Both the position numbers and the translations under genes were made by a program. The notes below the pieces were generated by a model. It saw only the letters and a program-made list of their open reading frames with translations. It made no database searches and was not told the DNA's origin. From Methanococcoides burtonii DSM 6242 (GTDB taxonomy: Archaea; Halobacteriota; Methanosarcinia; Methanosarcinales; Methanosarcinaceae), in assembly GCF_000013725.1 (NCBI RefSeq), contig NC_007955.1, positions 2,139,579-2,203,578 of the forward strand: 64,000 nucleotides of DNA. Direction: 5' to 3'. Numbering within the stretch: the first letter of the stretch is position 1; every line of letters starts with the position of its first letter. This document shows positions 1-64,000 of the stretch, piece after piece.

Positions 1-95
1 GAGAGAAAAGGATAGTCAAGCTCGTGGACTCTCCGAACCTGCCGGATGGTGAAGCCCTTATCTCAGTCACAACAGATGGTATTGGGGATGCCTGA
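1..95 (+). CDS. C-terminal end of an unrecognised protein (partial)
   Basis: An open frame runs from base 3 to a TGA at 93-95 and encodes about 30 residues ending in GIGDA. It is the 3' end of a gene that starts outside the window. It lies 37 bases upstream of the phosphoglycolate phosphatase gene on the same strand, so the two may be cotranscribed. I do not recognise the family from this tail. Confidence 0.45.
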
Positions 96-132
96 GTAAA
101 CAATTATATGGTTCTTCGTCATATCTGATGGC

Positions 133-813
133 ATGGTCCTCAAAGCTATTGTCATTGATATTGACGGAACTATAACCAATCCTGACAGGTCACTGGACCT
201 CGATGTCGCGAAAAGGTTTCGCGAATTGAACGTACCGGTGATCCTGTCCACAGGCAATCCCTTATGCTATGTCCACGCCGCTGCAAAGCTAATAGGCATC
301 AGCGGGATCGTGATCGCAGAAAATGGTGGCGTGATCTCCACCGGTTTTGACAGTCCTTCCATCATAGCCGATGGCAAAGAAGAATGTGAAAAGGCCTATG
401 AACTGCTTTCTCAATATCATGATCTGGTAAAGCTCGATGACGCATATCGCAAGACAGAGGTCGTACTTAACAGGGATGTCGCAGTCGAAGATCTCCGCAG
501 TACCCTCTCAGAAAACGGTATTGATATTGAGATCATCGACACAGGTTATGCCATCCACATCAAAAGCACTGCCATGAACAAAGGTACAGGGCTTTTGAAA
601 GTGGCAGAACTTATGGGACTTGAACCCACAGATTATCTTGCCATCGGTGACTCATGCAACGATGCTGAAATGATGCAGGTTGCAGGGTTTGGGATTGCAG
701 TAGCCAATGCGGATTCTGATGCAATAAAAGCTGCAAGACACATTACCAAAGCCTCATTCGGCAAAGGTGCTCTTGAGGCCATTGAGTATGCTCTATCCAA
801 TGGCCTGCTTTAA
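133..813 (+). CDS. pgp: Phosphoglycolate phosphatase, HAD superfamily (archaeal type)
   Basis: This 226-residue protein should hydrolyse 2-phosphoglycolate to glycolate in the cytoplasm. HAD motif I is DIDGT at residues 9-13, with the nucleophile and acid/base aspartates, and the metal-binding motif near residue 175 reads IGDSCNDAEM. Length and the short C2-type cap between the motifs match the archaeal phosphoglycolate phosphatase/SPP-like family. The start at 133 puts motif I close to the N-terminus, as is usual. The exact substrate is inferred from the family; a sugar phosphatase role cannot be excluded. Confidence 0.85.
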   Translation: MVLKAIVIDIDGTITNPDRSLDLDVAKRFRELNVPVILSTGNPLCYVHAAAKLIGISGIVIAENGGVISTGFDSPSIIADGKEECEKAYELLSQYHDLVKLDDAYRKTEVVLNRDVAVEDLRSTLSENGIDIEIIDTGYAIHIKSTAMNKGTGLLKVAELMGLEPTDYLAIGDSCNDAEMMQVAGFGIAVANADSDAIKAARHITKASFGKGALEAIEYALSNGLL

Positions 814-827
814 AACTAAAAAAAGAA

Positions 828-1100
828 TTATAGGCTGTTGTGTGCCAGGCTTTTTGCCATGATCTTATCAACAACTATGTAATCCTTGATAGCACTGACC
901 GCATCAAAAGAAACTATAATATACTGTCCGTCCTTTTGATATTTGGAAGTGTCCAGACCGATGTCCGGCTTAATGATAAGGTCTTCCAGTTCGCCGGTCT
1001 TATTTTCCATTACTATATTGTTCAGTACGCCCAGCTCGGTTCCATCCGTGGCCATGACCTGTTTATTGGACAGGTTCTTTGCAAACACTTTTGCCATCAT
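828..1100 (-). CDS. PRC-barrel domain protein
   Basis: This small 90-residue protein is one PRC-barrel: a beta-rich fold with a typical opening (NKQVMATDGTELG near residues 12-24) and the VDKI motif near the end. Single-domain archaeal PRC-barrel proteins are thought to act as RNA-processing or scaffold partners, but no specific function can be read here. It lies 30 bases downstream of the Cdc48 gene on the same strand and may be cotranscribed with it. A GGGAG ribosome-binding site precedes the tandem ATG codons; either could start. Confidence 0.8.
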   Translation of the reverse strand: MMAKVFAKNLSNKQVMATDGTELGVLNNIVMENKTGELEDLIIKPDIGLDTSKYQKDGQYIIVSFDAVSAIKDYIVVDKIMAKSLAHNSL

Positions 1101-1130
1101 TAATCTCCCTCTGAATATCTATTAGAACAT

Positions 1131-3356
1131 TTACATGTATCCCATATAAGAACTTGTTTCTTGTTTATGAGTTCCACCCTTGAGTTTGTCCTGTATCTTG
1201 CTATAGAATTCGGCCATATCTTCTGTTATAGTAGGCTTGACCTTCTCTATCGCAGCCAGGAAATGCCGTTCTTTGACGCTTTCCGCATCAAAATCCTCTC
1301 GTAGTGCAAGCATTGCAGCTTCTCTGCATACTGCTTCAATATCAGCTCCCACGTATCCTTCTGTCATGGCAGCAAGTGACTGGATACTGACCTCACTATC
1401 CAGTGGCATTTCGCGTGTATGGATATTGAATATACTTTCTCTGCCCTGGATCGTTGAATTGCCTACCAGTACAAGTCTGTCGAACCTTCCTGAACGCATC
1501 AGGGCAGGATCGATCATGTCCGGCCTGTTGGTGGCAGCAATAACAACTACTTCCTTTAGGGGTTCCAGTCCGTCAAGTTCTGTAAGTAATTGATTAACGA
1601 CCTGCTGTGAGCTTCTTCCTGTCTCACTATCTGCTATCCTTGTCGTAGCAATGGAATCGATCTCATCGAAGAAAATGATACATGGGGATACCTGTCTGGC
1701 TTTCTTGAACGTATCACGCACAGCCTTCTCGGACTCTCCCACGAACTTTGAAAGCATTTGAGGTCCCTTTATACTAATAAAATTAGCATTTGCTTCATTT
1801 GCCACAGCTTGTGCTATCAGGGTCTTTCCTGTTCCAGGTGGTCCATAAAGTAAGATCCCCTTGGGCGCTTTGATCCCCATCTCAATGATCCTGTCCGGAT
1901 GTTTCAGTGGCCACTCGACAGCTTCAATGATCTCCTGTTTTGCATCACTAAGACCTCCCACATCTTCCCAGGTAATGGATGGTATTTCCACAAGGACCTC
2001 TCTCATAGCGGAGGGTTCCACTTCCTTAAGTGCATCCTCAAAATCCTCTGCTGTGACAACCAGTTTTTCAAGCACTTCCTGTGATATCTCTTCCTCATCA
2101 AGATTTATCTCCGGGAGGATCCTTCGCAGTGCTCGCATTGAAGCCTCCTGCACAAGTGAAAGCAGGTCAGCACCCACAAAACCCTGGGTGTAGGTGGCGA
2201 GATGTTCTAGATCGACATCTTCTGCAAGCGGCATGCCACGGCTATGTATCTGGAGCACTTCCAGCCTGTCATCGCTATCTGGCACTCCTATCTCTATCTC
2301 GCGGTCGAATCTTCCTGGTCTGCGAAGAGCAGGGTCTATGGAATCCAGGCGGTTGGTAGCTGCGATAACGACTATCTGGCCTCTCTCTTCCATACCGTCC
2401 ATAAGTGTCAAAAGCTGGGCAACTACCCTGCGTTCGACCTCACCTGTAACATTCTCACGTTTTGGTGCAATGGAATCGATCTCATCTATGAATATAATGG
2501 AAGGTGCATTCTCTGCTGCTTCCTCGAATATCTTTCTCAGGCGTTCCTCACTTTCCCCATAGAACCTTCCCATTATCTCTGGGCCTGCAACATAGAGGAA
2601 ATTTGCCCTCGATTCATTGGCAACGGCCTTTGCGATCAAAGTCTTTCCCGTGCCTGGCGGACCATAAAGGATGACTCCCTTAGGTGGTTCTACATTAAGC
2701 CTCTGGAATATCTCATGATGCTTCAGAGGCAGTTCTATCATCTCGCGAACCCTCTGGATCTCATCCCCAAGACCTCCAATGTCCTCATATGTAATGCCTG
2801 TGGCAGTATCCTCATAACCTTCCACCGGTTTCTGGCGCAGTTCTATCTCTGTATTTTCACTGACTATTAAAATGCCTTCTTCAGGCTCACTTTCAATGGC
2901 AACAAGAGGTATGGCTTGATTCCCCGGTGCTGTTTGGGTCATTGAACTTGTTATTGGGATTACATCCCCTACGACGAAAGGACGTTTCAATATATTATGC
3001 TTAATGATAGCGTTTATGTTGCCCCCAAATTCCATCATCACGCCTTCAGGGGGTGCCAGTACGACCTTCTCTGCCACAAGTACCTCGGCTCTCTGGATAT
3101 GGATCCTTTCTCCAATTCCTACTCCTGCATTTTGACGGGTGAACCCATCGATGCGACCTATCCCCTGTCCCCAATCCTGGCGGTCTGCACGCCAGACCTT
3201 TGCTGCAGTCTTCTTTTTACCAACTATCTCCACTATGTCCCCTGGCGATAGTTGTAAACTGAGCAAAGTGCTCGGATCAAGACGTATGATACCCCGTCCA
3301 AAATCGATTGGATGTGCTTTTTCTACTTTGATCTGTAGTTCTTCCATTGGTCTCAT
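1131..3356 (-). CDS. Cdc48/VAT-type AAA ATPase with two AAA domains
   Basis: This 741-residue protein has the full archaeal Cdc48 (VAT/p97) layout: an N-terminal double-psi barrel and Cdc48-2 domain (about 1-190), then two AAA modules, each with Walker A GPPGTGKT (first at 232-239), Walker B IIF(I/F)DEIDS and the second region of homology ending in RPGRFDRE or RSGRFDRL. It is an ATP-driven unfoldase in the cytoplasm that can feed the 20S proteasome. The C-terminus ends YMGYM, so the penultimate residue is tyrosine as in HbYX tails, although the preceding residue is Gly. ATG at 3356 or 3347 could start; the latter is better placed behind GGATGAG. Confidence 0.95.
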
Positions 3357-3854
3357 CCTTAATTGTTTTATTATTTTATCTGTTACAAGACATAAATAAT
3401 ATGTGGTTCTATGTCGCGTTTTTATAATTTTGATGAAGTTAATATAATTATGATCGCATGTGAAAAATGCAGTTTAGGTCAATTTGTTCTGATGCATATT
3501 ATCATGCCACTTGTAAATGCTTTTCTGAATGATTAAACACATCGTCCCGGTTTCAAAAGGATGTGCGGGTTTTGTTCAACGATCGAAGATCCCTGGTCTC
3601 AGTATTTTTAGGTATATTTCGTAGTATGACGGTCAAATATATTGCCAAAAAAAGAGATGGATTGTAAGACCAAAGTGCTTTATCATCTTTGTTCCTGTTA
3701 TGGATCTCGGTGATATCTCAAGTTCAGAGCTGTAAGTTTTCCATGAACTAGTATTAGCGGAACTGTCCGTTCGATATCGATCAATTCCGGTGTTCTATCC
3801 CCTTTCTTACCGGGACCCAATTCAAAATATGGACATTTACGGTCTCATTCCAGT
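3357..3854. other. Intergenic region, no convincing gene
   Basis: The Cdc48 promoter should lie at the left end, where the minus strand has an AT-rich TATA-like stretch near 3395-3405. On the minus strand an open stretch of about 48 codons ends near 3690, but it has no start codon and no recognisable motif. It could be a decayed gene tail. I see no RNA gene. Confidence 0.4.
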
Positions 3855-4754
3855 TCATTTCTCCAAAAAGGTCTCAAGCCCCTTTCTTAGATCCACTTTC
3901 GGGACAAATCCTAACTTTTCAGCCTTTGATATATCGGCTACACTGTGTTTAATATCTCCTTCTAGCGGGTCCTTATAATCTGCCTTTAGTTCTTTTCCGA
4001 ATAGATCTATAATTATCTCTGCAAGCTCATTGATGGTGGTCGATCTGCCAGTAGCTGCATTGAATGATTCTCCAATGGCTGTTCTTTTGGATATCATCAG
4101 GTCCACAAGGTCAACGATATCCCGTACATATATGAAGTCCCTGGTCTGCTCTCCATCTCCAAATATAGTCGGGGATGCTCCTCCTGATACCTTGTCAATG
4201 AACTTCGAGATCACTCCGGAATATGGATTTGATGGATCCTGTCTGGGGCTGTATATATTAAAAGGTCTTATACATGTAGTTGGCAATCCGTATGCTTTGT
4301 TATACATGATGCAATATTTTTCTCCTGCAAGCTTACTTGCCCCATATGGTGATAATGGCTCCTGTGGGTGGGTTTCACCTATCGGTACTTTCAGCGGGTT
4401 CCCGTATGTAGCAGCCGAACTGAAATACACGAACCTTTCAATGTTCGCATGACGTGCTTCTTCAAGCAGGTTCAATGTCCCCATTATATTGTTCTGTGCA
4501 TCAAAAAAAGGTTCGTTCATTGACCTTACAACGCTTATCTGGGCAGCAGTATGGATTATTACATCTGTATTGCTCATATGTTCTGAAATATCATCTCTTA
4601 TGTCGGCCTTGATCACAGACACTCCCTCAGGCACGTCCTTTCTTGTTGGGGATGAATAATTGTCGAGAATGGTAACTTCGTTCTCTTCATGAAATCGATC
4701 CACAAGATAACTTCCTACCTGTCCTGCTCCTCCGGTAATAAGAATTCGTTTCAT
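3855..4754 (-). CDS. NAD-dependent sugar nucleotide epimerase/dehydratase (UDP-glucose 4-epimerase-like)
   Basis: This 299-residue extended short-chain dehydrogenase has the Rossmann motif GGAGQVGS at residues 8-15, a conserved HTAAQ after strand 4 and the catalytic YxxxK in SPYGASK near residue 140. It probably interconverts a nucleotide sugar, such as UDP-glucose and UDP-galactose, for surface glycans. No glycosyltransferase neighbour is present, so the substrate is open. It stands alone, separated by about 500 bases on each side. Confidence 0.85.
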   Translation of the reverse strand: MKRILITGGAGQVGSYLVDRFHEENEVTILDNYSSPTRKDVPEGVSVIKADIRDDISEHMSNTDVIIHTAAQISVVRSMNEPFFDAQNNIMGTLNLLEEARHANIERFVYFSSAATYGNPLKVPIGETHPQEPLSPYGASKLAGEKYCIMYNKAYGLPTTCIRPFNIYSPRQDPSNPYSGVISKFIDKVSGGASPTIFGDGEQTRDFIYVRDIVDLVDLMISKRTAIGESFNAATGRSTTINELAEIIIDLFGKELKADYKDPLEGDIKHSVADISKAEKLGFVPKVDLRKGLETFLEK

Positions 4755-4886
4755 AACTCTGATATGGTATTTCTTTTATATGGTCTTTATGATTTTTGTA
4801 TAATATGTAATATCGCATTATGATGAGTATCATCACTTCTACAATTCATTCAGAAAGTTAATATAGTATTGTGCTAATAGTATAAT

Positions 4887-5060
4887 TTGAGGATAATTAC
4901 AGTTCTTTCCTCTCAATATTATGCGTGGCGTGGTATAACAATAGAAAAACGAACAAAGGTTGTGGTGGTACGATCTTTGGTGGTGGCCGATATTGTCGGA
5001 AACCAAAGTGGGCTTTGTGGTGAAGCTCACTTACATCCCCTCTTGATAATGTTCTTTTTT
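4887..5060 (+). ncRNA. Candidate small RNA L, related to the one at 9907-10037
   Basis: No gene fits here, yet the region resembles 9840-10040 in order and spacing. Both have an upstream block around AGTTAATATA (near 4856), a middle segment ending GAAAAACGA, a GC-rich structured part and the stretch CATCCCCTCT before a T-rich end. In this copy CTTTGG and CCAAAG enclose a CCGA/TCGG inner stem (about 4973-5010). The likely start is 25-30 bases after the TATA-like box. That it is transcribed and non-coding is inference from shared structure and AT-rich flanks. Confidence 0.4.
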
Positions 5061-5190
5061 CGAATTATTTAATTCAAAAACCCGAATTTGACAGTTTATA
5101 AAAATTAATGTTAATTTATGTGGTGTTTTGCTTATTTTCCATCAATATTTGCCCAATCTGTAACTAAAATAAGAATATATCACAAATTAT

Positions 5191-5216
5191 AGTTTTTAGG
5201 CTCTGTAGAAATCCTC
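5191..5216. repeat. Left IS end: target duplication plus inverted repeat
   Basis: AGTTTTTA at 5191-5198 is followed by the 18-bp terminal inverted repeat at 5199-5216. It matches the right end exactly. Confidence 0.9.
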
Positions 5217-6024
5217 TTTTCTAACTCCAACTAAGCCACTCATTTTTATAATAAGAAGTCCCCTGTGATTGTTCTCCAACTAAAACACAAGAGAATGAAT
5301 GTGTTTGTTCCAAATTATAAATCTGGAACTCCCATTAGATCTACGATTTAATAGCTTGTCTAACAAGTACTTAAAATTTATCGATATAGCATTACAAATA
5401 ACAAGATATTCACGCTTTCCACTTTATAGCTGTAGATATTCAAAACGAACTTACACACAAAATCAGCTATTGACACTGATTTTGTTTAAGGAATATTTAG
5501 GTGAAGATTATAGGGATTTTGTTGATTTCGTAGAACTTATGGATTCTGTCCAATCAAAGATTGAACTAAACAAGGTACCGCATTATACTACACTTCAAAA
5601 ATTTGTAACTCGTACATATTCTGTTGTTTTGGATTCGATCTTTAAAAGAACACTTGACCTATTTTATAAAAATAGAGACTCAATTGATATTACTGCAATT
5701 GATTCCACTGGGTTCACAAGTGGTTATTGTAGCAATTATTATTCCTGGCGAATTAAAAAGTGGAGGCGAAGTTATGTAAAGACCAGCATTTCGGTTGATG
5801 TTAGTAAATTTGTAATCACTGGTTACAAGATTTCTGGAAAACCAGTTCATGATGCAAAACATGCAAGTGCGACAAGAAGCTAAAACATGAATTGCGGCAA
5901 CGCTATCCCTTCCATTTGGGATAATCCTACTATGATATGCGTCAATGGTAACGTTGGGGTGTAAAGCTCATAGGACAATGTGGAGAAATTCGGAAGTCTA
6001 ATCTGAATCATCTGCTAGGATAAG

Positions 6025-6853
6025 GTGCGACAAGAAGTTATAACATGAATTGCGGCAACGCTATCCCTTCCATTTGGGTTAATCCTACTATGACACGCGC
6101 CAATGGTAACGTTGGGGTATGAAGCTCATAGGACAATGTGGAGAATCTCGAAAGTCTAATTCGAAACATCCACTAGGATAAGAACACTAAGAAGAAACGA
6201 AAGTTGAACCATTGTAAGAATCGTAAAGCAGAACAAGCGAAATTAGATTGATTACGCTTGAACCAAAAGGTACAGAATCCGACCATTATGGCTCTTATCA
6301 CATTATGGGAAATGGACACATGATTCTCGGTTTATAGATGGCTTCTAAGGTCTTCGCAATTATTCATGTTATAGAACTTGGTAAGCCCTATATGTTCCCT
6401 TCGGGGTAGGAATCCTGCAAAGAATGACGATGACATAGAGGGTAGAGGAAAGGAGTAGAAAGCGAATGACAAACTGTAATGGTGTGTATAAGGGTTCAAA
6501 ATTTGCCCTAATCCGAAAGGATGCAGACTTACTCTATGGTATCAAAACGTAAGAAGGAAGGTATGACCTATGAATGTAAGCTATTCAAATACATCAAAAG
6601 ATGAAGCAAAAACACTGTTTAGTGGACATGCTGAACTTAACGATGAGAAACTTACAGACATGTAACACATGTTAATAGGCTACAAGTCAGGATTACGAAG
6701 GCAGTTATTGAAGAAAATTGGAATTTGCAATTAATTCCAAAAACAATAACTGTTGCCTGAAAAGGTTATGAGATGCTTGAGCTGTATGAAAGAAAACTTT
6801 CACGTACAGTTCTTAGGCGAGAAAGAGGGAGTAATCCCTCTGACTTAGCCGAC
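6025..6853 (+). mobile_element. Inner group II intron copy, ORF-deleted, nested in the outer intron
   Basis: A second GTGCG start at 6025 begins a near copy of the outer intron 5' region (5867-6024), and GCCGAC at 6848-6853 repeats its 3' end. On each side the outer sequence is continuous: CTAGGATAAG before 6025 and AATACTAAG after 6853, matching uninterrupted CTAGGATAAGAACACTAAG within the inner copy. Its domain V survives near 6778-6810. Only the first codons of the reverse transcriptase remain (from about 6570), joined near 6730 to the sequence just after the ORF, so most of the gene is deleted. Confidence 0.85.
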
Positions 6854-7239
6854 AATACTAAGAAGAACGTAAAAGTGAACCATTGTAAGAATCGTGAATT
6901 GCAACAAGCGAAACTAGATTGATACGCTTGAACTAAAAAGGTATAGAATCAGACTATAATGGTTTTGCATACATTATAGGAAATGGACATATGATTCTCG
7001 GTTTATAGATGGCTTCTAAGGTATTCGCAATTATTCATGTTATAGAACTTGGTAAGCCCTATATGTTCCCTTCGGGGTAGGAATTCCGTAAGGAAGGACA
7101 ATGACATAGAGGGTAAAGGAAAGGAGTAGAAAGCGAATGATAATTTGTAATGAATTATATAGGGGTTCAGAATTTGCCCTAATCCGAAAGGATGCAGACT
7201 TACTCTATGGTATCAAAACGTATGAATGAAGGTATAACT

Positions 7240-8970
7240 ATGAATGTAAGAATTTCAAATACACCAAATAATGAAGCAGAAGCCCTTAGTGGTCATGCTG
7301 AATTAAATGGTGAGAAGCTTACAGATATGCTCAACTGGAATTTCATCAATTGGAGTTCCGTTGAATCACATGTTAATAGAATACAAGTCAGAATTACGAA
7401 AGCAGTTATTAACAAAAATTGGAATTTAGTAAAAAAACTAAGTTATTTGCTAACCCATTCTCACTATGCTAAACTGTTAGCTGTCAGAAAGGTTATTCGA
7501 AATAAGGGTAGAAGAACAGCAGGAATCGATGGAGAATTCTGGTCAACACCAGTTTCCAAAGTGAATGCGGCTCGAAGTCTATCTGATAAAAGATATAAGG
7601 CAAAACCATTAAAAAGAATCTTTATTGAGAAATATGGTTCTGATAAGAAGCGACCTTTAGGTATCCCGACCATGTACGATAGAGCTATGCAAGCATTATA
7701 TGCATTAGCACTTGACCCCATTGCAGAAGTAACAGCAGATAAACGTTCTTTTGGATTCAGAAAATTCAGAAGTACACATGATGCTTGCAGTCAAATTTTT
7801 GGAACAATAAGCAAAAAGGATTCTGCACAATGTATACTGGAAGGCGATATTAAAGGTTGTTTCGACAACATCAGTCACCAATGGTTAATTGACAATATCC
7901 CAATGGATAAATCAATTCTTAAACAATTCCTCAAAGCAGGATTTGTTTATGAAAATTCTCTATTTCCAACGAAAGCAGGAACACCACAAGGCGGTATTAT
8001 ATCACCAATATTAGCCAACATGACCTTAGATGGAATTGAAGGTGTATTGGCTGACAAATATCATCGAGGTGTAAGCGGTAAAATAACAACTCGTCAACGT
8101 GCAAAACACAAAGTTAATTTTGTGCGATACGCAGATGATTTTATTGTTACTGCAAAGACTAAAGAAATAGCAGAAGAAGCAAAAGAATTGATTAAGAATT
8201 TCCTAACGGATAGAGGTTTAGAACTATCTGATGAAAAAACCCTTATTACTCACATCGATGATGGTTTTGACTTTTTAGGTTGGAATGTCAGAAAATACAA
8301 AGGAAAACTTCTCATAAAACCGTCTAAGAAATCTATCAAGAAAGTAACTGAAAAAATCAGTAATACTATCAAAGATGGAAAAACTTGGACACAAGAAGAT
8401 TTAATCTCTAAACTTAACCCTATCATAACTGGATGGTCAAATTATCATCAAGGAGTGGCTTCCAAAGAAACATTCTCCTTAATTGATTTTAAGATATGGA
8501 ATATACTTTGGAAATGGGCTAAGAGAAGACACCCCATGAAATCAAGAACTTGGATTGCACACAAATACTGGCATCCCAAAGGAACGAGGAAATGGGTATT
8601 TTCAACAATGAAAAACCAACTTAAATTAATGTCAGATAAAATGATAGTTCGAAACCCACAAATAAAACTGGATAAGAACCCTTACACTGACACCGAATAC
8701 TTTGTTGAACGCAAGCTCAATCAAGGTTCTAAAAAGTTATTAGGAAAGTTTAAAACCGTATGGAAGAATCAAAAAGGCAAATGTCCGTTTTGTAATCTAT
8801 TGATTGACATTAACAACGGTGGAGAGGAACGCCCTTTACATCATAAAAATGGAAATCATGACGATAATGGAATAACAAACTTAGTTTATGCACATGTATA
8901 TTGTCATAGACAATATCATGCAAATAATCCAAAAATAACTGTTGCCCGACAAGGGTTAAGAGATGCTTGA
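7240..8970 (+). CDS. ltrA: Group II intron reverse transcriptase/maturase with HNH endonuclease
   Basis: The 576-residue multifunctional intron protein contains reverse transcriptase blocks with the active site FVRYADD, a maturase domain X (around FDFLGWNV and ITGWSNYHQG) and a C-terminal HNH domain (CPFC, LHHKNGNHDDNG, YCHRQYH). It assists splicing and carries out target-primed reverse transcription. All key motifs are intact. ATG at 7240 is preferred because the inner intron copy keeps this start while its upstream frame is broken; an in-frame ATG at 7192 would add 16 residues. The ORF ends inside the start of domain V. Confidence 0.95.
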   Translation: MNVRISNTPNNEAEALSGHAELNGEKLTDMLNWNFINWSSVESHVNRIQVRITKAVINKNWNLVKKLSYLLTHSHYAKLLAVRKVIRNKGRRTAGIDGEFWSTPVSKVNAARSLSDKRYKAKPLKRIFIEKYGSDKKRPLGIPTMYDRAMQALYALALDPIAEVTADKRSFGFRKFRSTHDACSQIFGTISKKDSAQCILEGDIKGCFDNISHQWLIDNIPMDKSILKQFLKAGFVYENSLFPTKAGTPQGGIISPILANMTLDGIEGVLADKYHRGVSGKITTRQRAKHKVNFVRYADDFIVTAKTKEIAEEAKELIKNFLTDRGLELSDEKTLITHIDDGFDFLGWNVRKYKGKLLIKPSKKSIKKVTEKISNTIKDGKTWTQEDLISKLNPIITGWSNYHQGVASKETFSLIDFKIWNILWKWAKRRHPMKSRTWIAHKYWHPKGTRKWVFSTMKNQLKLMSDKMIVRNPQIKLDKNPYTDTEYFVERKLNQGSKKLLGKFKTVWKNQKGKCPFCNLLIDINNGGEERPLHHKNGNHDDNGITNLVYAHVYCHRQYHANNPKITVARQGLRDA

Positions 8971-9002
8971 GCTGTGTGAGGTGAAAGTCTCACGCACGGT
9001 TC
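8969..9002 (+). ncRNA. Group II intron domain V of the outer intron
   Basis: This 34-nt hairpin has the catalytic AGC triad in GAGCTGTG, a GAAA tetraloop and the closing CGCACGGTTC strand. It is the most conserved part of the ribozyme and is intact. Confidence 0.85.
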
Positions 9003-9406
9003 TTAGGCGAGAAAGAGGGAGTAATCTCTCTGACTTAGCCGACAGACATTGCTATCGCAATGTCATCACAATAGGAGATCAAGATATTATATAATGGATA
9101 AAGCCTATGATTCTGAAAAATACACGAATTGACGAGGGAAAAACTTGGATCAATAGCAATTGTTCCATTGAGACAACGTGAATGAAAGCGAATCAAAGAA
9201 AGATATCGTAAGAAAATGTCACGGGAATTCGATAGCAAGATATACTCTATGCGGAATTTGAGTGAAACGATGTTCTCGGTTTTGAAAAGAAAGTATGGAG
9301 AAAACTTGCGTGCGAGAAAGTATAGAAATCAAGTAAAAGAAGTGAAGTTCAAAGTAATATTGCACAATCTTGACAGATTTGTCAAGACTGTGTTTTTAGT
9401 TTGGAT

Positions 9407-9432
9407 GAGGATTTCTACAGAGCCAGTTTTTA
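9407..9432. repeat. Right IS end: inverted repeat plus target duplication
   Basis: The 18-bp inverted repeat at 9407-9424 is followed by AGTTTTTA at 9425-9432. It pairs exactly with the left end at 5191-5216. Confidence 0.9.
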
Positions 9433-9443
9433 CATAACATTAA

Positions 9444-9649
9444 TGGATCTCTTCAACATCGAGTGGGTAACTAAATTTATTTATATCTACCTTTCAATCG
9501 TTATGGAATTCAAAGAACTAATGCAAATCACAATCGAATGAGCAAAAACACCACATCACAATTAAAGGATTGTGCAGGGAGATGATCTAGAATCGTGAAC
9601 ATTTGCTTGCAGGACGTTAAAATTACCCACACGATGTTAATGAGAACTA
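9444..9649. mobile_element. 206-bp MITE, copy A
   Basis: This is a non-coding element with imperfect terminal inverted repeats (about 28 bp: TGGATC...ATCGAGTG and its inverse). It is flanked by CATTAA at 9438-9443 and 9650-9655. The same element lies inverted at 40782-40987 with the same length and its own 6-bp duplication. It has no coding capacity and needs a transposase in trans. It starts 11 bp after the IS target duplication, so this intergenic spot was hit at least twice. Confidence 0.85.
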
Positions 9650-9906
9650 CATTAATTAATATAACTTTTTAACTTAGTATCAACTGTCAAATTCTAAAAA
9701 GCTAATAAATAGAACTGTCAAACGTGGGCATAAATGTTGCTAGCTTGGATTTTGTGTAGTTTCATTGCCATTGTTTATCATTCGTTGTATTCACTTCTGT
9801 TCTCTTTAATTTTCACGTTTGAACATCTGGTAAATCATAATGATGATTATAATCACTCTTCAAAATCATTCAATAAGTTAATATACAATTAGGAAGTAGC
9901 GTAAAT
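9650..9906. other. AT-rich intergenic DNA before small RNA R
   Basis: There is no coding frame. ACTGTCAAATTC near 9681 occurs inverted near 5090 on the far side of the IS. The last part (from 9836) resembles the upstream region of small RNA L and holds AGTTAATATAC near 9877, a likely TATA box for the RNA that follows. Confidence 0.4.
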
Positions 9907-10037
9907 TAGTGTACAATAGGCACGATTGAATTGACCCTGTGGTGTTATTGTACAAGAAAAACGATTTGGTTTGCGTCATTCATATGCACCGGACCAGGGG
10001 GCACATTGTGCCCCCATCATCCCCTCTACTTTTCTTA
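9907..10037 (+). ncRNA. Candidate small RNA R, related to 4887-5060
   Basis: An archaeal TATA-like box lies about 25-30 bases upstream. The predicted transcript opens with a GTACAATA/TATTGTAC stem and carries a perfect GC-rich hairpin, GGGGGCAC-ATT-GTGCCCCC, near 9997-10015. It continues into CATCCCCTCT, shared with copy L, and ends in a T-rich tract. The unpaired CCCCTC could pair with Shine-Dalgarno sequences of target mRNAs. Transcription is inferred; the hairpin and shared motifs are seen directly. Confidence 0.45.
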
Positions 10038-10113
10038 AATAATTAAGCACCAATAGCGATTAGAATACTTATTCTGACCAAGATCATCTCAAAAAAGAAA
10101 TGTGGCAGTATCT

Positions 10114-10536
10114 TCAGATCTTTTCTGCCGGTGGTGCAGTGTTCAATTTCACGTATTTAACACCCTTAAGTGCCATTAATCTCTCGTCCATCTCCTTAAT
10201 GAGTTCTCCTTCCCCGTCAAAGATAATGACCTCAAGGCAGTTATCATGGTCAAGATGGATATGTACTGAGGACTTGATAAGGTCCGAATAATCATGCTGG
10301 ATATCCGCAACAGCATTTGATAGCCCTCTTTTTGTATGGTCGTAGATAATAGTAATAGTTCCTACGCGCCTTCCCCTTATGTCGCTCATCCATTCATACT
10401 GATTGATGTAGGTGCGTATCGAATCCCGGATGCCTTCTGAACGTGAGGAATATCCTCTGCCCTCTATGATAGAATCAAATTTATTCAAAAGATTATCTGG
10501 AAGTGAGACGCCTATTCTCATTAGTTCCTGTTCCAT
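10114..10536 (-). CDS. nikR: NikR-type nickel-responsive regulator
   Basis: This 140-residue regulator has an N-terminal ribbon-helix-helix DNA-binding domain ([15 protein letters not shown], residues 7-21) and a C-terminal ACT-like metal domain. The nickel site is complete: His81, His92, His94 and Cys100 keep the H-x10-H-x-H-x5-C spacing of NikR. It should repress nickel uptake when nickel is replete, which matters for a methanogen with nickel F430 and hydrogenases. No nickel transporter is next to it here. Confidence 0.92.
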
Positions 10537-10709
10537 TATTTCACCTGTACTGAAATGGACATAAAAGGTAATAACATTTTGTACTATTTTTATTATTTTG
10601 GTTGTTATTTCATCTCGAAAAACGCACTAGAGTATATATTTATATTTAAGTGTGGCATATAGTATCCATAATTACAAATATAGACCATCCATATTTGGGG
10701 ACCAAATTC

Positions 10710-11426
10710 ATGAAAACGGAAGAACTTTACTCAGGCAAAGCAAAGACCATCTATAAGACTGAAAACCCGAATGAGCTTATCTCAGAGTTCAGGGACAGCC
10801 TCACCGCGTTTGATGGGAAGAAGAAAAGTGAAGCAACTAACAAGGGTTACTACAATGCTCAGATCTCAAAGAAGATCTTCGAAATGCTCGAAGAAGAAGG
10901 AATTAAAACACACTATCTTGGCATGGTATCTGGCAACGAGATGCTCGTAAAGAAAGTTGATATAATTCTCATCGAAGTAATTCCAAGGAACATCGCAGCA
11001 GGTTCTATCACTCGCAAATATCCTGTTGAAGAAGGTACGGTCTTCAAAGAGCCTGTTCTTGTATTCGATTACAAGAGCGATGAATTCGGGGATCCTATGA
11101 TCAATGATGATATTGCAGTTGTAATGGGCATTGCTACCCGTGAAGAGATCGATTTCATTCGTAGTATGGCATTGAAGATCAATGCTATCCTCAAGAGCTA
11201 CCTTGAGAGCAATGGTTTCCTGCTTCCTGACTTCAAACTTGAGTTCGGTAGAGTGGACGGTGAGATCGTCCTTGCTGACGAGATCTCCTGTGATACCTGC
11301 AGGTTCTGGGATGTTGAGACCGGAGAATCTATGGACAAGGACCTGTTCAGGTTCGATAAGGGTGACCTTTCAAAAGCATATGAAAAAGTTGCACGCAGAC
11401 TTGTCCCTGAAATATTCGAGGAGTAA
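10710..11426 (+). CDS. purC: Phosphoribosylaminoimidazole-succinocarboxamide synthase
   Basis: The 238-residue SAICAR synthetase joins aspartate to CAIR with ATP in purine synthesis. The start has the conserved substrate-loop motif [10 protein letters not shown], and [10 protein letters not shown] and [12 protein letters not shown] are family signatures. An upstream in-frame ATG at 10650 would add 20 residues unlike the family, so ATG 10710 is preferred. The FAD oxidoreductase follows without a gap (TAA then ATG), suggesting cotranscription. Confidence 0.95.
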
Positions 11427-12857
11427 ATGGATAAATATGATGTTATTGTGGTCGGAGCCGGTGTGACCGGTCTTCTGGCTGCACTTACATTATCAAAGCA
11501 CGGCAAAAAAGTGCTGGTGCTTGAAAAACAGGATGTTGTGGGGGGAAATTGTAACAGTTACTCCGTGGATGGTTATCAGGTGGATACTGGTCCGCATGCC
11601 ATCACCCATCTTGCGGAAGGTCCGCTCAGACGACTTATGGACAATTATTTTGATTACCAGCCGGTATTCGAGAACTACGGACAGTATTATATAAGGACCG
11701 AGGAACGTTTCGTAAAAGTTCCCTCAACGATCAAAGAATTCGTCACATTTGACGTTTTTCCCAAACTTGACCGTCTTGCAATCACTCAGGCCATCACAAA
11801 GTCTCTCACAATGGCTTCCTTTGGCATCGATCTCTCAGACCAATCGGTCTATGATTCCCTTCCTGCAAATCTCTCAAAGGACACTTACGACTTCGCAAAT
11901 GCTATATCCTACTTCCTTTCCGGACGTTGTATGAAAGAGACATCTGCACAGAGGGTACTGGCAGGAAGCAGTTTTGTAAGGGATAGTGTGACCCAGGAAC
12001 AGTTCGAAGAGATTATCAAACAGGAATCCACTCCCCGAACCGAATCCATACTTCAGTCTGTCCTTCCATCCAATCTCCATCTCTCACTTCATTCAAGGAT
12101 AAACCTATCCTGCCTCGGAAGACTTGCTTCCAACAAGGTCAGTCTTTCACAGGGATATCCGCGAAAAGGTCTAAAATCCCTGCTCAATGCAATTCTTTAT
12201 TCTCTTCCTTCGACCGTGGAGATAAAGACCGGATGTGAAGTGCATAAGATATTCACTGATAAAGGAAAAGCATGGGGTGTCGAAGCGGACAATACCTACA
12301 GTGCTGATCTTGTTATATACACAGGATTTGCAACATCTCTCCCTTTTCTGGTCGAAGATCTTCCGGCATCTTATAAAGAGCAGCTTGATGGCATTGTTCA
12401 CTCTAAAAGTCTCACATTATGGCTTGGCCTTGACAGAATGATGGACGAGTTCAAATATGTAGGCTCAGAGATCTGGTTCAAGGGCACCCCTTACTGGGCG
12501 ATGCCAACAAGCAATTATGACCCTTCCCTTGCACCTAAAGGGAAGCAGCTAGTAGGTTTTGCTTTCTTCATGGATGAGGGCAATGATGAGTCCAGGGATA
12601 TAAAGAACGCCTATGAAACGATCTTCCGCGCAATTCCAAACATCGAGGATCGCATAGAAATGAAACATCAGCAGGTCATTATTCCTGAAAAGGCTGCAGT
12701 GACGCTCAACGGTAAATTTGCCGATATCCGCACTCCGGTAAAGGGTCTTTATGTTGCAGGGACGGATACCGATAAACGCAGCATGGGGGTTACCAGGGCT
12801 GCATATTCTATACTTGAAATGTTAAAAGTGTTGAACGAGGACGGTAATCTTCACTGA
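11427..12857 (+). CDS. FAD-dependent oxidoreductase, phytoene desaturase-like
   Basis: The 476-residue flavoprotein has the dinucleotide-binding motif VVGAGVTGLLAAL (residues 8-20), then GGNCNSY and the GYQVDTGPH segment typical of the CrtI/amine oxidase-like family, and a C-terminal FAD motif GLYVAGTDTD. In this family the substrates are usually isoprenoids, but desaturation or saturation and the substrate cannot be told from sequence. It starts directly after purC, and no carotenoid gene is nearby. Confidence 0.8.
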   Translation: MDKYDVIVVGAGVTGLLAALTLSKHGKKVLVLEKQDVVGGNCNSYSVDGYQVDTGPHAITHLAEGPLRRLMDNYFDYQPVFENYGQYYIRTEERFVKVPSTIKEFVTFDVFPKLDRLAITQAITKSLTMASFGIDLSDQSVYDSLPANLSKDTYDFANAISYFLSGRCMKETSAQRVLAGSSFVRDSVTQEQFEEIIKQESTPRTESILQSVLPSNLHLSLHSRINLSCLGRLASNKVSLSQGYPRKGLKSLLNAILYSLPSTVEIKTGCEVHKIFTDKGKAWGVEADNTYSADLVIYTGFATSLPFLVEDLPASYKEQLDGIVHSKSLTLWLGLDRMMDEFKYVGSEIWFKGTPYWAMPTSNYDPSLAPKGKQLVGFAFFMDEGNDESRDIKNAYETIFRAIPNIEDRIEMKHQQVIIPEKAAVTLNGKFADIRTPVKGLYVAGTDTDKRSMGVTRAAYSILEMLKVLNEDGNLH

Positions 12858-13544
12858 TCACCGTCTGATTATCATTGTTCTTAGCCTGTCGGCTGCATGT
12901 TCTGTCTTATCTGCAATGTCTGCAATAGTTCTGACAAGTTCGATAAGATAGAACACTCCGACAGCACCAAGTTCCTTTTCATGAGCATATATGTCTTTGA
13001 CAAGTTTTTTCTCTATAAGGTCTGTGATATGCTCCATCTCTTCTATCTGTGGAACAAGGGCCAAGGTCTCTTCGACATCTCGTTTGCTAAAAGATGTTTC
13101 AAGGAGTTCACTCAACGAATCTACCAGTTTTTCATATATTTCCACTGTTTTCAATGTCTCTGTACTTAGTTGACATAGCTGGTCCTTTATCCCCTCAGGC
13201 ATGTCACATTGTCTCAGGGAAAGCATATATGCAGCTTCCTGTGCCACATCAGCAATTGAGTCCTGTGGTTTTAAAAAGTTCAGTAGGTCCTCTGCGTTCA
13301 CAGGCAGCATTATCGACGATGAAAGCTGCCCTCTTATCGTCTGTTTGATAATATCCGCTTCATGTTCTATGTTGTCGATCTCATGGCTAAGTTCTTCAAC
13401 AAGGGGCATATTGATGCAATATGCATTGACTGCCTGATCGAGCTTTCTTACCGTCTCCACGCCCTTTGATGCGTGCAGGCAAAGTGGCTTAAAAGGTGAT
13501 TTCGCAAATACGTTTAGTACCGAACGAATGTATTCCCTTTTCAT
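12858..13544 (-). CDS. DUF47/PhoU-like accessory protein of Pit phosphate transporter
   Basis: This all-helical protein of about 228 residues belongs to the DUF47 family, distant relatives of PhoU, and contains the acidic EIDNIEHEAD motif that binds metals in PhoU-like folds. The gene's ATG (13544-13542) overlaps the TAA of the Pit gene by one base, so translation is probably coupled and the protein regulates or assists phosphate uptake. An upstream extension to 13619 is open but lies inside the pit gene and is not needed. Confidence 0.9.
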   Translation of the reverse strand: MKREYIRSVLNVFAKSPFKPLCLHASKGVETVRKLDQAVNAYCINMPLVEELSHEIDNIEHEADIIKQTIRGQLSSSIMLPVNAEDLLNFLKPQDSIADVAQEAAYMLSLRQCDMPEGIKDQLCQLSTETLKTVEIYEKLVDSLSELLETSFSKRDVEETLALVPQIEEMEHITDLIEKKLVKDIYAHEKELGAVGVFYLIELVRTIADIADKTEHAADRLRTMIIRR

Positions 13545-14584
13545 TATAATCCAACTCCTCTTAATCCCAGGAATATAAGTGCTGATGTTACTGCTGCTAT
13601 TGGCACAGTGATTATCCATGACATGGCTATCTTTCCGATAACACTAAGATCAACTGCAGCAAGACCGCCTGCAAGTCCGACCCCTATCACAGAACCAACC
13701 AGTGTATGTGTTGTAGAGATCGGTAGTGAACTGTAACTATGGAGGACAACAACAGATGCTGTAGCTAATTCCGCAGAGAATCCCCTTGTAGGTGTCAGTT
13801 CAGTTATCTTTGTACCTATGGTCTCTATAACACGGTATCCCCATGTAGCAAGTCCGATTACCATTCCGATACCACCGACCATTAAGACCCATGCGGGTAT
13901 TGTCAGGTCTGCGAATCCGAGGGCGTTAAGTCCTGCGTAGAGTGGTCCGACAGCGTTTGCCACATCGTTAGAACCATGTGCGAATGCAATAAAACATGCA
14001 GTACCTATCTGAAGTATCACAAATTTCTTTTCTATATTATATGGATTGTCTGTCTTCTGTAATAACGTCAGCCGTATGATCGTGAATATAATGTATGCGA
14101 GGACGGCACCCAATATGGGTGAGACCACCCAGCTGCCCACGATCTTTGTGAGTACTATCCAGTTGATATCGCTATATGTGATAATTCCCTGATATGCGGA
14201 CACAAGTCCGAAACCAAGTACTGATCCCACAATTGAGTGTGTGGTGGAGACCGGCAGGTTATAAAATGTAGCGAAAGTGATCCAGAATCCGGCTGCAAGG
14301 ATCGCTGCCAGCATTCCCACTGCTACAAGGTTCGGATCTAACAGCTTAATACTGTCAATAGGTACGATCCCTTTTGCAATGGTCGATGTGACCTTCTTTC
14401 CAAAAAAGACAGCACCAACGAATTCGAAGACACCTGCCACAAGTATTACCTGTTTCAGTGAAAGAGCTCCACTTCCTACTGAAGTTCCCATTGCATTAGC
14501 AAGATCGTTCGCTCCGATATTCCAGGCCATGTAGAGGCCTGCGAGTACCAAAAGAACCACAACTGGATTTAATAGGTCGATCAT
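13544..14584 (-). CDS. pit: Inorganic phosphate transporter, PiT family
   Basis: This 346-residue integral membrane transporter has about ten hydrophobic segments and the duplicated PiT signature: [20 protein letters not shown] near the N-terminus and [14 protein letters not shown] in the second half, plus two PVSTTH or PISTTH motifs. It imports phosphate with cations. ATG at 14584 is preferred because AAGGAAGG sits just upstream; the longer frame to 14602 begins with TTG. The DUF47 partner follows with a one-base overlap. Confidence 0.95.
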
Positions 14585-14640
14585 ATTTCCTTCCTTTATC
14601 AAGTCTTAAAGCTGATAATGTCACACATGTGATAAATGTA

Positions 14641-15588
14641 TCAATCATTATTTGTTGCTGCGGAAATAATCTCTTCACGTGCCTTTTTTGCATCCTCGTC
14701 CTCGGGGTCCAGCTCGATCAGCATATCGTATGTCTTAATGGCATCATTGTAATTATCTTCCTGTACACAGAGCTCGGCAGCATTTGATAGGATGGCTTTT
14801 GCTTCCTGTTTGTGACCAAGCTTGTAAAGCAGTTTACCCCTTGTTCTCCACATGTCGATGTTAGCGACATCGAGCTCAAGAGCATTCTCGATCGCTCCGA
14901 GTGCTTTCTCGTATGGCTCAGTGTTCCTGCTAACAAGGGCCTTTAACTCCCACATTTCGGCTGCCGAATGGAAACATTCTATCGCTTCCTTTGCCTGCCC
15001 AAGCTTCCTGTGAGCAATACCTGTAAAGAAGATCGGTTCGACGAAGTCTTCTGTCAGTTCCATTGTTTTCTCAAAAGTTGAAATGGCAGCACCATATCTT
15101 TCAGATTCGAGAAGCAACATTCCCTTACTGTACCACACATGTTCAATGCTCGGATCTATCTCTAACGAGTGTTCAAATTCCTCAATACCCTCTTGCGCCC
15201 TTCCCATTTCCGCAAGGATTCCGCCTTTCAGGAAATAGCTTTCAGCATCTTTGGGTGCTATCTCTGTGATATTCGTAAATATCTCAAGTGCGCCCTCAAG
15301 GTCATCCTTGATGGCAAGGATATTACCTTTCAATTTGAGCGCATCGATATCTTCTCCAAGGGCCAATGCCTCATTGGTCGTCGCAAGGGCGTCATCATAG
15401 AGGTGAAGGCCGGTGAGTATCCGCGCTTTGATGAGCAGGGCATGCGTTGGGTCGGGCGCATGTTTGATCGCCTGTTCCACAACTTCCAGTGCCTGATCGA
15501 GGTGGCTTTCCCTGCACAATGACATTACTTTGTTTATCAGAAAATCTGCCAGTTCTTGAGGGGACATATCACTTTTAGGTTCGGACAT
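14641..15588 (-). CDS. Tetratricopeptide repeat protein
   Basis: This cytoplasmic protein of 315 residues is made of about seven to eight TPR units of 34 residues, with the W/L-G-Y-A-F-A-P pattern visible (for example YFLKGGILAEMGRAQEG). TPR arrays act as protein-protein interaction scaffolds; the partner is unknown. ATG 15588 with GGTGAT upstream is a better start than the TTG or GTG codons up to 15597. It precedes pit on the same strand with a 56-base gap. Confidence 0.85.
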   Translation of the reverse strand: MSEPKSDMSPQELADFLINKVMSLCRESHLDQALEVVEQAIKHAPDPTHALLIKARILTGLHLYDDALATTNEALALGEDIDALKLKGNILAIKDDLEGALEIFTNITEIAPKDAESYFLKGGILAEMGRAQEGIEEFEHSLEIDPSIEHVWYSKGMLLLESERYGAAISTFEKTMELTEDFVEPIFFTGIAHRKLGQAKEAIECFHSAAEMWELKALVSRNTEPYEKALGAIENALELDVANIDMWRTRGKLLYKLGHKQEAKAILSNAAELCVQEDNYNDAIKTYDMLIELDPEDEDAKKAREEIISAATNND

Positions 15589-15631
15589 AATCACCAATTG
15601 TGCAATACCATTTTAATGTCTTGCGGAGGAT

Positions 15632-16852
15632 TTAGAAAAAAGAGTCCAGTGTTCTCTGGAATCGAATGTCTGAAAGCATCTTTGCCTTTGCCTTCCATTG
15701 CTTCGAAGGCGTTCTCACTCGCGTTGCCATGTCATCCAGTGCTTCTTCAATGGTCTCGAACGTTCGTGGTATGGAAGACAATGCATTTCTGGCAGCCTCG
15801 CGGACCACCCATACCCCGAGCGGTGCCCAGTATTCAGGCGTTATTTCCCGTATCATAAATACTGATGCCTGTCTTTGTATCTTCTCAAGATGTTCCAGAG
15901 CGGCTATACGTGCGGCATAATATCCTCCGGCAAGGTTCGAATATCCCTTTTTACCGTTAATGTCCTCCATGTCCTGCCCTATCCATGAAGAATCTCCTGA
16001 CCAGACCGAGCTTTTCATCCATATCTCGAGCAGCTCGTAAGAATATCTGCGGGGGGTCATGAGTATCTCAAAATAGTTCCCGAAACATCCTCCGCTGAAC
16101 ACTGATATCTCACTGATAAGGGGTAGGTCTATCACACGGTCGGTGATGTCCTTCCCGACCATGTCATCTGTGGCGGTAATTGCCCAGCGGGTAGGTACAA
16201 GTTTCCGTTCCTGTCCCAACAAGCCTATGGAAAGCAATCTTGTAATATGTTCAGTGGGGATATCCCCTTTAAAAAGTTCACACACAGCATCCTTTGCAAG
16301 AGCATCTGTGTCGTATGCAAGATGATCTACTTTTTTCGGGACCTTGGGATTCTCTGCAATATCAAAGTCCTTCATGGTCCCGGAAGGGCCCATGGGAGTT
16401 AGTACACTGTCAAACTTCAGGTCTTGTTGCAATGGTTTGGTGAACCATGCTTCTGTATCGATGGGTGATTTTGACAGTGCGAGTTCCTGTGATTTTTCCA
16501 GAAGCTTATCCGGTCTGTTCGCATTTTTCACATCTATGGTCGTATTTGCCCGGACTAGCTGGCATCTGGCAGATATGATGTCCTGGATATCCATCGAAAG
16601 CCAATGCTTAGGGTCTTCCAGTGCCATTGCATCCTTAGCATCCACCTGTGGCGGGATCATTGGTCCGGCCTTGACCTGTGGGTAACCGTATCTTCCCACA
16701 AAGACTGCTGGCGGGGAAGCACCAAAAATAGAACCATCTGAAGATATCGAAGTTGTGGTCTTTTCGGCAGACCTGAACTTCTCAAGAATTGGACACAGGG
16801 GTCTTCCGCAAAGCCCTTTTCCTTTACATTGGATGCATAGACTTTTGCTCAA
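15632..16852 (-). CDS. nreA: NreA-type DNA repair protein with PCNA-binding tail
   Basis: This 406-residue archaeal Nre protein starts with a cysteine cluster (CIQCKGKGLCGRPLC), a probable zinc site, followed by the conserved ASPPAVFVGRYGYP segment. The last residues are QRTLDSFF, a PIP box that should bind the PCNA sliding clamp. Nre proteins act in repair of DNA damage such as that from mitomycin C. The start is TTG at 16852-16850, overlapping the TGA of the upstream regulator as TTGA, so translation is probably coupled. Confidence 0.92.
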   Translation of the reverse strand: MSKSLCIQCKGKGLCGRPLCPILEKFRSAEKTTTSISSDGSIFGASPPAVFVGRYGYPQVKAGPMIPPQVDAKDAMALEDPKHWLSMDIQDIISARCQLVRANTTIDVKNANRPDKLLEKSQELALSKSPIDTEAWFTKPLQQDLKFDSVLTPMGPSGTMKDFDIAENPKVPKKVDHLAYDTDALAKDAVCELFKGDIPTEHITRLLSIGLLGQERKLVPTRWAITATDDMVGKDITDRVIDLPLISEISVFSGGCFGNYFEILMTPRRYSYELLEIWMKSSVWSGDSSWIGQDMEDINGKKGYSNLAGGYYAARIAALEHLEKIQRQASVFMIREITPEYWAPLGVWVVREAARNALSSIPRTFETIEEALDDMATRVRTPSKQWKAKAKMLSDIRFQRTLDSFF

Positions 16853-17208
16853 TTATCATCATCTTTACATAGTATGCAATATTCTGCTTCCGGTGCATTT
16901 TTGAACAACCAGCCTGAACGCTGTACGAACTTGCAGACATTGCACATACCCGCGTTCATGGCCTTTGCAGGCATCTCATTGACAAGATCTGTGGCAAATT
17001 TCCTGATCTCTTCATTGGTCTCTTCTGAAAAACCGACTTCTGCACCCCTTTTTTCACTCACGTATTGGGATACAGCAGCCCGTGATAATCCGAGAATGTC
17101 TGCTACTTGTTGCTGTGTACATCCGTGTTCGATCATCATGGAACGCGCAAGTCCGGCTCTTATTGCCGGCAAAACTCTCTGAACCATTATCTCGCAGGTA
17201 GGTTTCAT
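16849..17208 (-). CDS. Helix-turn-helix regulator with C-terminal zinc-binding cysteines
   Basis: This regulator of about 119 residues has a Cro/XRE-like helix-turn-helix (TQQQVADILGLSRAAVSQYV) and a C-terminal CxxC...CxxC pattern (CNVCKF and CILCKD) likely to bind zinc. It belongs to the archaeal family of predicted transcription regulators with HTH and zinc ribbon. ATG 17208 (MKPTCEIM) gives the normal length; the frame is open to 17274. It overlaps nreA and may regulate that unit. Confidence 0.82.
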   Translation of the reverse strand: MKPTCEIMVQRVLPAIRAGLARSMMIEHGCTQQQVADILGLSRAAVSQYVSEKRGAEVGFSEETNEEIRKFATDLVNEMPAKAMNAGMCNVCKFVQRSGWLFKNAPEAEYCILCKDDDN

Positions 17209-17409
17209 ATTATTATATCCTTCACTCGTCCTATTTGATTTCTTTGGCAGTATTGATGACCGGCATCTCTGCACTCGGACGGACGTTCATAATTCAAAAA
17301 AAGGACCTGTGATCAATACCAGCAATGGTATGGCCACGGACCGTCCATTATTATTGTTTAAAAAACAATCAACAGGGCTATCTGACAGTCCTGCTTTTTG
17401 AAGTCAACT

Positions 17410-17718
17410 TCAGTCTTTGATCTGCTCAGGAGAGAATCCTTTCTTTACAAGAACGGCTTTCATGCGACTCAGATGGTTGCCTTGTAATTCTACGGCACTG
17501 CCCTTCACAGTTCCTCCGCATGCAAACTTAGATTTTAGGTATGTTGATAGTTCGTGGAGGTCGATCTCATTGGCATCGAATCCTTCTACTACTGTAACTT
17601 CTTTACCATATCTTCGTCTATTCACTTTCACTGTAATTCTCTGTTGCTCCTTTGCCACTTCTTCACAGATACATAGCTCTGATGGCAAACCGCAAACCGG
17701 GCACATTTCTGAACTCAT
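17410..17718 (-). CDS. Translation initiation factor aIF1 (SUI1 family)
   Basis: This 102-residue protein has an N-terminal CPVC...CIC mini zinc site and the SUI1 fold with [20 protein letters not shown] and the [10 protein letters not shown] loop. It binds the small ribosomal subunit and monitors start codon selection. It stands alone. Confidence 0.93.
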
Positions 17719-17807
17719 CTTCTAGTATTTCCTCCGCAAAATTATTGCGTTATAGTAATAAATTATTATTCTGTATGCTATTTATAAATAGTAAACAGAC
17801 ATCTTTT

Positions 17808-18173
17808 ATGTATCCCACTATGCTATTAAAATCTAATGGTGATGTCATCTCATCAGATGTCGATTATGCAAAAAGCATGTTCCAGCAAGCTAAAGGCCTT
17901 ATGTTCAGACGTTCGGTCCACGATAGCTATGCTATGGTCTTCATCTTTTCCTCTCTCAGGAAAATATCTCTTCACATGCTGTTTGTTCCGTTTCCTATCG
18001 ATGTCCTTTTTCTCAATGAAGATAAAATAATCGTCAAGACCACCCATCTCAGACCATGGATAGGCATTGCCGACTCTGGTGAAAAGATACGGTATGTTAT
18101 AGAGCTACCATCAGGTGCTATCTCCTCCAATGGCCTCAAGGTTGGTGACCATCTTCTCTTCGATGAAACTTGA
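17808..18173 (+). CDS. DUF192 family protein
   Basis: The 121-residue protein matches the DUF192 fold: GLMFRRSV near residue 35, then FIFSSLRKISLHMLFVPFPI and DVLFLNEDKII, ending ELPSGAISSNGLKVGD. The family is widespread but lacks a firm function. ATG 17808 or ATG 17820 could start; the frame is open back to 17652, but that part overlaps aIF1 on the other strand and is not family-like. The gene is divergent from aIF1. Confidence 0.85.
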   Translation: MYPTMLLKSNGDVISSDVDYAKSMFQQAKGLMFRRSVHDSYAMVFIFSSLRKISLHMLFVPFPIDVLFLNEDKIIVKTTHLRPWIGIADSGEKIRYVIELPSGAISSNGLKVGDHLLFDET

Positions 18174-18255
18174 ATTTCGTTCTCGTTGGAAATCTTTATC
18201 TAATCGATGGTTTATTTAAGCCTAGATCATACTCCTTATATAATGAGGCGCACAA

Positions 18256-20403
18256 ATGTTACCTGAAAATGACCTGAAGATCATAACAGAAGAGATGGGC
18301 AGAGAACCAAACCTTGTTGAACAGGGATGCTTTTTGAATCTTTGGAGCGAACACTGTTCCTACCGTTCCAGTGCTCCCCTGCTGAAAACCTTTACCACCG
18401 TGGGAGATCGTGTTATCATAGGTCCTGGTGACGATGCAGCGATCATCCGCTTTGGAGAAGGCTGGGTACTTGCTATTGGAATGGAAAGCCATAACCATCC
18501 TTCATATGTTGATCCTTATAATGGTTCAGCAACAGGTGTCGGCGGAATTGTGCGCGATATCATTTCTATGGGTGCTCGTCCGATCGCACTCATGGACCCG
18601 TTGTATTTCGGTCCTTTGAACACCCCTAAGAACCTCTATCTTTTCGAGCACATAATTGAAGGTATCGCAGGCTATGGTAATTGTATTGGCGTTCCCGTTG
18701 TCAGAGGCGAAACATATTTCGATGAATCCTACAGTGGAAACCCTCTGGTGAACGTTGTTTGTGTAGGTCTGGCACGCGAAGAGAACATAGTGACCGCATG
18801 TGCACAGAAAGCAGGCAACAAGCTTGTCCTCATAGGTTCTACCACAGGCCGTGACGGTCTTGGCGGAGCATCCTTCGCATCCCGCGACCTTTCCGAAGAA
18901 GCTGAAGCAGAAGACCGTCCCAGTATACAGATCGGTGATCCATTCACCGAAAAGCTTGCGATCGAAGCAACACTGGAAGCTATCGGTGCAGGCTATGTTC
19001 TCTCATGCAGGGACCTTGGTGCAGCAGGTCTTGCAGGTGCAAGCTCTGAAATGGCATCAAAGGGTAAACTCGGTATGCGTCTTGAAGCTGACAAAGTTAT
19101 CCTCAGGGAAGACGGCATGACCCCTTACGAGATCATGATCGCCGAATCTCAGGAACGCATACTGATGGAAGTCGAACCTGAGAATGTCGATGCTGTCCTC
19201 GCGATAGGAAAGAAGTATGATCTCCATGCAAGCATGATAGGTGAACTTACAGAACGTCTCTATTATACTGTTGAGTTCGAAGGTGAAATGGTAGCTGACA
19301 TTCCGGTAATGCTTCTCACCGAAGGTGCGCCAACGTTCGAAAGGCCATCCACTGCTCCTCCAGAGCGTGAGATCGGTGAGAAACCAGACCTTCCTGCAGA
19401 TATGAAGAAGGTCGTTCTTGATATCCTCTCCTCCCACAACATCGCATCAAAAGAATGGATCTATCGCCAGTATGACCACGAAGTACAGGTACGTACCGTG
19501 GAAAAACCCGGCTCTGATGCAGCAGTTCTTCGAATAGGCGATGGAAAGGGACTTGCCATGTCATGCGGATGCAATCCGCGTCACACACTTCTTGATCCAT
19601 ACGAAGGAGGAAAAGGCACACTCATCGAGAATAGTATGAACCTTGCAGTAAAAGGCGCTGAAGGTATTGCACTCGTGGATTGCCTGAACTTCGGAAATCC
19701 TGAAAGACCTGACATCTACTGGCAGTTCAAACAGGCCATCCTCGGTCTTGGTGACGCTGCAAGAAGCCTGTCCATTCCGGTGGTCGGAGGGAACGTTTCT
19801 CTTTACAACGAAAGCGGAGAATACGGCACTGCCATCGCACCAACACCTTCCATTGGTCTTATCGGTATCACAGGTGAACTCGAAACAGTCCCTCAAAGCC
19901 ACTTTGCAGGGGAGGGCAACACCATCATCCTCGTGGGCAACACCCTTGATGAAATGGGTGGCTCGGAATATTACAACATGGTCGGGCTAAGGCTCAACGG
20001 TAATGTGCCAAAGGTAACCGATGAGTCCGTAAAGGTCGTTGAAACGCTCATCAATGTGGTGAGGGATGGAAATGTAGTGGCTGCTCACGATGTATCTGCC
20101 GGTGGTCTTGCTGTGGCCCTTTCTGAGATGTGTGACTCTATCGGTGCAGAGATCGATCTGACCTCCGTAGGCGACAATCTGCGTGCTGATGATGTCCTTT
20201 TCTCCGAATCCCACGCAAGAGCAATTCTTGTAACATCCTCTCCTGAAAAGGTAAAAGAAATGCTTGCCGATGTACCTCATACTGTCATTGGAACAGTAGG
20301 TGGCAACAACCTGAGCATAAAAGGAAATGGATTTGATCTCTCCCTCTCCCTTGAGGAGATATCAGATGCAAGAGCATCTCTTACAAAAATGATGATGGAA
20401 TAA
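18256..20403 (+). CDS. purL: Phosphoribosylformylglycinamidine synthase subunit PurL
   Basis: The 715-residue protein is the small-type PurL that works with PurS and PurQ to amidate FGAR to FGAM using ATP. It has the expected duplicated AIRS-like folds, with the N-terminal motif [11 protein letters not shown], the ATP-binding GPGDDAA and ESHNHPS, and the second-half [13 protein letters not shown] 18256 sits just before the conserved start. PurQ and PurS are not in the window. Confidence 0.96.
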
Positions 20404-20769
20404 TTTTCCATCTCCCTCTTTTTATTTTAAAACTTTATGTTGAAGTTCTCTTTTTGTAAACGGTCATAATTTTTATTACCGACCTTAAGTAATTTAACGA
20501 TGCGTACGTATTTATAAAACAAGTCTTATAATATATATTAACCTTTGTTTGACAGAGTATGATAATTATAACAGTATCTTTTCAGAAAAAGTATTGCAGC
20601 GACACAATATAATTGGAGAAATGTCATCAACATATATTTTTAAAAATCTATATGATAAATTAAATTGTATGCAAAAAACAGTCACTTGATGTCCATTTTC
20701 ACATAATAACATATATATTTCTGTCAAATTAGGCTATTAAGTATTATCCTGCTTTTTCACCATAAACCC
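20404..20769. other. AT-rich intergenic DNA after purL
   Basis: No gene is supported. A T-rich tract just after the purL stop (20412-20428) could end its transcript. TATA-like AT runs occur near 20530-20545. Confidence 0.4.
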
Positions 20770-21248
20770 TGCTTGCAATTACACTTTTACTTATCACAAT
20801 AATATTTGCTATCAATGGCATATCCAGTTCTATAGTATCTGTGAATTTTTCAGGATTGGAAAAGCAACGTAAGTCTAAGTGTCGATCTTGTCAGTTCATT
20901 TATTAATAATCATCTTAGCATGTTGAGCCTGCTAAATTCCGATTCTGCCAAATGGGGAAATGTCGTAATCGGTGCAAAATTGAATGGATATTACCTCGAT
21001 TTGCTCGTTAAGGATGCTGGAATAGGTATGTCTTCAAAAGACATTGACCGCTTGTTCACTTTATTTGTGCAACTGGATTCTTCAAACACAAAGAAATATG
21101 GGGAACAGGTATTGGTCTTACGTTAGTGAAGAAATTTTTAGAACTACAAGGCGGGAGATTCAATGCTGACAGTGAACTCAAGAAGGGTAATATCTTTACC
21201 GTAACTTTGTCTATGGGAAGGGATGTAGTATCGACTATATGTAATGAT
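20770..21248 (+). pseudogene. Histidine kinase remnant (left edge of island)
   Basis: Around 20775-20850 one frame gives a hydrophobic helix (ITLLLITIIFAINGISSSI) like the first membrane segment of a sensor kinase. Soon after comes the ATPase domain: LLVKDAGIGMSSKDIDRLF, FVQLDSS, then, after a one-base loss near 21105, GTGIGLTLVKKFLELQGG. The sensor and His-phosphotransfer parts are missing. The remnant stops at the MITE beginning at 21249. It cannot make a working kinase. Confidence 0.75.
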
Positions 21249-21381
21249 GGGCTATGGATAAATCCTCAATATTCGGACACTAATCCAATTTAAAAATATT
21301 ATGGGATGTACTGCATGATGTTGGAATCGAATCCCACTTTCAGTCTAAATATGTTGATTTTGATAGGTTTTCTACAGAGCC
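21249..21381. mobile_element. 133-bp MITE, copy 1 (left edge of island)
   Basis: The right end is TTCTACAGAGCC, the same terminal sequence as the IS at 5199-9424. The left end (GGGCTATGGATAAATC) is a decayed version. A second copy at 32077-32207 is about 90 percent identical and in the same orientation. The inner part keeps an open frame on the + strand (ILWDVLHDVGIESHFQ) that ends in the same Ser-Thr-Glu-Pro as the IS transposase, so the MITE may be a deletion product of a related IS. Confidence 0.75.
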
Positions 21382-21419
21382 ATATTTTTATAAATTTCAT
21401 GTGTATTCTTGGTTGCATC

Positions 21420-21767
21420 TTAAATAATGGACTTATTCGCAACAAAAACAAGTCCTAAACTCACGTTTTCTACCCGACTGGCCTTAATATAGCGATCATC
21501 CACTCCGATCTTCTTTCCACTGTGCCATTTTCCAGAGATATGGAGTTGATCATTTTTAGAAATAATACATATTCCGGGATAAACAACGATCACTGCTTTA
21601 CCATTGAGATCAGCGGAAAAGATACTTTCATATTTTCCATCGATACCACCAAATACAATCAAAAAATATATGCCGATAAATGTGGTCGCCTTCTGACATA
21701 TTCGTGAATCTGTTAGGGCTTGCGAATCGAATTTCTTTTGTTCGGAAGTGTATTTGTCTTGATTCAT
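21420..21767 (-). CDS. Hypothetical protein after the channel gene
   Basis: This 115-residue frame starts with an ATGA overlap with the end of the channel gene, so coupled translation is plausible. There is one weakly hydrophobic segment (TTFIGIYFLIVFGG, near residue 30) and a beta-rich remainder (KAVIVVYPGICIISK). I recognise no family. The 3' end is only 38 bases from the MITE, so the gene may have been cut short when the island edge formed. Confidence 0.4.
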   Translation of the reverse strand: MNQDKYTSEQKKFDSQALTDSRICQKATTFIGIYFLIVFGGIDGKYESIFSADLNGKAVIVVYPGICIISKNDQLHISGKWHSGKKIGVDDRYIKASRVENVSLGLVFVANKSII

Positions 21768-22111
21768 TTATCTTCGGAACCCCCTGAGATCGCTTTATAG
21801 AGTGAGTTGTAAATTTCGCCAATTACAATAACAATCGGTATAATTATGATACTTGATCCGAGCAGTGTAATTATTGAATTAACTGCTCTTCCAATGTCGG
21901 TTTGAGGAACTATATCCCCATATCCTATAGTTGTGAGCGTTGTAATGGCCCAGTAAATACTATCTGGTATGTTGGCAAACCCGCCAGTTCTTCCTTCAAT
22001 AAAGTACATCAGAACACCTGATATTATTGTTAAACTCAGAAGAGTAAATATGAATAAAACTATTTTTCGGAAACTTTCATGTAAAACTCGCGTAAAGGGA
22101 CTGCTGTGCAT
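21764..22111 (-). CDS. Two-helix potassium channel-like protein
   Basis: This 115-residue membrane protein has two transmembrane helices around a pore loop with the potassium selectivity filter TTIGYGD (residues near 58-64). It is the pore domain alone, without a voltage sensor and without a cytoplasmic RCK domain. A role in potassium leak is likely. Inside the bacteriocin-type operon it might protect against or counteract ion loss, but that is inference. Confidence 0.82.
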   Translation of the reverse strand: MHSSPFTRVLHESFRKIVLFIFTLLSLTIISGVLMYFIEGRTGGFANIPDSIYWAITTLTTIGYGDIVPQTDIGRAVNSIITLLGSSIIIIPIVIVIGEIYNSLYKAISGGSEDK

Positions 22112-22144
22112 TTGATCAAACTCCCCTAATTATTTTCACACTAT

Positions 22145-22513
22145 TTATTCACTGGTCCGAATTGCTATAATTCCGCCAATCGTAAGTAATAGTCCAGGGA
22201 GCATCCACATCCAGAAGAATAGAGCAATTCCAAGTATGCCGGATGCTAACATTAATTTGCCACCTTTTTTCTTGTCCGTTTTAGCAACAATTCCTCCGGC
22301 AATTCCTATCAATCCCAATATTAGTGTCACTGTGCCAAATCCCATCATTACCACGAAAGGATCCGAAATTCCGAAAACTTCAGAAGTGCCATACATCATG
22401 GTTCCCCCGCCTGGCCAGATATTGATTATAGCTACATAAAATATGACAGCTGCTATGATGACTCCAATAGAGCCACCGGCGATTCCAAATATTGTTTCAG
22501 TTTTTTTGCTCAC
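22145..22513 (-). CDS. Small four-helix membrane protein (DUF4064-like)
   Basis: The 122-residue protein has about four glycine-rich hydrophobic segments separated by short loops, with KTDKKKGGK between the second and third. The pattern resembles DUF4064, small membrane proteins common in Firmicutes and methanogens. No function is known. Its start overlaps the preceding gene by four bases, so it belongs to the same operon as the ABC exporter. Confidence 0.6.
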   Translation of the reverse strand: MSKKTETIFGIAGGSIGVIIAAVIFYVAIINIWPGGGTMMYGTSEVFGISDPFVVMMGFGTVTLILGLIGIAGGIVAKTDKKKGGKLMLASGILGIALFFWMWMLPGLLLTIGGIIAIRTSE

Positions 22514-22800
22514 GGTATTCTCTCCTGGTTATCCTGTATCCTGACCAGGAAGTAATACATAATTGCACCTATAAAATTCAGGACAATTAGCACAATCGAC
22601 CAGATCAATTTCTCATGCTTTCCTTTGTGGGGAAAATCCTCTGTGTTCCTTTGGAGACAGTCACATAACATGAATATACAGAAAAGAATGACTATTGCAA
22701 TTATTCCCCATAATAGCTGACCGATATAAAATGTGTATACTAGTATTGCAATTAGTATCATAAGTCCAGCGACTGTCCATTCGGATTTTATTTTGTTCAC
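22510..22800 (-). CDS. Small membrane protein with PLDc_N-like domain
   Basis: The gene encodes about 96 residues with three hydrophobic helices; the last, in KLIWSIVLIVLNFIGAIMYY, matches the PLDc_N (phospholipase D N-terminal) membrane motif. Such stand-alone domains are often found near bacteriocin exporters and immunity genes in bacteria. The chosen start is GTG at 22800, which has a strong GGGGGAGG site; the ATG at 22848 would place this site inside the gene. Confidence 0.65.
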   Translation of the reverse strand: MNKIKSEWTVAGLMILIAILVYTFYIGQLLWGIIAIVILFCIFMLCDCLQRNTEDFPHKGKHEKLIWSIVLIVLNFIGAIMYYFLVRIQDNQERIP

Positions 22801-22855
22801 TTTATCCTCCCCCTTATTTTTTAATTTTACATGTATCTTAGTTTGCATTCTGTTT

Positions 22856-23404
22856 TTAGTCAGTCCCTATCATGCTATAAAGATATTTTTTTAATGTCTT
22901 GTGCATCTGAAAATAAAAGAGTACTGTAAAAATCAGGGTCATTTGCAGCACTAAATATCCACGCATTCCATAATCAGGAATTAGCATACTCATGGATAGA
23001 AGTCCGAGACCTATAATGGTCGAAAAACTTACTGAATAGATGAGTGCTGTCTTTCTTGCTCCATATTTAACGGCGATTTTTCCCCAACCTTTCATCCCAA
23101 CAACAAAATCCATTATTTTAAGAGGTTCGTTGAGATCGGTTTTCTCCAATTCCTTTAAGAATCGTTTCTCCTGGATTTTTGAGATCATCGGGTATTTTAC
23201 TACTGAAAGTAGGAATACAGCTAACATGAGTATGGTTATACACAGGAGAGATTGCTCTAGGAATAAAAGTAGCGTTATCAAGGTCAGCAAAAAACTGAAT
23301 ATTGTTGGTAAGAGACTTGTTTTATTTTTTCTGTATGCAATCGCATTGTAAACAGTCATAAAAGCAAAGAAAACAATTCCCAATATAAAGATGATTTCTA
23401 TCAA
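22856..23404 (-). CDS. Membrane protein of unknown function
   Basis: The 182-residue protein has about five to six hydrophobic segments, two at the N-terminus, two around residues 45-70 and two at the C-terminus, with a charged central loop (residues 75-110). It starts with TTG behind GAGGGGG. I do not recognise the family. Its place between the ABC exporter and small membrane proteins fits an immunity or exporter-accessory role, which is inference. Confidence 0.6.
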   Translation of the reverse strand: MIEIIFILGIVFFAFMTVYNAIAYRKNKTSLLPTIFSFLLTLITLLLFLEQSLLCITILMLAVFLLSVVKYPMISKIQEKRFLKELEKTDLNEPLKIMDFVVGMKGWGKIAVKYGARKTALIYSVSFSTIIGLGLLSMSMLIPDYGMRGYLVLQMTLIFTVLFYFQMHKTLKKYLYSMIGTD

Positions 23405-23441
23405 AATTAACCCCCTCTAATCCCATCATAGTCATAACATT

Positions 23442-24365
23442 TCAGTGCTTTTTATTGGTGGCATTGAAGAACGCATCTTCTAATGATAGTGAATTTTCTA
23501 TCAGCTTGAAAACGTTTCCACCATTCTCAACAATTAACTTGTTAATCTCTGGTTTGACATCTCCTTTGGAATTAACAAATATTTCCAAAACATGTTCAGA
23601 TTTCAATTCAGTTTTAACTACAAACTCCAAACTCTCAATTAAATTTATTATTTTTGGAGCTAGGTTATAAAGCCCCACAGTAATAACGCCGTTGGATTCA
23701 AAATGACGAATTTCTTCAATTTTGTTCTCTGCAATTATTTTTCCTTTATCCAGTATTCCGACATGAGTACATATTTCTTGTATTTCTAGCAGATTATGAG
23801 ATGAAATGAATATTGTAATCCCGCTGTTGTTGCATTCGCAAAGTAGCTCCCTGATTTGTCGAATTCCAACCGGATCGAGTCCATTTGTAGGCTCATCTAG
23901 AATCAATATTTTGGGGTTATTCAAAAGAGCCTGAGCAATTCCAAGGCGCTTTTTCATACCATGGGAAAAATAAATCACCTGTTTGTGCTTTTCCTTTTCC
24001 AAGCCAACCTTTTCCAATAAAGCATTGGACTGCACCAAGGCCTCCTTTTTGCTTAAACCTTTTAATCTTCCATAATAGATCATATGACTTAATGCATTTC
24101 TATCATCATAAAAATTTGAATCCTGAGGGACTAAACCCATAATCTTTTTAATTTCCCTTGATTCACTATCCATATCCATACCATCTACAATTATCTTCCC
24201 ATCCGTAGGTGTCAAAAGACCGGATAATAATTTTATCGTAGTCGTTTTACCAGCACCATTCTTCCCTAAAAATCCATAGATACTCTCTTTTTCCACATTT
24301 AGAGAGATATTTTCCAAAACAAACTGAGACCCATATTTTTTATGTAGACCTCTTGTTGAGATAAT
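23442..24365 (-). CDS. ABC transporter ATP-binding protein (ABC-2 type exporter)
   Basis: The ATPase has Walker A FLGKNGAGKTTT, a signature YFSHGMKKRLGIAQALL, Walker B ILILDEPTNGLDP and the switch His in FISSHNLLEI. It powers the permease encoded just upstream. Family homology (STRGLHKKYGSQFVL) extends past the first usable start (TTG 24317) to 24365, where the codon is ATT, 10 bases behind GGAGGG that overlaps the end of the permease gene. Either ATT is used or the normal ATG has been lost. Confidence 0.88.
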   Translation of the reverse strand: MISTRGLHKKYGSQFVLENISLNVEKESIYGFLGKNGAGKTTTIKLLSGLLTPTDGKIIVDGMDMDSESREIKKIMGLVPQDSNFYDDRNALSHMIYYGRLKGLSKKEALVQSNALLEKVGLEKEKHKQVIYFSHGMKKRLGIAQALLNNPKILILDEPTNGLDPVGIRQIRELLCECNNSGITIFISSHNLLEIQEICTHVGILDKGKIIAENKIEEIRHFESNGVITVGLYNLAPKIINLIESLEFVVKTELKSEHVLEIFVNSKGDVKPEINKLIVENGGNVFKLIENSLSLEDAFFNATNKKH

Positions 24366-24373
24366 ATTAGAAA

Positions 24374-25123
24374 TTATAAATCCCTCCTTTTGAGAGCAGC
24401 TAAGCTCATTGATAAAAATGCTGTTGTGTATATTAACATTGCAAAAATACTTTTTAATACTTCAGTATATTCAATTTCATCAGGGAATCCGCTCAGAATT
24501 CCCATATTTTTAACCCCATAAAAATAAGGCGTGAGATATTTTAAATAATTGTCATCACCCTGAAGAAAAATGAAAACAAGGCTACCCAGAAATACAAACG
24601 CCATTGTCAACGAGGTTTTATTGTTTTTTGAAAGAGTTGAAACGAATATAAATATACTTATAAAGCATCCCAAATAAAGACTCGAAAATACCCACCACAT
24701 AATACTTTTTTCTAATTGGAGTCCATTACCTGAAAAATATATATATATCTGGCCTATAACTGCAACTACAAATGCAGCAGATGTAAATACAATGAACAAA
24801 GCAAAAAATTTGCCTAATATAAATGATGTGCGATCAATTTTTGAGATGATATATCTTATTGAACCGGTTTCCATTTCATTACTTATGGAATCAAAAGATG
24901 TTACCAGAATCATAAAAGGCCCAATAACTAACACTACAAAATAAAGAATAAGATGGTATGTAAGATTATTCATACTGTTTGGGAATAAAGATAGTATGGA
25001 TGCACTATAATGTATCGCCAAGAAACAAAGAAAGATAAAAGTTCCGCCAAAAAACAAATATTTGTTTTTTGAACCTCTTAATATCTCATCTTCTCCAACA
25101 ATCCGTGTTTTTGAAAAATCCAT
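24374..25123 (-). CDS. ABC-2 type permease
   Basis: This 249-residue membrane protein has six hydrophobic segments and the ABC-2 subfamily pattern SFDSISNEMETGSIRYIISK between helices 2 and 3. With the ATPase it should form an exporter, here probably for the peptide products of the island or for self-protection. The six-base gap to the gene before it and the close ATPase gene show one operon. Confidence 0.88.
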   Translation of the reverse strand: MDFSKTRIVGEDEILRGSKNKYLFFGGTFIFLCFLAIHYSASILSLFPNSMNNLTYHLILYFVVLVIGPFMILVTSFDSISNEMETGSIRYIISKIDRTSFILGKFFALFIVFTSAAFVVAVIGQIYIYFSGNGLQLEKSIMWWVFSSLYLGCFISIFIFVSTLSKNNKTSLTMAFVFLGSLVFIFLQGDDNYLKYLTPYFYGVKNMGILSGFPDEIEYTEVLKSIFAMLIYTTAFLSMSLAALKRRDL

Positions 25124-25129
25124 AACGTT

Positions 25130-25498
25130 TCAATCCTGCTTATCTGTTTTCATATTATATGTGACAAATGCACTAATTGATCCAATGATTGAATAGAAAA
25201 TAGTCATTATCAGTATGAAGCCAAGAAATACACCGGTAACTCCTCCACCATATCCAAGTATAGTCTTACCTTCGAGGGTAAATAGGAATGTTGTGACCCA
25301 TCCAATTAAATTGTATGTAAATATTGAAATAACTGCATATTTGACGGGAGTTTTGTCTGCTATTTTGCCAATGATTATGCCTACAAGTATCGCACCAACA
25401 ATTCCTCCATATGTTGGATCTATCTCTAAAAGACTAAAAATGCCGAATAATATCATCCCAAATAGTATTCCTGTTAACAATACTTTTTCAGTTTTCAT
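25130..25498 (-). CDS. Small glycine-rich membrane protein
   Basis: The 122-residue protein has four predicted membrane helices, the second rich in glycine zippers (GGIVGAILVGIIIG). GGAGCG lies upstream of ATG 25498. It resembles TIGR04086-like or other small integral membrane proteins of unknown role. It lies between the secreted helical protein and the ABC permease and could be an immunity protein for the secreted product. Confidence 0.6.
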   Translation of the reverse strand: MKTEKVLLTGILFGMILFGIFSLLEIDPTYGGIVGAILVGIIIGKIADKTPVKYAVISIFTYNLIGWVTTFLFTLEGKTILGYGGGVTGVFLGFILIMTIFYSIIGSISAFVTYNMKTDKQD

Positions 25499-25560
25499 TG
25501 TATCGCTCCTTTAAAATTAAAAAAAATACTGGTGTTGAAACACCAGCAATAGTCTTAAAG

Positions 25561-26004
25561 TTAGGAATACTGATCTATGAAGTTTTGTGCTGCATTCAGT
25601 AAATCGACCAACTCGTTGTACAACCAACTGGCAATCTGCGAGCCCCAGTAATTTAATATTTGCCATATTATGGATACGGCTTCTGAAAGGTAATCCAAAC
25701 CGTTGGTTATATTGTCATTTCTGAATTCTTCAGCAGCATCAGTTAGTTTATCTTGAGCTTGGCCTATTCTATTGTCATCGATAACCTGATCTAAAGCCCA
25801 AAGTGCTGCAAGCAATCCGTCACAAATTGCTTCACCTGTAGTTCCTACTACTGATAGTGGTGTTATTTCACCGTCATCAGCCATTTTTAGTTCATTTACT
25901 ACATCTTGTGCTGGCTGTGCACTCACGGCCGGTGCAAACGCCATGCTCACCAGCAGCATTGCTGTTAGCAGCGCACCTATTCCAGATTTTATATTGATTT
26001 TCAT
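25561..26004 (-). CDS. Secreted helical protein, candidate bacteriocin precursor or partner
   Basis: The 147-residue protein has a clear Sec signal peptide (hydrophobic core AMLLVSMAFAPAVSA, probable cut after residue 29). A short acidic segment and a helical rest follow, ending in a strongly amphipathic, tryptophan-containing stretch (AVSIIWQILNYWGSQIASWL). It contains one cysteine. It heads the operon with the ABC exporter. Its promoter is built like that of the 12-cysteine precursor at 29099-29731, so both are probably expressed together. No family is recognised. Confidence 0.6.
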   Translation of the reverse strand: MKINIKSGIGALLTAMLLVSMAFAPAVSAQPAQDVVNELKMADDGEITPLSVVGTTGEAICDGLLAALWALDQVIDDNRIGQAQDKLTDAAEEFRNDNITNGLDYLSEAVSIIWQILNYWGSQIASWLYNELVDLLNAAQNFIDQYS

Positions 26005-26033
26005 TCTTTCTTTACCTCTTTGATTTATTTAAA

Positions 26034-26133
26034 CCAAAGGCAAAGCTATGTTTATATAGTGTAAACTGCAAACTTAACCTTACCTTTGGGTATACGTGGA
26101 GTTCTGGTTGGTTACCAATTATCTGAACTCCAC
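26034..26133 (-). promoter_or_regulatory. Promoter with two inverted repeats before the secreted helical protein
   Basis: CCAAAGGCAAAG (26034-26045) and CTTACCTTTGG (26079-26089) form an inverted repeat around a TATA-like stretch (near 26050-26058). Further upstream GTGGAGTTC (26096-26104) and GAACTCCAC (26125-26133) form a perfect second pair. The same arrangement occurs at 29757-29857. The sites look like operators for a shared regulator. Confidence 0.7.
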
Positions 26134-26615
26134 ATTCTAAATGATACATTATACTAGTTCTATTTATAATTGGTGACCGTGATTTGCGAATATAGACTTT
26201 TATTTTAGATAAAAGAAGTATTTATCATAATATCGAGTCAATTTATATGTTACTTGTATATAAATGGGCTATTTTCGATCATATGATTCCAAAATATAAA
26301 AATCACTCTCTATTTGATGGAACATCTATGATCGCGATTTGAGCTTCAAACGATTTCCCTCTCATACAAAGACCGTTTTTTCGGGAGCTGCAGCCAGCGG
26401 CCACATCATATTACAAATGCCGATCTATCCACATATTTTCGGCATTGGACCAACCCCGGGCAAACAGAAAAAATCAATTATGTGAATAGGCTATTTGTCC
26501 AGAGTGATAAATATGCAGGGATATGGAAGAAGTAACTTGTATAAGTCCATAGATTACCCACATAAAAAGTGAAGACGCAATGTTTTATACCATAGTTTGA
26601 TCTATTTCCTTCACC
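26134..26615. other. Intergenic region with a decayed copy of the small divergent ORF
   Basis: From about 26320 to 26540 the sequence resembles 30040-30255. One + strand frame keeps DLSFKRFPSHTK, then FSGAAASGHIILQMP, and ends GKQKKSIM before TGA at about 26479, as the intact copy does. It lacks a good start codon and has an upstream TGA. This copy is therefore probably broken, or uses a start I cannot see. The rest is AT-rich. Confidence 0.5.
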
Positions 26616-27593
26616 TCAGATCATAACCCATAAACCCAACAAAACAAGGGATATTCCACTGATTAATTTCAGGTATCTCTTGTGCTCACGAACATGTTTG
26701 GATAAAGTATAACCTCCAACCAACCCAATTCCAAGGAAAGGTGTCAATACTCCAAAACTAAAAGCAAACAATAGGGCTAAATCACCAATTGTCCCTTCTG
26801 TAAATGTTTTGTTCAGCAAAACCAGAAGCATAGGTACAGTGCACGGCACTTTTACCAGAGAGAACAAAACACCCAGGAAAAATAATCCTCCAATTGTACC
26901 GGCATGTTTTCTGGCCTTGTTCTGGAAATATTTGTCGAGGGACATCGGTAGACTGAAAAATCCCATCAGGTACAGTCCGATTCCAATAACTATGATTCCT
27001 GTAACTACAGAAAACAATTCCATGTCAGGGAGTGTCTTCCTGAATACAAGCAACCCCACTCCTATGGCGAGGTAGGAAGTCATCAATCCGACACCAAAGA
27101 CTATTGCTCGTTCCATGCCGCTGCGGGCAGACTCGCTGGTACCGGCTGTAAAACTCAAAAGAAATCCAAGTATTGCCATTAAACAAGGGGAGAATCCTGC
27201 AAACAAACCAAGTGAATAAGCAAACGGAAGATTCAGATCACTGTTTATGTACTGGTTTTCAGGTTTATTGTCCTTAAGATATTTCTCAATTGATAATCTC
27301 AGTTTTTCTTCAGTTATTTCTTCCTTTGGGATTTTAGTTTCATTATTTATGACAACAGCCGGAACCTCAATAAAACCATACTGATTCCACTGTTTGAATC
27401 CCTCAGTGTTTATGACATCAGTTCGCACAATTTCTACGTATTCATATTGTTTTTCGATTTGATCAATAATGGGCTCTGTTATCTCGCAGTCATGACAGCC
27501 GGTCTGGTGGAAATATTCTATCTGTATTGGTTGCGCAGCAGATATGGGGATGGACAGGAGAAGAATAGAAAAAAGAAGAAAAAAGAATCTCAT
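26616..27593 (-). CDS. Thioredoxin-like/CcdA fusion, DsbD-type thiol-disulfide oxidoreductase
   Basis: The 325-residue protein starts with a signal peptide (to about residue 20) and an exported thioredoxin-like domain with the redox pair CHDC (Cys33 and Cys36). It then has a CcdA/DsbD membrane domain of six helices with a conserved FSPCLMA and KVPCTVP cysteine pair. It moves reducing or oxidising equivalents across the membrane. In this operon it probably sets the disulfides of the 12-cysteine secreted protein. Its ATG overlaps the upstream stop (ATGA). Confidence 0.88.
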   Translation of the reverse strand: MRFFFLLFSILLLSIPISAAQPIQIEYFHQTGCHDCEITEPIIDQIEKQYEYVEIVRTDVINTEGFKQWNQYGFIEVPAVVINNETKIPKEEITEEKLRLSIEKYLKDNKPENQYINSDLNLPFAYSLGLFAGFSPCLMAILGFLLSFTAGTSESARSGMERAIVFGVGLMTSYLAIGVGLLVFRKTLPDMELFSVVTGIIVIGIGLYLMGFFSLPMSLDKYFQNKARKHAGTIGGLFFLGVLFSLVKVPCTVPMLLVLLNKTFTEGTIGDLALLFAFSFGVLTPFLGIGLVGGYTLSKHVREHKRYLKLISGISLVLLGLWVMI

Positions 27594-28765
27594 CCTTTTA
27601 TTCTCCTTAGTATTATGAGGATACCCAATGCTCCTACCAAAGGTGAAATACCGAGTGGTATTTGTTCAGATGCTGATTGAGAAGAGATGTCAATTGTCTC
27701 GATTGTATTTTTAAGATCCACTACTGCATTTGCTTGCTCTTTTGCAATCAAAGAATTACGTATGGAAGTGTCTGCAAGAGGTATGGAACTTGTTGAATCT
27801 TTTATTTTGGCTTCCTCTAACCTTATTTTTGCCATTTCAAAATGAAGTACCAATATAGGAGCATCAATTTCAGGATTACTAAAGAGTATGCTCAGAGATT
27901 CATTTGTATTTTCCATTTGTCTTTCAGCGCTACGTATGGCATCTTCGTGATCTACAACATTTTTATAGTTAATTCCAAAATCAGCCAGAGCTTTAGCTTC
28001 TGCTGCATTCATAGTTGCCAAATAGTATCTTTCTGCGGAATAGTGCTGCTTTGCAGTTTCCAATATCTTTTCGGAAGAGGTGAGTATATCTTTTCGGTTT
28101 CCCGAGTCACTAAATATCTTTATTTGTTCATCTGCAACCTGTATCCATTTGGAAGCGGTTTTATCTCCGTCTTCAGTTCTCTGGATGTGGTTTATTTTTG
28201 AAGACTCATTGTTCTTAAGTTTTGCAATATTTAACAAATTTTCTGCCTTATATATGGCGAAATTTGATTTAGTTAATGTTTCCAATGTACCATTGAAATT
28301 TTTATTATCATAATTCTCTTGAGAAATAGATAAATAATGTCTACTTTCTTCGAACTCATTCTCAGCAAGAGAAAGCCATTCCATTCCTGAAAAGCTTAAA
28401 TTATTTTCATTTAGACCTGCTAATTGTTCAACGATTTCATTATGTTTGTTCTCAATTTCATCAAACGTGTCATCAATAACGATTTTGGTTCCATGAATAG
28501 AGGCCATGTCATTCATGTCCATTTTCATAACAATTCTACGACATTTTAATGCTAAACTATAAGTGTAAAATGGATATTCTGTATTGTATTCATAAGACTG
28601 AGTATAAAATTCATTCAATGGTAAAGTCGAGTTGTTTTGATAATAAAATGATAATTCTGATATCTCTTTTGAAGATAAGTTGTAAAATACATTTTCTTCA
28701 GAAGCTGCCGGAACTATTAGCATAGTCGTAATTACAAATAAATAAAGCAGTTTGTTAATATTCAT
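27590..28765 (-). CDS. Secreted, C-terminally anchored helical protein
   Basis: The 391-residue protein has an N-terminal signal peptide (cut near AASEE, residue 22) and a long helical, charged body without cysteine pairs. It ends in a single hydrophobic helix followed by RRIKG, so it should be anchored outside the cell. No named sorting motif is clear. It lies between the small membrane protein and the oxidoreductase in the precursor operon. A chaperone, immunity or docking role is possible; the family is not recognised. Confidence 0.65.
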   Translation of the reverse strand: MNINKLLYLFVITTMLIVPAASEENVFYNLSSKEISELSFYYQNNSTLPLNEFYTQSYEYNTEYPFYTYSLALKCRRIVMKMDMNDMASIHGTKIVIDDTFDEIENKHNEIVEQLAGLNENNLSFSGMEWLSLAENEFEESRHYLSISQENYDNKNFNGTLETLTKSNFAIYKAENLLNIAKLKNNESSKINHIQRTEDGDKTASKWIQVADEQIKIFSDSGNRKDILTSSEKILETAKQHYSAERYYLATMNAAEAKALADFGINYKNVVDHEDAIRSAERQMENTNESLSILFSNPEIDAPILVLHFEMAKIRLEEAKIKDSTSSIPLADTSIRNSLIAKEQANAVVDLKNTIETIDISSQSASEQIPLGISPLVGALGILIILRRIKG

Positions 28766-28777
28766 AAAATCCCCTTT

Positions 28778-29065
28778 TTATTGGATAAAGTATGTTGCTA
28801 TAATTACACCCGAAATACCGCAAATAAGACATAATATTGCGAATAACACTGATTGGATTGCCGTCCATTTTCTTTCTCTCGCAACTAGGTAGAGATATAT
28901 ACCACTCAAAAACAGAATTGGTGAAAAAATCGATTCATACATTGATAATATCTCAAATTTTAAAAAAAAGTAGTCTAAGATTATTTTAAATATATCGATC
29001 AAAATTGTGGCGAACATAAAAAGTAGAAATAACTGTGAAGGTTTGTATTGTTTGTAGCCAATCAT
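28778..29065 (-). CDS. Small membrane protein next to the cysteine-rich precursor
   Basis: This 95-residue protein has three hydrophobic helices and a short basic loop (VARERKW). ATG 29065 follows a good GGAGG. It is the first gene after the cysteine-rich secreted protein, a usual place for a bacteriocin immunity protein. That function is inference only; the sequence shows no known domain. Confidence 0.6.
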   Translation of the reverse strand: MIGYKQYKPSQLFLLFMFATILIDIFKIILDYFFLKFEILSMYESIFSPILFLSGIYLYLVARERKWTAIQSVLFAILCLICGISGVIIATYFIQ

Positions 29066-29098
29066 TATCGTAATCCTCCGAAAAAGAAAAATGCTGTA

Positions 29099-29731
29099 TT
29101 AACATACAGCCTGGCAAATTGCATCACAGTAAACGGTTATGTCCATGTAACAAATCCCGAAGCATATAGCAACGCATGCTACATATCCAACACCAGTTGG
29201 ACCAAGGGCTAGACAAAGGTATGGACAGGATGCACCACATCCCATATTTCCCAAATCAGAGCATGTGTCTTCGCATTTTTCGTAACAGTCAATACTTTGC
29301 GTTGTTACCATCCCGGAAGCTGAATCATATACAGTTATTTCACCACTTTTAGATGTGGGATCTCCTGCAATATTTACAGATACTTCGTGCCCTTTATCTG
29401 AGACTAATGATACGTGGTATCCACCAACTACCATTGAAGAAGTTCCACTCCATACTTCTGTTATTTCATAATCTTTCGAGATGTCGTAAAGTTTAAACGA
29501 ACCAGCAGATTCTTGGTAATTGAATATAAATCCATCTGTGTCTGGATTATTTGAGATGGTATACTCTTCAGGTAGGCTTATTTCATCTGAGACTACCTTC
29601 AATACTTTCTTTTCATCTGACTTGTCTATGGGTTCTTGTGGTGCACATGCCATAGCGGGTGCTACTGCGAACATACTCACAACTAGCATTGCCATAAACA
29701 ACGCTGCCATTCTAATTCCTTTAGTTTTCAT
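29099..29731 (-). CDS. Secreted precursor with halocin C8-like cysteine-rich domain (candidate archaeocin)
   Basis: The 210-residue protein has a Sec signal peptide (cut near AMACA, residue 29), a beta-rich middle region (30-145) and a C-terminal domain of about 62 residues with 12 cysteines in the style of halocin C8 (starts CYEKCEDTC, contains MGCGASCPYLC and ends CQAVC). Halocin C8 is cut from a precursor whose N-terminal part gives immunity; the same split is plausible here. GGAGAG precedes ATG 29731. It heads an operon with a membrane protein, a secreted helper and a disulfide oxidoreductase. Antimicrobial action is untested. Confidence 0.7.
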   Translation of the reverse strand: MKTKGIRMAALFMAMLVVSMFAVAPAMACAPQEPIDKSDEKKVLKVVSDEISLPEEYTISNNPDTDGFIFNYQESAGSFKLYDISKDYEITEVWSGTSSMVVGGYHVSLVSDKGHEVSVNIAGDPTSKSGEITVYDSASGMVTTQSIDCYEKCEDTCSDLGNMGCGASCPYLCLALGPTGVGYVACVAICFGICYMDITVYCDAICQAVC

Positions 29732-29756
29732 ATCTTTTATCTCTCCAATTTAATTA

Positions 29757-29857
29757 CAAAGACAAAGCTATGTTTATGTAATATAAATGACAAATTAGCT
29801 TTGCCTTTGGGCTAATGTGGAGTTATGTTTGTTTAACGCACATCCGAGCTCCACATT
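29757..29857 (-). promoter_or_regulatory. Promoter with two inverted repeats before the cysteine-rich precursor
   Basis: CAAAGACAAAGCTA (29757-29770) and TAGCTTTGCCTTTG (29796-29809) flank a TATA-like stretch on the minus strand (near 29779-29790). AATGTGGAG (29814-29822) and CTCCACATT (29849-29857) form a perfect second inverted repeat upstream. Sequence, order and spacing match 26034-26133, so the same regulator probably binds both. Confidence 0.72.
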
Positions 29858-29998
29858 ATATATTACGTTACACTGAGTCTACTTATACCTTTGTGCCAGA
29901 TATTTTTAAATGTGTGCCTATTTTTTCGATAATAGATATTTAAATTGTAATATGTGATTAATTTAGTTATTATATGAATTTTAAGTTCATATTATTGT

Positions 29999-30199
29999 AT
30001 GGCAAATCTAACTATAAACAAAGTACTCGATTTAGTGAAAAACCAAAATGACCATTTGAGCGTCAAAAGATTTACCGCTCATGCAAATGCTGCTTTTTCG
30101 GGAGCTATGGGCGACGGTCGCATTATATTGGAAATGCCGCTTTTCTGCATATTTGGGGCACCATGTGACTTTGGCAAACAGAAAAAATCAATTATGTGA
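29999..30199 (+). CDS. Small divergent ORF, conserved in two copies
   Basis: This frame encodes 66 residues (MANLTINKVLDLV at the start, GKQKKSIM at the end) and is divergent from the cysteine-rich precursor. A second copy in the same relation to the other secreted protein keeps the frame over about 45 codons (FSG-A...IIL-MP...GKQKKSIM), with many differences at DNA level. That supports past coding function. There is no signal peptide, no helix of membrane length and no known domain. A ribosome-binding site is not evident. Confidence 0.45.
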   Translation: MANLTINKVLDLVKNQNDHLSVKRFTAHANAAFSGAMGDGRIILEMPLFCIFGAPCDFGKQKKSIM

Positions 30200-30547
30200 A
30201 TAGGCTATTTGTCCAGAGTGAAAAATGTGCAGGGATATGGAAGAAAAAATACGATTTTCTTACACATCTACAATTAAGTGAAAAACCTTGTAAATCTTCC
30301 TTTTTCTTTTCGGATCAACTCATTGCTTAGTTTAAACTATATTGGTCTCAACAAAATATAGTTAAAATTTTAGTTTTTTTAATTAGAATGTAGTAAACAT
30401 GAATAGATTGTTATTTTTCATCATTTAGTATGGAAAAATCTTAAATCACTTTCAGTTCTGACATAATTTTGAGGTGTTAGAATAACTCATAAAAATCCAT
30501 ACATATCAGTTCTAAAACTAAAAGGAAGTATTGTAGATATTTCAGTA
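30200..30547. other. Intergenic region before the UbiA gene
   Basis: The first 55 bases continue the repeat shared with 26480-26540 (AATAGGCTATTTGTCCAGAG). The rest is AT-rich without a gene. From 30482 a frame in register with the UbiA gene is open and looks like its N-terminus (NPYISVLKLKGSIVD), preceded by GAGGTG at 30471-30476, but it contains no ATG, GTG or TTG. Confidence 0.45.
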
Positions 30548-31312
30548 GTGGCAATAAATTGTGCCATATTGGGCATGTGGGATTACAGGGCTATTCTTGT
30601 AATTCTGACAGGAATGATGATTCACAGCGGTTGTGATATACTAAATGACATCTTTGATTTTGAAATTGACAAAATATGTAAACCCAATGGAGCTATTGCT
30701 TCCGGTCAGATGTCCATGAAAAAAGCATGGGGTTATATGATACTGCTGTTTTCAGTAGCACTTTTGATAGCCTTTAAATTAAGCCTGATCCTGTTCTTAT
30801 GTCTCTTAGCAGGGATCATTATTGGTGGGATAATGTACTCGCATCCGATGTTCCGGTTCAAGGACATCCCCGGTATTGCAATGCTGGATATGGCAGTTTG
30901 TTTTGCTTTGGAATCAATCGGCCTCTGGAGTGTTTATTCACCATTGACCCCGGATAGTTTAATGGTTGCAGCCTACATATTTGTGTTGATATTTTCCCTA
31001 ACGTTCATGAAGGATTTCAAGGATGTGGCCGGTGATATCAATTCGCTGCCCTTAAAAATTGGAATCCGCCGTGCAGCAATTGTCTGTAGCCTATTGGCAA
31101 TACTTCCATTGATACCTCTGTTATATGCGGTCACAAAGTATCATTATCTATCTCTGGCTGCACTGATCTATGTAGTACTGATTGCAGGCTGTACTCAAAT
31201 ACTACTGGATGATCCGGTAGCAAAAGGGAACAAGCTCAAAGACAGGATGATCATGGCATTGACCATACCCAACTTTATGGTGTTACTGGTAAAAATGTTA
31301 TCTATCTTCTGA
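30548..31312 (+). CDS. UbiA-family prenyltransferase
   Basis: This integral membrane protein (254 residues from GTG 30548) has about seven helices, the first aspartate-rich motif NDIFDFEID and a second DFKDVAGD. The family attaches prenyl chains to aromatic or lipid acceptors; here the substrate is unknown. Homology seems to extend upstream to 30482 without a normal start codon, so the N-terminus is either misplaced or damaged. It converges with the regulator gene, overlapping it by 15 bases. Confidence 0.82.
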   Translation: MAINCAILGMWDYRAILVILTGMMIHSGCDILNDIFDFEIDKICKPNGAIASGQMSMKKAWGYMILLFSVALLIAFKLSLILFLCLLAGIIIGGIMYSHPMFRFKDIPGIAMLDMAVCFALESIGLWSVYSPLTPDSLMVAAYIFVLIFSLTFMKDFKDVAGDINSLPLKIGIRRAAIVCSLLAILPLIPLLYAVTKYHYLSLAALIYVVLIAGCTQILLDDPVAKGNKLKDRMIMALTIPNFMVLLVKMLSIF

Positions 31313-31978
31313 TGGCAGACCCTGTAATTTATCCAGAGTATCGGAAGTTTCTTCCTTTTCCGGTATCTGGAAAAGTTCTTTTAGCTTTGCTACTGCATTC
31401 TTGTCAATGAAGAACTCATCTACAGTTTTATATTTGTTCAGGAGCAGGCTGATCTTTATGTCGGGGTACTTACTGACAAGATAATTTTTACAATAGACTG
31501 CAGCGTCCTGATCTGATGTTGCCCTTCCGCTTATTATCGCCATTGTTTTATCGCCAAAACAATGATAGACATTTTGCAGGATGACACATCCGGAAATAGT
31601 TGGAGTTACAACAATTTCCCCGGTGGTCGATGAATATTCATCAGCCATTATCACATGCTCTTTCTCGATCTCAAGCAATTGCTCCTCATCTTCAGCTTCT
31701 GCAAGTATGATGAATTCTGTTGCCAATCCTGCACGTTTCCAGTTAGGTACTATGGTATACCTGTCGATCAACCCTTCCTTTTGCATGTTGCGTGTATGAT
31801 ATGCAGCAGAGTTACCGTCTTTAAAATCCAGTATCTTTGCCAGCTCTGAATTGGTTATCTTGCTATTTTTCATCAACGTCAGCAGAATAAACATGTCAGT
31901 TTCATTCAGGTTTGAAACTTCAGATAACGTTTGAGCAATTCTTTTAATTCTTGTTTGATCAGTTTCATCCAGGTTCAT
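31298..31978 (-). CDS. Winged-helix transcription regulator
   Basis: The 226-residue protein has an N-terminal winged helix (MFILLTLMKNSKITNSELAK then AAYHTRNMQKEGLIDRY) and a longer C-terminal part without a known name. It resembles Lrp/MarR-like archaeal regulators. It is the only recognised DNA-binding protein inside the island and is therefore the first candidate to act on the paired inverted repeats upstream of the two secreted proteins. That link is inference. Confidence 0.75.
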   Translation of the reverse strand: MNLDETDQTRIKRIAQTLSEVSNLNETDMFILLTLMKNSKITNSELAKILDFKDGNSAAYHTRNMQKEGLIDRYTIVPNWKRAGLATEFIILAEAEDEEQLLEIEKEHVIMADEYSSTTGEIVVTPTISGCVILQNVYHCFGDKTMAIISGRATSDQDAAVYCKNYLVSKYPDIKISLLLNKYKTVDEFFIDKNAVAKLKELFQIPEKEETSDTLDKLQGLPSEDR

Positions 31979-32076
31979 AACGATAAAATGAACTCGTTTA
32001 TATAAAAAGTTATCTTTATTTTCTAATTAAATGTCGATTTGATGTCTGAATTCTTAATAATTAGTGTGAAATAATA

Positions 32077-32207
32077 GCTCTGTTGAAATACTCTATATTC
32101 GGACACTAATTTAATTTGAAAATATTATGGGATGTACTGCATGATGTTGGAATCGAATCCCACTTCCAGTCTAAAGATGTTGATTTTGATAGGTTTTCTA
32201 CAGAGCC
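32077..32207. mobile_element. 131-bp MITE, copy 2 (right edge of island)
   Basis: It has terminal inverted repeats AGCTCTGTTGAAA and TTCTACAGAGCC. It is a direct repeat of the MITE at 21249-21381 and shares its end with the IS at 5199-9424. No clear target duplication can be read (GAAATAAT to the left, GAAAATGC to the right). It abuts the histidine kinase remnant. Confidence 0.78.
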
Positions 32208-32985
32208 GAAAATGCTTTAATTGATACTAAAATGGCAGCACAAGAAGCTAACCGTGTCAAATCTGAGTTCTTTGCAAACATGAGCCATGAACTAAGAACT
32301 CCTCTGAATTCTGTTATTGGTTTCTCCGATCTCCTTCTTGAAGGGACTTTTGGGGAACTGAACGCTAAGCAGGAAAAATATGCTATGAACATTCAGGAAA
32401 GTGGTACTCATCTTCTTAATATCGTCAATGAAATCCTTGATATATCCAAAGTAGAATCGGGAAATATGGATCTGAGCTATGAAAATGTCTCTGTCCTTGA
32501 AGTTATTGACAATGTTATGACTATGATATCTCCTCTGGCAAAGAAGAAGAATATCACCATTTCTCAGAATGTTGATCCGAACTCAATAAAAATTGTTGCC
32601 GATAGGGGCAAGGTCATCCAGATGCTTTAAATCTTGTAGGAAATGCGGTCAAGTTCACTCTGGATAATGGTTGTATCGATATTGGAACAAAAGTTACCGG
32701 AGAATATCTCGATATATTCATTCAGGACACTGGCGTAGGTATCTCAAAAGAGGATCTGGATAAATTATTCGATCCATTTGTACAGTTGGATTCGTCAGCA
32801 TCGAAAATGTATAAGGGTACAGGTCTTGGTCTCGTCAAAAAGTTTGCGGAATTGCATAGCGGTATGGTTCAGGTGGAAAGTTAGCTTGGAAAGGGCAGTA
32901 CTTTCACTTTCTTAATTCCTCTGGAAAATGAAGATTCTTTACCTGATATGGACCAAGATCCCGTCATTCATAAAAGAAGATGCTG
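32208..32985 (+). pseudogene. Histidine kinase, 5' truncated and frameshifted (right edge of island)
   Basis: Right after the MITE the coding sequence begins inside a kinase: AANRVKSEFFANMSHELRTP carries the phospho-accepting His of the HisKA domain. After a frameshift near 32629 (IQML then NLVGNAVKF) come the N and G boxes (DTGVGISKEDLDKLF, GTGLGLVKKF). TAG at 32882-32884 interrupts VES-LGKGSTF. The sensor part is lost at the MITE. It is a dead gene. Confidence 0.82.
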
Positions 32986-32988
32986 GCC

Positions 32989-34167
32989 TCATATCAGCAT
33001 TGTGATCTGCTCAACTCCCTCTATCAAAGAATCGACCTCTTCTTTGGTATTGTACAGGGCAAATGAAGCACGTACGGTACCTTCGACACCGATCAGGTCC
33101 ACTGATGGCATGGCACAATGGTAACCGCTTCGAACGCATATCTTTCTTGTCTCGTCAAGGATCATGGCGACATCATGCGGGTTCATGCCCTGCACATTGA
33201 AAGGCACAACTCCGGTCCTGTCCTTTGGTCCGTACACCTCCACTCCCACTATCTCTGCAAGGCGTGTTGCAGTATCCTGTGCCAGCTCTTTCTCATGTTT
33301 CTCTATAGCTTCAACGCCAATGTCCTTCACATATTCCACAGCTCGTCCAAGGCCTATGATACCCGGAATATTGGGGGTCCCGGCTTCGAACTTTGATGGG
33401 TATGGTTCAAGTTCATAACTTTCAGTGGTCACTGCATGAACGGTTCCGCCCCCTACATAAACAGGTTCGAGGATTTCCGGGTCCTTTATGCAAAGCACGC
33501 CAGTTCCCTGTGGTCCGAGCAATCCTTTATGACCTGGAGTAATGAAAAAGTCACACTCGATATTTTTGATATCCACTGGCATATGTCCGGCAGACTGTGA
33601 GCCGTCAACAAGAGATAATACCTCTGAACGGTGTGCTATCTGAGTTATCTTTTTTACATCCCTGACAGAACCGAAAACATTTGAAACATGGTTGACACTC
33701 ACCAGTCTCGTTCTGTCCGTAATGGCCTCATCGATGTCCTTTGGATCTACATTTCCTTCCCTGTCCGATCCGACAACTGTGACTTCAACACCCTGTTCTC
33801 TTAGCCTCATCCAGGGGAGAAGATTTGAATGATGTTCAACAACAGTTGTTACCACATGGTCGCCAGTTTCCCATTTCAGTCCAAGCGATACCATATTGAT
33901 GCTTTCAGTGGCATTTTTGGTGAATATGGTTCCATCTGATCCAATGTTCAGGAATTCAGCAACTATATCCCTTGCATCCTCATAATGGTCTGTGGTCTGA
34001 CGGGCAAGCCTGTGAGCTCCTCTGCCATGATTTGCAGCATATTTGAAAAAATAATCGTTCATGGAATTGACGGCTTGCACAGGTGTCTGTGTAGTGGCAC
34101 CGCTATCAAGGTAGATAACTTCCTCAAGAACGGGGAAATCTTTGCGTACAGAAAGAATATCATACAT
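32989..34167 (-). CDS. Cysteine desulfurase, SufS/CsdA type
   Basis: The 392-residue class V aminotransferase is PLP-dependent and removes sulfur from cysteine. HHSNLLPW and the pyridoxal lysine in FFITPGHKGLLGPQGTGVL are visible, as is the C-terminal VRSGYHCAMP with the catalytic cysteine. It could supply sulfur for Fe-S clusters or for thioamidation by the divergent ycaO-tfuA genes. A 49-codon gene lies directly upstream in the same direction. Confidence 0.9.
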   Translation of the reverse strand: MYDILSVRKDFPVLEEVIYLDSGATTQTPVQAVNSMNDYFFKYAANHGRGAHRLARQTTDHYEDARDIVAEFLNIGSDGTIFTKNATESINMVSLGLKWETGDHVVTTVVEHHSNLLPWMRLREQGVEVTVVGSDREGNVDPKDIDEAITDRTRLVSVNHVSNVFGSVRDVKKITQIAHRSEVLSLVDGSQSAGHMPVDIKNIECDFFITPGHKGLLGPQGTGVLCIKDPEILEPVYVGGGTVHAVTTESYELEPYPSKFEAGTPNIPGIIGLGRAVEYVKDIGVEAIEKHEKELAQDTATRLAEIVGVEVYGPKDRTGVVPFNVQGMNPHDVAMILDETRKICVRSGYHCAMPSVDLIGVEGTVRASFALYNTKEEVDSLIEGVEQITMLI

Positions 34168-34213
34168 ATTCGTTTCATACGCAAGATTGCTAAAAATAGG
34201 TTTTGCAGCTTAT

Positions 34214-34363
34214 TTATTTAGATAGAAATCCACCGAGCATGAAATTGTAAAGTTCCCGCTCATCAGCATCCAGTCTTTCAGTGGTCTGGCCACTTACAAC
34301 CGCAAAGTACCTGTCTTCTCCATTTCTGGCAGATATATCATCCATTCTAATGATATTTCTCAT
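34214..34363 (-). CDS. Small 49-residue protein upstream of cysteine desulfurase
   Basis: ATG 34363 follows a strong GGAGG six to ten bases upstream. The frame ends at TAA 34214, 46 bases before the cysteine desulfurase start. The peptide (MRNIIRMDDISARNG at the start, FMLGGFLSK at the end) has an acidic middle and no signal or membrane helix. The good ribosome-binding site and position suggest a real gene, perhaps a partner of the desulfurase. I know no family. Confidence 0.6.
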   Translation of the reverse strand: MRNIIRMDDISARNGEDRYFAVVSGQTTERLDADERELYNFMLGGFLSK

Positions 34364-34405
34364 AATTTAATTCCTCCTGTCTCTTCAATTGTAGTTCTAG
34401 AATCT

Positions 34406-34443
34406 GCTCTGCTTAGCAGAGCTGAACTCTCTATAAAGAGTTC
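34406..34443. promoter_or_regulatory. Two adjacent palindromes in the divergent promoter region
   Basis: GCTCTGCTTAGCAGAGC (34406-34422, eight-base arms) is followed by GAACTCT-CTATAA-AGAGTTC (34424-34443, seven-base arms). The second overlaps a TATA-like stretch that would serve the minus-strand genes at 34363, so both may be operators. The + strand TATA for ycaO (TTATTTATAC) lies just to the right. Confidence 0.55.
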
Positions 34444-34531
34444 GTATTATTTATACTTTTCGATTAATATGGGATTTTTTGTGTTGTTATTGTCGTAAAG
34501 AATATAATGTTGCAAAAGAGTTCCCCTTACC

Positions 34532-35812
34532 ATGTGTCATATTCTGATCGATCGATCATTGCAATATATAGAAGGTACGCAGCGCGTTCTCGATGAGGCG
34601 GCTACTCTTGAGAATACGCAACCTCATCTTAAAAGAATAGGTGTTACCAGGATCGCAAGCATAACCGAGCTTGATCGTATAGGAATACCTGTTTTTTCAG
34701 CTATAAGACCATCCGCAGCTGATGGTGCCATATCCATCTATTCCGGTAAAGGAGCTTCAGAGGGGCAGGCAAGGATCTCGGCCATGATGGAAAGTTTCGA
34801 ACGATGTCTTGCTGAACGCGTGAGTGTAAATGCAGATATCGATGAAGAGATCGCAGCAGATGAATTTATTGAGAGTTCAGATAAAGCAACTGAAGACCAT
34901 GAGTTACTGGATGTACATTCTTTACTTCTCTTTGAACCTATAACCTCTGATAAACTGGTCGAATGGACCAAAGGCTGGGATCTGTTACAGGAGAAGGAGA
35001 TCTATGTCCCTTCAAATGCTGTCCATCACCCATACGATTCACCGGGAATGTCAGCCAAACTTTTCCGAAGCAATACCAATGGACTTGCTTCAGGTAACGT
35101 TATCGAGGAAGCCATTCTCCACGGTTTGCTTGAAGTGATCGAACGTGATGCTCTAAGCATCTCTGAGTTTAACAGGAATCCGGGCAAGGAACTCGTTCTT
35201 ACTGAAAATGATGGTCTCAGCTATGAACTTGTAAAGAAGTTCGAAAATGCCGGAGTGCAGATAAAATTGTGGTATCTGCAACACGATACTGCTGTCACCA
35301 CCATCTTAGCGGCTACCGACGATCTCGAACTGAAAGATGCTGCATTGCTTGTCATGGGTGCAGGCTCCCACCTCAAGCCGGAGATCGCTGTACGAAGGGC
35401 AATTACAGAAGCTGCACAATCAAGGGTCGTACAGATACACGGTGCACGTGAGGATACTGACAGGGAATCATTTGTAAGGCAGATCGGATATGAGCGCATG
35501 AAAAGGATGAACCGGTTCTGGTATGACGAAGGTGAGTCCATAACACTTGATCAGATAAACGATATCTCCGCATCAACTCCTGCTGAGAACATTGATGTGG
35601 TCCTCAATGAGCTACGTAAAGTGGCCGACAGTGCGATAGTGGTGGACCTGTCCCGTGAGAGTATCGGTGTTCCTGTGGTTAGGGTCATCATTCCCGGATT
35701 CGAACAATATACACTTGACCGTGAACGTGTGGGTAAACGTCTAAGACAAGGTCGCAAATCCTCAGCTTCATCTGAAAAGCCCTGGAAGAGACAGTTCGGT
35801 CGTAACAAGTGA
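34532..35812 (+). CDS. ycaO: YcaO-type McrA-glycine thioamidation protein (methanogenesis marker 1)
   Basis: The 426-residue protein is a methanogen YcaO. This ATP-dependent enzyme activates a peptide amide so that sulfide can replace oxygen, giving thioglycine in the McrA subunit of methyl-CoM reductase. The YcaO core is clear (GKGASEGQARISAMMESFERC, NGLASGN, LHGLLEVIERDA). The tfuA gene follows after four bases. The cysteine desulfurase on the opposite side could feed sulfur; that is inference. Confidence 0.93.
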   Translation: MCHILIDRSLQYIEGTQRVLDEAATLENTQPHLKRIGVTRIASITELDRIGIPVFSAIRPSAADGAISIYSGKGASEGQARISAMMESFERCLAERVSVNADIDEEIAADEFIESSDKATEDHELLDVHSLLLFEPITSDKLVEWTKGWDLLQEKEIYVPSNAVHHPYDSPGMSAKLFRSNTNGLASGNVIEEAILHGLLEVIERDALSISEFNRNPGKELVLTENDGLSYELVKKFENAGVQIKLWYLQHDTAVTTILAATDDLELKDAALLVMGAGSHLKPEIAVRRAITEAAQSRVVQIHGAREDTDRESFVRQIGYERMKRMNRFWYDEGESITLDQINDISASTPAENIDVVLNELRKVADSAIVVDLSRESIGVPVVRVIIPGFEQYTLDRERVGKRLRQGRKSSASSEKPWKRQFGRNK

Positions 35813-35816
35813 TCCT

Positions 35817-36461
35817 ATGAGAGCAGTGGTATTTGCAGGTACAAGTATCTGTCATGAAGATGCAAAGGTCATTCTTGATGCTGTTTATCTCCCTCCGGTC
35901 GCAAGGGGTGATGTGGATAAGGTAGTGTCGCAAGGCTACGATATCATCGGTATCATCGATGGCATGTTCTTCGATAGAGCTGCTGTTGCACACAAAGAGA
36001 TCCTCCATGCAATGAATAAAGGCATCATCGTAGTAGGTGGTTGCAGCATGGGGGCGCTACGTGCTTCCGAACTTGATGTGCATGGCATGATAGGCGTCGG
36101 CAAGGTCTATGAATGGTATCGTGACGGTGTCCTCGAATCTGACGACGAGGTGGCTGTCATCACAAATCCCGAAACTTTTGAACCTGTATCTGTTTCCCTT
36201 GTTAACATCAGGGAGACCTTGCAGGCAGCATGCGATGAAGGTATCATCGATGAGAGTACCCGTATCTCCCTGCTTAATATAGCAATGGAGCTACACTATC
36301 CTCTCAGAAGTTATCTTGGTATTATAAAAACAGCTGTTGATAAAGGTGTACTTCCCGAAAAAGAGCCGTTATTAAATTATTGTCTGAACAACGAAACCGA
36401 TGTCAAAAGGGCTGATGCGATACTCGTTCTTGAAACGATAAAAGAGCTTATGAAAAAGTAA
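35817..36461 (+). CDS. tfuA: TfuA-type McrA-glycine thioamidation protein
   Basis: The 214-residue TfuA protein has the family core VVGGCSMGALRASEL near residue 72 and YEWYRDG after it. TfuA works with YcaO in McrA thioamidation, probably by delivering sulfur. The gene lies four bases after ycaO and is surely cotranscribed. Confidence 0.92.
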   Translation: MRAVVFAGTSICHEDAKVILDAVYLPPVARGDVDKVVSQGYDIIGIIDGMFFDRAAVAHKEILHAMNKGIIVVGGCSMGALRASELDVHGMIGVGKVYEWYRDGVLESDDEVAVITNPETFEPVSVSLVNIRETLQAACDEGIIDESTRISLLNIAMELHYPLRSYLGIIKTAVDKGVLPEKEPLLNYCLNNETDVKRADAILVLETIKELMKK

Positions 36462-36463
36462 GC

Positions 36464-36901
36464 TCATGCGTGGTCTTCATGGTCAAGTCCGCAGCCATAA
36501 TGTTCTATCCTGCCACAGATACCGAATGTTGGATGGCCCATCGAATTGCAGATAGAGTCAATGGCATCCTTTGACACGAATCCTTCAAAACGTGCAACCT
36601 CTTTACAGGATTCTTCCGGTGTAAGTCCATAATGGTTTAGCATAAGGCTCAAAATACGGTGTCTTCTCAGAATGAAATGTGTGTATACCTTCCCTTTCTC
36701 AGTAAGGCTGACACCTCTGTAAGGTATATGTTTTACATATCCTGTAGAATCCAGTTCAGTGATAGCCTTCGTTGTCGTCGACGGATCTACTTTCATGTGT
36801 CTGGAAATGTCCGTAGTTCGCACATTATCGCCTTTCTCAAGCAGGAATTTCAGGTACTCTATCTTTTTCGGAGATAGCTCAAGTCCTGTGATATTATCCA
36901 T
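36464..36901 (-). CDS. DtxR/MntR-family metal-dependent regulator
   Basis: The 145-residue protein has a winged helix (VRTTDISRHMKVDPSTTTKA) and a metal-binding dimerisation domain with HFILRRHRIL and EEVARFEG-like segments. The tail is rich in His and Cys (CGRIEHYGCGLDHEDHA). It should repress metal uptake genes with Fe or Mn. No obvious transporter is adjacent. It converges with tfuA, two bases apart. Confidence 0.87.
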   Translation of the reverse strand: MDNITGLELSPKKIEYLKFLLEKGDNVRTTDISRHMKVDPSTTTKAITELDSTGYVKHIPYRGVSLTEKGKVYTHFILRRHRILSLMLNHYGLTPEESCKEVARFEGFVSKDAIDSICNSMGHPTFGICGRIEHYGCGLDHEDHA

Positions 36902-36959
36902 AGGATTGATTCATCTCTCATTTATTTAAAATTTGCGTACATGCCAAAAATACTCAATC

Positions 36960-37805
36960 TCATTTCGGAGTATGCGTTTCAATGAACAGTTCAATGAGCG
37001 ACCCTGTAATACTTTTTTTCGAAGGAGGTGTGGGGATCTTGTCTATGGGGAACCATTTTGCATCCTCGATCTCATTGGTATCTATCTCAATATCTCCGCT
37101 TTCATAGGCCGCAGTGAAGCCTATCATCAAAGAGGAAGGAAATGGCCAGGGCTGGCTTCCGAAATATGAAAGTTCCTTTATGGACACTCCCACTTCTTCT
37201 TTGACCTCCCGGTGTACTGCGTGTTCTATGGTCTCCCCTGCTTCCACAAATCCTGCTACAAGGCCGTACATCCCTTCCTTGAAATGATGTGACCTTGCCA
37301 TGAGCAATTCTTTTTCCTTTTCTATAAGGACCACAATAGCAGGACTTATCCTCGGATATGCGAGATGTGCACAACTACCGCATTGCATCCCTGTTTCTTC
37401 GGGTACATAATGCGTGGAACTTCCACAGAGGCCACAGTATTGGTGTGTGCGGTAGAAATCTGCCATCTGTACTGCTCTTGAAGTGATTCCGAGCATCTCT
37501 TCATCGATGATGCCATACAGATCATTCAGTCCAAGGAACTCCATATTCTCGAACTCCGCTTCTTCCGGTATTTCAAAACAATGGCATGGTATGTCCCCAA
37601 GCGTGCCGATATATATCACCTCTGTACTCTCAAGAACACTTCTTTCAGGAATGTGTCTAAAATACTCGTCAGTTTCGATACCGTTCTCGACCAGCACTTT
37701 CCGGCTTTGTACTGGGAAATATAGGGCTTTACCTTCTGAATTCTTCTCAATTCCGTGAAATTCAAGTTCTTCGGTAGCAAAAGAAGGATTATAGTATGGT
37801 TTCAT
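36960..37805 (-). CDS. nudC: NADH pyrophosphatase NudC-like Nudix hydrolase
   Basis: The 281-residue protein has a four-cysteine zinc ribbon (CGLCGS and CGSC, residues 120-140), the Nudix box GFVEAGETIEHAVHREVKEE and the NudC-specific SQPWPFPSS. It hydrolyses NAD(H) and may remove NAD caps from RNA. It is a single gene between the DtxR-type regulator and the MgtC-like gene. Confidence 0.92.
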   Translation of the reverse strand: MKPYYNPSFATEELEFHGIEKNSEGKALYFPVQSRKVLVENGIETDEYFRHIPERSVLESTEVIYIGTLGDIPCHCFEIPEEAEFENMEFLGLNDLYGIIDEEMLGITSRAVQMADFYRTHQYCGLCGSSTHYVPEETGMQCGSCAHLAYPRISPAIVVLIEKEKELLMARSHHFKEGMYGLVAGFVEAGETIEHAVHREVKEEVGVSIKELSYFGSQPWPFPSSLMIGFTAAYESGDIEIDTNEIEDAKWFPIDKIPTPPSKKSITGSLIELFIETHTPK

Positions 37806-37870
37806 AGTTTCACACCTGTATTTCTCATAGAAGTTCGGTCTCTGGACTATAGCCTTTCGGTAAAAGCTCC

Positions 37871-39178
37871 TTAAAGGCCGGCAAGATCGAAGTGGCTCCA
37901 GAGGTATAGTACGACCGTTCCAACTATTGCTATAAGGACAAAGGTATTCCTTGAATGGTAATAAAGTTCCTTTGAACCTGAAATCCTTATAAGCATTATC
38001 TTATTAAGGGTGCTGATGATCCCTGCCATCACAGCGGTCTGGGCAGCCACAGTATAGGGAACATTGCCTGTAAAGGCCAATGCTGCAACGGATGCTACAA
38101 CGGCGGAACTGCTTACCAGTCCTCCAAGTGCTGTAATGTAGATACCGGTACTTCCTGCAAACTCTCCTGCAAGACTTGTGATCACCAGAAGGATGGAGAA
38201 CAGGGTACCGAACTTGAAGGCAGGTTTCAGTGCGAACGGTGAACCTATCTCCAGTGGTTCTGTCATTATATCATAGCTCTTCCTCCGTATCGCGATGATG
38301 ATCAGAATAACAACAAGCATCGCGAGCTGTGGGGGTATCATTGCCAGCATTGTTTTTCCGGTGGGGTCGACTATCAATGCAATAAGCGTGTTACTGATGA
38401 TCATTGATATGTTTGACATTAGTATGCCGATGTAAAGGGCATGTATAAGGCTGGACTGTTTCTTCGACAATGCAGCCAGTGCAGCAGTAGTGGCTTCACT
38501 ACTGATAAAACCTCCAAAAAGACCGGAATAGGACATCCCGCCTTTAGTGCCGAACCTCTTGAGCGATATATAGCTGATGAATCCTATGAACATTACCAGA
38601 ACCACAATGAGTATGGCGGATTTAAGGTTCAGTACACCCATTACTGGCTCTTCCGGCATAAGTGGGTATAGAATAAAAGCAACTGCAAGGAACTGAACTC
38701 CATTGAGGATCTCATCGTCTGTAAGATGTTCGGCAAAAGAATGCAAAGGTTTCTTCTCGATAAGCAGGAAAGTGATGATAACTCCTATAATGATGGCAAA
38801 AAGATAATATCCCATTGCTACAAGCATTCCCAGAAGATATGTTAGAAAAAGGGCGATGGAACTTGTCATTCCCAGCTTGCCACTGATCATATATATTCTG
38901 TATATCAGGAAAAAACATGATGCTGCAATGAGTGCTGTGGTTATTTGAAGGATCATCATGTCTATTAGTTGGGCTACAAATGTAGCAACCATGCCACATA
39001 TACATACTATTGCGAAAGTACGTACTCCTGCAAATACTTCCTGGTCCTGACGGTGGTGTTCACGTTCAATTCCTATAAGGATACCTATCATTAAAGACAG
39101 AACGACCTTTGTGAGGAAATCGTAGAGTACCGGGTCTATGCCCAGATCAAATGCCAGCACTGTTACGCCCCTCTCCAT
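37871..39178 (-). CDS. MgtC/SapB and DUF4010 membrane protein
   Basis: The 435-residue protein has about twelve helices. The first part holds the MgtC/SapB motif LIGIEREHHRQ and GVRTFAIV; the second is a DUF4010 domain (LFGGFISSEATTAALAALS). This fusion is common in archaea and bacteria, with an uncertain role in ion or magnesium balance. Confidence 0.88.
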   Translation of the reverse strand: MERGVTVLAFDLGIDPVLYDFLTKVVLSLMIGILIGIEREHHRQDQEVFAGVRTFAIVCICGMVATFVAQLIDMMILQITTALIAASCFFLIYRIYMISGKLGMTSSIALFLTYLLGMLVAMGYYLFAIIIGVIITFLLIEKKPLHSFAEHLTDDEILNGVQFLAVAFILYPLMPEEPVMGVLNLKSAILIVVLVMFIGFISYISLKRFGTKGGMSYSGLFGGFISSEATTAALAALSKKQSSLIHALYIGILMSNISMIISNTLIALIVDPTGKTMLAMIPPQLAMLVVILIIIAIRRKSYDIMTEPLEIGSPFALKPAFKFGTLFSILLVITSLAGEFAGSTGIYITALGGLVSSSAVVASVAALAFTGNVPYTVAAQTAVMAGIISTLNKIMLIRISGSKELYYHSRNTFVLIAIVGTVVLYLWSHFDLAGL

Positions 39179-39349
39179 AAATGTTCATATTATCAGTTTT
39201 CCGAAAGAACAGACATCTATATTCTATGATGTGCTTTCCTGTATGGTACTAATATATATCTCATGAACCTTTATATTATTTTTTAACATTTGTTACTTGT
39301 TCCCAATACTAATTTTTATAAATTTCAAAGGGAAGGGTAAGGTTGTAAG

Positions 39350-40709
39350 TTGATAGTTCAGCAGGTATTCATAAAAGGAATAGCTCACAGTTCCTATTTG
39401 CTTGGTGGTGATAAATTCTGTGCAGTGATCGATCCATCCCGGGATGTCGATGTATTTCTCGATATGGCCTTTGACATGGGCTGGAAAATAACTCACATAC
39501 TGGAAACACACCTTCATGCGGATTTCATCTCTGGTCATGTGGACCTGATGAAAAGAACAGGTGCGGATATTTTTGTTCCCGGTTCTGCGAATTGTGAGTT
39601 TGATGCAGTGAGTGTTTCAGAGGGCGATATTTTTGTGATCGAGGATATGTCCATTAAAGTGATGGATACTCCCGGTCACACTCCTGAACACGTTTCCTAT
39701 GTCGTGACCGATCGCGCAAGAGGGGTTGATCCGGTGTGTGTTTTTTGCGGTGACACTCTTTTTGTTGGGGATGTAGGCATACCTGATCTATTCCCGGGTA
39801 AAGCTGAAGAACTGGCATCAGAACTCTATGATAGTCTTCATGAAAAACTTCTCTGCCTCCCATTTTTGTGAGGTCTACCCTGCACATGGTGCAGGTTCTC
39901 TCTGTGGCAGGGCAATGGCTGCAAAAAGAAGTTCTACCATCGGTTATGAACGCCTTTACAATCATGCTCTCAACATTGATGAAAAGGCCGAGTTCATTTC
40001 ATCCTTGACCAATGAGATGCCTCCTGCACCAGATCATTTCAAGCGGTGTAGTAAAGTGAATGCTACAGGTCCCGTTCTTCTTTCGCAGCTTGGGTATGCT
40101 GAAGCATTACCTCCTCTTGAGTTCAAAAAGATGAGTGAAGACACTGAAAATATAGTTCTTGATACCAGGTGCTATGAAGCATTTGGTGGCCGACATGTTC
40201 CGGGTGCATACAGTATTGATATTACCAGTAACTTTGCAACATTTTCAGGTTGGCTTTTGCCTGAGAACAAGACCATTATGCTGGTGGTTTATTCTCCGGA
40301 ACAGGTTAGCAAAGTATCCATGTGGCTTCACAGGGTAGGCCTTGATCGGATTGGATATTTCCTCGAAGGTGGAATGGCAGCATGGTCCCTGACTGGTCTC
40401 TCGACACAACATGTTTGCCAGCTTTCAGCTGAAGAGCTTCATGATCTTCTCTCCAGTGGTGAAGAACTGGTGCTGATAGATGTAAGGTCAGAAGCAGAAT
40501 ACCGGGAAGGTCATATACAGAACTCTGTCAATGTCCCTGTTCATGAACTGCGCAATTCCTACAAGGACCTCGGTCCCTATACAAAGACCGTTGTTATCTG
40601 TGGAAGTGGTCAGCGTTCAAGGATGGGTGCCAGTATCTTGCAGCAAAATGGATTTAGTGATGTCTACAATGTAGCTGGCGGAATGACCGGTTATAGTGCT
40701 GCAGGCTAG
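39350..40709 (+). pseudogene. Metallo-beta-lactamase/rhodanese fusion (persulfide dioxygenase-like), frameshifted
   Basis: The first frame (39350-39871, TTG start) holds the lactamase metal motif THLHADFISGH and ends early in LCLPFL. The second (from about 39860) continues the same protein (FCEVYPAHGAGSLCG) and carries two rhodanese domains, the second with VVICGSGQRS. One base change in the T-run at 39863-39867 would join them. The full protein would be about 450 residues, as in persulfide dioxygenase-rhodanese fusions. It is either a recent mutation or a sequencing error. Confidence 0.85.
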
Positions 40710-40781
40710 GACCCGAATGTACCATGTGCTCTCTTCCCTGGACCGGCTCAAGTGATACAAATAGAATAAAATAAACTAAAA

Positions 40782-40987
40782 TGGTTCTCATTAATATCGA
40801 GTGAGTAATTTTAACGTCCTGCAAGCAAATGTTCACGATTCTAGATAATCTCTCTGCACAATCCTTTAATTGTGATGTGGTGTTTTTGCTCATTCGATTG
40901 TGATTTGCATTAGTTCTTTGAATTCCATGACGATTGAAAGGTAGATATAAATAATTTTAGCTACTCACTCGATGTTGAAATGATCCA
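40782..40987. mobile_element. 206-bp MITE, copy B (inverted relative to 9444-9649)
   Basis: It has the same length and ends as copy A: TGGTTCTCATT...ATCGAGTGAGTA and its inverse. The flanks CTAAAA at 40776-40781 and 40988-40993 form the target duplication. No coding capacity is present. It sits between the frameshifted lactamase gene and the FeMo-cofactor-like cluster. Confidence 0.87.
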
Positions 40988-41026
40988 CTAAAATAGTATA
41001 AACTAATATAAAATAAAATAAAAAGC

Positions 41027-41407
41027 TCACAGTTGATGCTTTGTTATTCCAAGGCCACTATCCTTTTCGATATTTATGGTCTTTGGTTTGTAAAGCTTTC
41101 CTGCTTTCCATGAATCAATTGCATCCTTCACAGTTTCATCAGCACCTACGAATATCTCTATCCCTTTTTTTTCAAGAAGCTCAACTATCTTCTGTCCGAC
41201 ACCGGAACAGAGGACAATATCCACTCCTGCATCTTTTAGCAGTTCGGGAGGTATCCCTTTTCCACCCATATGAACGCTTGTATTTTCAATTATCTCTACT
41301 GTTTCGGTCTCTGTATCATATGTCGTATAGGTAGGAGCTTTTCCAAAATGAAGCTCAACGTAGTCTTCTAATCCCCCGGTCTCTGAAGATGGTATGGCAA
41401 CTTTCAT
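41027..41407 (-). CDS. NifX/NifB-like protein (dinitrogenase FeMo-cofactor family)
   Basis: This 126-residue protein has the NifX/VnfX-like fold: MKVAIPSS, the FGKAPTYTTYD strand and GAVGADETVKDAI-type end. Stand-alone members bind metal clusters or take part in cluster handling; they need not be linked to nitrogenase. It is the last gene of a minus-strand cluster that starts at 44475 and has two more relatives. Confidence 0.88.
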   Translation of the reverse strand: MKVAIPSSETGGLEDYVELHFGKAPTYTTYDTETETVEIIENTSVHMGGKGIPPELLKDAGVDIVLCSGVGQKIVELLEKKGIEIFVGADETVKDAIDSWKAGKLYKPKTINIEKDSGLGITKHQL

Positions 41408-41489
41408 ATTTTCAACTCTTCATATCAATATGGAATACCTAAATGATATACCTCACTACTGCTCTGCTCCTTCAGGGCGTCAAGACCAT

Positions 41490-42146
41490 TCAGATGTGTA
41501 TACAATAGCCCGCTTCAATATGAACAAAACTGTTTGGATACTTCTCTTTAATAGCATCAATGTTCGATGTACAGTGTCCAGCACCTATGAGTTCGAGGTC
41601 CCGCATTGCTTCAATGTCCTGGCAATCGTGCAATCCACCGATGATCCCACGAACATTTCCAATTGAACCCGCAACTTCCATTATCGCTGGCAATCCGGGA
41701 TGTGCACAGCCGCTTATGACATAGATACCTTTGTCCGTATCCAGCAATAGTGCCTGCTCTTTGACAATATCTCCCAGTTCGCCGGTGGAGTATACCCCTT
41801 CTGCAATTTTGCACATCCCATTTATCTCATTGAGCTTTGTACGTTTTTGTATCTCTTTCTTGAGCTTTTCCGAAAACGATGCCAAAGTATAGACCTCTAT
41901 TTTTGGGTTCGCATTCAGGACCGCAGGCAGTCCTCCGATATGGTCCCAATGCTGGTGAGATAATAGCAGAATATCGTATTCTCTTATATCCATTCCAAGA
42001 GTTGCCATGTTCTCTAATAAAAGCCCGCCATCCCAACCGGTATCGAACAATATCTTCTTATCATCGGTCTCGATCGAACAGGAAAATCCCCATCCTTTCC
42101 CCAATCCTCTTCCGGAATTGTTGTCATAGACAACAGTGATCTCCAT
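41490..42146 (-). CDS. Metallo-beta-lactamase fold hydrolase
   Basis: The 218-residue protein has the metal motif LSHQHWDHIGGL and a further SGCAHPG and GGLHD motif. It resembles the archaeal hydrolases annotated as beta-ribofuranosylaminobenzene phosphate synthase-like (MptA-type) proteins. The stop of the upstream DUF1847 gene and its start overlap by one base. The substrate is unknown. Confidence 0.85.
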   Translation of the reverse strand: MEITVVYDNNSGRGLGKGWGFSCSIETDDKKILFDTGWDGGLLLENMATLGMDIREYDILLLSHQHWDHIGGLPAVLNANPKIEVYTLASFSEKLKKEIQKRTKLNEINGMCKIAEGVYSTGELGDIVKEQALLLDTDKGIYVISGCAHPGLPAIMEVAGSIGNVRGIIGGLHDCQDIEAMRDLELIGAGHCTSNIDAIKEKYPNSFVHIEAGYCIHI

Positions 42147-42721
42147 TATTCCTTCCCCATTTCAAATACGTTCTTCGTATAATATTTTGAATAAAGAGCC
42201 CCTGCGGGGTTGTGTGCCAGCACCCTGTCCTTGACTATGAATGTTGTAACAGGTGCTTCACTGTGCTTGTTGAAAAGCATATCGTGACCAAGGCACAGAC
42301 CGATTGCGATGTTCAGTTGTGTTCCTGCACGGTTCAGTATATTTGCCTGGGCAATTGGATTGCAGGATACTTCTATATTTTCTTCCTGCATTTTGTCCAG
42401 GCCATAGGTATCTTTCTCCACACCACAGACCTTACAACAAACAGACTCTACTGTCATATGTTTCTCCAGTATCTCACAGAATACTTTAGCTTCCTTTTCA
42501 AGCCCTATGCAAAAAGCAACTCCGACCTTTTCGTATCCAAGTTCCTTTGTAAAAAGGATTATCTCTTCAAGCCGTGTTTTTTGCATGTAGTATTTTGCTT
42601 CGATCCCGGAAGCAACTTTCATGATCTCCAGGTCTTCACCTTTATAATCTGCAAGAATATCCTTGGGTGCACAATTCTTTCCACGGTAACAATCCTTACT
42701 GTCACAATCAGAACATCTCAT
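42146..42721 (-). CDS. DUF1847 cysteine-rich metal-binding protein
   Basis: The 191-residue protein starts MRCSDCDSKDCYRGKNC, a clear metal-binding cluster, and has further conserved Cys (VCCKVCGVEK, SCNPIAQA). This fits DUF1847, found with FeMo-cofactor-like proteins in methanogens and clostridia. No reaction is known. It overlaps the upstream MinD-like gene by four bases. Confidence 0.85.
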   Translation of the reverse strand: MRCSDCDSKDCYRGKNCAPKDILADYKGEDLEIMKVASGIEAKYYMQKTRLEEIILFTKELGYEKVGVAFCIGLEKEAKVFCEILEKHMTVESVCCKVCGVEKDTYGLDKMQEENIEVSCNPIAQANILNRAGTQLNIAIGLCLGHDMLFNKHSEAPVTTFIVKDRVLAHNPAGALYSKYYTKNVFEMGKE

Positions 42722-43670
42722 ATCATCATCTCGTTTAAAGCAGTGGCTTCCTCTTCCTTATCAAGTTCTGAAACAACACGTCCCCATAATGCTTTGATCC
42801 CTTCCGAAAGAACATTCTGACTGTATTCAATAATAGTCGTTTCTTCCATCATAGCCAGATTAGTTGATGGGTAGTAAGGAAGTTTCCCTGCAACCTCTAT
42901 ATTCCTTTCATGACAGAACGCTTCTATCGTCCTTGAATTATTCTCATTGATGTCGTATTTGTTGATGCATACAATGGCAGGTATCTCAAAATGTTCTGTA
43001 ACCTGTAAGACCCTTTCCAGATCATGCATTCCTGATAAGCTTGGTTCGGTCACTATCAATGCCAAGTGCGCTCCTGTTATCGTTGCAAGTACCGGACATC
43101 CTGTACCCGGTGGGCTGTCAGTTATTAAAAGGTCGTTCTCATTTTCAAGTGCAATTGAACGTGAACGTTCTTTAACAGCACTCACAAGTTTCCCACTTAC
43201 TTCTTCTCCTATTCCTAATTCTGCATGCACCATTGTTCCATGGTTCGTTGCAGATCTAAAAACATTGCCGGATATTTTTGTCACCATCTTTATGGCATCG
43301 TTTTCACAAACATATTCACAGACCCCACACCCCTCACACTTGTGTTGATTTACGATAAGGTGTTCATCTATTGCATCAAAGTTGCAGGAATTTTGACAAT
43401 TATAGCACTCGTTACATCTTTCAAGGTCTATTTTTGCTTTATCCATGCCATAGAATGCGTGTGTTTCCATTATCTTTGGTCTTAGGAGGAGGTGAAGGTT
43501 CGGTGTATCGACATCACAGTCAGCCATCACTGCATTTTTTGCCATTGCAGCAAATGAGGCTCTTCCACATCGCAATCTATAAGGTGTGAATTGGGTATTG
43601 AAAGGGCAAGGTTTACGGCAACGGTGGTTTTACCGGTGCCGCCTTTTCCACTTGCGATTGCGATTTTTAT
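42718..43670 (-). pseudogene. Broken MinD-like P-loop ATPase with ferredoxin domain (chimera of two genes)
   Basis: The 5' part (43670-43527) encodes KIAIASGKGGTGKTTVAV and LIDCDVEEP, the P-loop start of one MinD-like ATPase. Near 43550 it runs into another frame that gives ASFAAMAKNAVMADCDVD, which is inside a second ATPase of the same type, and continues through a two-cluster ferredoxin insert (CNECYNCQNSC, CEGCGVCEYVC) to the end. Methanogens usually have two such genes in tandem. A deletion seems to have fused them out of frame, leaving no intact P-loop protein. The 5' part also lacks ATG (ATA instead). Confidence 0.75.
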
Positions 43671-43679
43671 ATTTCGATT

Positions 43680-44060
43680 TTAATGTTGGTGATCGTCTTC
43701 ATCATGTCCATGACCCTGACAGACATTTTCGCTGGTCGGGCTAACAAGATTTCCTTCTTTCCAGTCATTGATAGCTGTCTCCACAGTTCCCTGTGCACCG
43801 ACAAAAACATCTATTCCATATTCGCAGAACATGTTTACTGCACTTTGGCCAAGACCGCCACAAAGCATTATGTTAACACCAGCTTTTGAAAGAAGTTCCG
43901 GTGGTAATCCGACACCACCCTTATGCTCGCTTGTGTTCTCTACTATTTCGACAGAGTTATTTTCGATATCCATCACAGTATATGTCGGAACCATTCCGAA
44001 GTGCTGTCCTACGATGTCATCTAATCCGCCATTATTTGCTGAAGGTACACATACTTTCAT
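43680..44060 (-). CDS. NifX/NifB-like protein (dinitrogenase FeMo-cofactor family), His-rich tail
   Basis: The 126-residue protein is a close relative of the one at 41027-41407 (MKVCVPSANNGGLDD, FGMVPTYTVMD). Its tail is rich in His and Asp (QGHGHDEDDHQH), so it may bind nickel or other metal. It lies two bases after the next family member and just before the broken ATPase gene. Confidence 0.87.
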   Translation of the reverse strand: MKVCVPSANNGGLDDIVGQHFGMVPTYTVMDIENNSVEIVENTSEHKGGVGLPPELLSKAGVNIMLCGGLGQSAVNMFCEYGIDVFVGAQGTVETAINDWKEGNLVSPTSENVCQGHGHDEDDHQH

Positions 44061-44061
44061 T

Positions 44062-44475
44062 TTATTGCCTCTTATTACATTTTGGTCCGGAAAGTTCCGG
44101 TTTTGATCCTGAGTTTATTTTGTGTTGAGTGGAAGTGGTAGCATCTCCGATAAGGTCCAGTTGTCCTTTTCTATATTGTGAAACCGTGTCCTCAACTGTA
44201 CCTTCGATGCCTGTATATACTTTTATCCCAGCTGCATCTAGCACTGAGGAGGCATTTGGTCCCATATTTCCTGTAAGAAGGACATCAACGTTAAGGGCGG
44301 TCAATGCTTGTGCAGCCTTTATGCCTGCTCCTCCTTCTGCTAAAGGTCCCGGGTTCTCAAGAGCTTCAAAGGACATGGAGTCATGATCAACAATGACAAA
44401 GTAAGGGCATCTGCCAAAACGAGGGTCACACTGGCTGAAAAGGTCAGTTCCTCTGGACGTTATGCATATTTTCAT
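44062..44475 (-). CDS. NifX/NifB-like protein (dinitrogenase FeMo-cofactor family)
   Basis: This 137-residue family member has MKICITSRGTDLFSQCD, FGRCPYFVIVD and GNMGPNASSVLDAAGIKVY. It is the first gene of the minus-strand cluster. Its promoter should lie in the AT-rich gap shared with the divergent uppP gene. Confidence 0.87.
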   Translation of the reverse strand: MKICITSRGTDLFSQCDPRFGRCPYFVIVDHDSMSFEALENPGPLAEGGAGIKAAQALTALNVDVLLTGNMGPNASSVLDAAGIKVYTGIEGTVEDTVSQYRKGQLDLIGDATTSTQHKINSGSKPELSGPKCNKRQ

Positions 44476-44635
44476 TATTTCTCACCACTTTGATCTTAAT
44501 GTATTATGCACATAAGTGAGAAATTACTTATACTTATTGGGAAAAGATTATATATTTACTCTCAGTATGATGAAAACACCCTTGTTTTATCAAGCAGCAA
44601 ATATTACTTATACATATGAAGTCTGATTACTTCTC

Positions 44636-45433
44636 ATGTTATCCCTCTCTGAAGCTATCATTCTTGGCATTGTACAGGGTCTGGCAGAGTGGCTCCCAAT
44701 AAGCAGTGAAGGTATGACCTCGCTTGTGATGGTCACTTTCTTTGGTCGTTCCCTTTCTGAAGCTATTCCTATTTCCATTTGGCTTCATCTGGGAACATTG
44801 CTTGCTGCTATTGTTTATTTCAGGGAGGATGTGAAAGTGCTTCTTTATGGGGTCCCTGATTATGTTCGTAGCTTCTCTAGAAAACAACCTCATGATCCGG
44901 TGATAAGTTTTCTCCTTATCTCGACGGCACTTACAGGGATCGTGGGTCTTCCTCTATTATTGTTCGTCACTGATAATGTTGAGATCTCGGGTGGTTCTGC
45001 AACAGCTGTGATCGGTATAATGTTAATAGTTACAGGTATTCTACAAAGGACGGTTTCCAGAGATGAATCTCTTTCCAGAGTTCCCGGAATGTCAGATTCA
45101 TTGGTCTCGGGAGTTGCACAGGGATTTGCAGCAATACCTGGGATCAGCCGGTCGGGTATCACGATGTCCGCACTATTGTTGCGTAAATTCGATGCTGCAG
45201 ATGCTATAAGGTTGAGCTTTCTCATGAGCATCCCTGCGGTGTTGGTAGCAGAGATAGGAGTCGGACTGATGGGGATGGTCGAATTGGACATCAATTCGAT
45301 TGTGGGTTTGTTCTTTGCTTTTGCTTTTGGTCTGGTCACCATCGACCTGTTCCTGAAAGTTGCGAAGAAAGTAGATTTCTCTTATTTTTGCATCGGGCTT
45401 GGTGTTCTGAGTGTTCTGACCATGTTCCTTTAA
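44636..45433 (+). CDS. uppP: Undecaprenyl-diphosphatase-like phosphatase (UppP/BacA family)
   Basis: The 265-residue membrane protein has the UppP motifs GIVQGLAEWLPISSEG near the start and IPGISRSGITMSALL in the middle, with about eight helices. In archaea it dephosphorylates polyprenyl diphosphates, probably the dolichyl carriers for glycan assembly. It is a single gene divergent from the FeMo-cofactor-like cluster. Confidence 0.9.
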   Translation: MLSLSEAIILGIVQGLAEWLPISSEGMTSLVMVTFFGRSLSEAIPISIWLHLGTLLAAIVYFREDVKVLLYGVPDYVRSFSRKQPHDPVISFLLISTALTGIVGLPLLLFVTDNVEISGGSATAVIGIMLIVTGILQRTVSRDESLSRVPGMSDSLVSGVAQGFAAIPGISRSGITMSALLLRKFDAADAIRLSFLMSIPAVLVAEIGVGLMGMVELDINSIVGLFFAFAFGLVTIDLFLKVAKKVDFSYFCIGLGVLSVLTMFL

Positions 45434-45509
45434 TACTGGCCTTCCAAAAGCAAAGCTCAGTGTAGAACAATTTTTGAGAATATAAAAAAAGAAAGTAAAG
45501 AAAAAAGAA

Positions 45510-45545
45510 TTGGACTTAGTAAGTCCATTTCTCTTCTTTTTAAGA
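45510..45545. terminator. Hairpin terminator between uppP and mtbA
   Basis: TGGACTTAGTAAGTCCA (45511-45527) forms a perfect stem followed by T-rich sequence on the + strand and preceded by A-rich sequence for the other strand. It can end both converging transcripts. Confidence 0.6.
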
Positions 45546-45555
45546 TTTGATCTGA

Positions 45556-46590
45556 TTAGTATTTGTAGCTCTTTGCGACTTCAACCATTGCACGAAGGTG
45601 TGCGGATGGGGTCTGGCTTACAATACCGCATCCTGGTGCGAGAAGTCCCTTGCCGTCGAGTTCCTTGAGTACTCTCTCGGACTCTGCTGTGACTGTCTCA
45701 ACAGATGTGTTCCAGAGGCAGTTGACTGGGTCAAGGTTACCGACGATGAGTGCTTTCTCTACCTTTGATACAGCGGTTGCTGCATTTACGTTCTGGTCAA
45801 CACTGATCGCATCTACACCTGCGCTCTCCATGATTGCAAGACCGTCTGTTGTGTCACCACAGACGTGGAGAACTACAGGAACATTGCGTGCGTGCATTGC
45901 TTCAACGAGCTTTGCGTGGAATGGTACTACGAATTTCTTGTAGAATTCTCCGCCAATGAGCGAGTAGCTTGCTGTTGGGTCGATGATGGACAATGTGTCT
46001 GCACCGTTGTCGATCTGTGCATTTGCGTATGCGATTCCGAATTCGGTTGTGAACTCCATGATTGCAAGACCATACTCTTCCTTTGTCATTATGTCCATGA
46101 ACCAGGAGTCGCCGGTGAGGTGCTGTGCAAGGGAGAAAGGACCGATCATACTGCCGATGATTGGAAGCTCTGCTCCATACTCATCTGCTACGATCTTGAT
46201 GGACTCGAGGATCGTTGAGATTCTCTTTGATGAGTCGTTGATGTCATAGCCTTCGAATGGCTTGAGGTCATCAAGGCTGTTTACAACGTGGTTGATAACG
46301 GATGGTTGCTGTACTTTTGTACCGTCCTTGATGCCACAGCCGAAGAACTCAGCTTCTGCGGTGATGTCGAAAGGAACACGGATAGCTTCGAATCCTATTT
46401 CGGTGTGTCCTGCTGCTGCAAGGCCTGCAAGCATCTTCGCATCGTAGTTTGCTTCTGGCCAGAAGATGCCACATGCTTCCATCTGCTCAACGGTACCGGT
46501 CTGTGTAACACAGATAGCTGGCATTCTGTCAACTTTCTCGGTCTGATTAAGTACAGCTGCTAATCTTGTCTTTGGTGTGTATTCAGTCAT
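45556..46590 (-). CDS. mtbA: Methylcobalamin:coenzyme M methyltransferase MtbA
   Basis: The 344-residue uroporphyrinogen decarboxylase-like enzyme moves the methyl group from the corrinoid protein of methylamine metabolism to coenzyme M. The zinc site is HVC (VVLHVCGDT) with the distal Cys in LAPGCGIVSQ. TVEQMEACG and GFEAIRVPFDITAEAEFFGCG match MtbA better than MtaA. The neighbouring pyl genes support the methylamine role. TATATATACC near 46660-46668 (minus strand) is a likely promoter, separate from pylD. Confidence 0.9.
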   Translation of the reverse strand: MTEYTPKTRLAAVLNQTEKVDRMPAICVTQTGTVEQMEACGIFWPEANYDAKMLAGLAAAGHTEIGFEAIRVPFDITAEAEFFGCGIKDGTKVQQPSVINHVVNSLDDLKPFEGYDINDSSKRISTILESIKIVADEYGAELPIIGSMIGPFSLAQHLTGDSWFMDIMTKEEYGLAIMEFTTEFGIAYANAQIDNGADTLSIIDPTASYSLIGGEFYKKFVVPFHAKLVEAMHARNVPVVLHVCGDTTDGLAIMESAGVDAISVDQNVNAATAVSKVEKALIVGNLDPVNCLWNTSVETVTAESERVLKELDGKGLLAPGCGIVSQTPSAHLRAMVEVAKSYKY

Positions 46591-46796
46591 TTAAATATTC
46601 TCCTATAGATCAATCCTTTATAATCACTAAAAAGGTACTTAGGCTATGTACTTAGCATATATATACCTTTTTATTTGGGAAAAACGCTTGCAATAGTCGC
46701 ATTAGACAAGTTTTTTGGTTTTGTCATGTCAACGCTTCTTTGAGTTTTTTGCAAGCTTTCTCCCTGGTTTGTGAACGTGAAATATTCTTCTCTTTT

Positions 46797-47576
46797 TCAG
46801 AACACTGAATAGAGCATTGCTGCGGCACCTATGACCAGTGGTTCCATTACCAGGTCGATATCACCGTTCTCAGCGAGTTCGGCTGGAAGCGCGCAGGGTA
46901 TTCCCGGAGTCGATATGAGGCATCTGTCTGTGATCATTCCTTCTGATATCGTATTAGCGTTAGGGGTTGCCTCGAAGACCATGGAGAACTTCTTATGGTC
47001 TGCACTATCGTATGCGTTGACTCCAAGCTCTTCAATTGCCTTTTCCATGAATTCGGTGTTCGGGTCATAAGCGTACACATTGAACCCTTTCTTCACCAGA
47101 TGTTCGGCACCGGCATAACCTACACGACCAAGGCCTATTACCATCACATCCTTTGATCCTGCATGTATAAACCTTGATGCTATCTCGGAATAGATCACAC
47201 CTGTGCATATATGGTTGGCCGCTATCTTTCCATTCTTCAGGTTGTGGGCTATGAACATGTGGTCATCTGCCATTAGAAGTATGTCCGCCCCATCGGAAAC
47301 TGCCTGATGATATCCGGTTATGTCGGGATGGTCTGTAATATAACCTTCAAGTCCGAAATATTCGGTTATTGCGAGCAGCGATGAAGAAAAATTGCCAATT
47401 ATTCCATTGCCTGCGGTTATGGGCACGATTGCAACCTTTTGGGAGGCTGGTCGTGTGCCATAGACCTCTTCACATATTTCCGTGATGCCCTTTCCGGTAG
47501 ATGCCTTGATTGTTTCATTGCTCTGTCTAAGTTTGTTCAAAAGATCTTCCAGATCCTCAGGTGTTAATAATGCCAT
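46797..47576 (-). CDS. pylD: Pyrrolysine biosynthesis protein PylD
   Basis: This NAD-dependent dehydrogenase of 259 residues oxidises the lysine-ornithine product of PylC and closes the pyrroline ring. A Rossmann motif GLGRVGYAGAEHL and ELAENGD end region are seen. ATG 47576 is behind GGTGAGC at the pylC stop; the frame extends upstream with GTG codons to 47588. It is the last gene of the pylSBCD operon. Confidence 0.92.
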   Translation of the reverse strand: MALLTPEDLEDLLNKLRQSNETIKASTGKGITEICEEVYGTRPASQKVAIVPITAGNGIIGNFSSSLLAITEYFGLEGYITDHPDITGYHQAVSDGADILLMADDHMFIAHNLKNGKIAANHICTGVIYSEIASRFIHAGSKDVMVIGLGRVGYAGAEHLVKKGFNVYAYDPNTEFMEKAIEELGVNAYDSADHKKFSMVFEATPNANTISEGMITDRCLISTPGIPCALPAELAENGDIDLVMEPLVIGAAAMLYSVF

Positions 47577-47581
47577 AATGC

Positions 47582-48670
47582 TCACCACTCCCCATTAAAA
47601 TGATCTTCGATCCGCATTATGCCTTTGCTGCGAACCTCTTCTGTACTCTCAATGTCCTTGCCCCTTGAGATGAGTGTGAACACATCGTTCTCTCCACTTG
47701 AATGGAATATCTCAAGGTTCTCTTCCTCATGGAATAATTCGTATCGCTCACCCATGGAAAGTATGTGCTCTCCCACAGGTATCAATCCTGAACTATCCCA
47801 TTTCAGATGTTCGAATATACAATAACTTTTCTCAGGCGCCCTTTCTATCTCGGTCACGCCTTCGGTGAACGCCTGCATAAGTAATGCGACAAGGTTCATC
47901 CCACTTGAATGGTATACAACAATAGGTGTCTGGCTTGGGAAACGTGCATCTATCTCAAGGATCTTCAATCCTTTTTCAGAAACAATGGCTTCCACATCCA
48001 TGATACCTTTAAGGTTGAGTCCTTGAGCAAGTCTGTATGATATTTCCCTGAACTTCGGATCATGCTCTACCGGGGTTATCATGTGACAGTCATATGTATC
48101 ATCGATATGCACTTTTGTTTCCTTCACGACTGCAAAATGTTTGCCATCCCCGATTACTTCAAGTGAGATCACATTGCCTTCAAGGTACTCCTCAACAAGC
48201 ATATTCGGTCCGACATCGGCAAGTTCGCTATCATCATAGATTATGTGTGTGCCAATGCTACTGCTCTCACAGGGTGGTTTTACAAAATAAGGTGGTTGCG
48301 AAGGTCTGTCGCCAGGGGTAGGTATGTCGATGGAAGTAAAATATTCCTTTGAGCGTTTCTTATCCATGCTGATATGGTACGCATCAAAATCAAAAAGAAC
48401 AGGGCAATCAAGCTTGTTGCTGATGTCCCTTATAAAGTTCAGTGTATCAAGGTTCTCATTTACCGGGATAATGGCATCGACATTCTTTGATATTTCGATG
48501 AACCTTTCCGGTTCTTCAGTTATGTCAAAGCAGAACAGCTCATCAACAACATTGCGAATAAGGGGTTTCCTGTTCTTGTCTATCAGAACAACTCCCATTC
48601 CCGCTTTCTTCGCAAGATAGGTCACTTCGAATCCCTGAAGTTTCCCTCCTATAAGACATACTGTCGTCAT
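47582..48670 (-). CDS. pylC: Pyrrolysine biosynthesis ligase PylC
   Basis: The 362-residue ATP-grasp ligase joins 3-methylornithine to the epsilon-amine of lysine. The N-terminal CLIGGKLQGFEVTYLAK and ATP-grasp signatures (YFVKPPCESSSIGTH, EIDARFPSQTP) are clear. It follows pylB with one base between. Confidence 0.94.
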   Translation of the reverse strand: MTTVCLIGGKLQGFEVTYLAKKAGMGVVLIDKNRKPLIRNVVDELFCFDITEEPERFIEISKNVDAIIPVNENLDTLNFIRDISNKLDCPVLFDFDAYHISMDKKRSKEYFTSIDIPTPGDRPSQPPYFVKPPCESSSIGTHIIYDDSELADVGPNMLVEEYLEGNVISLEVIGDGKHFAVVKETKVHIDDTYDCHMITPVEHDPKFREISYRLAQGLNLKGIMDVEAIVSEKGLKILEIDARFPSQTPIVVYHSSGMNLVALLMQAFTEGVTEIERAPEKSYCIFEHLKWDSSGLIPVGEHILSMGERYELFHEEENLEIFHSSGENDVFTLISRGKDIESTEEVRSKGIMRIEDHFNGEW

Positions 48671-48671
48671 C

Positions 48672-49724
48672 CTATTGCCCCAACAACTTCTCGAAATCGC
48701 TTTGTTTAGCAGGTTCCATTCCCATTGTCTTCAGTCGGTAGATAACGCTCTTAACATCCCTGTCCCTCTCAGCATGTTCTCTGTCATAGTTCACAACACC
48801 TTCAAGTGCTGAATTGGATGAGATTATGGAGGTGACCACATTGGCACCGGAGTTTAGCCTGTGCACCATTCCGTCAATACCTTCAAGGTCAAGTGATGCC
48901 GGAATGAGTAGGTTTGGATACATCAATCGAAGTATTGAGATCATCCTGAGTTCCGCTTCACTTCCCTCAACATCTTTTCCTTCCAGAGGTGTGCCTTTTT
49001 GAGGCAAAAATGTCATGACCCTTACCATATCGGGATTGGATGTTCCAAGTCCTCTCAGTGAGATAAGTGTGGATTCTATATCCGGTTCCACTGCTGTTAG
49101 GATCCCATCTTCAACAAGATAACCTATCCTTTTTGCATGGTTCCTGGAGTTGATCCTTTCCTCAAAGGATTGTTCAACCCTCAGCTTTCCAAAAAGCTCC
49201 TTGTCATAGGTCTCCTGGTATAGTGCAAGGAAGTTTGCCCCGTTCTCCTTCAACAGCATAAGGGTCTCATTATCAACAACTCCCGGGGATATCATTATTG
49301 GTTTTCCCACTTCTTCCTTCACTGTTCTGACAAGTTCTGCCAGACGTTCAGGATTGTTATGGAAATAGGGGTCCTCTCCCATGGTGAGGTCTACCATGTG
49401 TATCTCTTCTGTCTTGAGGACCTGGCATATCTTCTTTATGTCCTCAAGTGTCAGGCGATACCTCTCGATGTCATTCTCACGGTTGTAATAACAGAAAGCG
49501 CAATTGTTCTTGCAGTGTGTGGAAAAGTACACGAAACTGTACATGAACACTTTGTTCCCAAAGAAATTATCCCGTATGTGGCGTGCCACATAATGCAGTT
49601 TTTCCATATCATCAGGATCGCTTATCTGAAGCATTGCCCTGATGTTCTCATCGGAAACCTCTGATCCGGTAATTATCTGCTCAGCATAGTCTTCCAGATC
49701 ATTTTGGTCCATTTTCTCAAACAA
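48672..49724 (-). CDS. pylB: Methylornithine synthase PylB (radical SAM)
   Basis: The 350-residue radical SAM mutase turns lysine into 3-methylornithine. The cluster motif is CKNNCAFC (Cys-x3-Cys-x2-Cys). The start is most likely TTG at 49724, giving MFEKMDQNDLEDY, like known PylB N-termini. GAGGTGA lies five bases upstream. The longer frame to 49784 would overlap pylS and is not expected. Confidence 0.92.
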   Translation of the reverse strand: MFEKMDQNDLEDYAEQIITGSEVSDENIRAMLQISDPDDMEKLHYVARHIRDNFFGNKVFMYSFVYFSTHCKNNCAFCYYNRENDIERYRLTLEDIKKICQVLKTEEIHMVDLTMGEDPYFHNNPERLAELVRTVKEEVGKPIMISPGVVDNETLMLLKENGANFLALYQETYDKELFGKLRVEQSFEERINSRNHAKRIGYLVEDGILTAVEPDIESTLISLRGLGTSNPDMVRVMTFLPQKGTPLEGKDVEGSEAELRMISILRLMYPNLLIPASLDLEGIDGMVHRLNSGANVVTSIISSNSALEGVVNYDREHAERDRDVKSVIYRLKTMGMEPAKQSDFEKLLGQ

Positions 49725-49734
49725 GATGTTCACC

Positions 49735-50997
<1,263 letters not shown>

Positions 50998-51097
50998 CTA
51001 TTGCGAAACACTTCATTCTATCATTTTCCTTTTTAAAAATTGATGGACATCCATCATTATGAATATAATAATGTCCTAATGGAAAGCCATGTCCATT

Positions 51098-51169
51098 TGG
51101 CGGAAACTCCGGGAATCTAACCCGGCTGAAAGGATTTAGAGTCCGTTCGATCTACATGATCAAGTCTCC
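51098..51169 (-). tRNA. pylT: tRNA-Pyl (CUA anticodon)
   Basis: The 72-nt gene reads GGAGACTTGATCATGTAGAT at its 5' end and ends GTTTCCGCCA with encoded CCA. It has the special features of tRNA-Pyl: one base between acceptor and D stems, a short D loop, the CUA anticodon in GGACTCTAAATCC and a six-pair anticodon stem. The stem contains a C-U mismatch at its third pair, where M. barkeri has U-G. It reads UAG as pyrrolysine. Confidence 0.95.
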
Positions 51170-51494
51170 ATGTAGTTATGGGAAATCGGCTTTCCTGACA
51201 TCTAATGGTGAACAGCCTGTATGGTCATACATGTGCCACCACGTTTGCAGTATCTTTGATAGATACAGTCCGTATTTAAGAATTTCGGGTTAATTGATAG
51301 ACATAACTTATAATATTGTCTATGGTGCAGTTCTCGTGATGATCATATGTTGAAATGGAATGAATGGTTGATGTGTCATATGTTATCGTTTTTGTTCATC
51401 TCTCATGCGGCTGTTCTATTTGCTTGTCATTTTTCCTAAAGTAAACTTTACATAACTTAATATATGTTTTCTTCCTATCTTTGCACGATAAAGC
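51170..51494. promoter_or_regulatory. Divergent promoter region of pylT and cobD1
   Basis: On the minus strand TTAAATAC near 51270-51277 may be the TATA box of pylT. On the + strand ACTTAATATATG near 51456-51467 is the TATA box of cobD1; the same ACTTAATATAT motif precedes cobD2 (near 53809), so the two copies probably share regulation. No riboswitch-like structure is evident. Confidence 0.5.
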
Positions 51495-52997
51495 GTGGCG
51501 ATGAATGTGGACGATAAAATCAATTTACCTCTCAAAAAGCACATAATCGGTCTTGTGCCTGCATCTCATGGTGGTCTTGTTCGCAAGGCTTCACAGGAAT
51601 ACGGGATAGCTGAATCTGACCTTATCGATATGAGTGCAAACCTCAATCCTTATGGCAGTCCCTTTGATCATCCTGAATACTGTCTTGACCTCAAGGCACT
51701 TTTTATCAGTGCAAGGGGCGGTATGCACAATTATCCTGACAATCGGTATCTCGAATACAGGGAAGCTGCAGCTGGGTTCCTTGGTGATGGGATAAGCGCC
51801 GATAACATCATACCCGGAAATGGATCATGTGAGACTATTCGTCTTGTTGCAGAATGCATGATCAATAGCGGTGATGTTGTAGTTATTCCGCAGCCAACTT
51901 TCGATGAATATGAGCAGCAGTGCAGGATAATGGGTGCCAGTATCCGTTATTTTGAGCATGACGGCTTGATGGATATTACCGACGAGGCACTAAAGGATGT
52001 AAAGATCCTTTTCGTATGCAATCCAAATAATCCTACTGGCAAATTATTTTCAAGGGATTCGATCCTTGAACTTGCTAAAAGGTGTGAGATGAACTCCACC
52101 CTATTGTTCGTTGATGAGGCGTTCAGTGAACTTGCCGATCCGACCCAGAGTGTTGCGGACGTAGCGGCCACTAATAACTATTTATTTGTCCTCCGTTCCC
52201 TTACCAAGAACTTTGCTATTCCTGGTATACGTCTGGGTTTTGGTGTTGCGTCCCTGGAGATGGCAAAAGCACTCAATACTGCCCGGCTATCGTGGAATCT
52301 GGGCTCAGTGCCTGATGTTGTAGGTGCTGCTCTGTTGAACATGGAGGGCGGTTGCTACAGTAAATATCTCGTAAAATCTCGTAAAATGATCGCAGAAGAG
52401 CGGGAATATCTGACTGAACGCCTGTCCGGGATATATGGGTTCGAACCGCTTCCAAGTGCTGTCAATTATGTTCTTGTAGATATAAGGGAACTTCTTATGG
52501 ATTCCCAGGAGCTGACCTCCCGTCTTGCTTCCCATGGCATCCTTGTGAGGGATTGCAGTTCCTTCTACCTGCTTGACAATGATTACATCAGGATAGCGGT
52601 TCGCACAAGGGAGGAGACGGATCGTCTCATACAGGCCATAGGTGATGTCCTTACTGAGGCTGGCAAGGATTATGCAGAGGAACGCCTGAAAGAGACCATC
52701 GAGAGTGCTGAGTCTGGCATGCCTGCTTGCAGAAATACGTGTGAGTATTACCCCTGTCATTTCAGCGGTCAGGATTGTACGTTCTGTTTCTGTCCTTTCT
52801 ACCCCTGCGAAGATCCTAAAACAGGAGGTTGCTGGATCGAAAGTACTACGGGTAGTGAAGTTTGGAGTTGTGAAAAATGCAACATATTGCATAAACCTGA
52901 AGTTGTTCAAGAGGTTCTCCACATTCTCATGAGTGACAGCGATACCGAGCATAACCTAAAAGTATCTTGGGAAAAGGCAATAGTGCCTCATCTCTGA
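51495..52997 (+). CDS. cobD: CobD-type threonine-phosphate decarboxylase with Cys-rich C-terminal domain, copy 1
   Basis: The 500-residue PLP enzyme makes aminopropanol phosphate, part of the lower loop of cobalamin. The aminotransferase fold has the PLP lysine in RSLTKNFAIPGIRLGFG and the NPNNPTG loop. After residue 410 a domain of about 80 residues follows with ten-plus cysteines (CEYYPC, CTFCFCPFYPC, CEKC), as found in methanogen CobD. GTG 51495 or ATG 51501 can start. A paralog of the same layout is at 53848-55344. Confidence 0.9.
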   Translation: MAMNVDDKINLPLKKHIIGLVPASHGGLVRKASQEYGIAESDLIDMSANLNPYGSPFDHPEYCLDLKALFISARGGMHNYPDNRYLEYREAAAGFLGDGISADNIIPGNGSCETIRLVAECMINSGDVVVIPQPTFDEYEQQCRIMGASIRYFEHDGLMDITDEALKDVKILFVCNPNNPTGKLFSRDSILELAKRCEMNSTLLFVDEAFSELADPTQSVADVAATNNYLFVLRSLTKNFAIPGIRLGFGVASLEMAKALNTARLSWNLGSVPDVVGAALLNMEGGCYSKYLVKSRKMIAEEREYLTERLSGIYGFEPLPSAVNYVLVDIRELLMDSQELTSRLASHGILVRDCSSFYLLDNDYIRIAVRTREETDRLIQAIGDVLTEAGKDYAEERLKETIESAESGMPACRNTCEYYPCHFSGQDCTFCFCPFYPCEDPKTGGCWIESTTGSEVWSCEKCNILHKPEVVQEVLHILMSDSDTEHNLKVSWEKAIVPHL

Positions 52998-53068
52998 TGT
53001 GTGTGTAGTGTTCTAAGCGCCGATGTCTTTAGATACCGGTCCCATATTTTTGATGTTGGAGGACTAAA

Positions 53069-53683
53069 ATGGATGCTATTATTATGGCAGGCGGTCTTGC
53101 CCAGAGGCTTGGTGCAGAGGAAAAAGCATGTGTGATGCTTATCGACAGGCCACTTATCAGTTATCTTCTTGACTCGCTTATTGATGCAGAACACATTGAA
53201 CGTGTTTTTGTTCAGACCTCACCATATTCACCGGAAACAGAATCGTGTGTCAGAGGATATTATGGCAATGATGTTCTCATTCTCCGGACCCCTGGTGATA
53301 ATTATGTTGGAGATATGATAAAAGCTGTCAAAGATGCTGGTAGTATCGGTCCTGTCATGATATTGATGCCGGACCTCCCTCTGGTAGAATCCGAACACAT
53401 TGATGCCATCGTTGAAAGCTATGAGCGATGTTCCATTCCGGCAATGTCCGTTTATGCCCCAATTGGGCTTTTCCGGGAATTGGGTTTGCGCCCGGGCACA
53501 GTGTTCAACAAGAACGGTGAAATGCTGGTCCCTGTGGGGATAAATGTCCTCGATTCCGGTAAGATCGAAGAGGAACAGGTAGATTTTGATCATCTGATCA
53601 ATATTCCTGAAGTTGCGATTAATGTGGACTCGATCGTTGAACTGGCAAAATGTAAGGAATTGCTATTGGCCAGAATTTCATAA
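53069..53683 (+). CDS. cobY: GTP:adenosylcobinamide-phosphate guanylyltransferase CobY, copy 1
   Basis: The 204-residue nucleotidyltransferase activates adenosylcobinamide phosphate with GTP. The N-terminus MDAIIMAGGLAQRLGAEEKA is the classic binding motif. GGAGG precedes ATG 53069. It follows cobD1, and a second copy lies at 57743-58363. Confidence 0.92.
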   Translation: MDAIIMAGGLAQRLGAEEKACVMLIDRPLISYLLDSLIDAEHIERVFVQTSPYSPETESCVRGYYGNDVLILRTPGDNYVGDMIKAVKDAGSIGPVMILMPDLPLVESEHIDAIVESYERCSIPAMSVYAPIGLFRELGLRPGTVFNKNGEMLVPVGINVLDSGKIEEEQVDFDHLINIPEVAINVDSIVELAKCKELLLARIS

Positions 53684-53687
53684 AGGG

Positions 53688-53722
53688 ATATAATCAAATC
53701 AACCTGATTATCTTTTTTTATT
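53688..53722 (+). terminator. Hairpin and T-run after cobY1
   Basis: ATAATCA and TGATTAT (53691-53711) form a stem followed by TTTTTTT. It separates cobY1 from the promoter of cobD2. Confidence 0.55.
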
Positions 53723-53847
53723 ATTTTATTTATAATGTTACCTTTTTATGTTCGCAGCATTGGTTTTAATTCAATTATGAATTCCCTTAAAGAAAGTTAA
53801 ATTGAATAACTTAATATATTTTCAGTTCTTTTCATTATTCGATCAGC

Positions 53848-55344
53848 GTGTCACAAAAAAAAGAACTCCCTCTCAAAGAAAACATTATAGAATTGGCCTG
53901 TCCCTCACATGGCGGACTTATTCGTGAAATGGCTGACAAGTACGGCATCCCTGTATCGGAGATGCTGGACTTGAGTGCCAGCCTTAACCCCCTCGGAAGT
54001 CCCTTCGACCATCCTTTAGGCGGGCTTGACCTTGACCGCTTGCTAGAGCATGCCATGGAACGATTTGGGCAATATCCTGATAACCGTTATCTTGAATTTA
54101 GAAAGGCTGCTGTTCGTTTTCTGGACAACGGGCTGTCTGTAGATAACATAGTTCCTGGCAATGGTTCCTGTGAGATCATCAGGCTTGTGGCAGAGTCAAT
54201 AGTGGATCAGGGCGATATTGTACTGATACCTCACCCTACGTTCACGGAATATGAACAACAATGCAACGTAGCAGGTGCTGATGTTCGTTACATAGGACAG
54301 GATGATATCTTTGATCTCTCCGACGATGTGCTTGGGAGCGCAAAGATCCTTTTCGTATGTAATCCGAACAACCCTACCGGTAAGCTCCATAAAAGGGAGG
54401 ATATTCTGTCACTGGTAAAAAGATGTGTCAGCAATAACACCCTCCTGTTCGTCGATGAGGCCTTCATCGAACTTGCTGATGATCCTTCACAAACGATCAC
54501 TGATACTGTGGTCGATAATGATCATCTTTTCATCCTTCGCTCTCTTACTAAGGACTTTGCCATACCAGGTGTTCGTCTCGGGTTCGGTGTGGCTTCAAAA
54601 ACAATTGCAAATACATTGAACACTGCAAGACTTTCGTGGAACCTCGGTTCCATTCCCGAGGAGATCGGAATAGCAATGCTTAACATGGATGGTGGCTGCA
54701 ACAGCCCTTATCTTGTGGCATCGCGTAAGGCAATTGAAAATGATCGTAATTATCTTACTGAGCGCATTTCAAGGATACGCAAGTTCAAACCCCTTCCAAG
54801 CACTGTGAACTATATCCTTGTTGATATCAGCGCCTCTTCCCTTGATTCTGTTGAACTCACGCAGCGGCTGGCTGCACATGGGGTGCTTATAAGGGATTGC
54901 AGTTCTTTCCCTTCCATGGGTGAAGACTTTGTCCGTATCGCTGTCCGTCCAAAAGAGGAGACTGACATACTTTCACAGGCAATAGGAAAGGTCGTTGTTG
55001 AAAAAGCAAGAGAGGATGCGAAAGCTGATCTTGTTTCAATGCTTGAAAGTGGGGATGCGGTTCCTTGTGGTGGGAATCTTGATTGCCCTTATTACCCATG
55101 TCACAGTTGTGAGGATCAGGACTGCACCTTATGCTTCTGTCCGTTCTATAGGTGTGAGGATGAACGTACTGGGGGCAAGTGGGTCGACCGTTCCAGTGGC
55201 GGCAAGGTCTGGAGCTGTGAAGATTGTGTTCTCGTTCATGATAAGGATGTTGTAAAAGAGCTTCTCGATGTACTTTCAGAGGATGAGGATATGGACCGTA
55301 ATTTGAAAAAAGCGTGGGATAAGGTGCTGGAGCCTCGTTTATGA
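53848..55344 (+). CDS. cobD: CobD-type threonine-phosphate decarboxylase with Cys-rich C-terminal domain, copy 2
   Basis: The 498-residue protein is a full-length paralog of 51495-52997 with the same PLP lysine (RSLTKDFAIPGVRLGFG) and Cys-rich tail (CPYYPC, CTLCFCPFYRC, CEDC). GTG 53848 is the start, close to the promoter, so the mRNA may have almost no leader. It overlaps cbiB by four bases (ATGA) and heads the cobD-cbiB-cobZ-cobS-cobY operon. Confidence 0.9.
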   Translation: MSQKKELPLKENIIELACPSHGGLIREMADKYGIPVSEMLDLSASLNPLGSPFDHPLGGLDLDRLLEHAMERFGQYPDNRYLEFRKAAVRFLDNGLSVDNIVPGNGSCEIIRLVAESIVDQGDIVLIPHPTFTEYEQQCNVAGADVRYIGQDDIFDLSDDVLGSAKILFVCNPNNPTGKLHKREDILSLVKRCVSNNTLLFVDEAFIELADDPSQTITDTVVDNDHLFILRSLTKDFAIPGVRLGFGVASKTIANTLNTARLSWNLGSIPEEIGIAMLNMDGGCNSPYLVASRKAIENDRNYLTERISRIRKFKPLPSTVNYILVDISASSLDSVELTQRLAAHGVLIRDCSSFPSMGEDFVRIAVRPKEETDILSQAIGKVVVEKAREDAKADLVSMLESGDAVPCGGNLDCPYYPCHSCEDQDCTLCFCPFYRCEDERTGGKWVDRSSGGKVWSCEDCVLVHDKDVVKELLDVLSEDEDMDRNLKKAWDKVLEPRL

Positions 55345-56336
55345 TCGAACCTTTCCTGCCTGATGCGGAGCATCTGATATTCGTTCTCATTCTGGCAACA
55401 GGGTTTGATCTGTTGATAGGTGAGCCGCCCACAGCATTGCACCCGGTGGTCTGGATAGGCAATCTTATTGGATTCTTCAAGAAAAAAGTGCCAGCCACAC
55501 ATAAAAAAACATATGGTGTAGTATTTGCTCTCATTGTTATCTTATTTGCAGCTTCTATAGCTTATGTTGTGCTTCTTATCGCAAATCTATCGTTCATTCC
55601 GGAATTCGTAGTGCTTCTCATTGAGGCCTATTTCCTGAAATCCACGTTCGCCATTCGCAGATTACTGGAAGCTGCAATGGAAGTCTATGGTGAACTGGTA
55701 AAAGGTGATCTTGTATCTGCACGTAAAAAGCTTTCAATGTATGTGAGCAGGGATACTTCACAGTTAACCGAAGGACAGGTGTCCTCTTCTGTCATTGAGA
55801 CCTGCTCCGAGAACTTTGTTGACGGGATATTGAGCCCGTTGTTCTACTATGTGATATTCGGCCCTTACGGCCTTATAGGTGCTTATATCTTCAAAGCGGT
55901 AAGTACGCTTGATTCAATGGTGGGCTACATGAATGAGAAATACAGGGAAATTGGTTATTTCTCAGCAAAGACCGATGATGTGCTTAACTGGATACCTGCA
56001 CGTATATGTGTGGTGTTCATCATGGCAGGTTCTTTCCTTTCAAGTGTTCTTTTAAAGAGCAAAGGACTGGACCATATGGGTGCTTTCAGGTGTGCATCAA
56101 CAGATTGCATGACAACGCCTTCTCCTAATTCCGGCTATCCGATGGCGGCAATTGCAGGGACTCTTGGTGTCCGGCTTGAGAAACCCAATACATATGTTAT
56201 CGGTAAGAACCTCTCATTGCCAAAGACAGAAGATATTAAAAAGGCAGCAGAAGTTATCGGTATGTCTTCAATATTTGTTGTAATAATATTTGTAGCTTTA
56301 ATCTATATAATATCGAATTTAATCAACTATCTATAA
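55341..56336 (+). CDS. cbiB: Adenosylcobinamide-phosphate synthase CbiB
   Basis: The 331-residue membrane enzyme attaches aminopropanol phosphate to adenosylcobyric acid. The family motifs GEPPTALHPVVWIGNLIG near residue 28, ENFVDGILSPLFY and SPNSGYPMAAIAG are present, with about five helices. Its substrate comes from the CobD encoded just before. Confidence 0.94.
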   Translation: MIEPFLPDAEHLIFVLILATGFDLLIGEPPTALHPVVWIGNLIGFFKKKVPATHKKTYGVVFALIVILFAASIAYVVLLIANLSFIPEFVVLLIEAYFLKSTFAIRRLLEAAMEVYGELVKGDLVSARKKLSMYVSRDTSQLTEGQVSSSVIETCSENFVDGILSPLFYYVIFGPYGLIGAYIFKAVSTLDSMVGYMNEKYREIGYFSAKTDDVLNWIPARICVVFIMAGSFLSSVLLKSKGLDHMGAFRCASTDCMTTPSPNSGYPMAAIAGTLGVRLEKPNTYVIGKNLSLPKTEDIKKAAEVIGMSSIFVVIIFVALIYIISNLINYL

Positions 56337-56358
56337 TTGAACCTTGTAAGTGATAATT

Positions 56359-56946
56359 ATGAAATTGTCAGATATAAACTCTCAGGATCTCAAAAAAGAC
56401 CAACCAAAGGAATTGGAAGGCGATATTGATCATAATATCATCGAAATACTGGAAGAAGAAGGTATCACCGTGGATATGCTTGTTGATACTGCTCTTGAGC
56501 TTTATGCTCCTCATCCCGGGCTTGAGACCCGTGAGATTGCAGAGGAACGCTTCAGGAGGGAACTGTATATCGCTATCTCCGATGCTAATCTGTGTCTTCT
56601 GATATATTCTGGCATATTGCTGGAGCGGGAAGGTGAAAAAGGCAAACTTCCGAATATCAGCAGAAGTTCCTATGAGATGGATTTGACGTTCATCATTGCC
56701 GATGAGGTCATTGGAATGAGCATTGCTAAATATATCAGTGGGGATAAGGGTATTTTCGAGTTTGTGAGGTTCGACAAACAAAAACCTGGTATTCTTTCAA
56801 AACTGGGGCCTTTCATGGATGATGTCATTGGAGGTCTTATTGGTGGTGTTTCTGCCAACATGTACACAAGGGGCATGGCAGAAGCGGCTGAAAATGAAAG
56901 GAAACCAAAGAAGAATCTCAATAACAGTGGGGCGATTGCAGGATGA
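56359..56946 (+). CDS. cobZ: Alpha-ribazole phosphatase CobZ (PgpA-like)
   Basis: This 195-residue protein is the archaeal CobZ, which removes the phosphate from alpha-ribazole phosphate. It has the PgpA-like core DEVIGMSIAKYISG and a C-terminal glycine-rich helix (DDVIGGLIGGVSANM). ATG 56359 is preferred; a GTG at 56350 adds three residues. The stop overlaps the cobS start (ATGA). Confidence 0.88.
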   Translation: MKLSDINSQDLKKDQPKELEGDIDHNIIEILEEEGITVDMLVDTALELYAPHPGLETREIAEERFRRELYIAISDANLCLLIYSGILLEREGEKGKLPNISRSSYEMDLTFIIADEVIGMSIAKYISGDKGIFEFVRFDKQKPGILSKLGPFMDDVIGGLIGGVSANMYTRGMAEAAENERKPKKNLNNSGAIAG

Positions 56947-57758
56947 GCGGCTTTTTACTTGCCCTTAGAACAACCTTTGGTTTCCTTTCCACAATACCTG
57001 TGGGTATGTCTATGGAAGGGCTTGATGAACTTGTAAAGCGCAGTTATCTCCAGACCTTTGCAGGCATTGTCCTTGGGTCTATGATAGGCATTTTTGCATA
57101 TTTGACCGAATCTTTCCTCCCTTCGACCATAAGCGCTGTACTGATAATGGTGTTCATCTATTATATTACAGGATTGAACCACCTTGATGGTCTGGGTGAT
57201 TTTGGCGATGGCGCGACAGCACATGGTTCTTTGGAAAAGAAGGTCAATGCCCTTAAAGACATGTCTCTTGGTATCGGGGGAGTCAGTTATACGGTTTTGG
57301 CATTGATCGCCTTGTATGCATCGATATCTTCCCTGCAGGCAGAGGTCTTGTTCTTCTCGGACAATGCTGCACTCATCATTGCCATTTCTCTCCTTATAGC
57401 TGAGATCGGTGCAAAACAGGCTATGCTGACCGTGGCTGCGTTCGGCAAGCCTATCCATGAAGGGCTTGGTTCCATGATAATCAATAACACTACATTTCCA
57501 AGATATGCTGTATCCTTTGTACTTGGTGCATTGGTATGTGTGCTGGCATTTGGAACCCTTGGTATCATAGGTTATATCTCTGCAATTGTTACAGCTTTTG
57601 TAATATTGAATATCTCCATCCGCCATTTCAAGGGTATAAATGGGGATTGTATAGGTACTTCTAATGAAATTGCAAGGATCATCGTATTGATGGTGCTTAC
57701 AGTTGCTATCACTGCGGTCAATAATGGTTACGGGGGTCTCTTTTGGACGCCGTTATAA
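56943..57758 (+). CDS. cobS: Cobalamin synthase CobS
   Basis: The 271-residue membrane protein joins alpha-ribazole to adenosylcobinamide-GDP, the last step of cobalamin assembly. The motif GLNHLDGLGDFGDGATAHG lies near residue 78, with about seven helices. It overlaps cobZ by four bases and cobY2 by 16. Confidence 0.94.
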   Translation: MSGFLLALRTTFGFLSTIPVGMSMEGLDELVKRSYLQTFAGIVLGSMIGIFAYLTESFLPSTISAVLIMVFIYYITGLNHLDGLGDFGDGATAHGSLEKKVNALKDMSLGIGGVSYTVLALIALYASISSLQAEVLFFSDNAALIIAISLLIAEIGAKQAMLTVAAFGKPIHEGLGSMIINNTTFPRYAVSFVLGALVCVLAFGTLGIIGYISAIVTAFVILNISIRHFKGINGDCIGTSNEIARIIVLMVLTVAITAVNNGYGGLFWTPL

Positions 57759-58363
57759 TGGCCGGTGGCCAGGGACTTCGGCTCGGTATGGGTGAAAAGC
57801 CATGTGTCGAGCTTCTCGGTAAGCCTCTCATAAGTTATGTGATCGATTCGCTTGAGAGGTCCTCTTACATTGAACGTATATTTGTGGCGGTCTCCCCCTC
57901 AACCCCTGCTACTGAAGAACTTGTGAATGAAAAATATGGGGACCACATCCAGGCGATCTATACCAATGGTGACAATTACGTGGGTGACATGGTATATGCA
58001 GTTGAGAGCTCCAATATTCAGGAACCTGTTATGATAATCATGTCTGATCTGCCAATGGTGACTCCGAAATTGATCGATTCCATCATTGAGGCCTATCGGG
58101 ATTGTGGTAGTTCTTCGATGTCTGTTTTTGTCCCTATCTCTCTTTGTAAAAAAGTTGGTATCCGGCCGGATACTGTATTTAATTGGAAGGGAAACCTTAT
58201 TGTGCCTGCAGGCATTAATATTCTCGATGGTAAATTCATTAACGAGGAGCAGGAATATCACAATTACATACTGGATGATCCTGAGGTCGCATTGAACATC
58301 AATACGGTGGATGATATGAAGCAATGTGAAGATCTCCTTATGAAAAATTTGTTCTCTAATTGA
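57743..58363 (+). CDS. cobY: GTP:adenosylcobinamide-phosphate guanylyltransferase CobY, copy 2
   Basis: The 206-residue paralog of 53069-53683 has the motif MDAVIMAGGQGLRLGMGEKP. The TTG start at 57743, inside the cobS end, is supported by the paralog N-terminus; ATG 57758 would lose five residues. It makes the GDP-activated substrate for CobS. Confidence 0.92.
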   Translation: MDAVIMAGGQGLRLGMGEKPCVELLGKPLISYVIDSLERSSYIERIFVAVSPSTPATEELVNEKYGDHIQAIYTNGDNYVGDMVYAVESSNIQEPVMIIMSDLPMVTPKLIDSIIEAYRDCGSSSMSVFVPISLCKKVGIRPDTVFNWKGNLIVPAGINILDGKFINEEQEYHNYILDDPEVALNINTVDDMKQCEDLLMKNLFSN

Positions 58364-58378
58364 TCAGGGCGGTGTCAT

Positions 58379-58750
58379 ATGGCCGAGTATACAACAATTG
58401 ATAATAATAAATATTCATTAAAAACTCTTAGATTGATAACAGGTAATCTTTCCCTTGATGTGGATACGGGAGAAATCTCTGAGGAACAATTGCTTCTTTG
58501 TGAAGCTATAGATGATCCATATATACTTCCTTATTTATTGAATCGTTTTTATTCCCTTGAACTAAATGATGCTGAAGGATTCAGATTATGTCTGATACGT
58601 GTGCAGGTGGATTCTGATCTTCGTCTTAATGAGGATATACAGAAACACCAACATCGCGGATATGTTGCGAGGACGATCGAGAAGTTGTTGTTCAGGGACA
58701 TTTTCCTTGAGGTCCTGCGTGAAGAGGGGGAGGAAGTTGTGGAGGTATAA
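58379..58750 (+). CDS. Hypothetical protein after the cobalamin operon
   Basis: The 123-residue acidic protein follows cobY2 by 15 bases with GGCGGTG before ATG. It is largely helical, without cysteine motif or membrane segment, and ends EEGEEVVEV. I do not recognise it. Its place suggests expression with the cob genes. Confidence 0.65.
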   Translation: MAEYTTIDNNKYSLKTLRLITGNLSLDVDTGEISEEQLLLCEAIDDPYILPYLLNRFYSLELNDAEGFRLCLIRVQVDSDLRLNEDIQKHQHRGYVARTIEKLLFRDIFLEVLREEGEEVVEV

Positions 58751-58931
58751 GTTCCGCTGCTTTTTTAATAGCATAAATCATTTTTTATATCATAACAAGA
58801 CATATTAACGTTGCAATACAGTTGATTCTAAGATGTTCGATCAATTGGGGTGCATCTTTTCATTGCTGTATTATCTCCAAAATTCTTTTAAAAACATTCA
58901 ACATAATCTAATATAATTATCAGGTGTAAAT

Positions 58932-59663
58932 ATGGCTGATGAAGTAATTCAAGAAAGGGTCAGTACGGGAATTCGTGGGCTAGATGAGATGTTGAAAGGT
59001 GGTTTTTTCAAAGGGACTGCTAATGTAGTTTCAGGGAAATCCGGTACAGGTAAAACAATCTTTGGCACTCAGTTCCTGATGGAAGGTGTCAACAAGGGCG
59101 AAACTGTGATGTGTATCATCACCTCTGAGGAGTCAAAGTCTCTTGTGCGTGAAATGCAATCTTCTTTCGGATGGGACCTCGATGGTCTTGTAAAGGATGG
59201 AAAACTTGTATTTGTAGATATTACAGATCCAAGTCTTCGTCTTCAGAAAAGTGTGGAAATAGCTCCTATGGAACTTATCAAGAGCTTCAAGAAGCTTATT
59301 GAAAGCAAGCTCGAGGAGACGAAACCTGATAGGGTCTTTATCGATTCCGTGGAGGCAATATTCCTTGCTATAGAATCAAATTACAAGCTTCGCACATTGA
59401 TCGATGATGTCTTTGGAGTTTTCAGGAAACGGGAGGTAACTTCCCTTATCACGGTAGGTGTAATGTTCGGTCTTGATGAGATGGTCGAGTATGGCGCTGA
59501 TTCTGTTATTAAGCTCGGGCGTGAGGTCATTGGGAGTAACTTGCAGCGTACTGTCTATGTCATGAAGCTCAGGGGTTCGGGCACTATCAATGAAGTAAGG
59601 GTTCTCAACATTTCCGACAGTGGCATGGCAGTACTTCCACAGTCTCCATACCTCGAGAAATAA
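58932..59663 (+). CDS. KaiC-like RecA-superfamily ATPase
   Basis: The 243-residue single-domain protein has the KaiC opening VSTGIRGLDEMLKGGF, Walker A SGKSGTGKT (34-42), a switch-like ITSEES and Walker B RVFIDSVEAIF. Such archaeal proteins are thought to act in signalling; the partner is not known. It has AGGTG before ATG and no cotranscribed neighbour. Confidence 0.87.
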   Translation: MADEVIQERVSTGIRGLDEMLKGGFFKGTANVVSGKSGTGKTIFGTQFLMEGVNKGETVMCIITSEESKSLVREMQSSFGWDLDGLVKDGKLVFVDITDPSLRLQKSVEIAPMELIKSFKKLIESKLEETKPDRVFIDSVEAIFLAIESNYKLRTLIDDVFGVFRKREVTSLITVGVMFGLDEMVEYGADSVIKLGREVIGSNLQRTVYVMKLRGSGTINEVRVLNISDSGMAVLPQSPYLEK

Positions 59664-59676
59664 TATTTTACGGAAC

Positions 59677-59715
59677 AAAAAGGTACCTTTTAAGGTACCT
59701 AATTTTAAACTTTTT
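59677..59715. terminator. Bidirectional terminator between converging genes
   Basis: AGGTACCTTTTAAGGTACCT (59681-59700) forms a hairpin with A-rich sequence before it and T-rich sequence after. It can end the KaiC-like and DUF5591 transcripts. Confidence 0.6.
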
Positions 59716-59732
59716 TTGAGTATTGAGCTGCT

Positions 59733-60419
59733 TTACAAAAGGTACCAGTCCATATCATTGGTGGACAGGTCTTCGTGAACGCCAACAGTGCGTGCGTCGA
59801 TGTTCATTTTTTCTGTGATGGAATCTGAAAAGTCCTGAAGGTACTGTTGCTGGCTCAGGCTGCCATAGACGAAACGCTTGTCTGGGTTGGCAAGTTCTTC
59901 CATTGTTTCTTTTTTAGGGATAATGGAGACTTCTATATTTGTCATCTCAACAGCTTTTTCCATTGCTGTTCTGAAATCTCCTATGCAGTAGGCAATCCTG
60001 TGATTGTAGTTATCACGTGTTTTTTCCAGATATCTTGCAAGCCTCTTGCTTTCTATTTTTATAAAATCCCGTTTTATCTTTGCCACATTGCATTTTCCCA
60101 TCATGAACTTATAGTCTGTGAATGGATATTCTGTATCGATCTCTCTGGGGGTTATTCCGCAGGTCCCGAAAACGACTACATGTGCCTCTTCCTGATCGAG
60201 AATTCCAAAGATGATCCGATCATACATTTTGTGTGACGGACTGGTATGGTATGGTTTTCTCATTGCGCATGGGACAAAGATGCAAAAATCCCTTGTCGGT
60301 GGTTGATATTCTGATAATACCCATTCATTGGCACGTATCATGTCCGGGTGATATATCAAGCGTTCAGTATCAAGGGGCTCCTTGGAGCGTTCATCTTCAG
60401 GGATTATAGTTTTCAACAT
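59733..60419 (-). CDS. DUF5591 domain protein (archaeosine synthase-related)
   Basis: The 228-residue protein is a stand-alone DUF5591 domain with the signature FVPCAMRKPYHTSPSHKMYD near residue 48 and VFGTCGITPREIDTEYPF. This domain is a central part of archaeosine synthase ArcS and tRNA-guanine transglycosylase relatives. Whether the protein acts on tRNA on its own is unknown. Confidence 0.85.
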   Translation of the reverse strand: MLKTIIPEDERSKEPLDTERLIYHPDMIRANEWVLSEYQPPTRDFCIFVPCAMRKPYHTSPSHKMYDRIIFGILDQEEAHVVVFGTCGITPREIDTEYPFTDYKFMMGKCNVAKIKRDFIKIESKRLARYLEKTRDNYNHRIAYCIGDFRTAMEKAVEMTNIEVSIIPKKETMEELANPDKRFVYGSLSQQQYLQDFSDSITEKMNIDARTVGVHEDLSTNDMDWYLL

Positions 60420-60527
60420 GTGATGGATTCTAATAAACTATATATATAATTAACTACGTGATTGTTATGGTTTTGTATAAACTACGCAAAAGTAGCTTCA
60501 AAGTTTGAATCTCTCAAGTGGTAAAAA

Positions 60528-60902
60528 ATGACTACATCGATTCGGGAAATGTTAAGGGCCAATTGTCAGTGTGACGATGTGGCAAAGTGTATCTTGGGGC
60601 TTAAAACACTTGATATGGAGGCATATAAATTTCTTCTTGCAAATGGTCCAATGACTGCGGAGAACCTTGGCGAGTTCCTTAATCGGGAACGTAGTACAGC
60701 GTATCGTTCACTACAGAACCTTATCTCGTGTGGTCTTGTTTATCGTGAGACCAAGACCATCGATATTGGCGGCTATTTTTATGAATACGTGGCTGTCGAC
60801 CCTATAAAAGTTAAAGAAATGATTCAGGAAAATATCGATAAGTGGTATGAAAAAGTGACAGTTCTGGTCGCAAACATAGATAAGGAACTTCTGGCTGAGT
60901 GA
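60528..60902 (+). CDS. Helix-turn-helix regulator (TrmB-like)
   Basis: The 124-residue protein has a winged helix in which MTAENLGEFLNRERSTAYRS is the recognition part, a beta wing with YEYVAVDP and a C-terminal helix. It resembles short TrmB-like archaeal regulators. Its gene is divergent from the DUF5591 gene and may control it. Confidence 0.82.
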   Translation: MTTSIREMLRANCQCDDVAKCILGLKTLDMEAYKFLLANGPMTAENLGEFLNRERSTAYRSLQNLISCGLVYRETKTIDIGGYFYEYVAVDPIKVKEMIQENIDKWYEKVTVLVANIDKELLAE

Positions 60903-60974
60903 TCGGGGTAGTTTGAAGCTCATTGTAATAAATCATTGAAAAAGGTGTTGTTGATATAAAAATGGATCAATTTA

Positions 60975-61057
60975 TGATCCCTTGACAAAATTATCGATTC
61001 TTTCACTGCTTCCTTGATATATCCCTTGGTGCTGCGTATAGCACATCCGAGGTATCG
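60975..61057 (-). pseudogene. Remnant of an aminotransferase C-terminus
   Basis: The minus strand gives YLGCAIRSTKGYIKEAVK, which matches the C-terminus of the aminotransferase at 62022-63197 (FLRCAYAASREDIKEALDRI). No other part of the gene is left. It is a decayed duplicate. Confidence 0.55.
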
Positions 61058-61144
61058 ATTGTATCTCGGAGGTCTTTTTACCTGGGTTTGATGGAACACT
61101 CCGCAAATCAGCTAGATCTTCCAATAACGAAGTTTTGTATAATT

Positions 61145-61525
61145 TTAGCGACTGTTCTCATCATTTATCAAATCGAATTTTCGTTGTCCAAACTCGGCAA
61201 TCCATTCTTCTTTTAATATTTTAGTCTCATCAGTTGAAGAATTATAAATTGTTATAATATTTCCAGTTTCACAATAATTAATATCCACAACTGTTCCTGA
61301 AAAGCTACGACTCATCGTATTAAAATATTTTGATGTAATTACATTTTCACCAATTTTAAATACATGATCGTTTTCGACTTTAAAATTATCAGTCATACTT
61401 ATCTGATTTTCAAAAGACTGTTCGGTGTTATTTTCAAATGGCATTATGTCCTTTCCTAAAGCATATCCTAAAATAAACATAGAATTCAAAACAACAAGCA
61501 ACAATAAGATGTTTTTTAATTTCAT
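61145..61525 (-). CDS. Exported or membrane-anchored hypothetical protein
   Basis: The 126-residue protein starts with a signal or anchor helix (NILLLLVVLNSMFILGYALG). A short beta-rich domain follows, with GENVITSKYFNTMSRSFSGT in a form like small SH3-like folds. No known family is recognised. It stands alone between two gene remnants. Confidence 0.6.
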   Translation of the reverse strand: MKLKNILLLLVVLNSMFILGYALGKDIMPFENNTEQSFENQISMTDNFKVENDHVFKIGENVITSKYFNTMSRSFSGTVVDINYCETGNIITIYNSSTDETKILKEEWIAEFGQRKFDLINDENSR

Positions 61526-61574
61526 TTCATCTCCTCAATTTCGTTCAATTTTTCAATTGTTGACCTTTTCCTTG

Positions 61575-61672
61575 AATTGGGATGAAGTAGCAAATGAATG
61601 TTTACTCAGGTTGGTGTAGCTATCTTCCCTGTTGCCAATGCTGACGATCTCAAAAATGGGTTTTGTCATGAA
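61575..61672 (+). pseudogene. Remnant of a HAD-type phosphatase C-terminus
   Basis: Two frames together read GDEVAN, then MFTQVGVAIFPVANADDLKN, which matches the C-terminal HAD motif as in the phosphatase at 133-813 (GDSCNDAEMM then FGIAVANADS). One base is lost between them. Only this piece remains. Confidence 0.45.
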
Positions 61673-61959
61673 ATATAATTGTTGGCTATTTTACTTAATG
61701 GTTTCTGAATATTTAAATATTTATATTGTAGATAAATGGTAATGATCACACACCCTTTGTAGAATCCCTCTGTTTCATTCAAAGTGTGAAAAATCTGCCC
61801 TATAAACTGATTTATTTTATCCACATATCATGCAACTGGCAAAAGCTATTGTCACGTTGTAATAGTAGATTCATAAAACATTTTATTAAAAAAGAACTCT
61901 AATATGGCACAGTTCAGCCAAAAGTGTCGTGTTGTAAATAGGGGTAACTTAAAAAATCA
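61673..61959. other. AT-rich intergenic DNA
   Basis: I see no gene or structured RNA here, only AT-rich sequence between the phosphatase remnant and the terminator of the aminotransferase. Confidence 0.4.
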
Positions 61960-61998
61960 AATAAAACTTAAATCTACAACATGAAGCCTATTGGCTTC
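61945..61998 (-). terminator. Hairpin and T-run after the aminotransferase gene
   Basis: GAAGCC-TATT-GGCTTC (61983-61998) forms a stem followed, on the minus strand, by T-rich sequence. It lies 24 bases after the stop of the aminotransferase. Confidence 0.55.
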
Positions 61999-62021
61999 AT
62001 TGCATGCGTAAAAAAGAGCTA

Positions 62022-63197
62022 TCATAATCCATCGACGAAATTGCCTATCCTATCAAGGGCTTCCTTGATGTCTTCTCTTGATGCTGCATATGCACATCTG
62101 AGGAAGCCATCTCCTGTGTCTCCGAAGATATTCCCTGGGATTGTCACTACCTTATACTCATTAAGCAGTCTTTCTGCAAATTCATCGGCTGAAAGTCCTG
62201 TGCTGCTTATTGCCGGGAATGCATAGAATGCACCTCTTGGGTTGAAGCAATCAAGTCCTATCTTGTTCAGGCCGCCGACAATTAGCTTTCTGCGGCGATT
62301 GTACTCTCTGGCCATCTTCTCCACTTCTTCCTCGCCATTGCGAAGGGCTTCAATAGCTCCTATCTGGGCAGTTATCGGGGCGCAAATCATGGTGTACTGG
62401 TGGATAAGCATCATTGCATCAATGATCTCTTTCGGTGCAAGGGCGTATGCCATCCTGAATCCTGTCATTGCATATGCTTTTGAAAATCCATTAAGTAGAA
62501 TGGTACGGTCGCGCATGCCTTCAAGTGAGGAGAAGCAGGTATGGGTCCCTTCGTAGGTAAGCCTTTCATACACTTCATCCGATATCATCAGGATGTTGTG
62601 TTCCACAATGACATCTGCGATGGCCTCGAGGTCACTTTTGTCCATTGTAGCGCCGGTGGGGTTATTGGGATAATTTATGATGACCGCTTTTGTCTTGTTG
62701 GTTATTGCGGCTCTGATCTCATCTGCTGTTATCTTGAAGTCATTCTCTGGCCTGGCACCAAGGGTCACAGGGACTCCGCCTGCAAAGATGATGGCTGGTA
62801 CGTAGGCGACATATGAAGGCTGTACGACGATTATCTCGTCTCCGGGGTTGACTATCGCTCTGATCGCAAGGTCGAGTCCTTCGCTGACTCCAGCGGTGAC
62901 AAGGATCTCAGTCTCAGGTTCATAGTAAACATTATGTCTTCGGGTATAGTGTTTTGAGAGCTCTTCGCGAAGTTCCATAAGTCCATAGTTGGAAGTGTAG
63001 GATGTTTCTCCATACTCGATAGAGTGTATGCACGCTTCCCTTATGTGCCATGGTGTCACATAATCCGGTTCTCCCACTCCTAGGGTGATCACGTCTTCGC
63101 TATCTGATACTAGGTCAAAGAACTTTCGGATACCTGATGGTGGTACCTTTTGCATTCGGTTTGCTATGAATTGAGAGGGTTTGCATTGTGTTCTCAA
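62022..63197 (-). CDS. Class I/II aminotransferase (aspartate aminotransferase-like)
   Basis: The 391-residue PLP enzyme has NYPNNPTGATM, the PLP lysine in LLNGFSKAYAMTGFRMAYA and the C-terminal FLRCAYAAS. It probably transfers amino groups between aspartate, aromatic or other amino acids and 2-oxo acids. The start is TTG 63197 with GGAGG nine bases upstream. An Lrp-type regulator lies 48 bases upstream on the same strand, likely an operon. Confidence 0.92.
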   Translation of the reverse strand: MRTQCKPSQFIANRMQKVPPSGIRKFFDLVSDSEDVITLGVGEPDYVTPWHIREACIHSIEYGETSYTSNYGLMELREELSKHYTRRHNVYYEPETEILVTAGVSEGLDLAIRAIVNPGDEIIVVQPSYVAYVPAIIFAGGVPVTLGARPENDFKITADEIRAAITNKTKAVIINYPNNPTGATMDKSDLEAIADVIVEHNILMISDEVYERLTYEGTHTCFSSLEGMRDRTILLNGFSKAYAMTGFRMAYALAPKEIIDAMMLIHQYTMICAPITAQIGAIEALRNGEEEVEKMAREYNRRRKLIVGGLNKIGLDCFNPRGAFYAFPAISSTGLSADEFAERLLNEYKVVTIPGNIFGDTGDGFLRCAYAASREDIKEALDRIGNFVDGL

Positions 63198-63245
63198 GAT
63201 CGATTCCTCCGATCAAATTAGAAAAAGCAGATCTGCGAGGATCTC

Positions 63246-63737
63246 TTATGGTGAGACAACGAGCTTTTTCACTTTCTCTGGTTCATCAAGGACCAATCCA
63301 TCTTCCTTATAGGTCTTCAAAACAAAGTGTGTGGAAGTGCTCTGGACCTGTTCCTGTGTCGCTATCTTCTCCGCTACAAAGAAGGCGACCTGTTTCATGG
63401 ATTTGCCTCGCACTGTCATTGCGATGTCATGTTCGCCTGAAAGTAACCTTACTGAACGTACTTCAGGGAACTTATAAAGTCTCTCGGCAATTGCCTGATA
63501 TCCAAGTTTGCGTTCAAGGCTTATCTTAATCTCGATAATAGCATACACATAGTCATCACCTGCCAGGTCCCAATCGATAATGGTCTTGTACTTGCGAATG
63601 ATCTTTGCTTTCTCAAGGTACTCGATCTTTTGCTTGACCTCATCGGCTGTCATGCCTGTAAGGGTTGCTATTTCTACTGGGCTTGTTCTTGCATCATCTG
63701 AAAGGATTTCCAGTATGTTGCGTGTTTGCTCATCCAT
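63246..63737 (-). CDS. Lrp/AsnC-family regulator
   Basis: The 163-residue protein has the AsnC-type HTH (SPVEIATLTGMTADEVKQKI) and the RAM effector domain with SGEHDIAMTVRG. It should sense an amino acid and control nearby genes such as the aminotransferase. Confidence 0.92.
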   Translation of the reverse strand: MDEQTRNILEILSDDARTSPVEIATLTGMTADEVKQKIEYLEKAKIIRKYKTIIDWDLAGDDYVYAIIEIKISLERKLGYQAIAERLYKFPEVRSVRLLSGEHDIAMTVRGKSMKQVAFFVAEKIATQEQVQSTSTHFVLKTYKEDGLVLDEPEKVKKLVVSP

Positions 63738-63780
63738 GCCTTGAACACCTTTGAGTGTATAAAATGAATGATCGGGTAAT

Positions 63781-64000
63781 TTACTCGATCAATATTGCGT
63801 TGACAACTCCATCCTGTCCAGGGCGGCTTGTAACACGTGCATTGCCTGCAGCGGTCTGAATTACTGATCCTTTTGTGATGATATTACGCCTGACGTAGTG
63901 TGCATTTGCTGCGTTGTCAACAACGGTTTCGATAGCAGATACTATTGTCTTTCCATCAGCTGGATTTGTCACGTTTGCAATATTTTCCTGAAGGAGCCTT
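63781..64000 (-). CDS. rps8e: 30S ribosomal protein S8e (C-terminal part)
   Basis: The frame is open to the window end and reads [20 protein letters not shown], then [19 protein letters not shown] and [14 protein letters not shown], the conserved C-terminal half of S8e. The gene starts beyond base 64000; the GTG at 63972 is internal and is not the start. Confidence 0.93.

Follow-up and report, generated by a model that had tools for sequence, protein, structure and literature searches.

We found that the two sites analyzed in the window, a 64,000-nucleotide stretch of the Methanococcoides burtonii DSM 6242 genome (NC_007955.1, positions 2,139,579–2,203,578), are strongly supported members of a previously undescribed family of structured 5'-leader RNAs. 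The element is approximately 125–135 nt long and consists of a hairpin P1, a long hairpin P2, a linker, and a Shine–Dalgarno (SD) sequence at its 3' end; many copies carry a small additional 5' hairpin, P0. That the leader is transcribed and structured is highly probable, judging from computation and one published RACE start of a homologous leader. Taken as a whole, the data are probably best explained by a translational switch operated by P2, with an antisense RNA as its likely input.

Leader Copies in the Window

Both copies are of type I and, as all features below unless indicated otherwise, lie on the minus strand. Copy 2 (26011–26136) heads a gene for a secreted 147-aa protein of no known family (25561–26004), and copy 1 (29736–29857) precedes the gene (29099–29731) of a secreted protein of 210 aa whose C-terminal part is rich in Cys. 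They scored 133.9 bits (E 5e-34) and 102 bits (E 6e-25), respectively, with covariance model R1, which was built partly from these two copies themselves. The rest of operon 2 (23442–25498) encodes a small membrane protein, an ABC-2 permease, and an ABC ATPase; that of operon 1 (26616–29065) encodes a small membrane protein, a secreted protein of unknown family, and a thioredoxin/DsbD-like membrane protein. A likeness of the 210-aa protein to halocin C8-like bacteriocins was rejected, since neither NCBIfam nor Pfam returned a family of that kind.

P1 is read directly from the sequence and co-varies in relatives. It occupies 26096–26133 in copy 2 (GTGGAGTTC/GAACTCCAC; on the plus strand, GTGGAG at 26096–26101 and CTCCAC at 26128–26133) and 29817–29854 in copy 1 (GTGGAG at 29817–29822 and CTCCAC at 29849–29854). 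P2, with CAAAGGCAAAG-type arms in both copies, is placed by folding and conserved pairs, and in copy 2 also by a sense-strand wobble bias. It extends over 26034–26089 in copy 2 (5' strand 26075–26089; 3' strand, or anti-SD, 26034–26048) and over 29757–29810 in copy 1 (29796–29810 and 29757–29770, respectively). The paired repeats reported by the original prediction upstream of both genes were confirmed in position and proved far above chance: the leader folded with z values of −6.3 (copy 2) and −4.0 (copy 1) relative to dinucleotide shuffles, and none of 200 shuffles matched either value.

The upstream similarity of the two sites spans about 450 bp at 70% identity. The signal peptides of the two headed proteins are weakly alike and their mature parts are not, so the claim that the coding regions differ holds for the mature proteins.

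Distribution and Associated Genes

Genome searches, in which weak copies may be missed, gave about 18 leader copies in M. burtonii. The sharing of the element by two operons was therefore real and understated, these being two sites of about 18. The proposed genome-wide search for paired GTGGAG/CTCCAC returned seven sites, four of them in the leader family and all four with a 38-nt span; the reversed control pattern returned none. The leader was found in 60 of 101 genomes of the family (R1 search) and in 106 of 238 genomes of the class (R2 search), and the R2 search beyond the class detected it in further families; it thus recurs in many methanogenic archaea, at the levels of family, order, and phylum. 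No sense-orientation match reached the gathering score in Rfam, including c-di-GMP and other riboswitch classes; a permissive Rfam scan gave sRNA162 as the sole match, on the opposite strand. Searches of open-licence papers turned up sRNA162 and leader-length surveys, and no description of the leader family.

A signal-peptide gene follows 50 of the 53 non-redundant copies with an ORF (compared with 6 of the 61 window ORFs). Repeats at many unrelated places had been named as an observation that would speak against a shared regulator. The sites are indeed numerous, but nearly all precede secreted-protein genes, and for this reason the idea of shared control survives. As had been proposed, conservation of the regulatory element does not depend on which genes it heads, and common control is implied.

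The signal-peptide DNA itself is conserved between otherwise unrelated leader-headed genes. This conservation and the 50 of 53 copies would also be expected of an export tag, i.e., a leader that directs its transcript to the membrane or links it with the SRP/Sec machinery and therefore heads signal-peptide genes. Such a role is improbable, because the conserved end of the element at the SD and the SD/anti-SD co-variation described below indicate control of initiation.

Transcription Start

Prominent TATA-like boxes, where present, precede the first hairpin by about 30 nt in copies with and without P0 alike. The signal was blurred when copies were scanned without splitting by P0 and sharper after the split, yet several copies scored best elsewhere. 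The predicted box of copy 2 (TTATAAAT, 26163–26170) precedes the start of the element by 34 nt. A weaker, possible box of copy 1 (GGTATAAGTA) is at 29880–29889; the scoring matrix favored a site further upstream. The mRNA start of Methanosarcina mazei gene MM2442 was mapped by RACE (PMC3510493); placed on a related genome (L168), it falls about 10 nt upstream of P1, and that homologous copy is therefore a transcribed leader. From the TATA placement and this RACE start of one family member, transcription very probably begins 5' of the element in the family.

These data bear on the original reading of P1 and P2 as DNA palindromes, i.e., promoter operators to which a dimeric regulator of transcription would bind. 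The repeats are symmetrical, and in type I a TATATAA sits between the arms of P2, spaced for a possible start about 25 nt before the gene. Type II copies, however, lack TATATAA between the arms, the TATA box precedes the first hairpin in many copies, and the homologous RACE start lies upstream of P1 (PMC3510493). Together with the base-pairing data below, this leaves an operator function highly improbable and indicates a transcribed leader rather than promoter DNA. The winged-helix protein encoded at 31298–31978, suggested as the regulator of both sites, was not supported in that role.

Folding and Co-Variation

Unguided RNAalifold recovered P1 and P2 in two alignments, and compensatory base-pair changes were present in the leader. 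In type II, 93% of cells were paired, and 50 double-change cells were counted against 15 ± 5.5 after shuffling (0 of 500 shuffles as high). P2 pairs as sense RNA. In types I and II together, its arms contained 80 G·U against 10 A·C pairs, a count made in columns picked by sense-strand RNAalifold, which favors G·U to some extent; the single-sequence folds are independent of that choice. In these, the sense fold of P2 was better than the antisense fold in 54 of 56 copies (p 9e-11), and the antisense fold of P1 was better than the sense fold in 40 of 56 (p 2e-5); these p values, like those for SD/anti-SD pairing, are optimistic because the sequences are related. Outside the class, the P1 preference was again antisense (12 of 14 copies, p 0.002), so that it is seen in two separate clades, while the single-sequence folds gave no significant strand preference for P2.

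A DNA palindrome would not tolerate G·U while rejecting A·C; the wobble bias, which departs from the strand symmetry of an operator, and the asymmetry between sense and antisense folds thus both oppose the operator reading.

The Proposed SD-Masking Switch

The SD stretch of copy 2 (AAAGAGGTAAAG, 26010–26021) complements the P2 3' strand. In copy 1, the SD stretch (ATTGGAGAGATAAA, 29736–29749) co-changes with it (GUCUUU with AGAGAU) and gave the largest single gain in the permutation test. Among 49 non-redundant copies, the anti-SD/SD duplex was stronger in true than in swapped partners (p ~0.001, optimistic as noted); within type I the signal was less strong (p 0.06). Chance complementarity was rejected, as three control segments lacked the effect in the same test (p 0.43, 0.69, and 0.91). 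An alternative, co-varying pairing of the SD is thus present, as a translational switch would have it.

In the model that we propose, both sites are transcribed as 5'-leader RNAs, each of which would gate translation of its secreted-protein gene. In the ON state, the P2 3' strand (UUUGCCUC) would pair with the P2 5' strand, and the SD would be free. In the OFF state, the 3' strand would pair with the SD (GAGGUAA), and the 5' strand would fold back as UGCC-CNNA-GGCA. The sequence of this fold-back 1:2 hairpin is mostly conserved; A:U replacements number only two, and there are four A·C mismatches. Gating of the SD by the leader, predicted from the pairing and its co-variation, is somewhat favored by these data. 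In ensembles computed at 37 °C, the SD was mostly open in 26 of 42 copies and mostly closed in 7; since it is open in most copies, the OFF state would need a trigger.

The leader might alternatively be an RNA thermometer, in which cold would tighten the masking. The computed SD opening was 0.52 at 5 °C and rose to 0.76 at 55 °C, and long methanogen leaders with temperature-dependent start choice have been described (PMC5378194). Such a rise is generic to any RNA, however, and P2, which frees the SD, is the stable state in most copies. A thermometer is accordingly very unlikely, and temperature sensing was rejected as the main role.

Antisense RNA as a Possible Input

sRNA162 and sRNA171 of M. 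mazei are known antisense RNAs (Rfam RF02792; PMC3510493). For MM2442, gel shift and footprinting of the first 65 nt have been published, and the effect of sRNA162 on this gene is slight (PMC3510493). We found that Methanosarcina sRNA162 begins inside P2 and spans P1 of one leader copy. Of 18 sRNA162 loci fetched, 15 contained a strong leader copy with an antisense overlap of 55 nt; in these Methanosarcina loci, sRNA162 is thus antisense to a 5' leader. With RF02792 on the antisense strand, only Methanosarcina loci exceeded the 78-bit cut-off, and the window contained no match.

In both leader types, an antisense TATA-like box is at −30 to −23 of a sRNA162-type start. In copy 2, the box lies inside P2 on the plus strand (26050–26059), with the spacing expected for such a start and a putative function. 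Antisense RNA is documented for sRNA162/171 only; for the other copies it is suggested by the TATA-like box and the folding bias. An RNA started from this box would be one input to the switch: its first ~11 nt would lie exactly over the fold-back segment, P1 would be its hairpin, and, once paired with the 5' strand of P2, it would release the 3' strand for SD masking. M. mazei sRNA162 would be the sole studied case. We regard an antisense RNA as a possible general input, somewhat less likely than not.

The leader might instead act without antisense RNA, as a riboswitch or protein-binding leader for a metabolite, ion, or second messenger, similar to GEMM. Consistent with this, the leader occurs many times per genome, ahead of unrelated genes that belong to one broad class; type I has unpaired segments that are conserved, such as GUUUACACUA; and the computed ensembles are in the switching range. 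It is nevertheless unlikely in view of the P1 antisense preference in two clades, the presence of sRNA162 over one copy, and the lack of an Rfam match.

Comparison with Known Systems

Bacterial GEMM (c-di-GMP) riboswitches are structured leaders that decide expression; they are numerous within a genome and precede diverse extracellular and surface genes. The present family likewise has multiple copies before such genes; unlike GEMM, it is archaeal, has another structure, has no Rfam match, and is partly covered by an antisense RNA. With translational riboswitches and attenuators that sequester the SD it shares mutually exclusive pairings, one of them masking the SD, but it lacks a known ligand and precedes the genes of a broad secretome, not those of a single pathway. 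L7Ae-regulated archaeal leaders, with a k-turn and autoregulation of one gene (PMC6298567), are also archaeal leader RNAs with presumed translational control; they differ in serving a single autoregulated gene.

sRNA162/sRNA171 are related to the family in being antisense to the 5' half of its members and starting inside P2, and their target MM2442 likewise encodes a secreted protein and has a long structured leader. They differ in corresponding to the complementary strand of just a few copies; PMC3510493 does not describe the sense leader or its occurrence elsewhere. No ribosome-binding site was reported for MM2442 (PMC3510493). We found a TTG preceded by an SD (GAGGTGG); 14 codons downstream of it is the in-frame ATG that agrees with the published start. 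An upstream start codon thus seems to have been overlooked in at least one annotated gene.

Significance

To our knowledge, the natural leader-RNA switches described in archaea are few, and we found no report in the open-licence literature of one serving a whole gene class. Tentatively, the leader may be a two-RNA unit, in which a sense SD-masking switch (P2) would be worked by an antisense RNA (P1 hairpin and 5' end) made from a TATA box within P2 on the other strand of that DNA. Methanogens would control their secretomes with dozens of such units, and sRNA162 would represent a phylum-wide class as its single known example; the unit with the signal peptide would be mobile as a cassette between unrelated secreted proteins. 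The family offers a searchable model with many copies per genome and an existing genetic system (Methanosarcina). It would give the published antisense RNA sRNA162 a context and would open the control of the largely uncharacterized secretome of methanogens and methane oxidizers.

Operons and Gene Content of the Window

The window spans C1:2139579–2203578 of the M. burtonii genome (G000; a single contig of 2,575,032 bases), and both operons are located on its − strand. According to gene calls, operon 1 encodes a 210-aa secreted Cys-rich protein (29099–29731), two proteins of unknown families, and a thioredoxin/DsbD-like membrane protein (26616–27593); operon 2 encodes a 147-aa secreted protein, a small membrane protein, an ABC-2 permease, and an ABC ATPase. 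The cysteines of the operon 1 secreted protein are concentrated in its C-terminal part and, together with the thioredoxin/DsbD-like partner, form the pattern expected for a disulfide-rich exported peptide. This protein, which had no NCBIfam or Pfam match, is reminiscent of halocin C8. Elsewhere in the window, two sets of group II intron domains (Rfam RF02012, RF00029; 5904–9043) and an apparent pseudogene, a histidine-kinase-like frame interrupted by in-frame stops (32232–32886), were found.

Leader Family and Its Distribution

The original prediction described the repeats before the two secreted-protein genes as a shared two-palindrome promoter, with one regulator timing both operons. Their positions were confirmed by direct reading of the sequence; they belong to an element of ~125–135 nt ending at the Shine–Dalgarno (SD) sequence (29736–29857 and 26011–26136, both −), with hairpin P1 (GTGGAG/CTCCAC), long hairpin P2, and an optional 5′ hairpin P0. 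Searching the genome at the DNA level with both upstream regions revealed further copies, alignable from P1 to the start codon. Type I copies carry TATATAA between the P2 arms and type II copies do not; the self-complementary arms were kept in three copies without TATATAA, which suggested RNA.

Covariance model R1 was built from seven copies, which match it by construction, the other matches being independent; it detected 15 copies (E < 1e-4) in the genome and matches in 60 of the 101 family genomes. Model R2, based on 30 non-redundant type II copies, added three, giving about 18 in the genome, and matched 106 of the 238 class genomes, covering four families of the order, as well as more phylum families beyond the class; we infer that the latter genomes belong to Methanomicrobiales. 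Beyond the leader, ~450 bp of upstream sequence is duplicated with 70–95% identity at three loci (window 25950–26560 and 29690–30270; G000:C1:1437154–1437606), and a ~75-bp block (window 26460–26535, 30175–30245) is near-identical in the two window copies only.

Evidence for a Folded RNA

The MFE z-scores of the two window leaders were −6.3 and −4.0. Unguided RNAalifold recovered P1 and P2 from plain MAFFT alignments of both types (type II, n = 30; type I, n = 22). In type II, 93% of paired cells were complementary, falling to 47–55% on a one-column partner shift, and 12 of 19 pairs had changes on both sides; double-change cells numbered 50 versus 15 ± 5.5 in shuffles, with none of 500 shuffles as high. 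In DNA palindromes, G·T and A·C departures are expected to be equally frequent; P2 contained 80 G·U and 10 A·C (27:2 for type II and 53:8 for type I), which speaks against a DNA palindrome. Since the columns for this count were chosen on the sense strand, single-sequence folds were also checked: among 56 non-redundant copies, the sense strand gave the better P2 fold in 54 and the antisense strand the better P1 fold in 40, the latter preference recurring outside the class (12 of 14 copies); the p values of these strand preferences are optimistic because the sequences are related. The leader family is very probably a transcribed structured RNA.

Transcription Start and sRNA162

The best TATA-like box was located 43–52 nt upstream of P1 in many P0-bearing copies and 28–34 nt upstream in most copies without P0, i.e., ~30 nt before the first hairpin in both; this is a tendency, the best score lying elsewhere in some copies. 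In a permissive Rfam scan, the strand opposite a Methanosarcina leader copy matched sRNA162, an antisense sRNA of Methanosarcina. Among 18 sRNA162 loci, R2 had a strong match at 15 to 16 (weak or none at the rest), antisense to sRNA162 over 55 nt in nearly all strong-match loci.

For its target MM2442, 5′-RLM RACE placed the start 184 nt before the annotated start codon, no ribosome-binding site was found, and the first 65 nt of sRNA162 overlap the leader; gel shift and footprinting experiments showed binding (Jaeger et al. 2012, PMC3510493). Transferred to locus L168, taken to be from an M. mazei-like genome, this start falls at about position 1565 (−), 10 nt upstream of the element (1427–1555), which is direct evidence for transcription of a leader copy. 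There (1383–1425, −), the SD GAGGTGG precedes an in-frame TTG 14 codons upstream of an ATG; the latter is 182 nt from the mapped start and so agrees with the published distance to within 2 nt. The TTG restores a full signal peptide; it is probably the true start of the MM2442 homologue, and the published MM2442 start is probably too far downstream.

Genes Headed by the Leader

Signal peptides, called by a simple rule, were present in the downstream ORF of 50 of the 53 non-redundant leader copies that have an ORF; among the three exceptions are two whose signal peptides are truncated or frame-shifted. The window background was 6 of 61 ORFs, two being the leader-headed genes themselves. The products are otherwise mixed (C39-like peptidase, DUF6973 protein, unknowns), and some resemble each other and look like serine proteases. 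In five genes of the genome, the first 87 coding nt were 74–93% identical and the next 87 only 23–38%, the mature parts being no more alike than shuffled sequence. One pair among these genes spans both leader types, so the block coding for the signal peptide seems to have spread from gene to gene by copying, independently of the leader.

At locus L025, a leader copy (6814–8027, −; 60.9 kb) precedes a 60-aa signal-peptide ORF that adjoins a transporter frame and may be a secreted gene in decay. At locus L022, a pteroate-synthase-like gene and its neighbour are duplicated in tandem (2819–4662, 12084–13306), with the pteroate-synthase-like gene truncated in the second copy; the duplication adjoins a leader-headed secreted-gene cluster.

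Proposed SD Switch and Antisense Input

Four segments could form a switch: UGCC just before P2 (1), GGCAA in the P2 5′ strand (2), UUUGCCUC in the P2 3′ strand (3), and the SD GAGGUAA (4). Pairing 2:3 would leave the SD free (ON); pairings 1:2 and 3:4 would mask it (OFF). The 3:4 duplex was more stable with true than with swapped partners (−9.80 versus −9.16 kcal/mol, p about 0.001, 49 copies; p 0.005 within type II and 0.06 within type I), whereas control segments gave p values of 0.69 (P1 3′ arm), 0.91 (P1 loop), and 0.43 (P2 apical). Window copy 1, with anti-SD (GUCUUU) and SD (AGAGAU) both altered, exemplifies joint change. Pairing 1:2 is supported mainly by sequence conservation; it shows two A:U replacements and four A·C mismatches. 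In ensembles computed at 37 °C, the SD was mostly open in 26 of 42 copies and mostly closed in 7, so both states seem reachable, with ON as the likely default. Leaders L096, L039, L108, L080, and L029, unlike most, were predicted to be almost wholly SD-masked at rest; such a subset may be default-off.

The 5′ end of sRNA162 is complementary to segment 2, its first 11 nt covering segments 1 and 2 exactly. An opposite-strand TATA-like box was found at −30 to −23 from an sRNA162-type start in both leader types, despite differing sequence there; this box could also stem from the palindromic P2 sequence without function. Considered with the preference of P1 for antisense folding, seen in two clades, it points to antisense RNA as a possible general component of the leader unit, with sRNA162 as the one documented case. 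By pairing with segment 2, the antisense 5′ end would release segment 3, which would then mask the SD. Over-expression of sRNA162 slightly lowered MM2442 mRNA (PMC3510493), a weak effect that matches the model in direction.

At the gathering score, Rfam 15 gave no sense-strand match to the leader in the window or 25 other loci, and a description of the family was not found in the open-licence literature. Cis-regulatory leaders that mask the SD are already a known kind of element; the novelty appears to lie in the leader family itself, its secretome-wide use in archaea, and its putative built-in antisense promoter.

Follow-up and report, generated by a model that had tools for sequence, protein, structure and literature searches.

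What has been duplicated beside two secreted-protein genes of Methanococcoides burtonii DSM 6242? Both genes lie in a 64,000-nucleotide stretch of contig NC_007955.1 (positions 2,139,579 to 2,203,578, referred to here as the window), and an earlier note, made from the sequence alone, had remarked on a small open reading frame (ORF) next to each. It proposed that a whole module of ORF, promoter and secreted gene had been duplicated and that the small ORF could encode a signalling or regulatory peptide or be a decayed mobile fragment. The features discussed below are collected in Table 1, where the two copies of the module are designated A and B.

Table 1. Features of the two module copies in the window (coordinates are those of the window)
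Feature	Position	Strand	Basis or remark
5' leader RNA, copy B, two hairpins	29749..29864	-	R1 116.6 bits (in training set); minus-strand consensus fold at z -11.3
5' leader RNA, copy A	26027..26143	-	R1 119.1 bits (in training set)
Hairpin P1, copy B	29813..29858	-	palindromic, so foldable in antisense RNA too; double changes across 100 distinct rows
Hairpin P2, copy B	29755..29811	-	3' arm complementary to Shine-Dalgarno; loop with antisense TATA box
Hairpin P1, copy A	26092..26137	-	leader alignment and folding
Hairpin P2, copy A	26033..26090	-	leader alignment and folding
Proposed mRNA TATA box, copy B	29880..29889	-	read from sequence; upstream of leader
Proposed mRNA TATA box, copy A	26160..26169	-	read from sequence
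Proposed antisense TATA box, copy B	29774..29781	+	imperfect match; centre ~26 nt before 29803
Proposed antisense TATA box, copy A (TTATATAG)	26052..26059	+	sequence; family-wide peak
Predicted antisense RNA, copy B	29803..29993	+	start from sRNA162 homologue; end is the 191-nt sRNA162 length carried over
Predicted antisense RNA, copy A	26082..26272	+	basis as copy B; end likewise assumed
Secreted cysteine-rich protein, 210 aa (copy B gene)	29099..29731	-	ORF list
Secreted protein, 147 aa (copy A gene)	25561..26004	-	ORF list
Shine-Dalgarno GGAGAG, copy B gene	29741..29746	-	sequence
Shine-Dalgarno GAGGT, copy A gene	26014..26018	-	sequence
66-codon frame	29999..30199	+	ATG start, GKQKKSIM end; judged not protein-coding
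Related block of copy A	26339..26485	+	TTG frame, 48 aa; judged not protein-coding
Best-conserved divergent stretch	30173..30245	+	copy A partner 26459-26531; 97% identical; crosses stop codon

The duplicated module and its small frame

The proposal of a whole-module duplication was borne out, and indeed understates what is seen: alignment of the two window copies takes in the promoter and the divergent block that holds the small frame and also the 5' leader and the signal-peptide region. The two divergent blocks alone are similar far above chance (163 bits, E 7.5e-41) and each small frame does lie divergent from a secreted gene, both neighbours having a signal peptide. A third copy of the module (G000:C1:1437164-1437596) is found elsewhere in the genome, ahead of a secreted gene, and a sister genome (G009) holds three copies. 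All six blocks occupy the same position relative to the leader, and two of the copies have one deletion junction in common, so that they look like whole-module duplications.

In all likelihood the duplicated 'small gene' is no gene at all. The 66-codon ATG frame and the 26320-26485 (+) stretch both end in GKQKKSIM, as the earlier note had observed, but the second has no ATG. Nor do the shared ends reflect protein conservation, since they belong to a 73-nt block (26459-26531 and 30173-30245) that is 97% identical and extends ~46 nt beyond the stop codon; GKQKKSIM is common to both copies because the underlying DNA is. An alternative frame that crosses the stop (VNRLFVQS...) is open in copy B and one G009 copy and short in copy A. 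A dN/dS-type comparison, which the note had proposed as a check, gave a pN/pS of 1.03 for the six copies over 87 ungapped nt, a test of low power (column-permuted mean 0.80, sd 0.29). Variable sites over the same 87 nt number 15, 9 and 11 at the three codon positions, with no third-position excess, one of the six copies has an in-frame stop and both full G009 copies have LDK-stop in place of GKQKKSIM. Neither the frame nor the protein of the 66-codon ORF is conserved among copies and species.

A real, fast-evolving peptide would nonetheless accommodate the ATG of copy B and the fact that frame 0 is open across the tested block in five of six copies. This we consider highly improbable, and the peptide gene was rejected on the lack of coding selection among the six copies and the different G009 ends; the conserved stretch running across the stop, the missing ATG of copy A and the absence of a family match in Pfam or NCBIfam speak against it too, as does the lack of ribosome coverage of the homologous sRNA162 in M. 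mazei, although sRNA162 lacks the divergent block. The distribution of the block has a bearing on the other suggestion. Among 99 relatives it is present in the leader modules of G000 (M. burtonii) and G009 only, with 25- and 44-nt matches in G016 and G056 besides (E ~5e-4). At the M. mazei locus (G130, G124 and G128) a word-size-7 comparison yielded short matches only, none better than E 0.012; at that sensitivity the block is not shared. Consensus folding of the block was weak (z -2.8 and -2.6 on the two strands) and was not taken as evidence of structured RNA. Occurrence in two genomes, in several copies each, would suit a decayed mobile element riding with the module, and another kind of repeat nearby does have inverted ends. 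No terminal inverted repeats were reported at the two copies of the block, however, and Pfam and NCBIfam gave no transposase match. The mobile fragment was rejected on these grounds and on the restriction of the block to leader modules; with six copies in an identical place relative to the leader, and a deletion junction common to two of them as in whole-module duplication, it is a very improbable reading. The halocin C8-like neighbour that had been suggested found no backing, as neither Pfam nor NCBIfam matched the copy B protein to a halocin family.

A two-hairpin leader ahead of secreted genes

What is conserved, and was overlooked by the earlier note, is the 5' leader of the secreted genes on the opposite strand. 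The leader, its covariation and its link to secreted genes were computed directly. It is ~116 nt long and comprises two hairpins, P1 and P2, with a median MFE of -42 kcal/mol and a median z of -4.7. A covariance model (R1) was built from 15 leaders of four genomes in two genera, two others (L016 and L015) being left out beforehand; with it, matches are obtained in 54 of the 111 genomes of the family, and both omitted leaders are picked up. The second model (R2), built from alignment A4 (101 rows, including one partial opposite-strand row, L099), matches in 97 of the 237 genomes of the class. One hundred R1 hits, hand-picked among the matches listed and none of them in the training set, were fetched. 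Double changes are seen in 21 of 28 pairs and in 257 cells against 77 in shuffles (0/500), in an alignment fitted to the model. Within the 15 leaders of close species both-side changes are few (2 pairs), and P1 and P2 keep more of their sequence than pairing alone needs. Both window copies have the features by which we define the R1/R2 family, namely two covarying hairpins directly ahead of a signal-peptide gene.

Identification with a known Rfam family was rejected, as no leader family matched in the window at gathering thresholds, and in 20 distinct loci, searched with cut-offs of E<=5 or E<=1, the sole hits were sRNA162, which lay on the opposite strand, and a scatter of families with low scores. 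In the literature, covered mostly as open-access papers and mainly at title and abstract level, we found no description of a leader class of this kind ahead of secreted genes.

The association with secretion is a close one. A signal-peptide-like ORF directly follows the leader in 94 of the 100 fetched hits, compared with 47 of 180 control ORFs, and the gap between leader and start codon is 13-24 nt in most members. The six exceptions comprise two frameshift-like cases, one contig end, two ORFs without a signal peptide and one case of start choice. Similar figures were obtained in the genome of M. burtonii itself (17/17 hits, two of them weak), at the level of the order (13/15) and outside the class (27/30, from 46 listed matches in 20 genomes chosen for having matched). 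In the reverse direction, eight loci were collected through protein resemblance to the copy A product, and at seven of them R1 stands immediately upstream, two of these hits being weak (E 0.03-0.05).

A predicted antisense promoter and the relation to sRNA162

An RNA mapped in Methanosarcina mazei in 2012, sRNA162, runs antisense to the leader of MM2442 (Jager et al. 2012, PMC3510493). According to that paper, transcripts, start sites and in vitro binding were shown for one pair, the overlap is 65 nt and overexpression of sRNA162 left MM2442 mRNA slightly lower; the authors called the effect on MM2442 unknown and named as options repression of translation accompanied by degradation, transcriptional interference, and promoter occlusion (PMC3510493). 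Of 12 loci where sRNA162 scores above threshold, 11 carry R1 on the other strand (some weak), and eight further R1/sRNA162 overlaps taken from the hit lists, each of 59-66 nt, are all antisense. The window locus is moreover syntenic with the sRNA162/171 locus (MM2442/MM2449) of G130, a genome with two sRNA162 matches above 200 bits: an ABC ATPase is 78% identical, a DsbD-like protein 66% and the copy A protein 61%, its counterpart lying behind the sRNA171-like copy, while the copy B protein weakly matches (23%, E 7e-6) the protein behind the sRNA162-overlapped leader.

sRNA162 is one member of the leader/antisense family. As is predicted for the rest, its start lies inside P2 and it covers the first ~65 nt of the leader, and P1 is palindromic. 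sRNA162 also has a single-stranded linker of 39 nt, by which the ribosome site of MM2441 is masked in trans. It was published as one locus and a duplicate with homologues in just two other Methanosarcina species, and the accessible text does not present the MM2442 leader as a repeated class, as specific to secreted genes or as an anti-Shine-Dalgarno switch (PMC3510493). sRNA171 is a homologous RNA from a duplicated locus, where the G130 leader precedes the homologue of the copy A protein. A duplication in M. mazei was suggested by the authors (PMC3510493), whereas the two window leaders, at corresponding places, suggest that the sRNA162/171 pair is older.

The Rfam model of sRNA162 (RF02792, gathering threshold 78 bits) has no match in the window at gathering or in the M. 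burtonii genome at E<=0.01, so an antisense RNA is predicted here from position and promoter. Antisense TATA spacing, computed directly like the sRNA162 overlap, gives its highest scores, across 99 leaders, at positions -26 to -28 relative to where sRNA162 starts, and the peak recurs in 14 order-level and 22 phylum-level leaders (36 usable of 43 loci entered). Both the position and the antisense TATA box of the window copies fit the sRNA162 type, with a predicted leader overlap of ~58 nt. A TATA scan of the mRNA side relative to P1 gave no clear positional peak, and the mRNA start is therefore argued from the published MM2442 start and by eye. MM2442 itself has a TTG start with a Shine-Dalgarno sequence 42 nt upstream of the in-frame ATG that fits the annotated start. 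This may explain the seeming absence of a ribosome site there (PMC3510493).

A proposed off-switch

We think it probable that the duplicated unit is a control module for secreted genes, consisting of a leader, an antisense promoter and a Shine-Dalgarno off-switch, with a non-coding small ORF. The minus strand of the module would give rise to the two-hairpin leader followed by the start of the signal-peptide gene. Folded alone, P2 would occupy its own 3' arm and leave the Shine-Dalgarno mostly open. A promoter firing in reverse from within P2 would produce an RNA complementary to the leader's initial ~58-65 nt, which comprise P1 and, of P2, the outer 5' arm; binding of this RNA to the 5' arm would free the 3' arm to pair with the Shine-Dalgarno, switching translation off. 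The small-ORF stretch, ~200 nt downstream of the antisense start, might be either the last part of a longer antisense transcript or a neutral relic.

Covariation between the P2 3' arm and the Shine-Dalgarno was computed directly. Cognate duplexes score -9.54 compared with -8.11 for permuted ones (0/2000, n=95), and the order and phylum set gave 27/2000 (n=35), in a test of a kind that relatedness inflates, as a control window at +18 to +33 scored 17/2000 too. Pairing rises from 0.19 to 0.87 once the antisense-covered part is blocked (n=87); with P2 shuffled it is 0.12-0.18, and with tails swapped 0.72-0.74 (n=87 in each case), so that much of the pairing needs merely a common Shine-Dalgarno. 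The arm/Shine-Dalgarno sets comprised 95, 92, 83 and 35, 90, and 87 leaders after removal of hits in which the arm, the Shine-Dalgarno or the start was not clear. Both window copies have the complementarity, copy B more weakly (pairing 0.74 with the antisense part blocked).

The leader might instead act without antisense control, its hairpins stabilising the mRNA or binding a protein or ligand that coordinates the secreted genes, and the TATA-like stretch of P2 being a loop motif. The strength of the folds, the attachment to signal-peptide genes and the conservation of P1 and P2 beyond pairing needs among close species would all be accounted for. We regard this as unlikely, given a TATA peak whose spacing from the mapped sRNA162 5' end is canonical and which appears again in the order and phylum sets, given that sRNA162 and sRNA171 are measured RNAs, and given the position of R1 opposite the former at nearly all loci. 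It is also possible, if rather doubtful, that an antisense RNA is made and acts otherwise, through degradation, promoter interference that blocks transcription or activation of translation. The slight fall in MM2442 mRNA and the options listed by the sRNA162 authors are in keeping with this (PMC3510493), whereas arm/Shine-Dalgarno covariation and the change of fold on blocking favour masking. Antisense transcription in M. burtonii is a prediction, and so is the off-switch as such.

The off-switch that we prefer can be set beside known systems. In the plasmid copy-control RNAs CopA and CopT, sense and antisense RNAs likewise carry complementary hairpins; the leader family, by contrast, is chromosomal, multi-copy and found before secreted genes, with no plasmid replication gene. 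Riboswitches and other Rfam leaders resemble it in being structured 5' leaders with two alternative pairings near the ribosome site, the difference being that its proposed trigger is an RNA.

A wider reading, to which we give slightly less than even credence, is that secretome-wide RNA switches operate at many secreted-protein genes of Methanosarcinales and further groups of the phylum, as a single leader class with a built-in antisense promoter in which P2 is opened by the leader's own antisense RNA, or sometimes by the one from a sister copy, so that the arm masks the ribosome site. If this is true, sRNA162 would stand as the only member studied of a family that occurs in no fewer than 97 of the 237 genomes in the class, and a single studied archaeal antisense RNA whose cis effect was left open would become a testable regulatory class for many exported methanogen proteins. 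It would also provide a concrete mechanism with defined mutations, and the leader would serve as a natural means of controlling what methanogens secrete.

The duplicated module and its divergent frame

The earlier note had described two related small frames divergent from two secreted genes and had proposed that a whole module was duplicated. Both frames are present in the window sequence, matching each other at 163 bits in a search within the genome, and the duplication is borne out: the alignment of copies A and B extends much beyond the frame, reaching from the divergent block through promoter and leader into the beginning of the secreted gene. The copy B frame has its 66 codons and an ATG, whereas the copy A partner has a TTG frame only. 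A third copy precedes another secreted gene of the same genome (G000:C1:1437164-1437596), and the sister genome G009, from the same genus, carries two full copies and one shortened; a single deletion junction is common to this shortened copy and the third copy. Among 99 relatives searched, the full module was found only in these two genomes. At G009:C126 the duplication takes in a regulator and a UbiA-like gene along with the module, the two sets lying ~9 kb apart (L024 and L029), and the L024 secreted gene has an apparent frameshift.

The suggestion that the frame might encode a peptide fared less well. Read in the ORF frame, the copies show a pN/pS of 1.03, with 249 of 300 column permutations at or below this value, and variable positions number 15, 9 and 11 by codon position (87 ungapped nt, six copies). 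One of the six copies has an in-frame stop, both full G009 copies read LDK-stop in place of GKQKKSIM, and the most conserved A/B stretch (73 nt, 97%) crosses the stop codon of the frame. No Pfam or NCBIfam family scored above cut-off. Coding constraint is not detectable, at the modest power given by only six related copies, and there is a strong case that the conserved unit is something other than the ORF. A second frame, running across the ORF stop, stays open in copy B and one G009 copy.

The 131-nt repeat in the window, whose copies are 92% identical and whose ends are inverted (GCTCTGT... / ...ACAGAGCC for the second copy), resembles an insertion-sequence remnant of small size or a MITE. 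The HisKA frame is apparently a fragment of a broken histidine kinase, and the two Intron_gpII matches point to a pair of intron copies or to nesting.

Features of the window (window coordinates)
Feature	Position	Strand	Remark
Group II intron parts	5904-6206, 6777-6853, 8967-9043	+	Rfam gathering scores
131-nt repeat	21251-21381 and 32077-32207		
Leader, copy A	26027-26143	-	before secreted gene
Predicted antisense start, copy A	near 26082		
Partner block, copy A	26320-26485	+	TTG frame only
Leader, copy B	29749-29864	-	before secreted gene
Predicted antisense start, copy B	near 29803		
Divergent frame, copy B	29999-30199	+	66 codons, ATG
Second frame	30196-30330	+	VNRLFVQS...
132-aa frame with HisKA domain	32232-32630	+	just past second 131-nt repeat

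A leader class upstream of secreted genes

The conserved part of the module is the leader, on the strand opposite to the frame. The 5' leader of the secreted gene, which makes up the opening ~147 nt of the query, recurs in several copies in each of two other-genus genomes among the 99 relatives. Its fold consists of two hairpins in succession (P1 and P2). In consensus folding of the six module copies the mRNA strand reaches z -11.3 and the opposite strand -8.2; the linker stays near 0 and the ORF block gives -2.8/-2.6. Double changes affect 21 of 28 pairs in a model-fitted alignment (257 cells vs 77 in shuffles) and only 2 pairs in a close-species alignment.

R1, a covariance model trained on 15 leaders from four genomes and two genera, recovered both copies kept out of training. 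It matches 54 of 111 family genomes at E<=0.01 (9/14 genera, with as many as 13 copies in one genome) and 59 of 237 at class level at E<=0.001, 14 of these beyond the family. R2, built from the enlarged leader alignment, reaches 97/237 genomes (18/39 genera) at class level and 77/392 in a phylum draw, 28 of these beyond the class; in the home genome it finds 17 places, two of them weak. In one genome of genus g7, seven leader matches within 28 kb (G131:C1:2844580-2872908) form a cluster of leader-bearing genes.

All 17 leaders examined first are followed by a signal-peptide gene. One hundred R1 matches, none in the training set, were fetched from among the matches listed (median folding z -4.7), and 94 have a signal-peptide-like ORF next, at a median distance of 17.5 nt (10-90%, 15-21); under the same rule this holds for 47 of 180 control ORFs, a set that still includes leader-bearing genes. 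Of the six exceptions, two are genes with an apparent frameshift, one falls at a contig end, two have an ORF that lacks a signal peptide and one is a case of start choice. Such an ORF also follows 17/17 own-genome matches (both weak ones counted), 13/15 at order level and 27/30 beyond the class (20 preselected genomes). In the reverse direction, starting from similarity to the copy A protein, a leader lies directly upstream at seven of eight loci, two of them weak. These results strongly support a real leader class tied to secreted genes. Exceptions to the rule include L143 (G039) and L156 (G130), each followed by an ORF of 147 aa that lacks a signal peptide. On a contig labelled Syntrophomonadaceae (L209, JAHDSE010000158.1), possibly archaeal and misbinned, a leader match precedes the gene for a protein 61% related to the copy A protein.

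Beyond the signal peptide, the proteins encoded downstream share little: among ten scanned, two are clear metallopeptidases (matrixin-like and reprolysin-like), a third matches a peptidase family below threshold and the other seven give no match.

The predicted antisense partner

In Methanosarcina mazei the 191-nt sRNA162 (Rfam RF02792) is described as antisense, through its first 65 nt, to the MM2442 5' UTR; both start sites were mapped, each promoter has a TATA box, binding was demonstrated in vitro, and the homologous sRNA171 lies at a duplicated locus (2012; PMC3510493). Ribo-seq of M. mazei shows strong sRNA162 RNA and no ribosome coverage of it. RF02792 matches 29 of 111 family genomes, mainly in genus g7 (by inference Methanosarcina), and has no match in M. 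burtonii among these 111; sub-threshold matches lie opposite three leaders, every one starting inside P2. Where sRNA162 scores above threshold, R1 picks up a leader opposite it at 11 of 12 loci, scoring between 18 and 33 bits; at the remaining locus, in G124, the sequence is similar but gives no R1 match. Eight further leader/sRNA162 overlaps from two match lists are all antisense, over 59-66 nt. Across 99 leaders the antisense-strand TATA score has its maximum at -26 to -28 relative to the start of sRNA162; the peak recurs in 14 order-level and 22 phylum-level leaders; there is good support for an antisense promoter as a conserved part of the leader class. The peak and the sRNA162 start position together predict the antisense starts in the window, and we have moderate confidence that its copies are expressed as the predicted sense/antisense pairs.

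In G130, probably M. mazei, which has two sRNA162 matches above 200 bits, the genes follow the same order as in the window: an ABC ATPase (78% identity), a DsbD-like protein (66%), the copy A protein (61%) and a cysteine-containing secreted protein with weak likeness to the copy B protein (23%, E 7e-6). The MM2442-like gene of G130 has a TTG start with a Shine-Dalgarno sequence 140 nt past the mRNA start that the published overlap implies, and an in-frame ATG at 182 nt (published value, 184). The authors report no ribosome site before the annotated MM2442 start (PMC3510493), which we infer the upstream TTG would account for.

A candidate anti-Shine-Dalgarno switch

Of the leader, the antisense RNA would cover P1 together with the outer 5' arm of P2. 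The P2 3' arm (GCCTC...) shows complementarity to the Shine-Dalgarno sequence (GAGGT, AGGAG and others), with which it covaries: the mean duplex value is -9.54 for cognate pairs vs -8.11 for permuted ones (0/2000, n=95); CTCCT arms and AGGAG sites occur together in 10 cases, singly in 3 and 7, and in 75 neither is present. The order and phylum set repeats the effect more weakly (27/2000, n=35). A control window past the start codon shows no effect (878/2000), and another a small one (17/2000), which we read as relatedness of the sequences. Blocking the antisense-covered part in folding takes mean pairing between Shine-Dalgarno and arm from 0.19 to 0.87 and cuts the probability that the site is unpaired from 0.56 to 0.07; swapped tails give 0.72-0.74 and shuffled P2 0.12-0.18. 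Together, the covariation and the rise in pairing lead us to propose, tentatively, an anti-Shine-Dalgarno switch whose direction would be off. Pairing between antisense and leader of different copies is strong in places (e.g. -125.7 between two copies, the cognate mean being -121.4) and would make it possible for module copies to control one another.

One sense/antisense pair and its duplicate in M. mazei are already known. As far as searches of one open-access library tell, the leader class, its link to secreted genes, its spread and the putative covarying switch are new.
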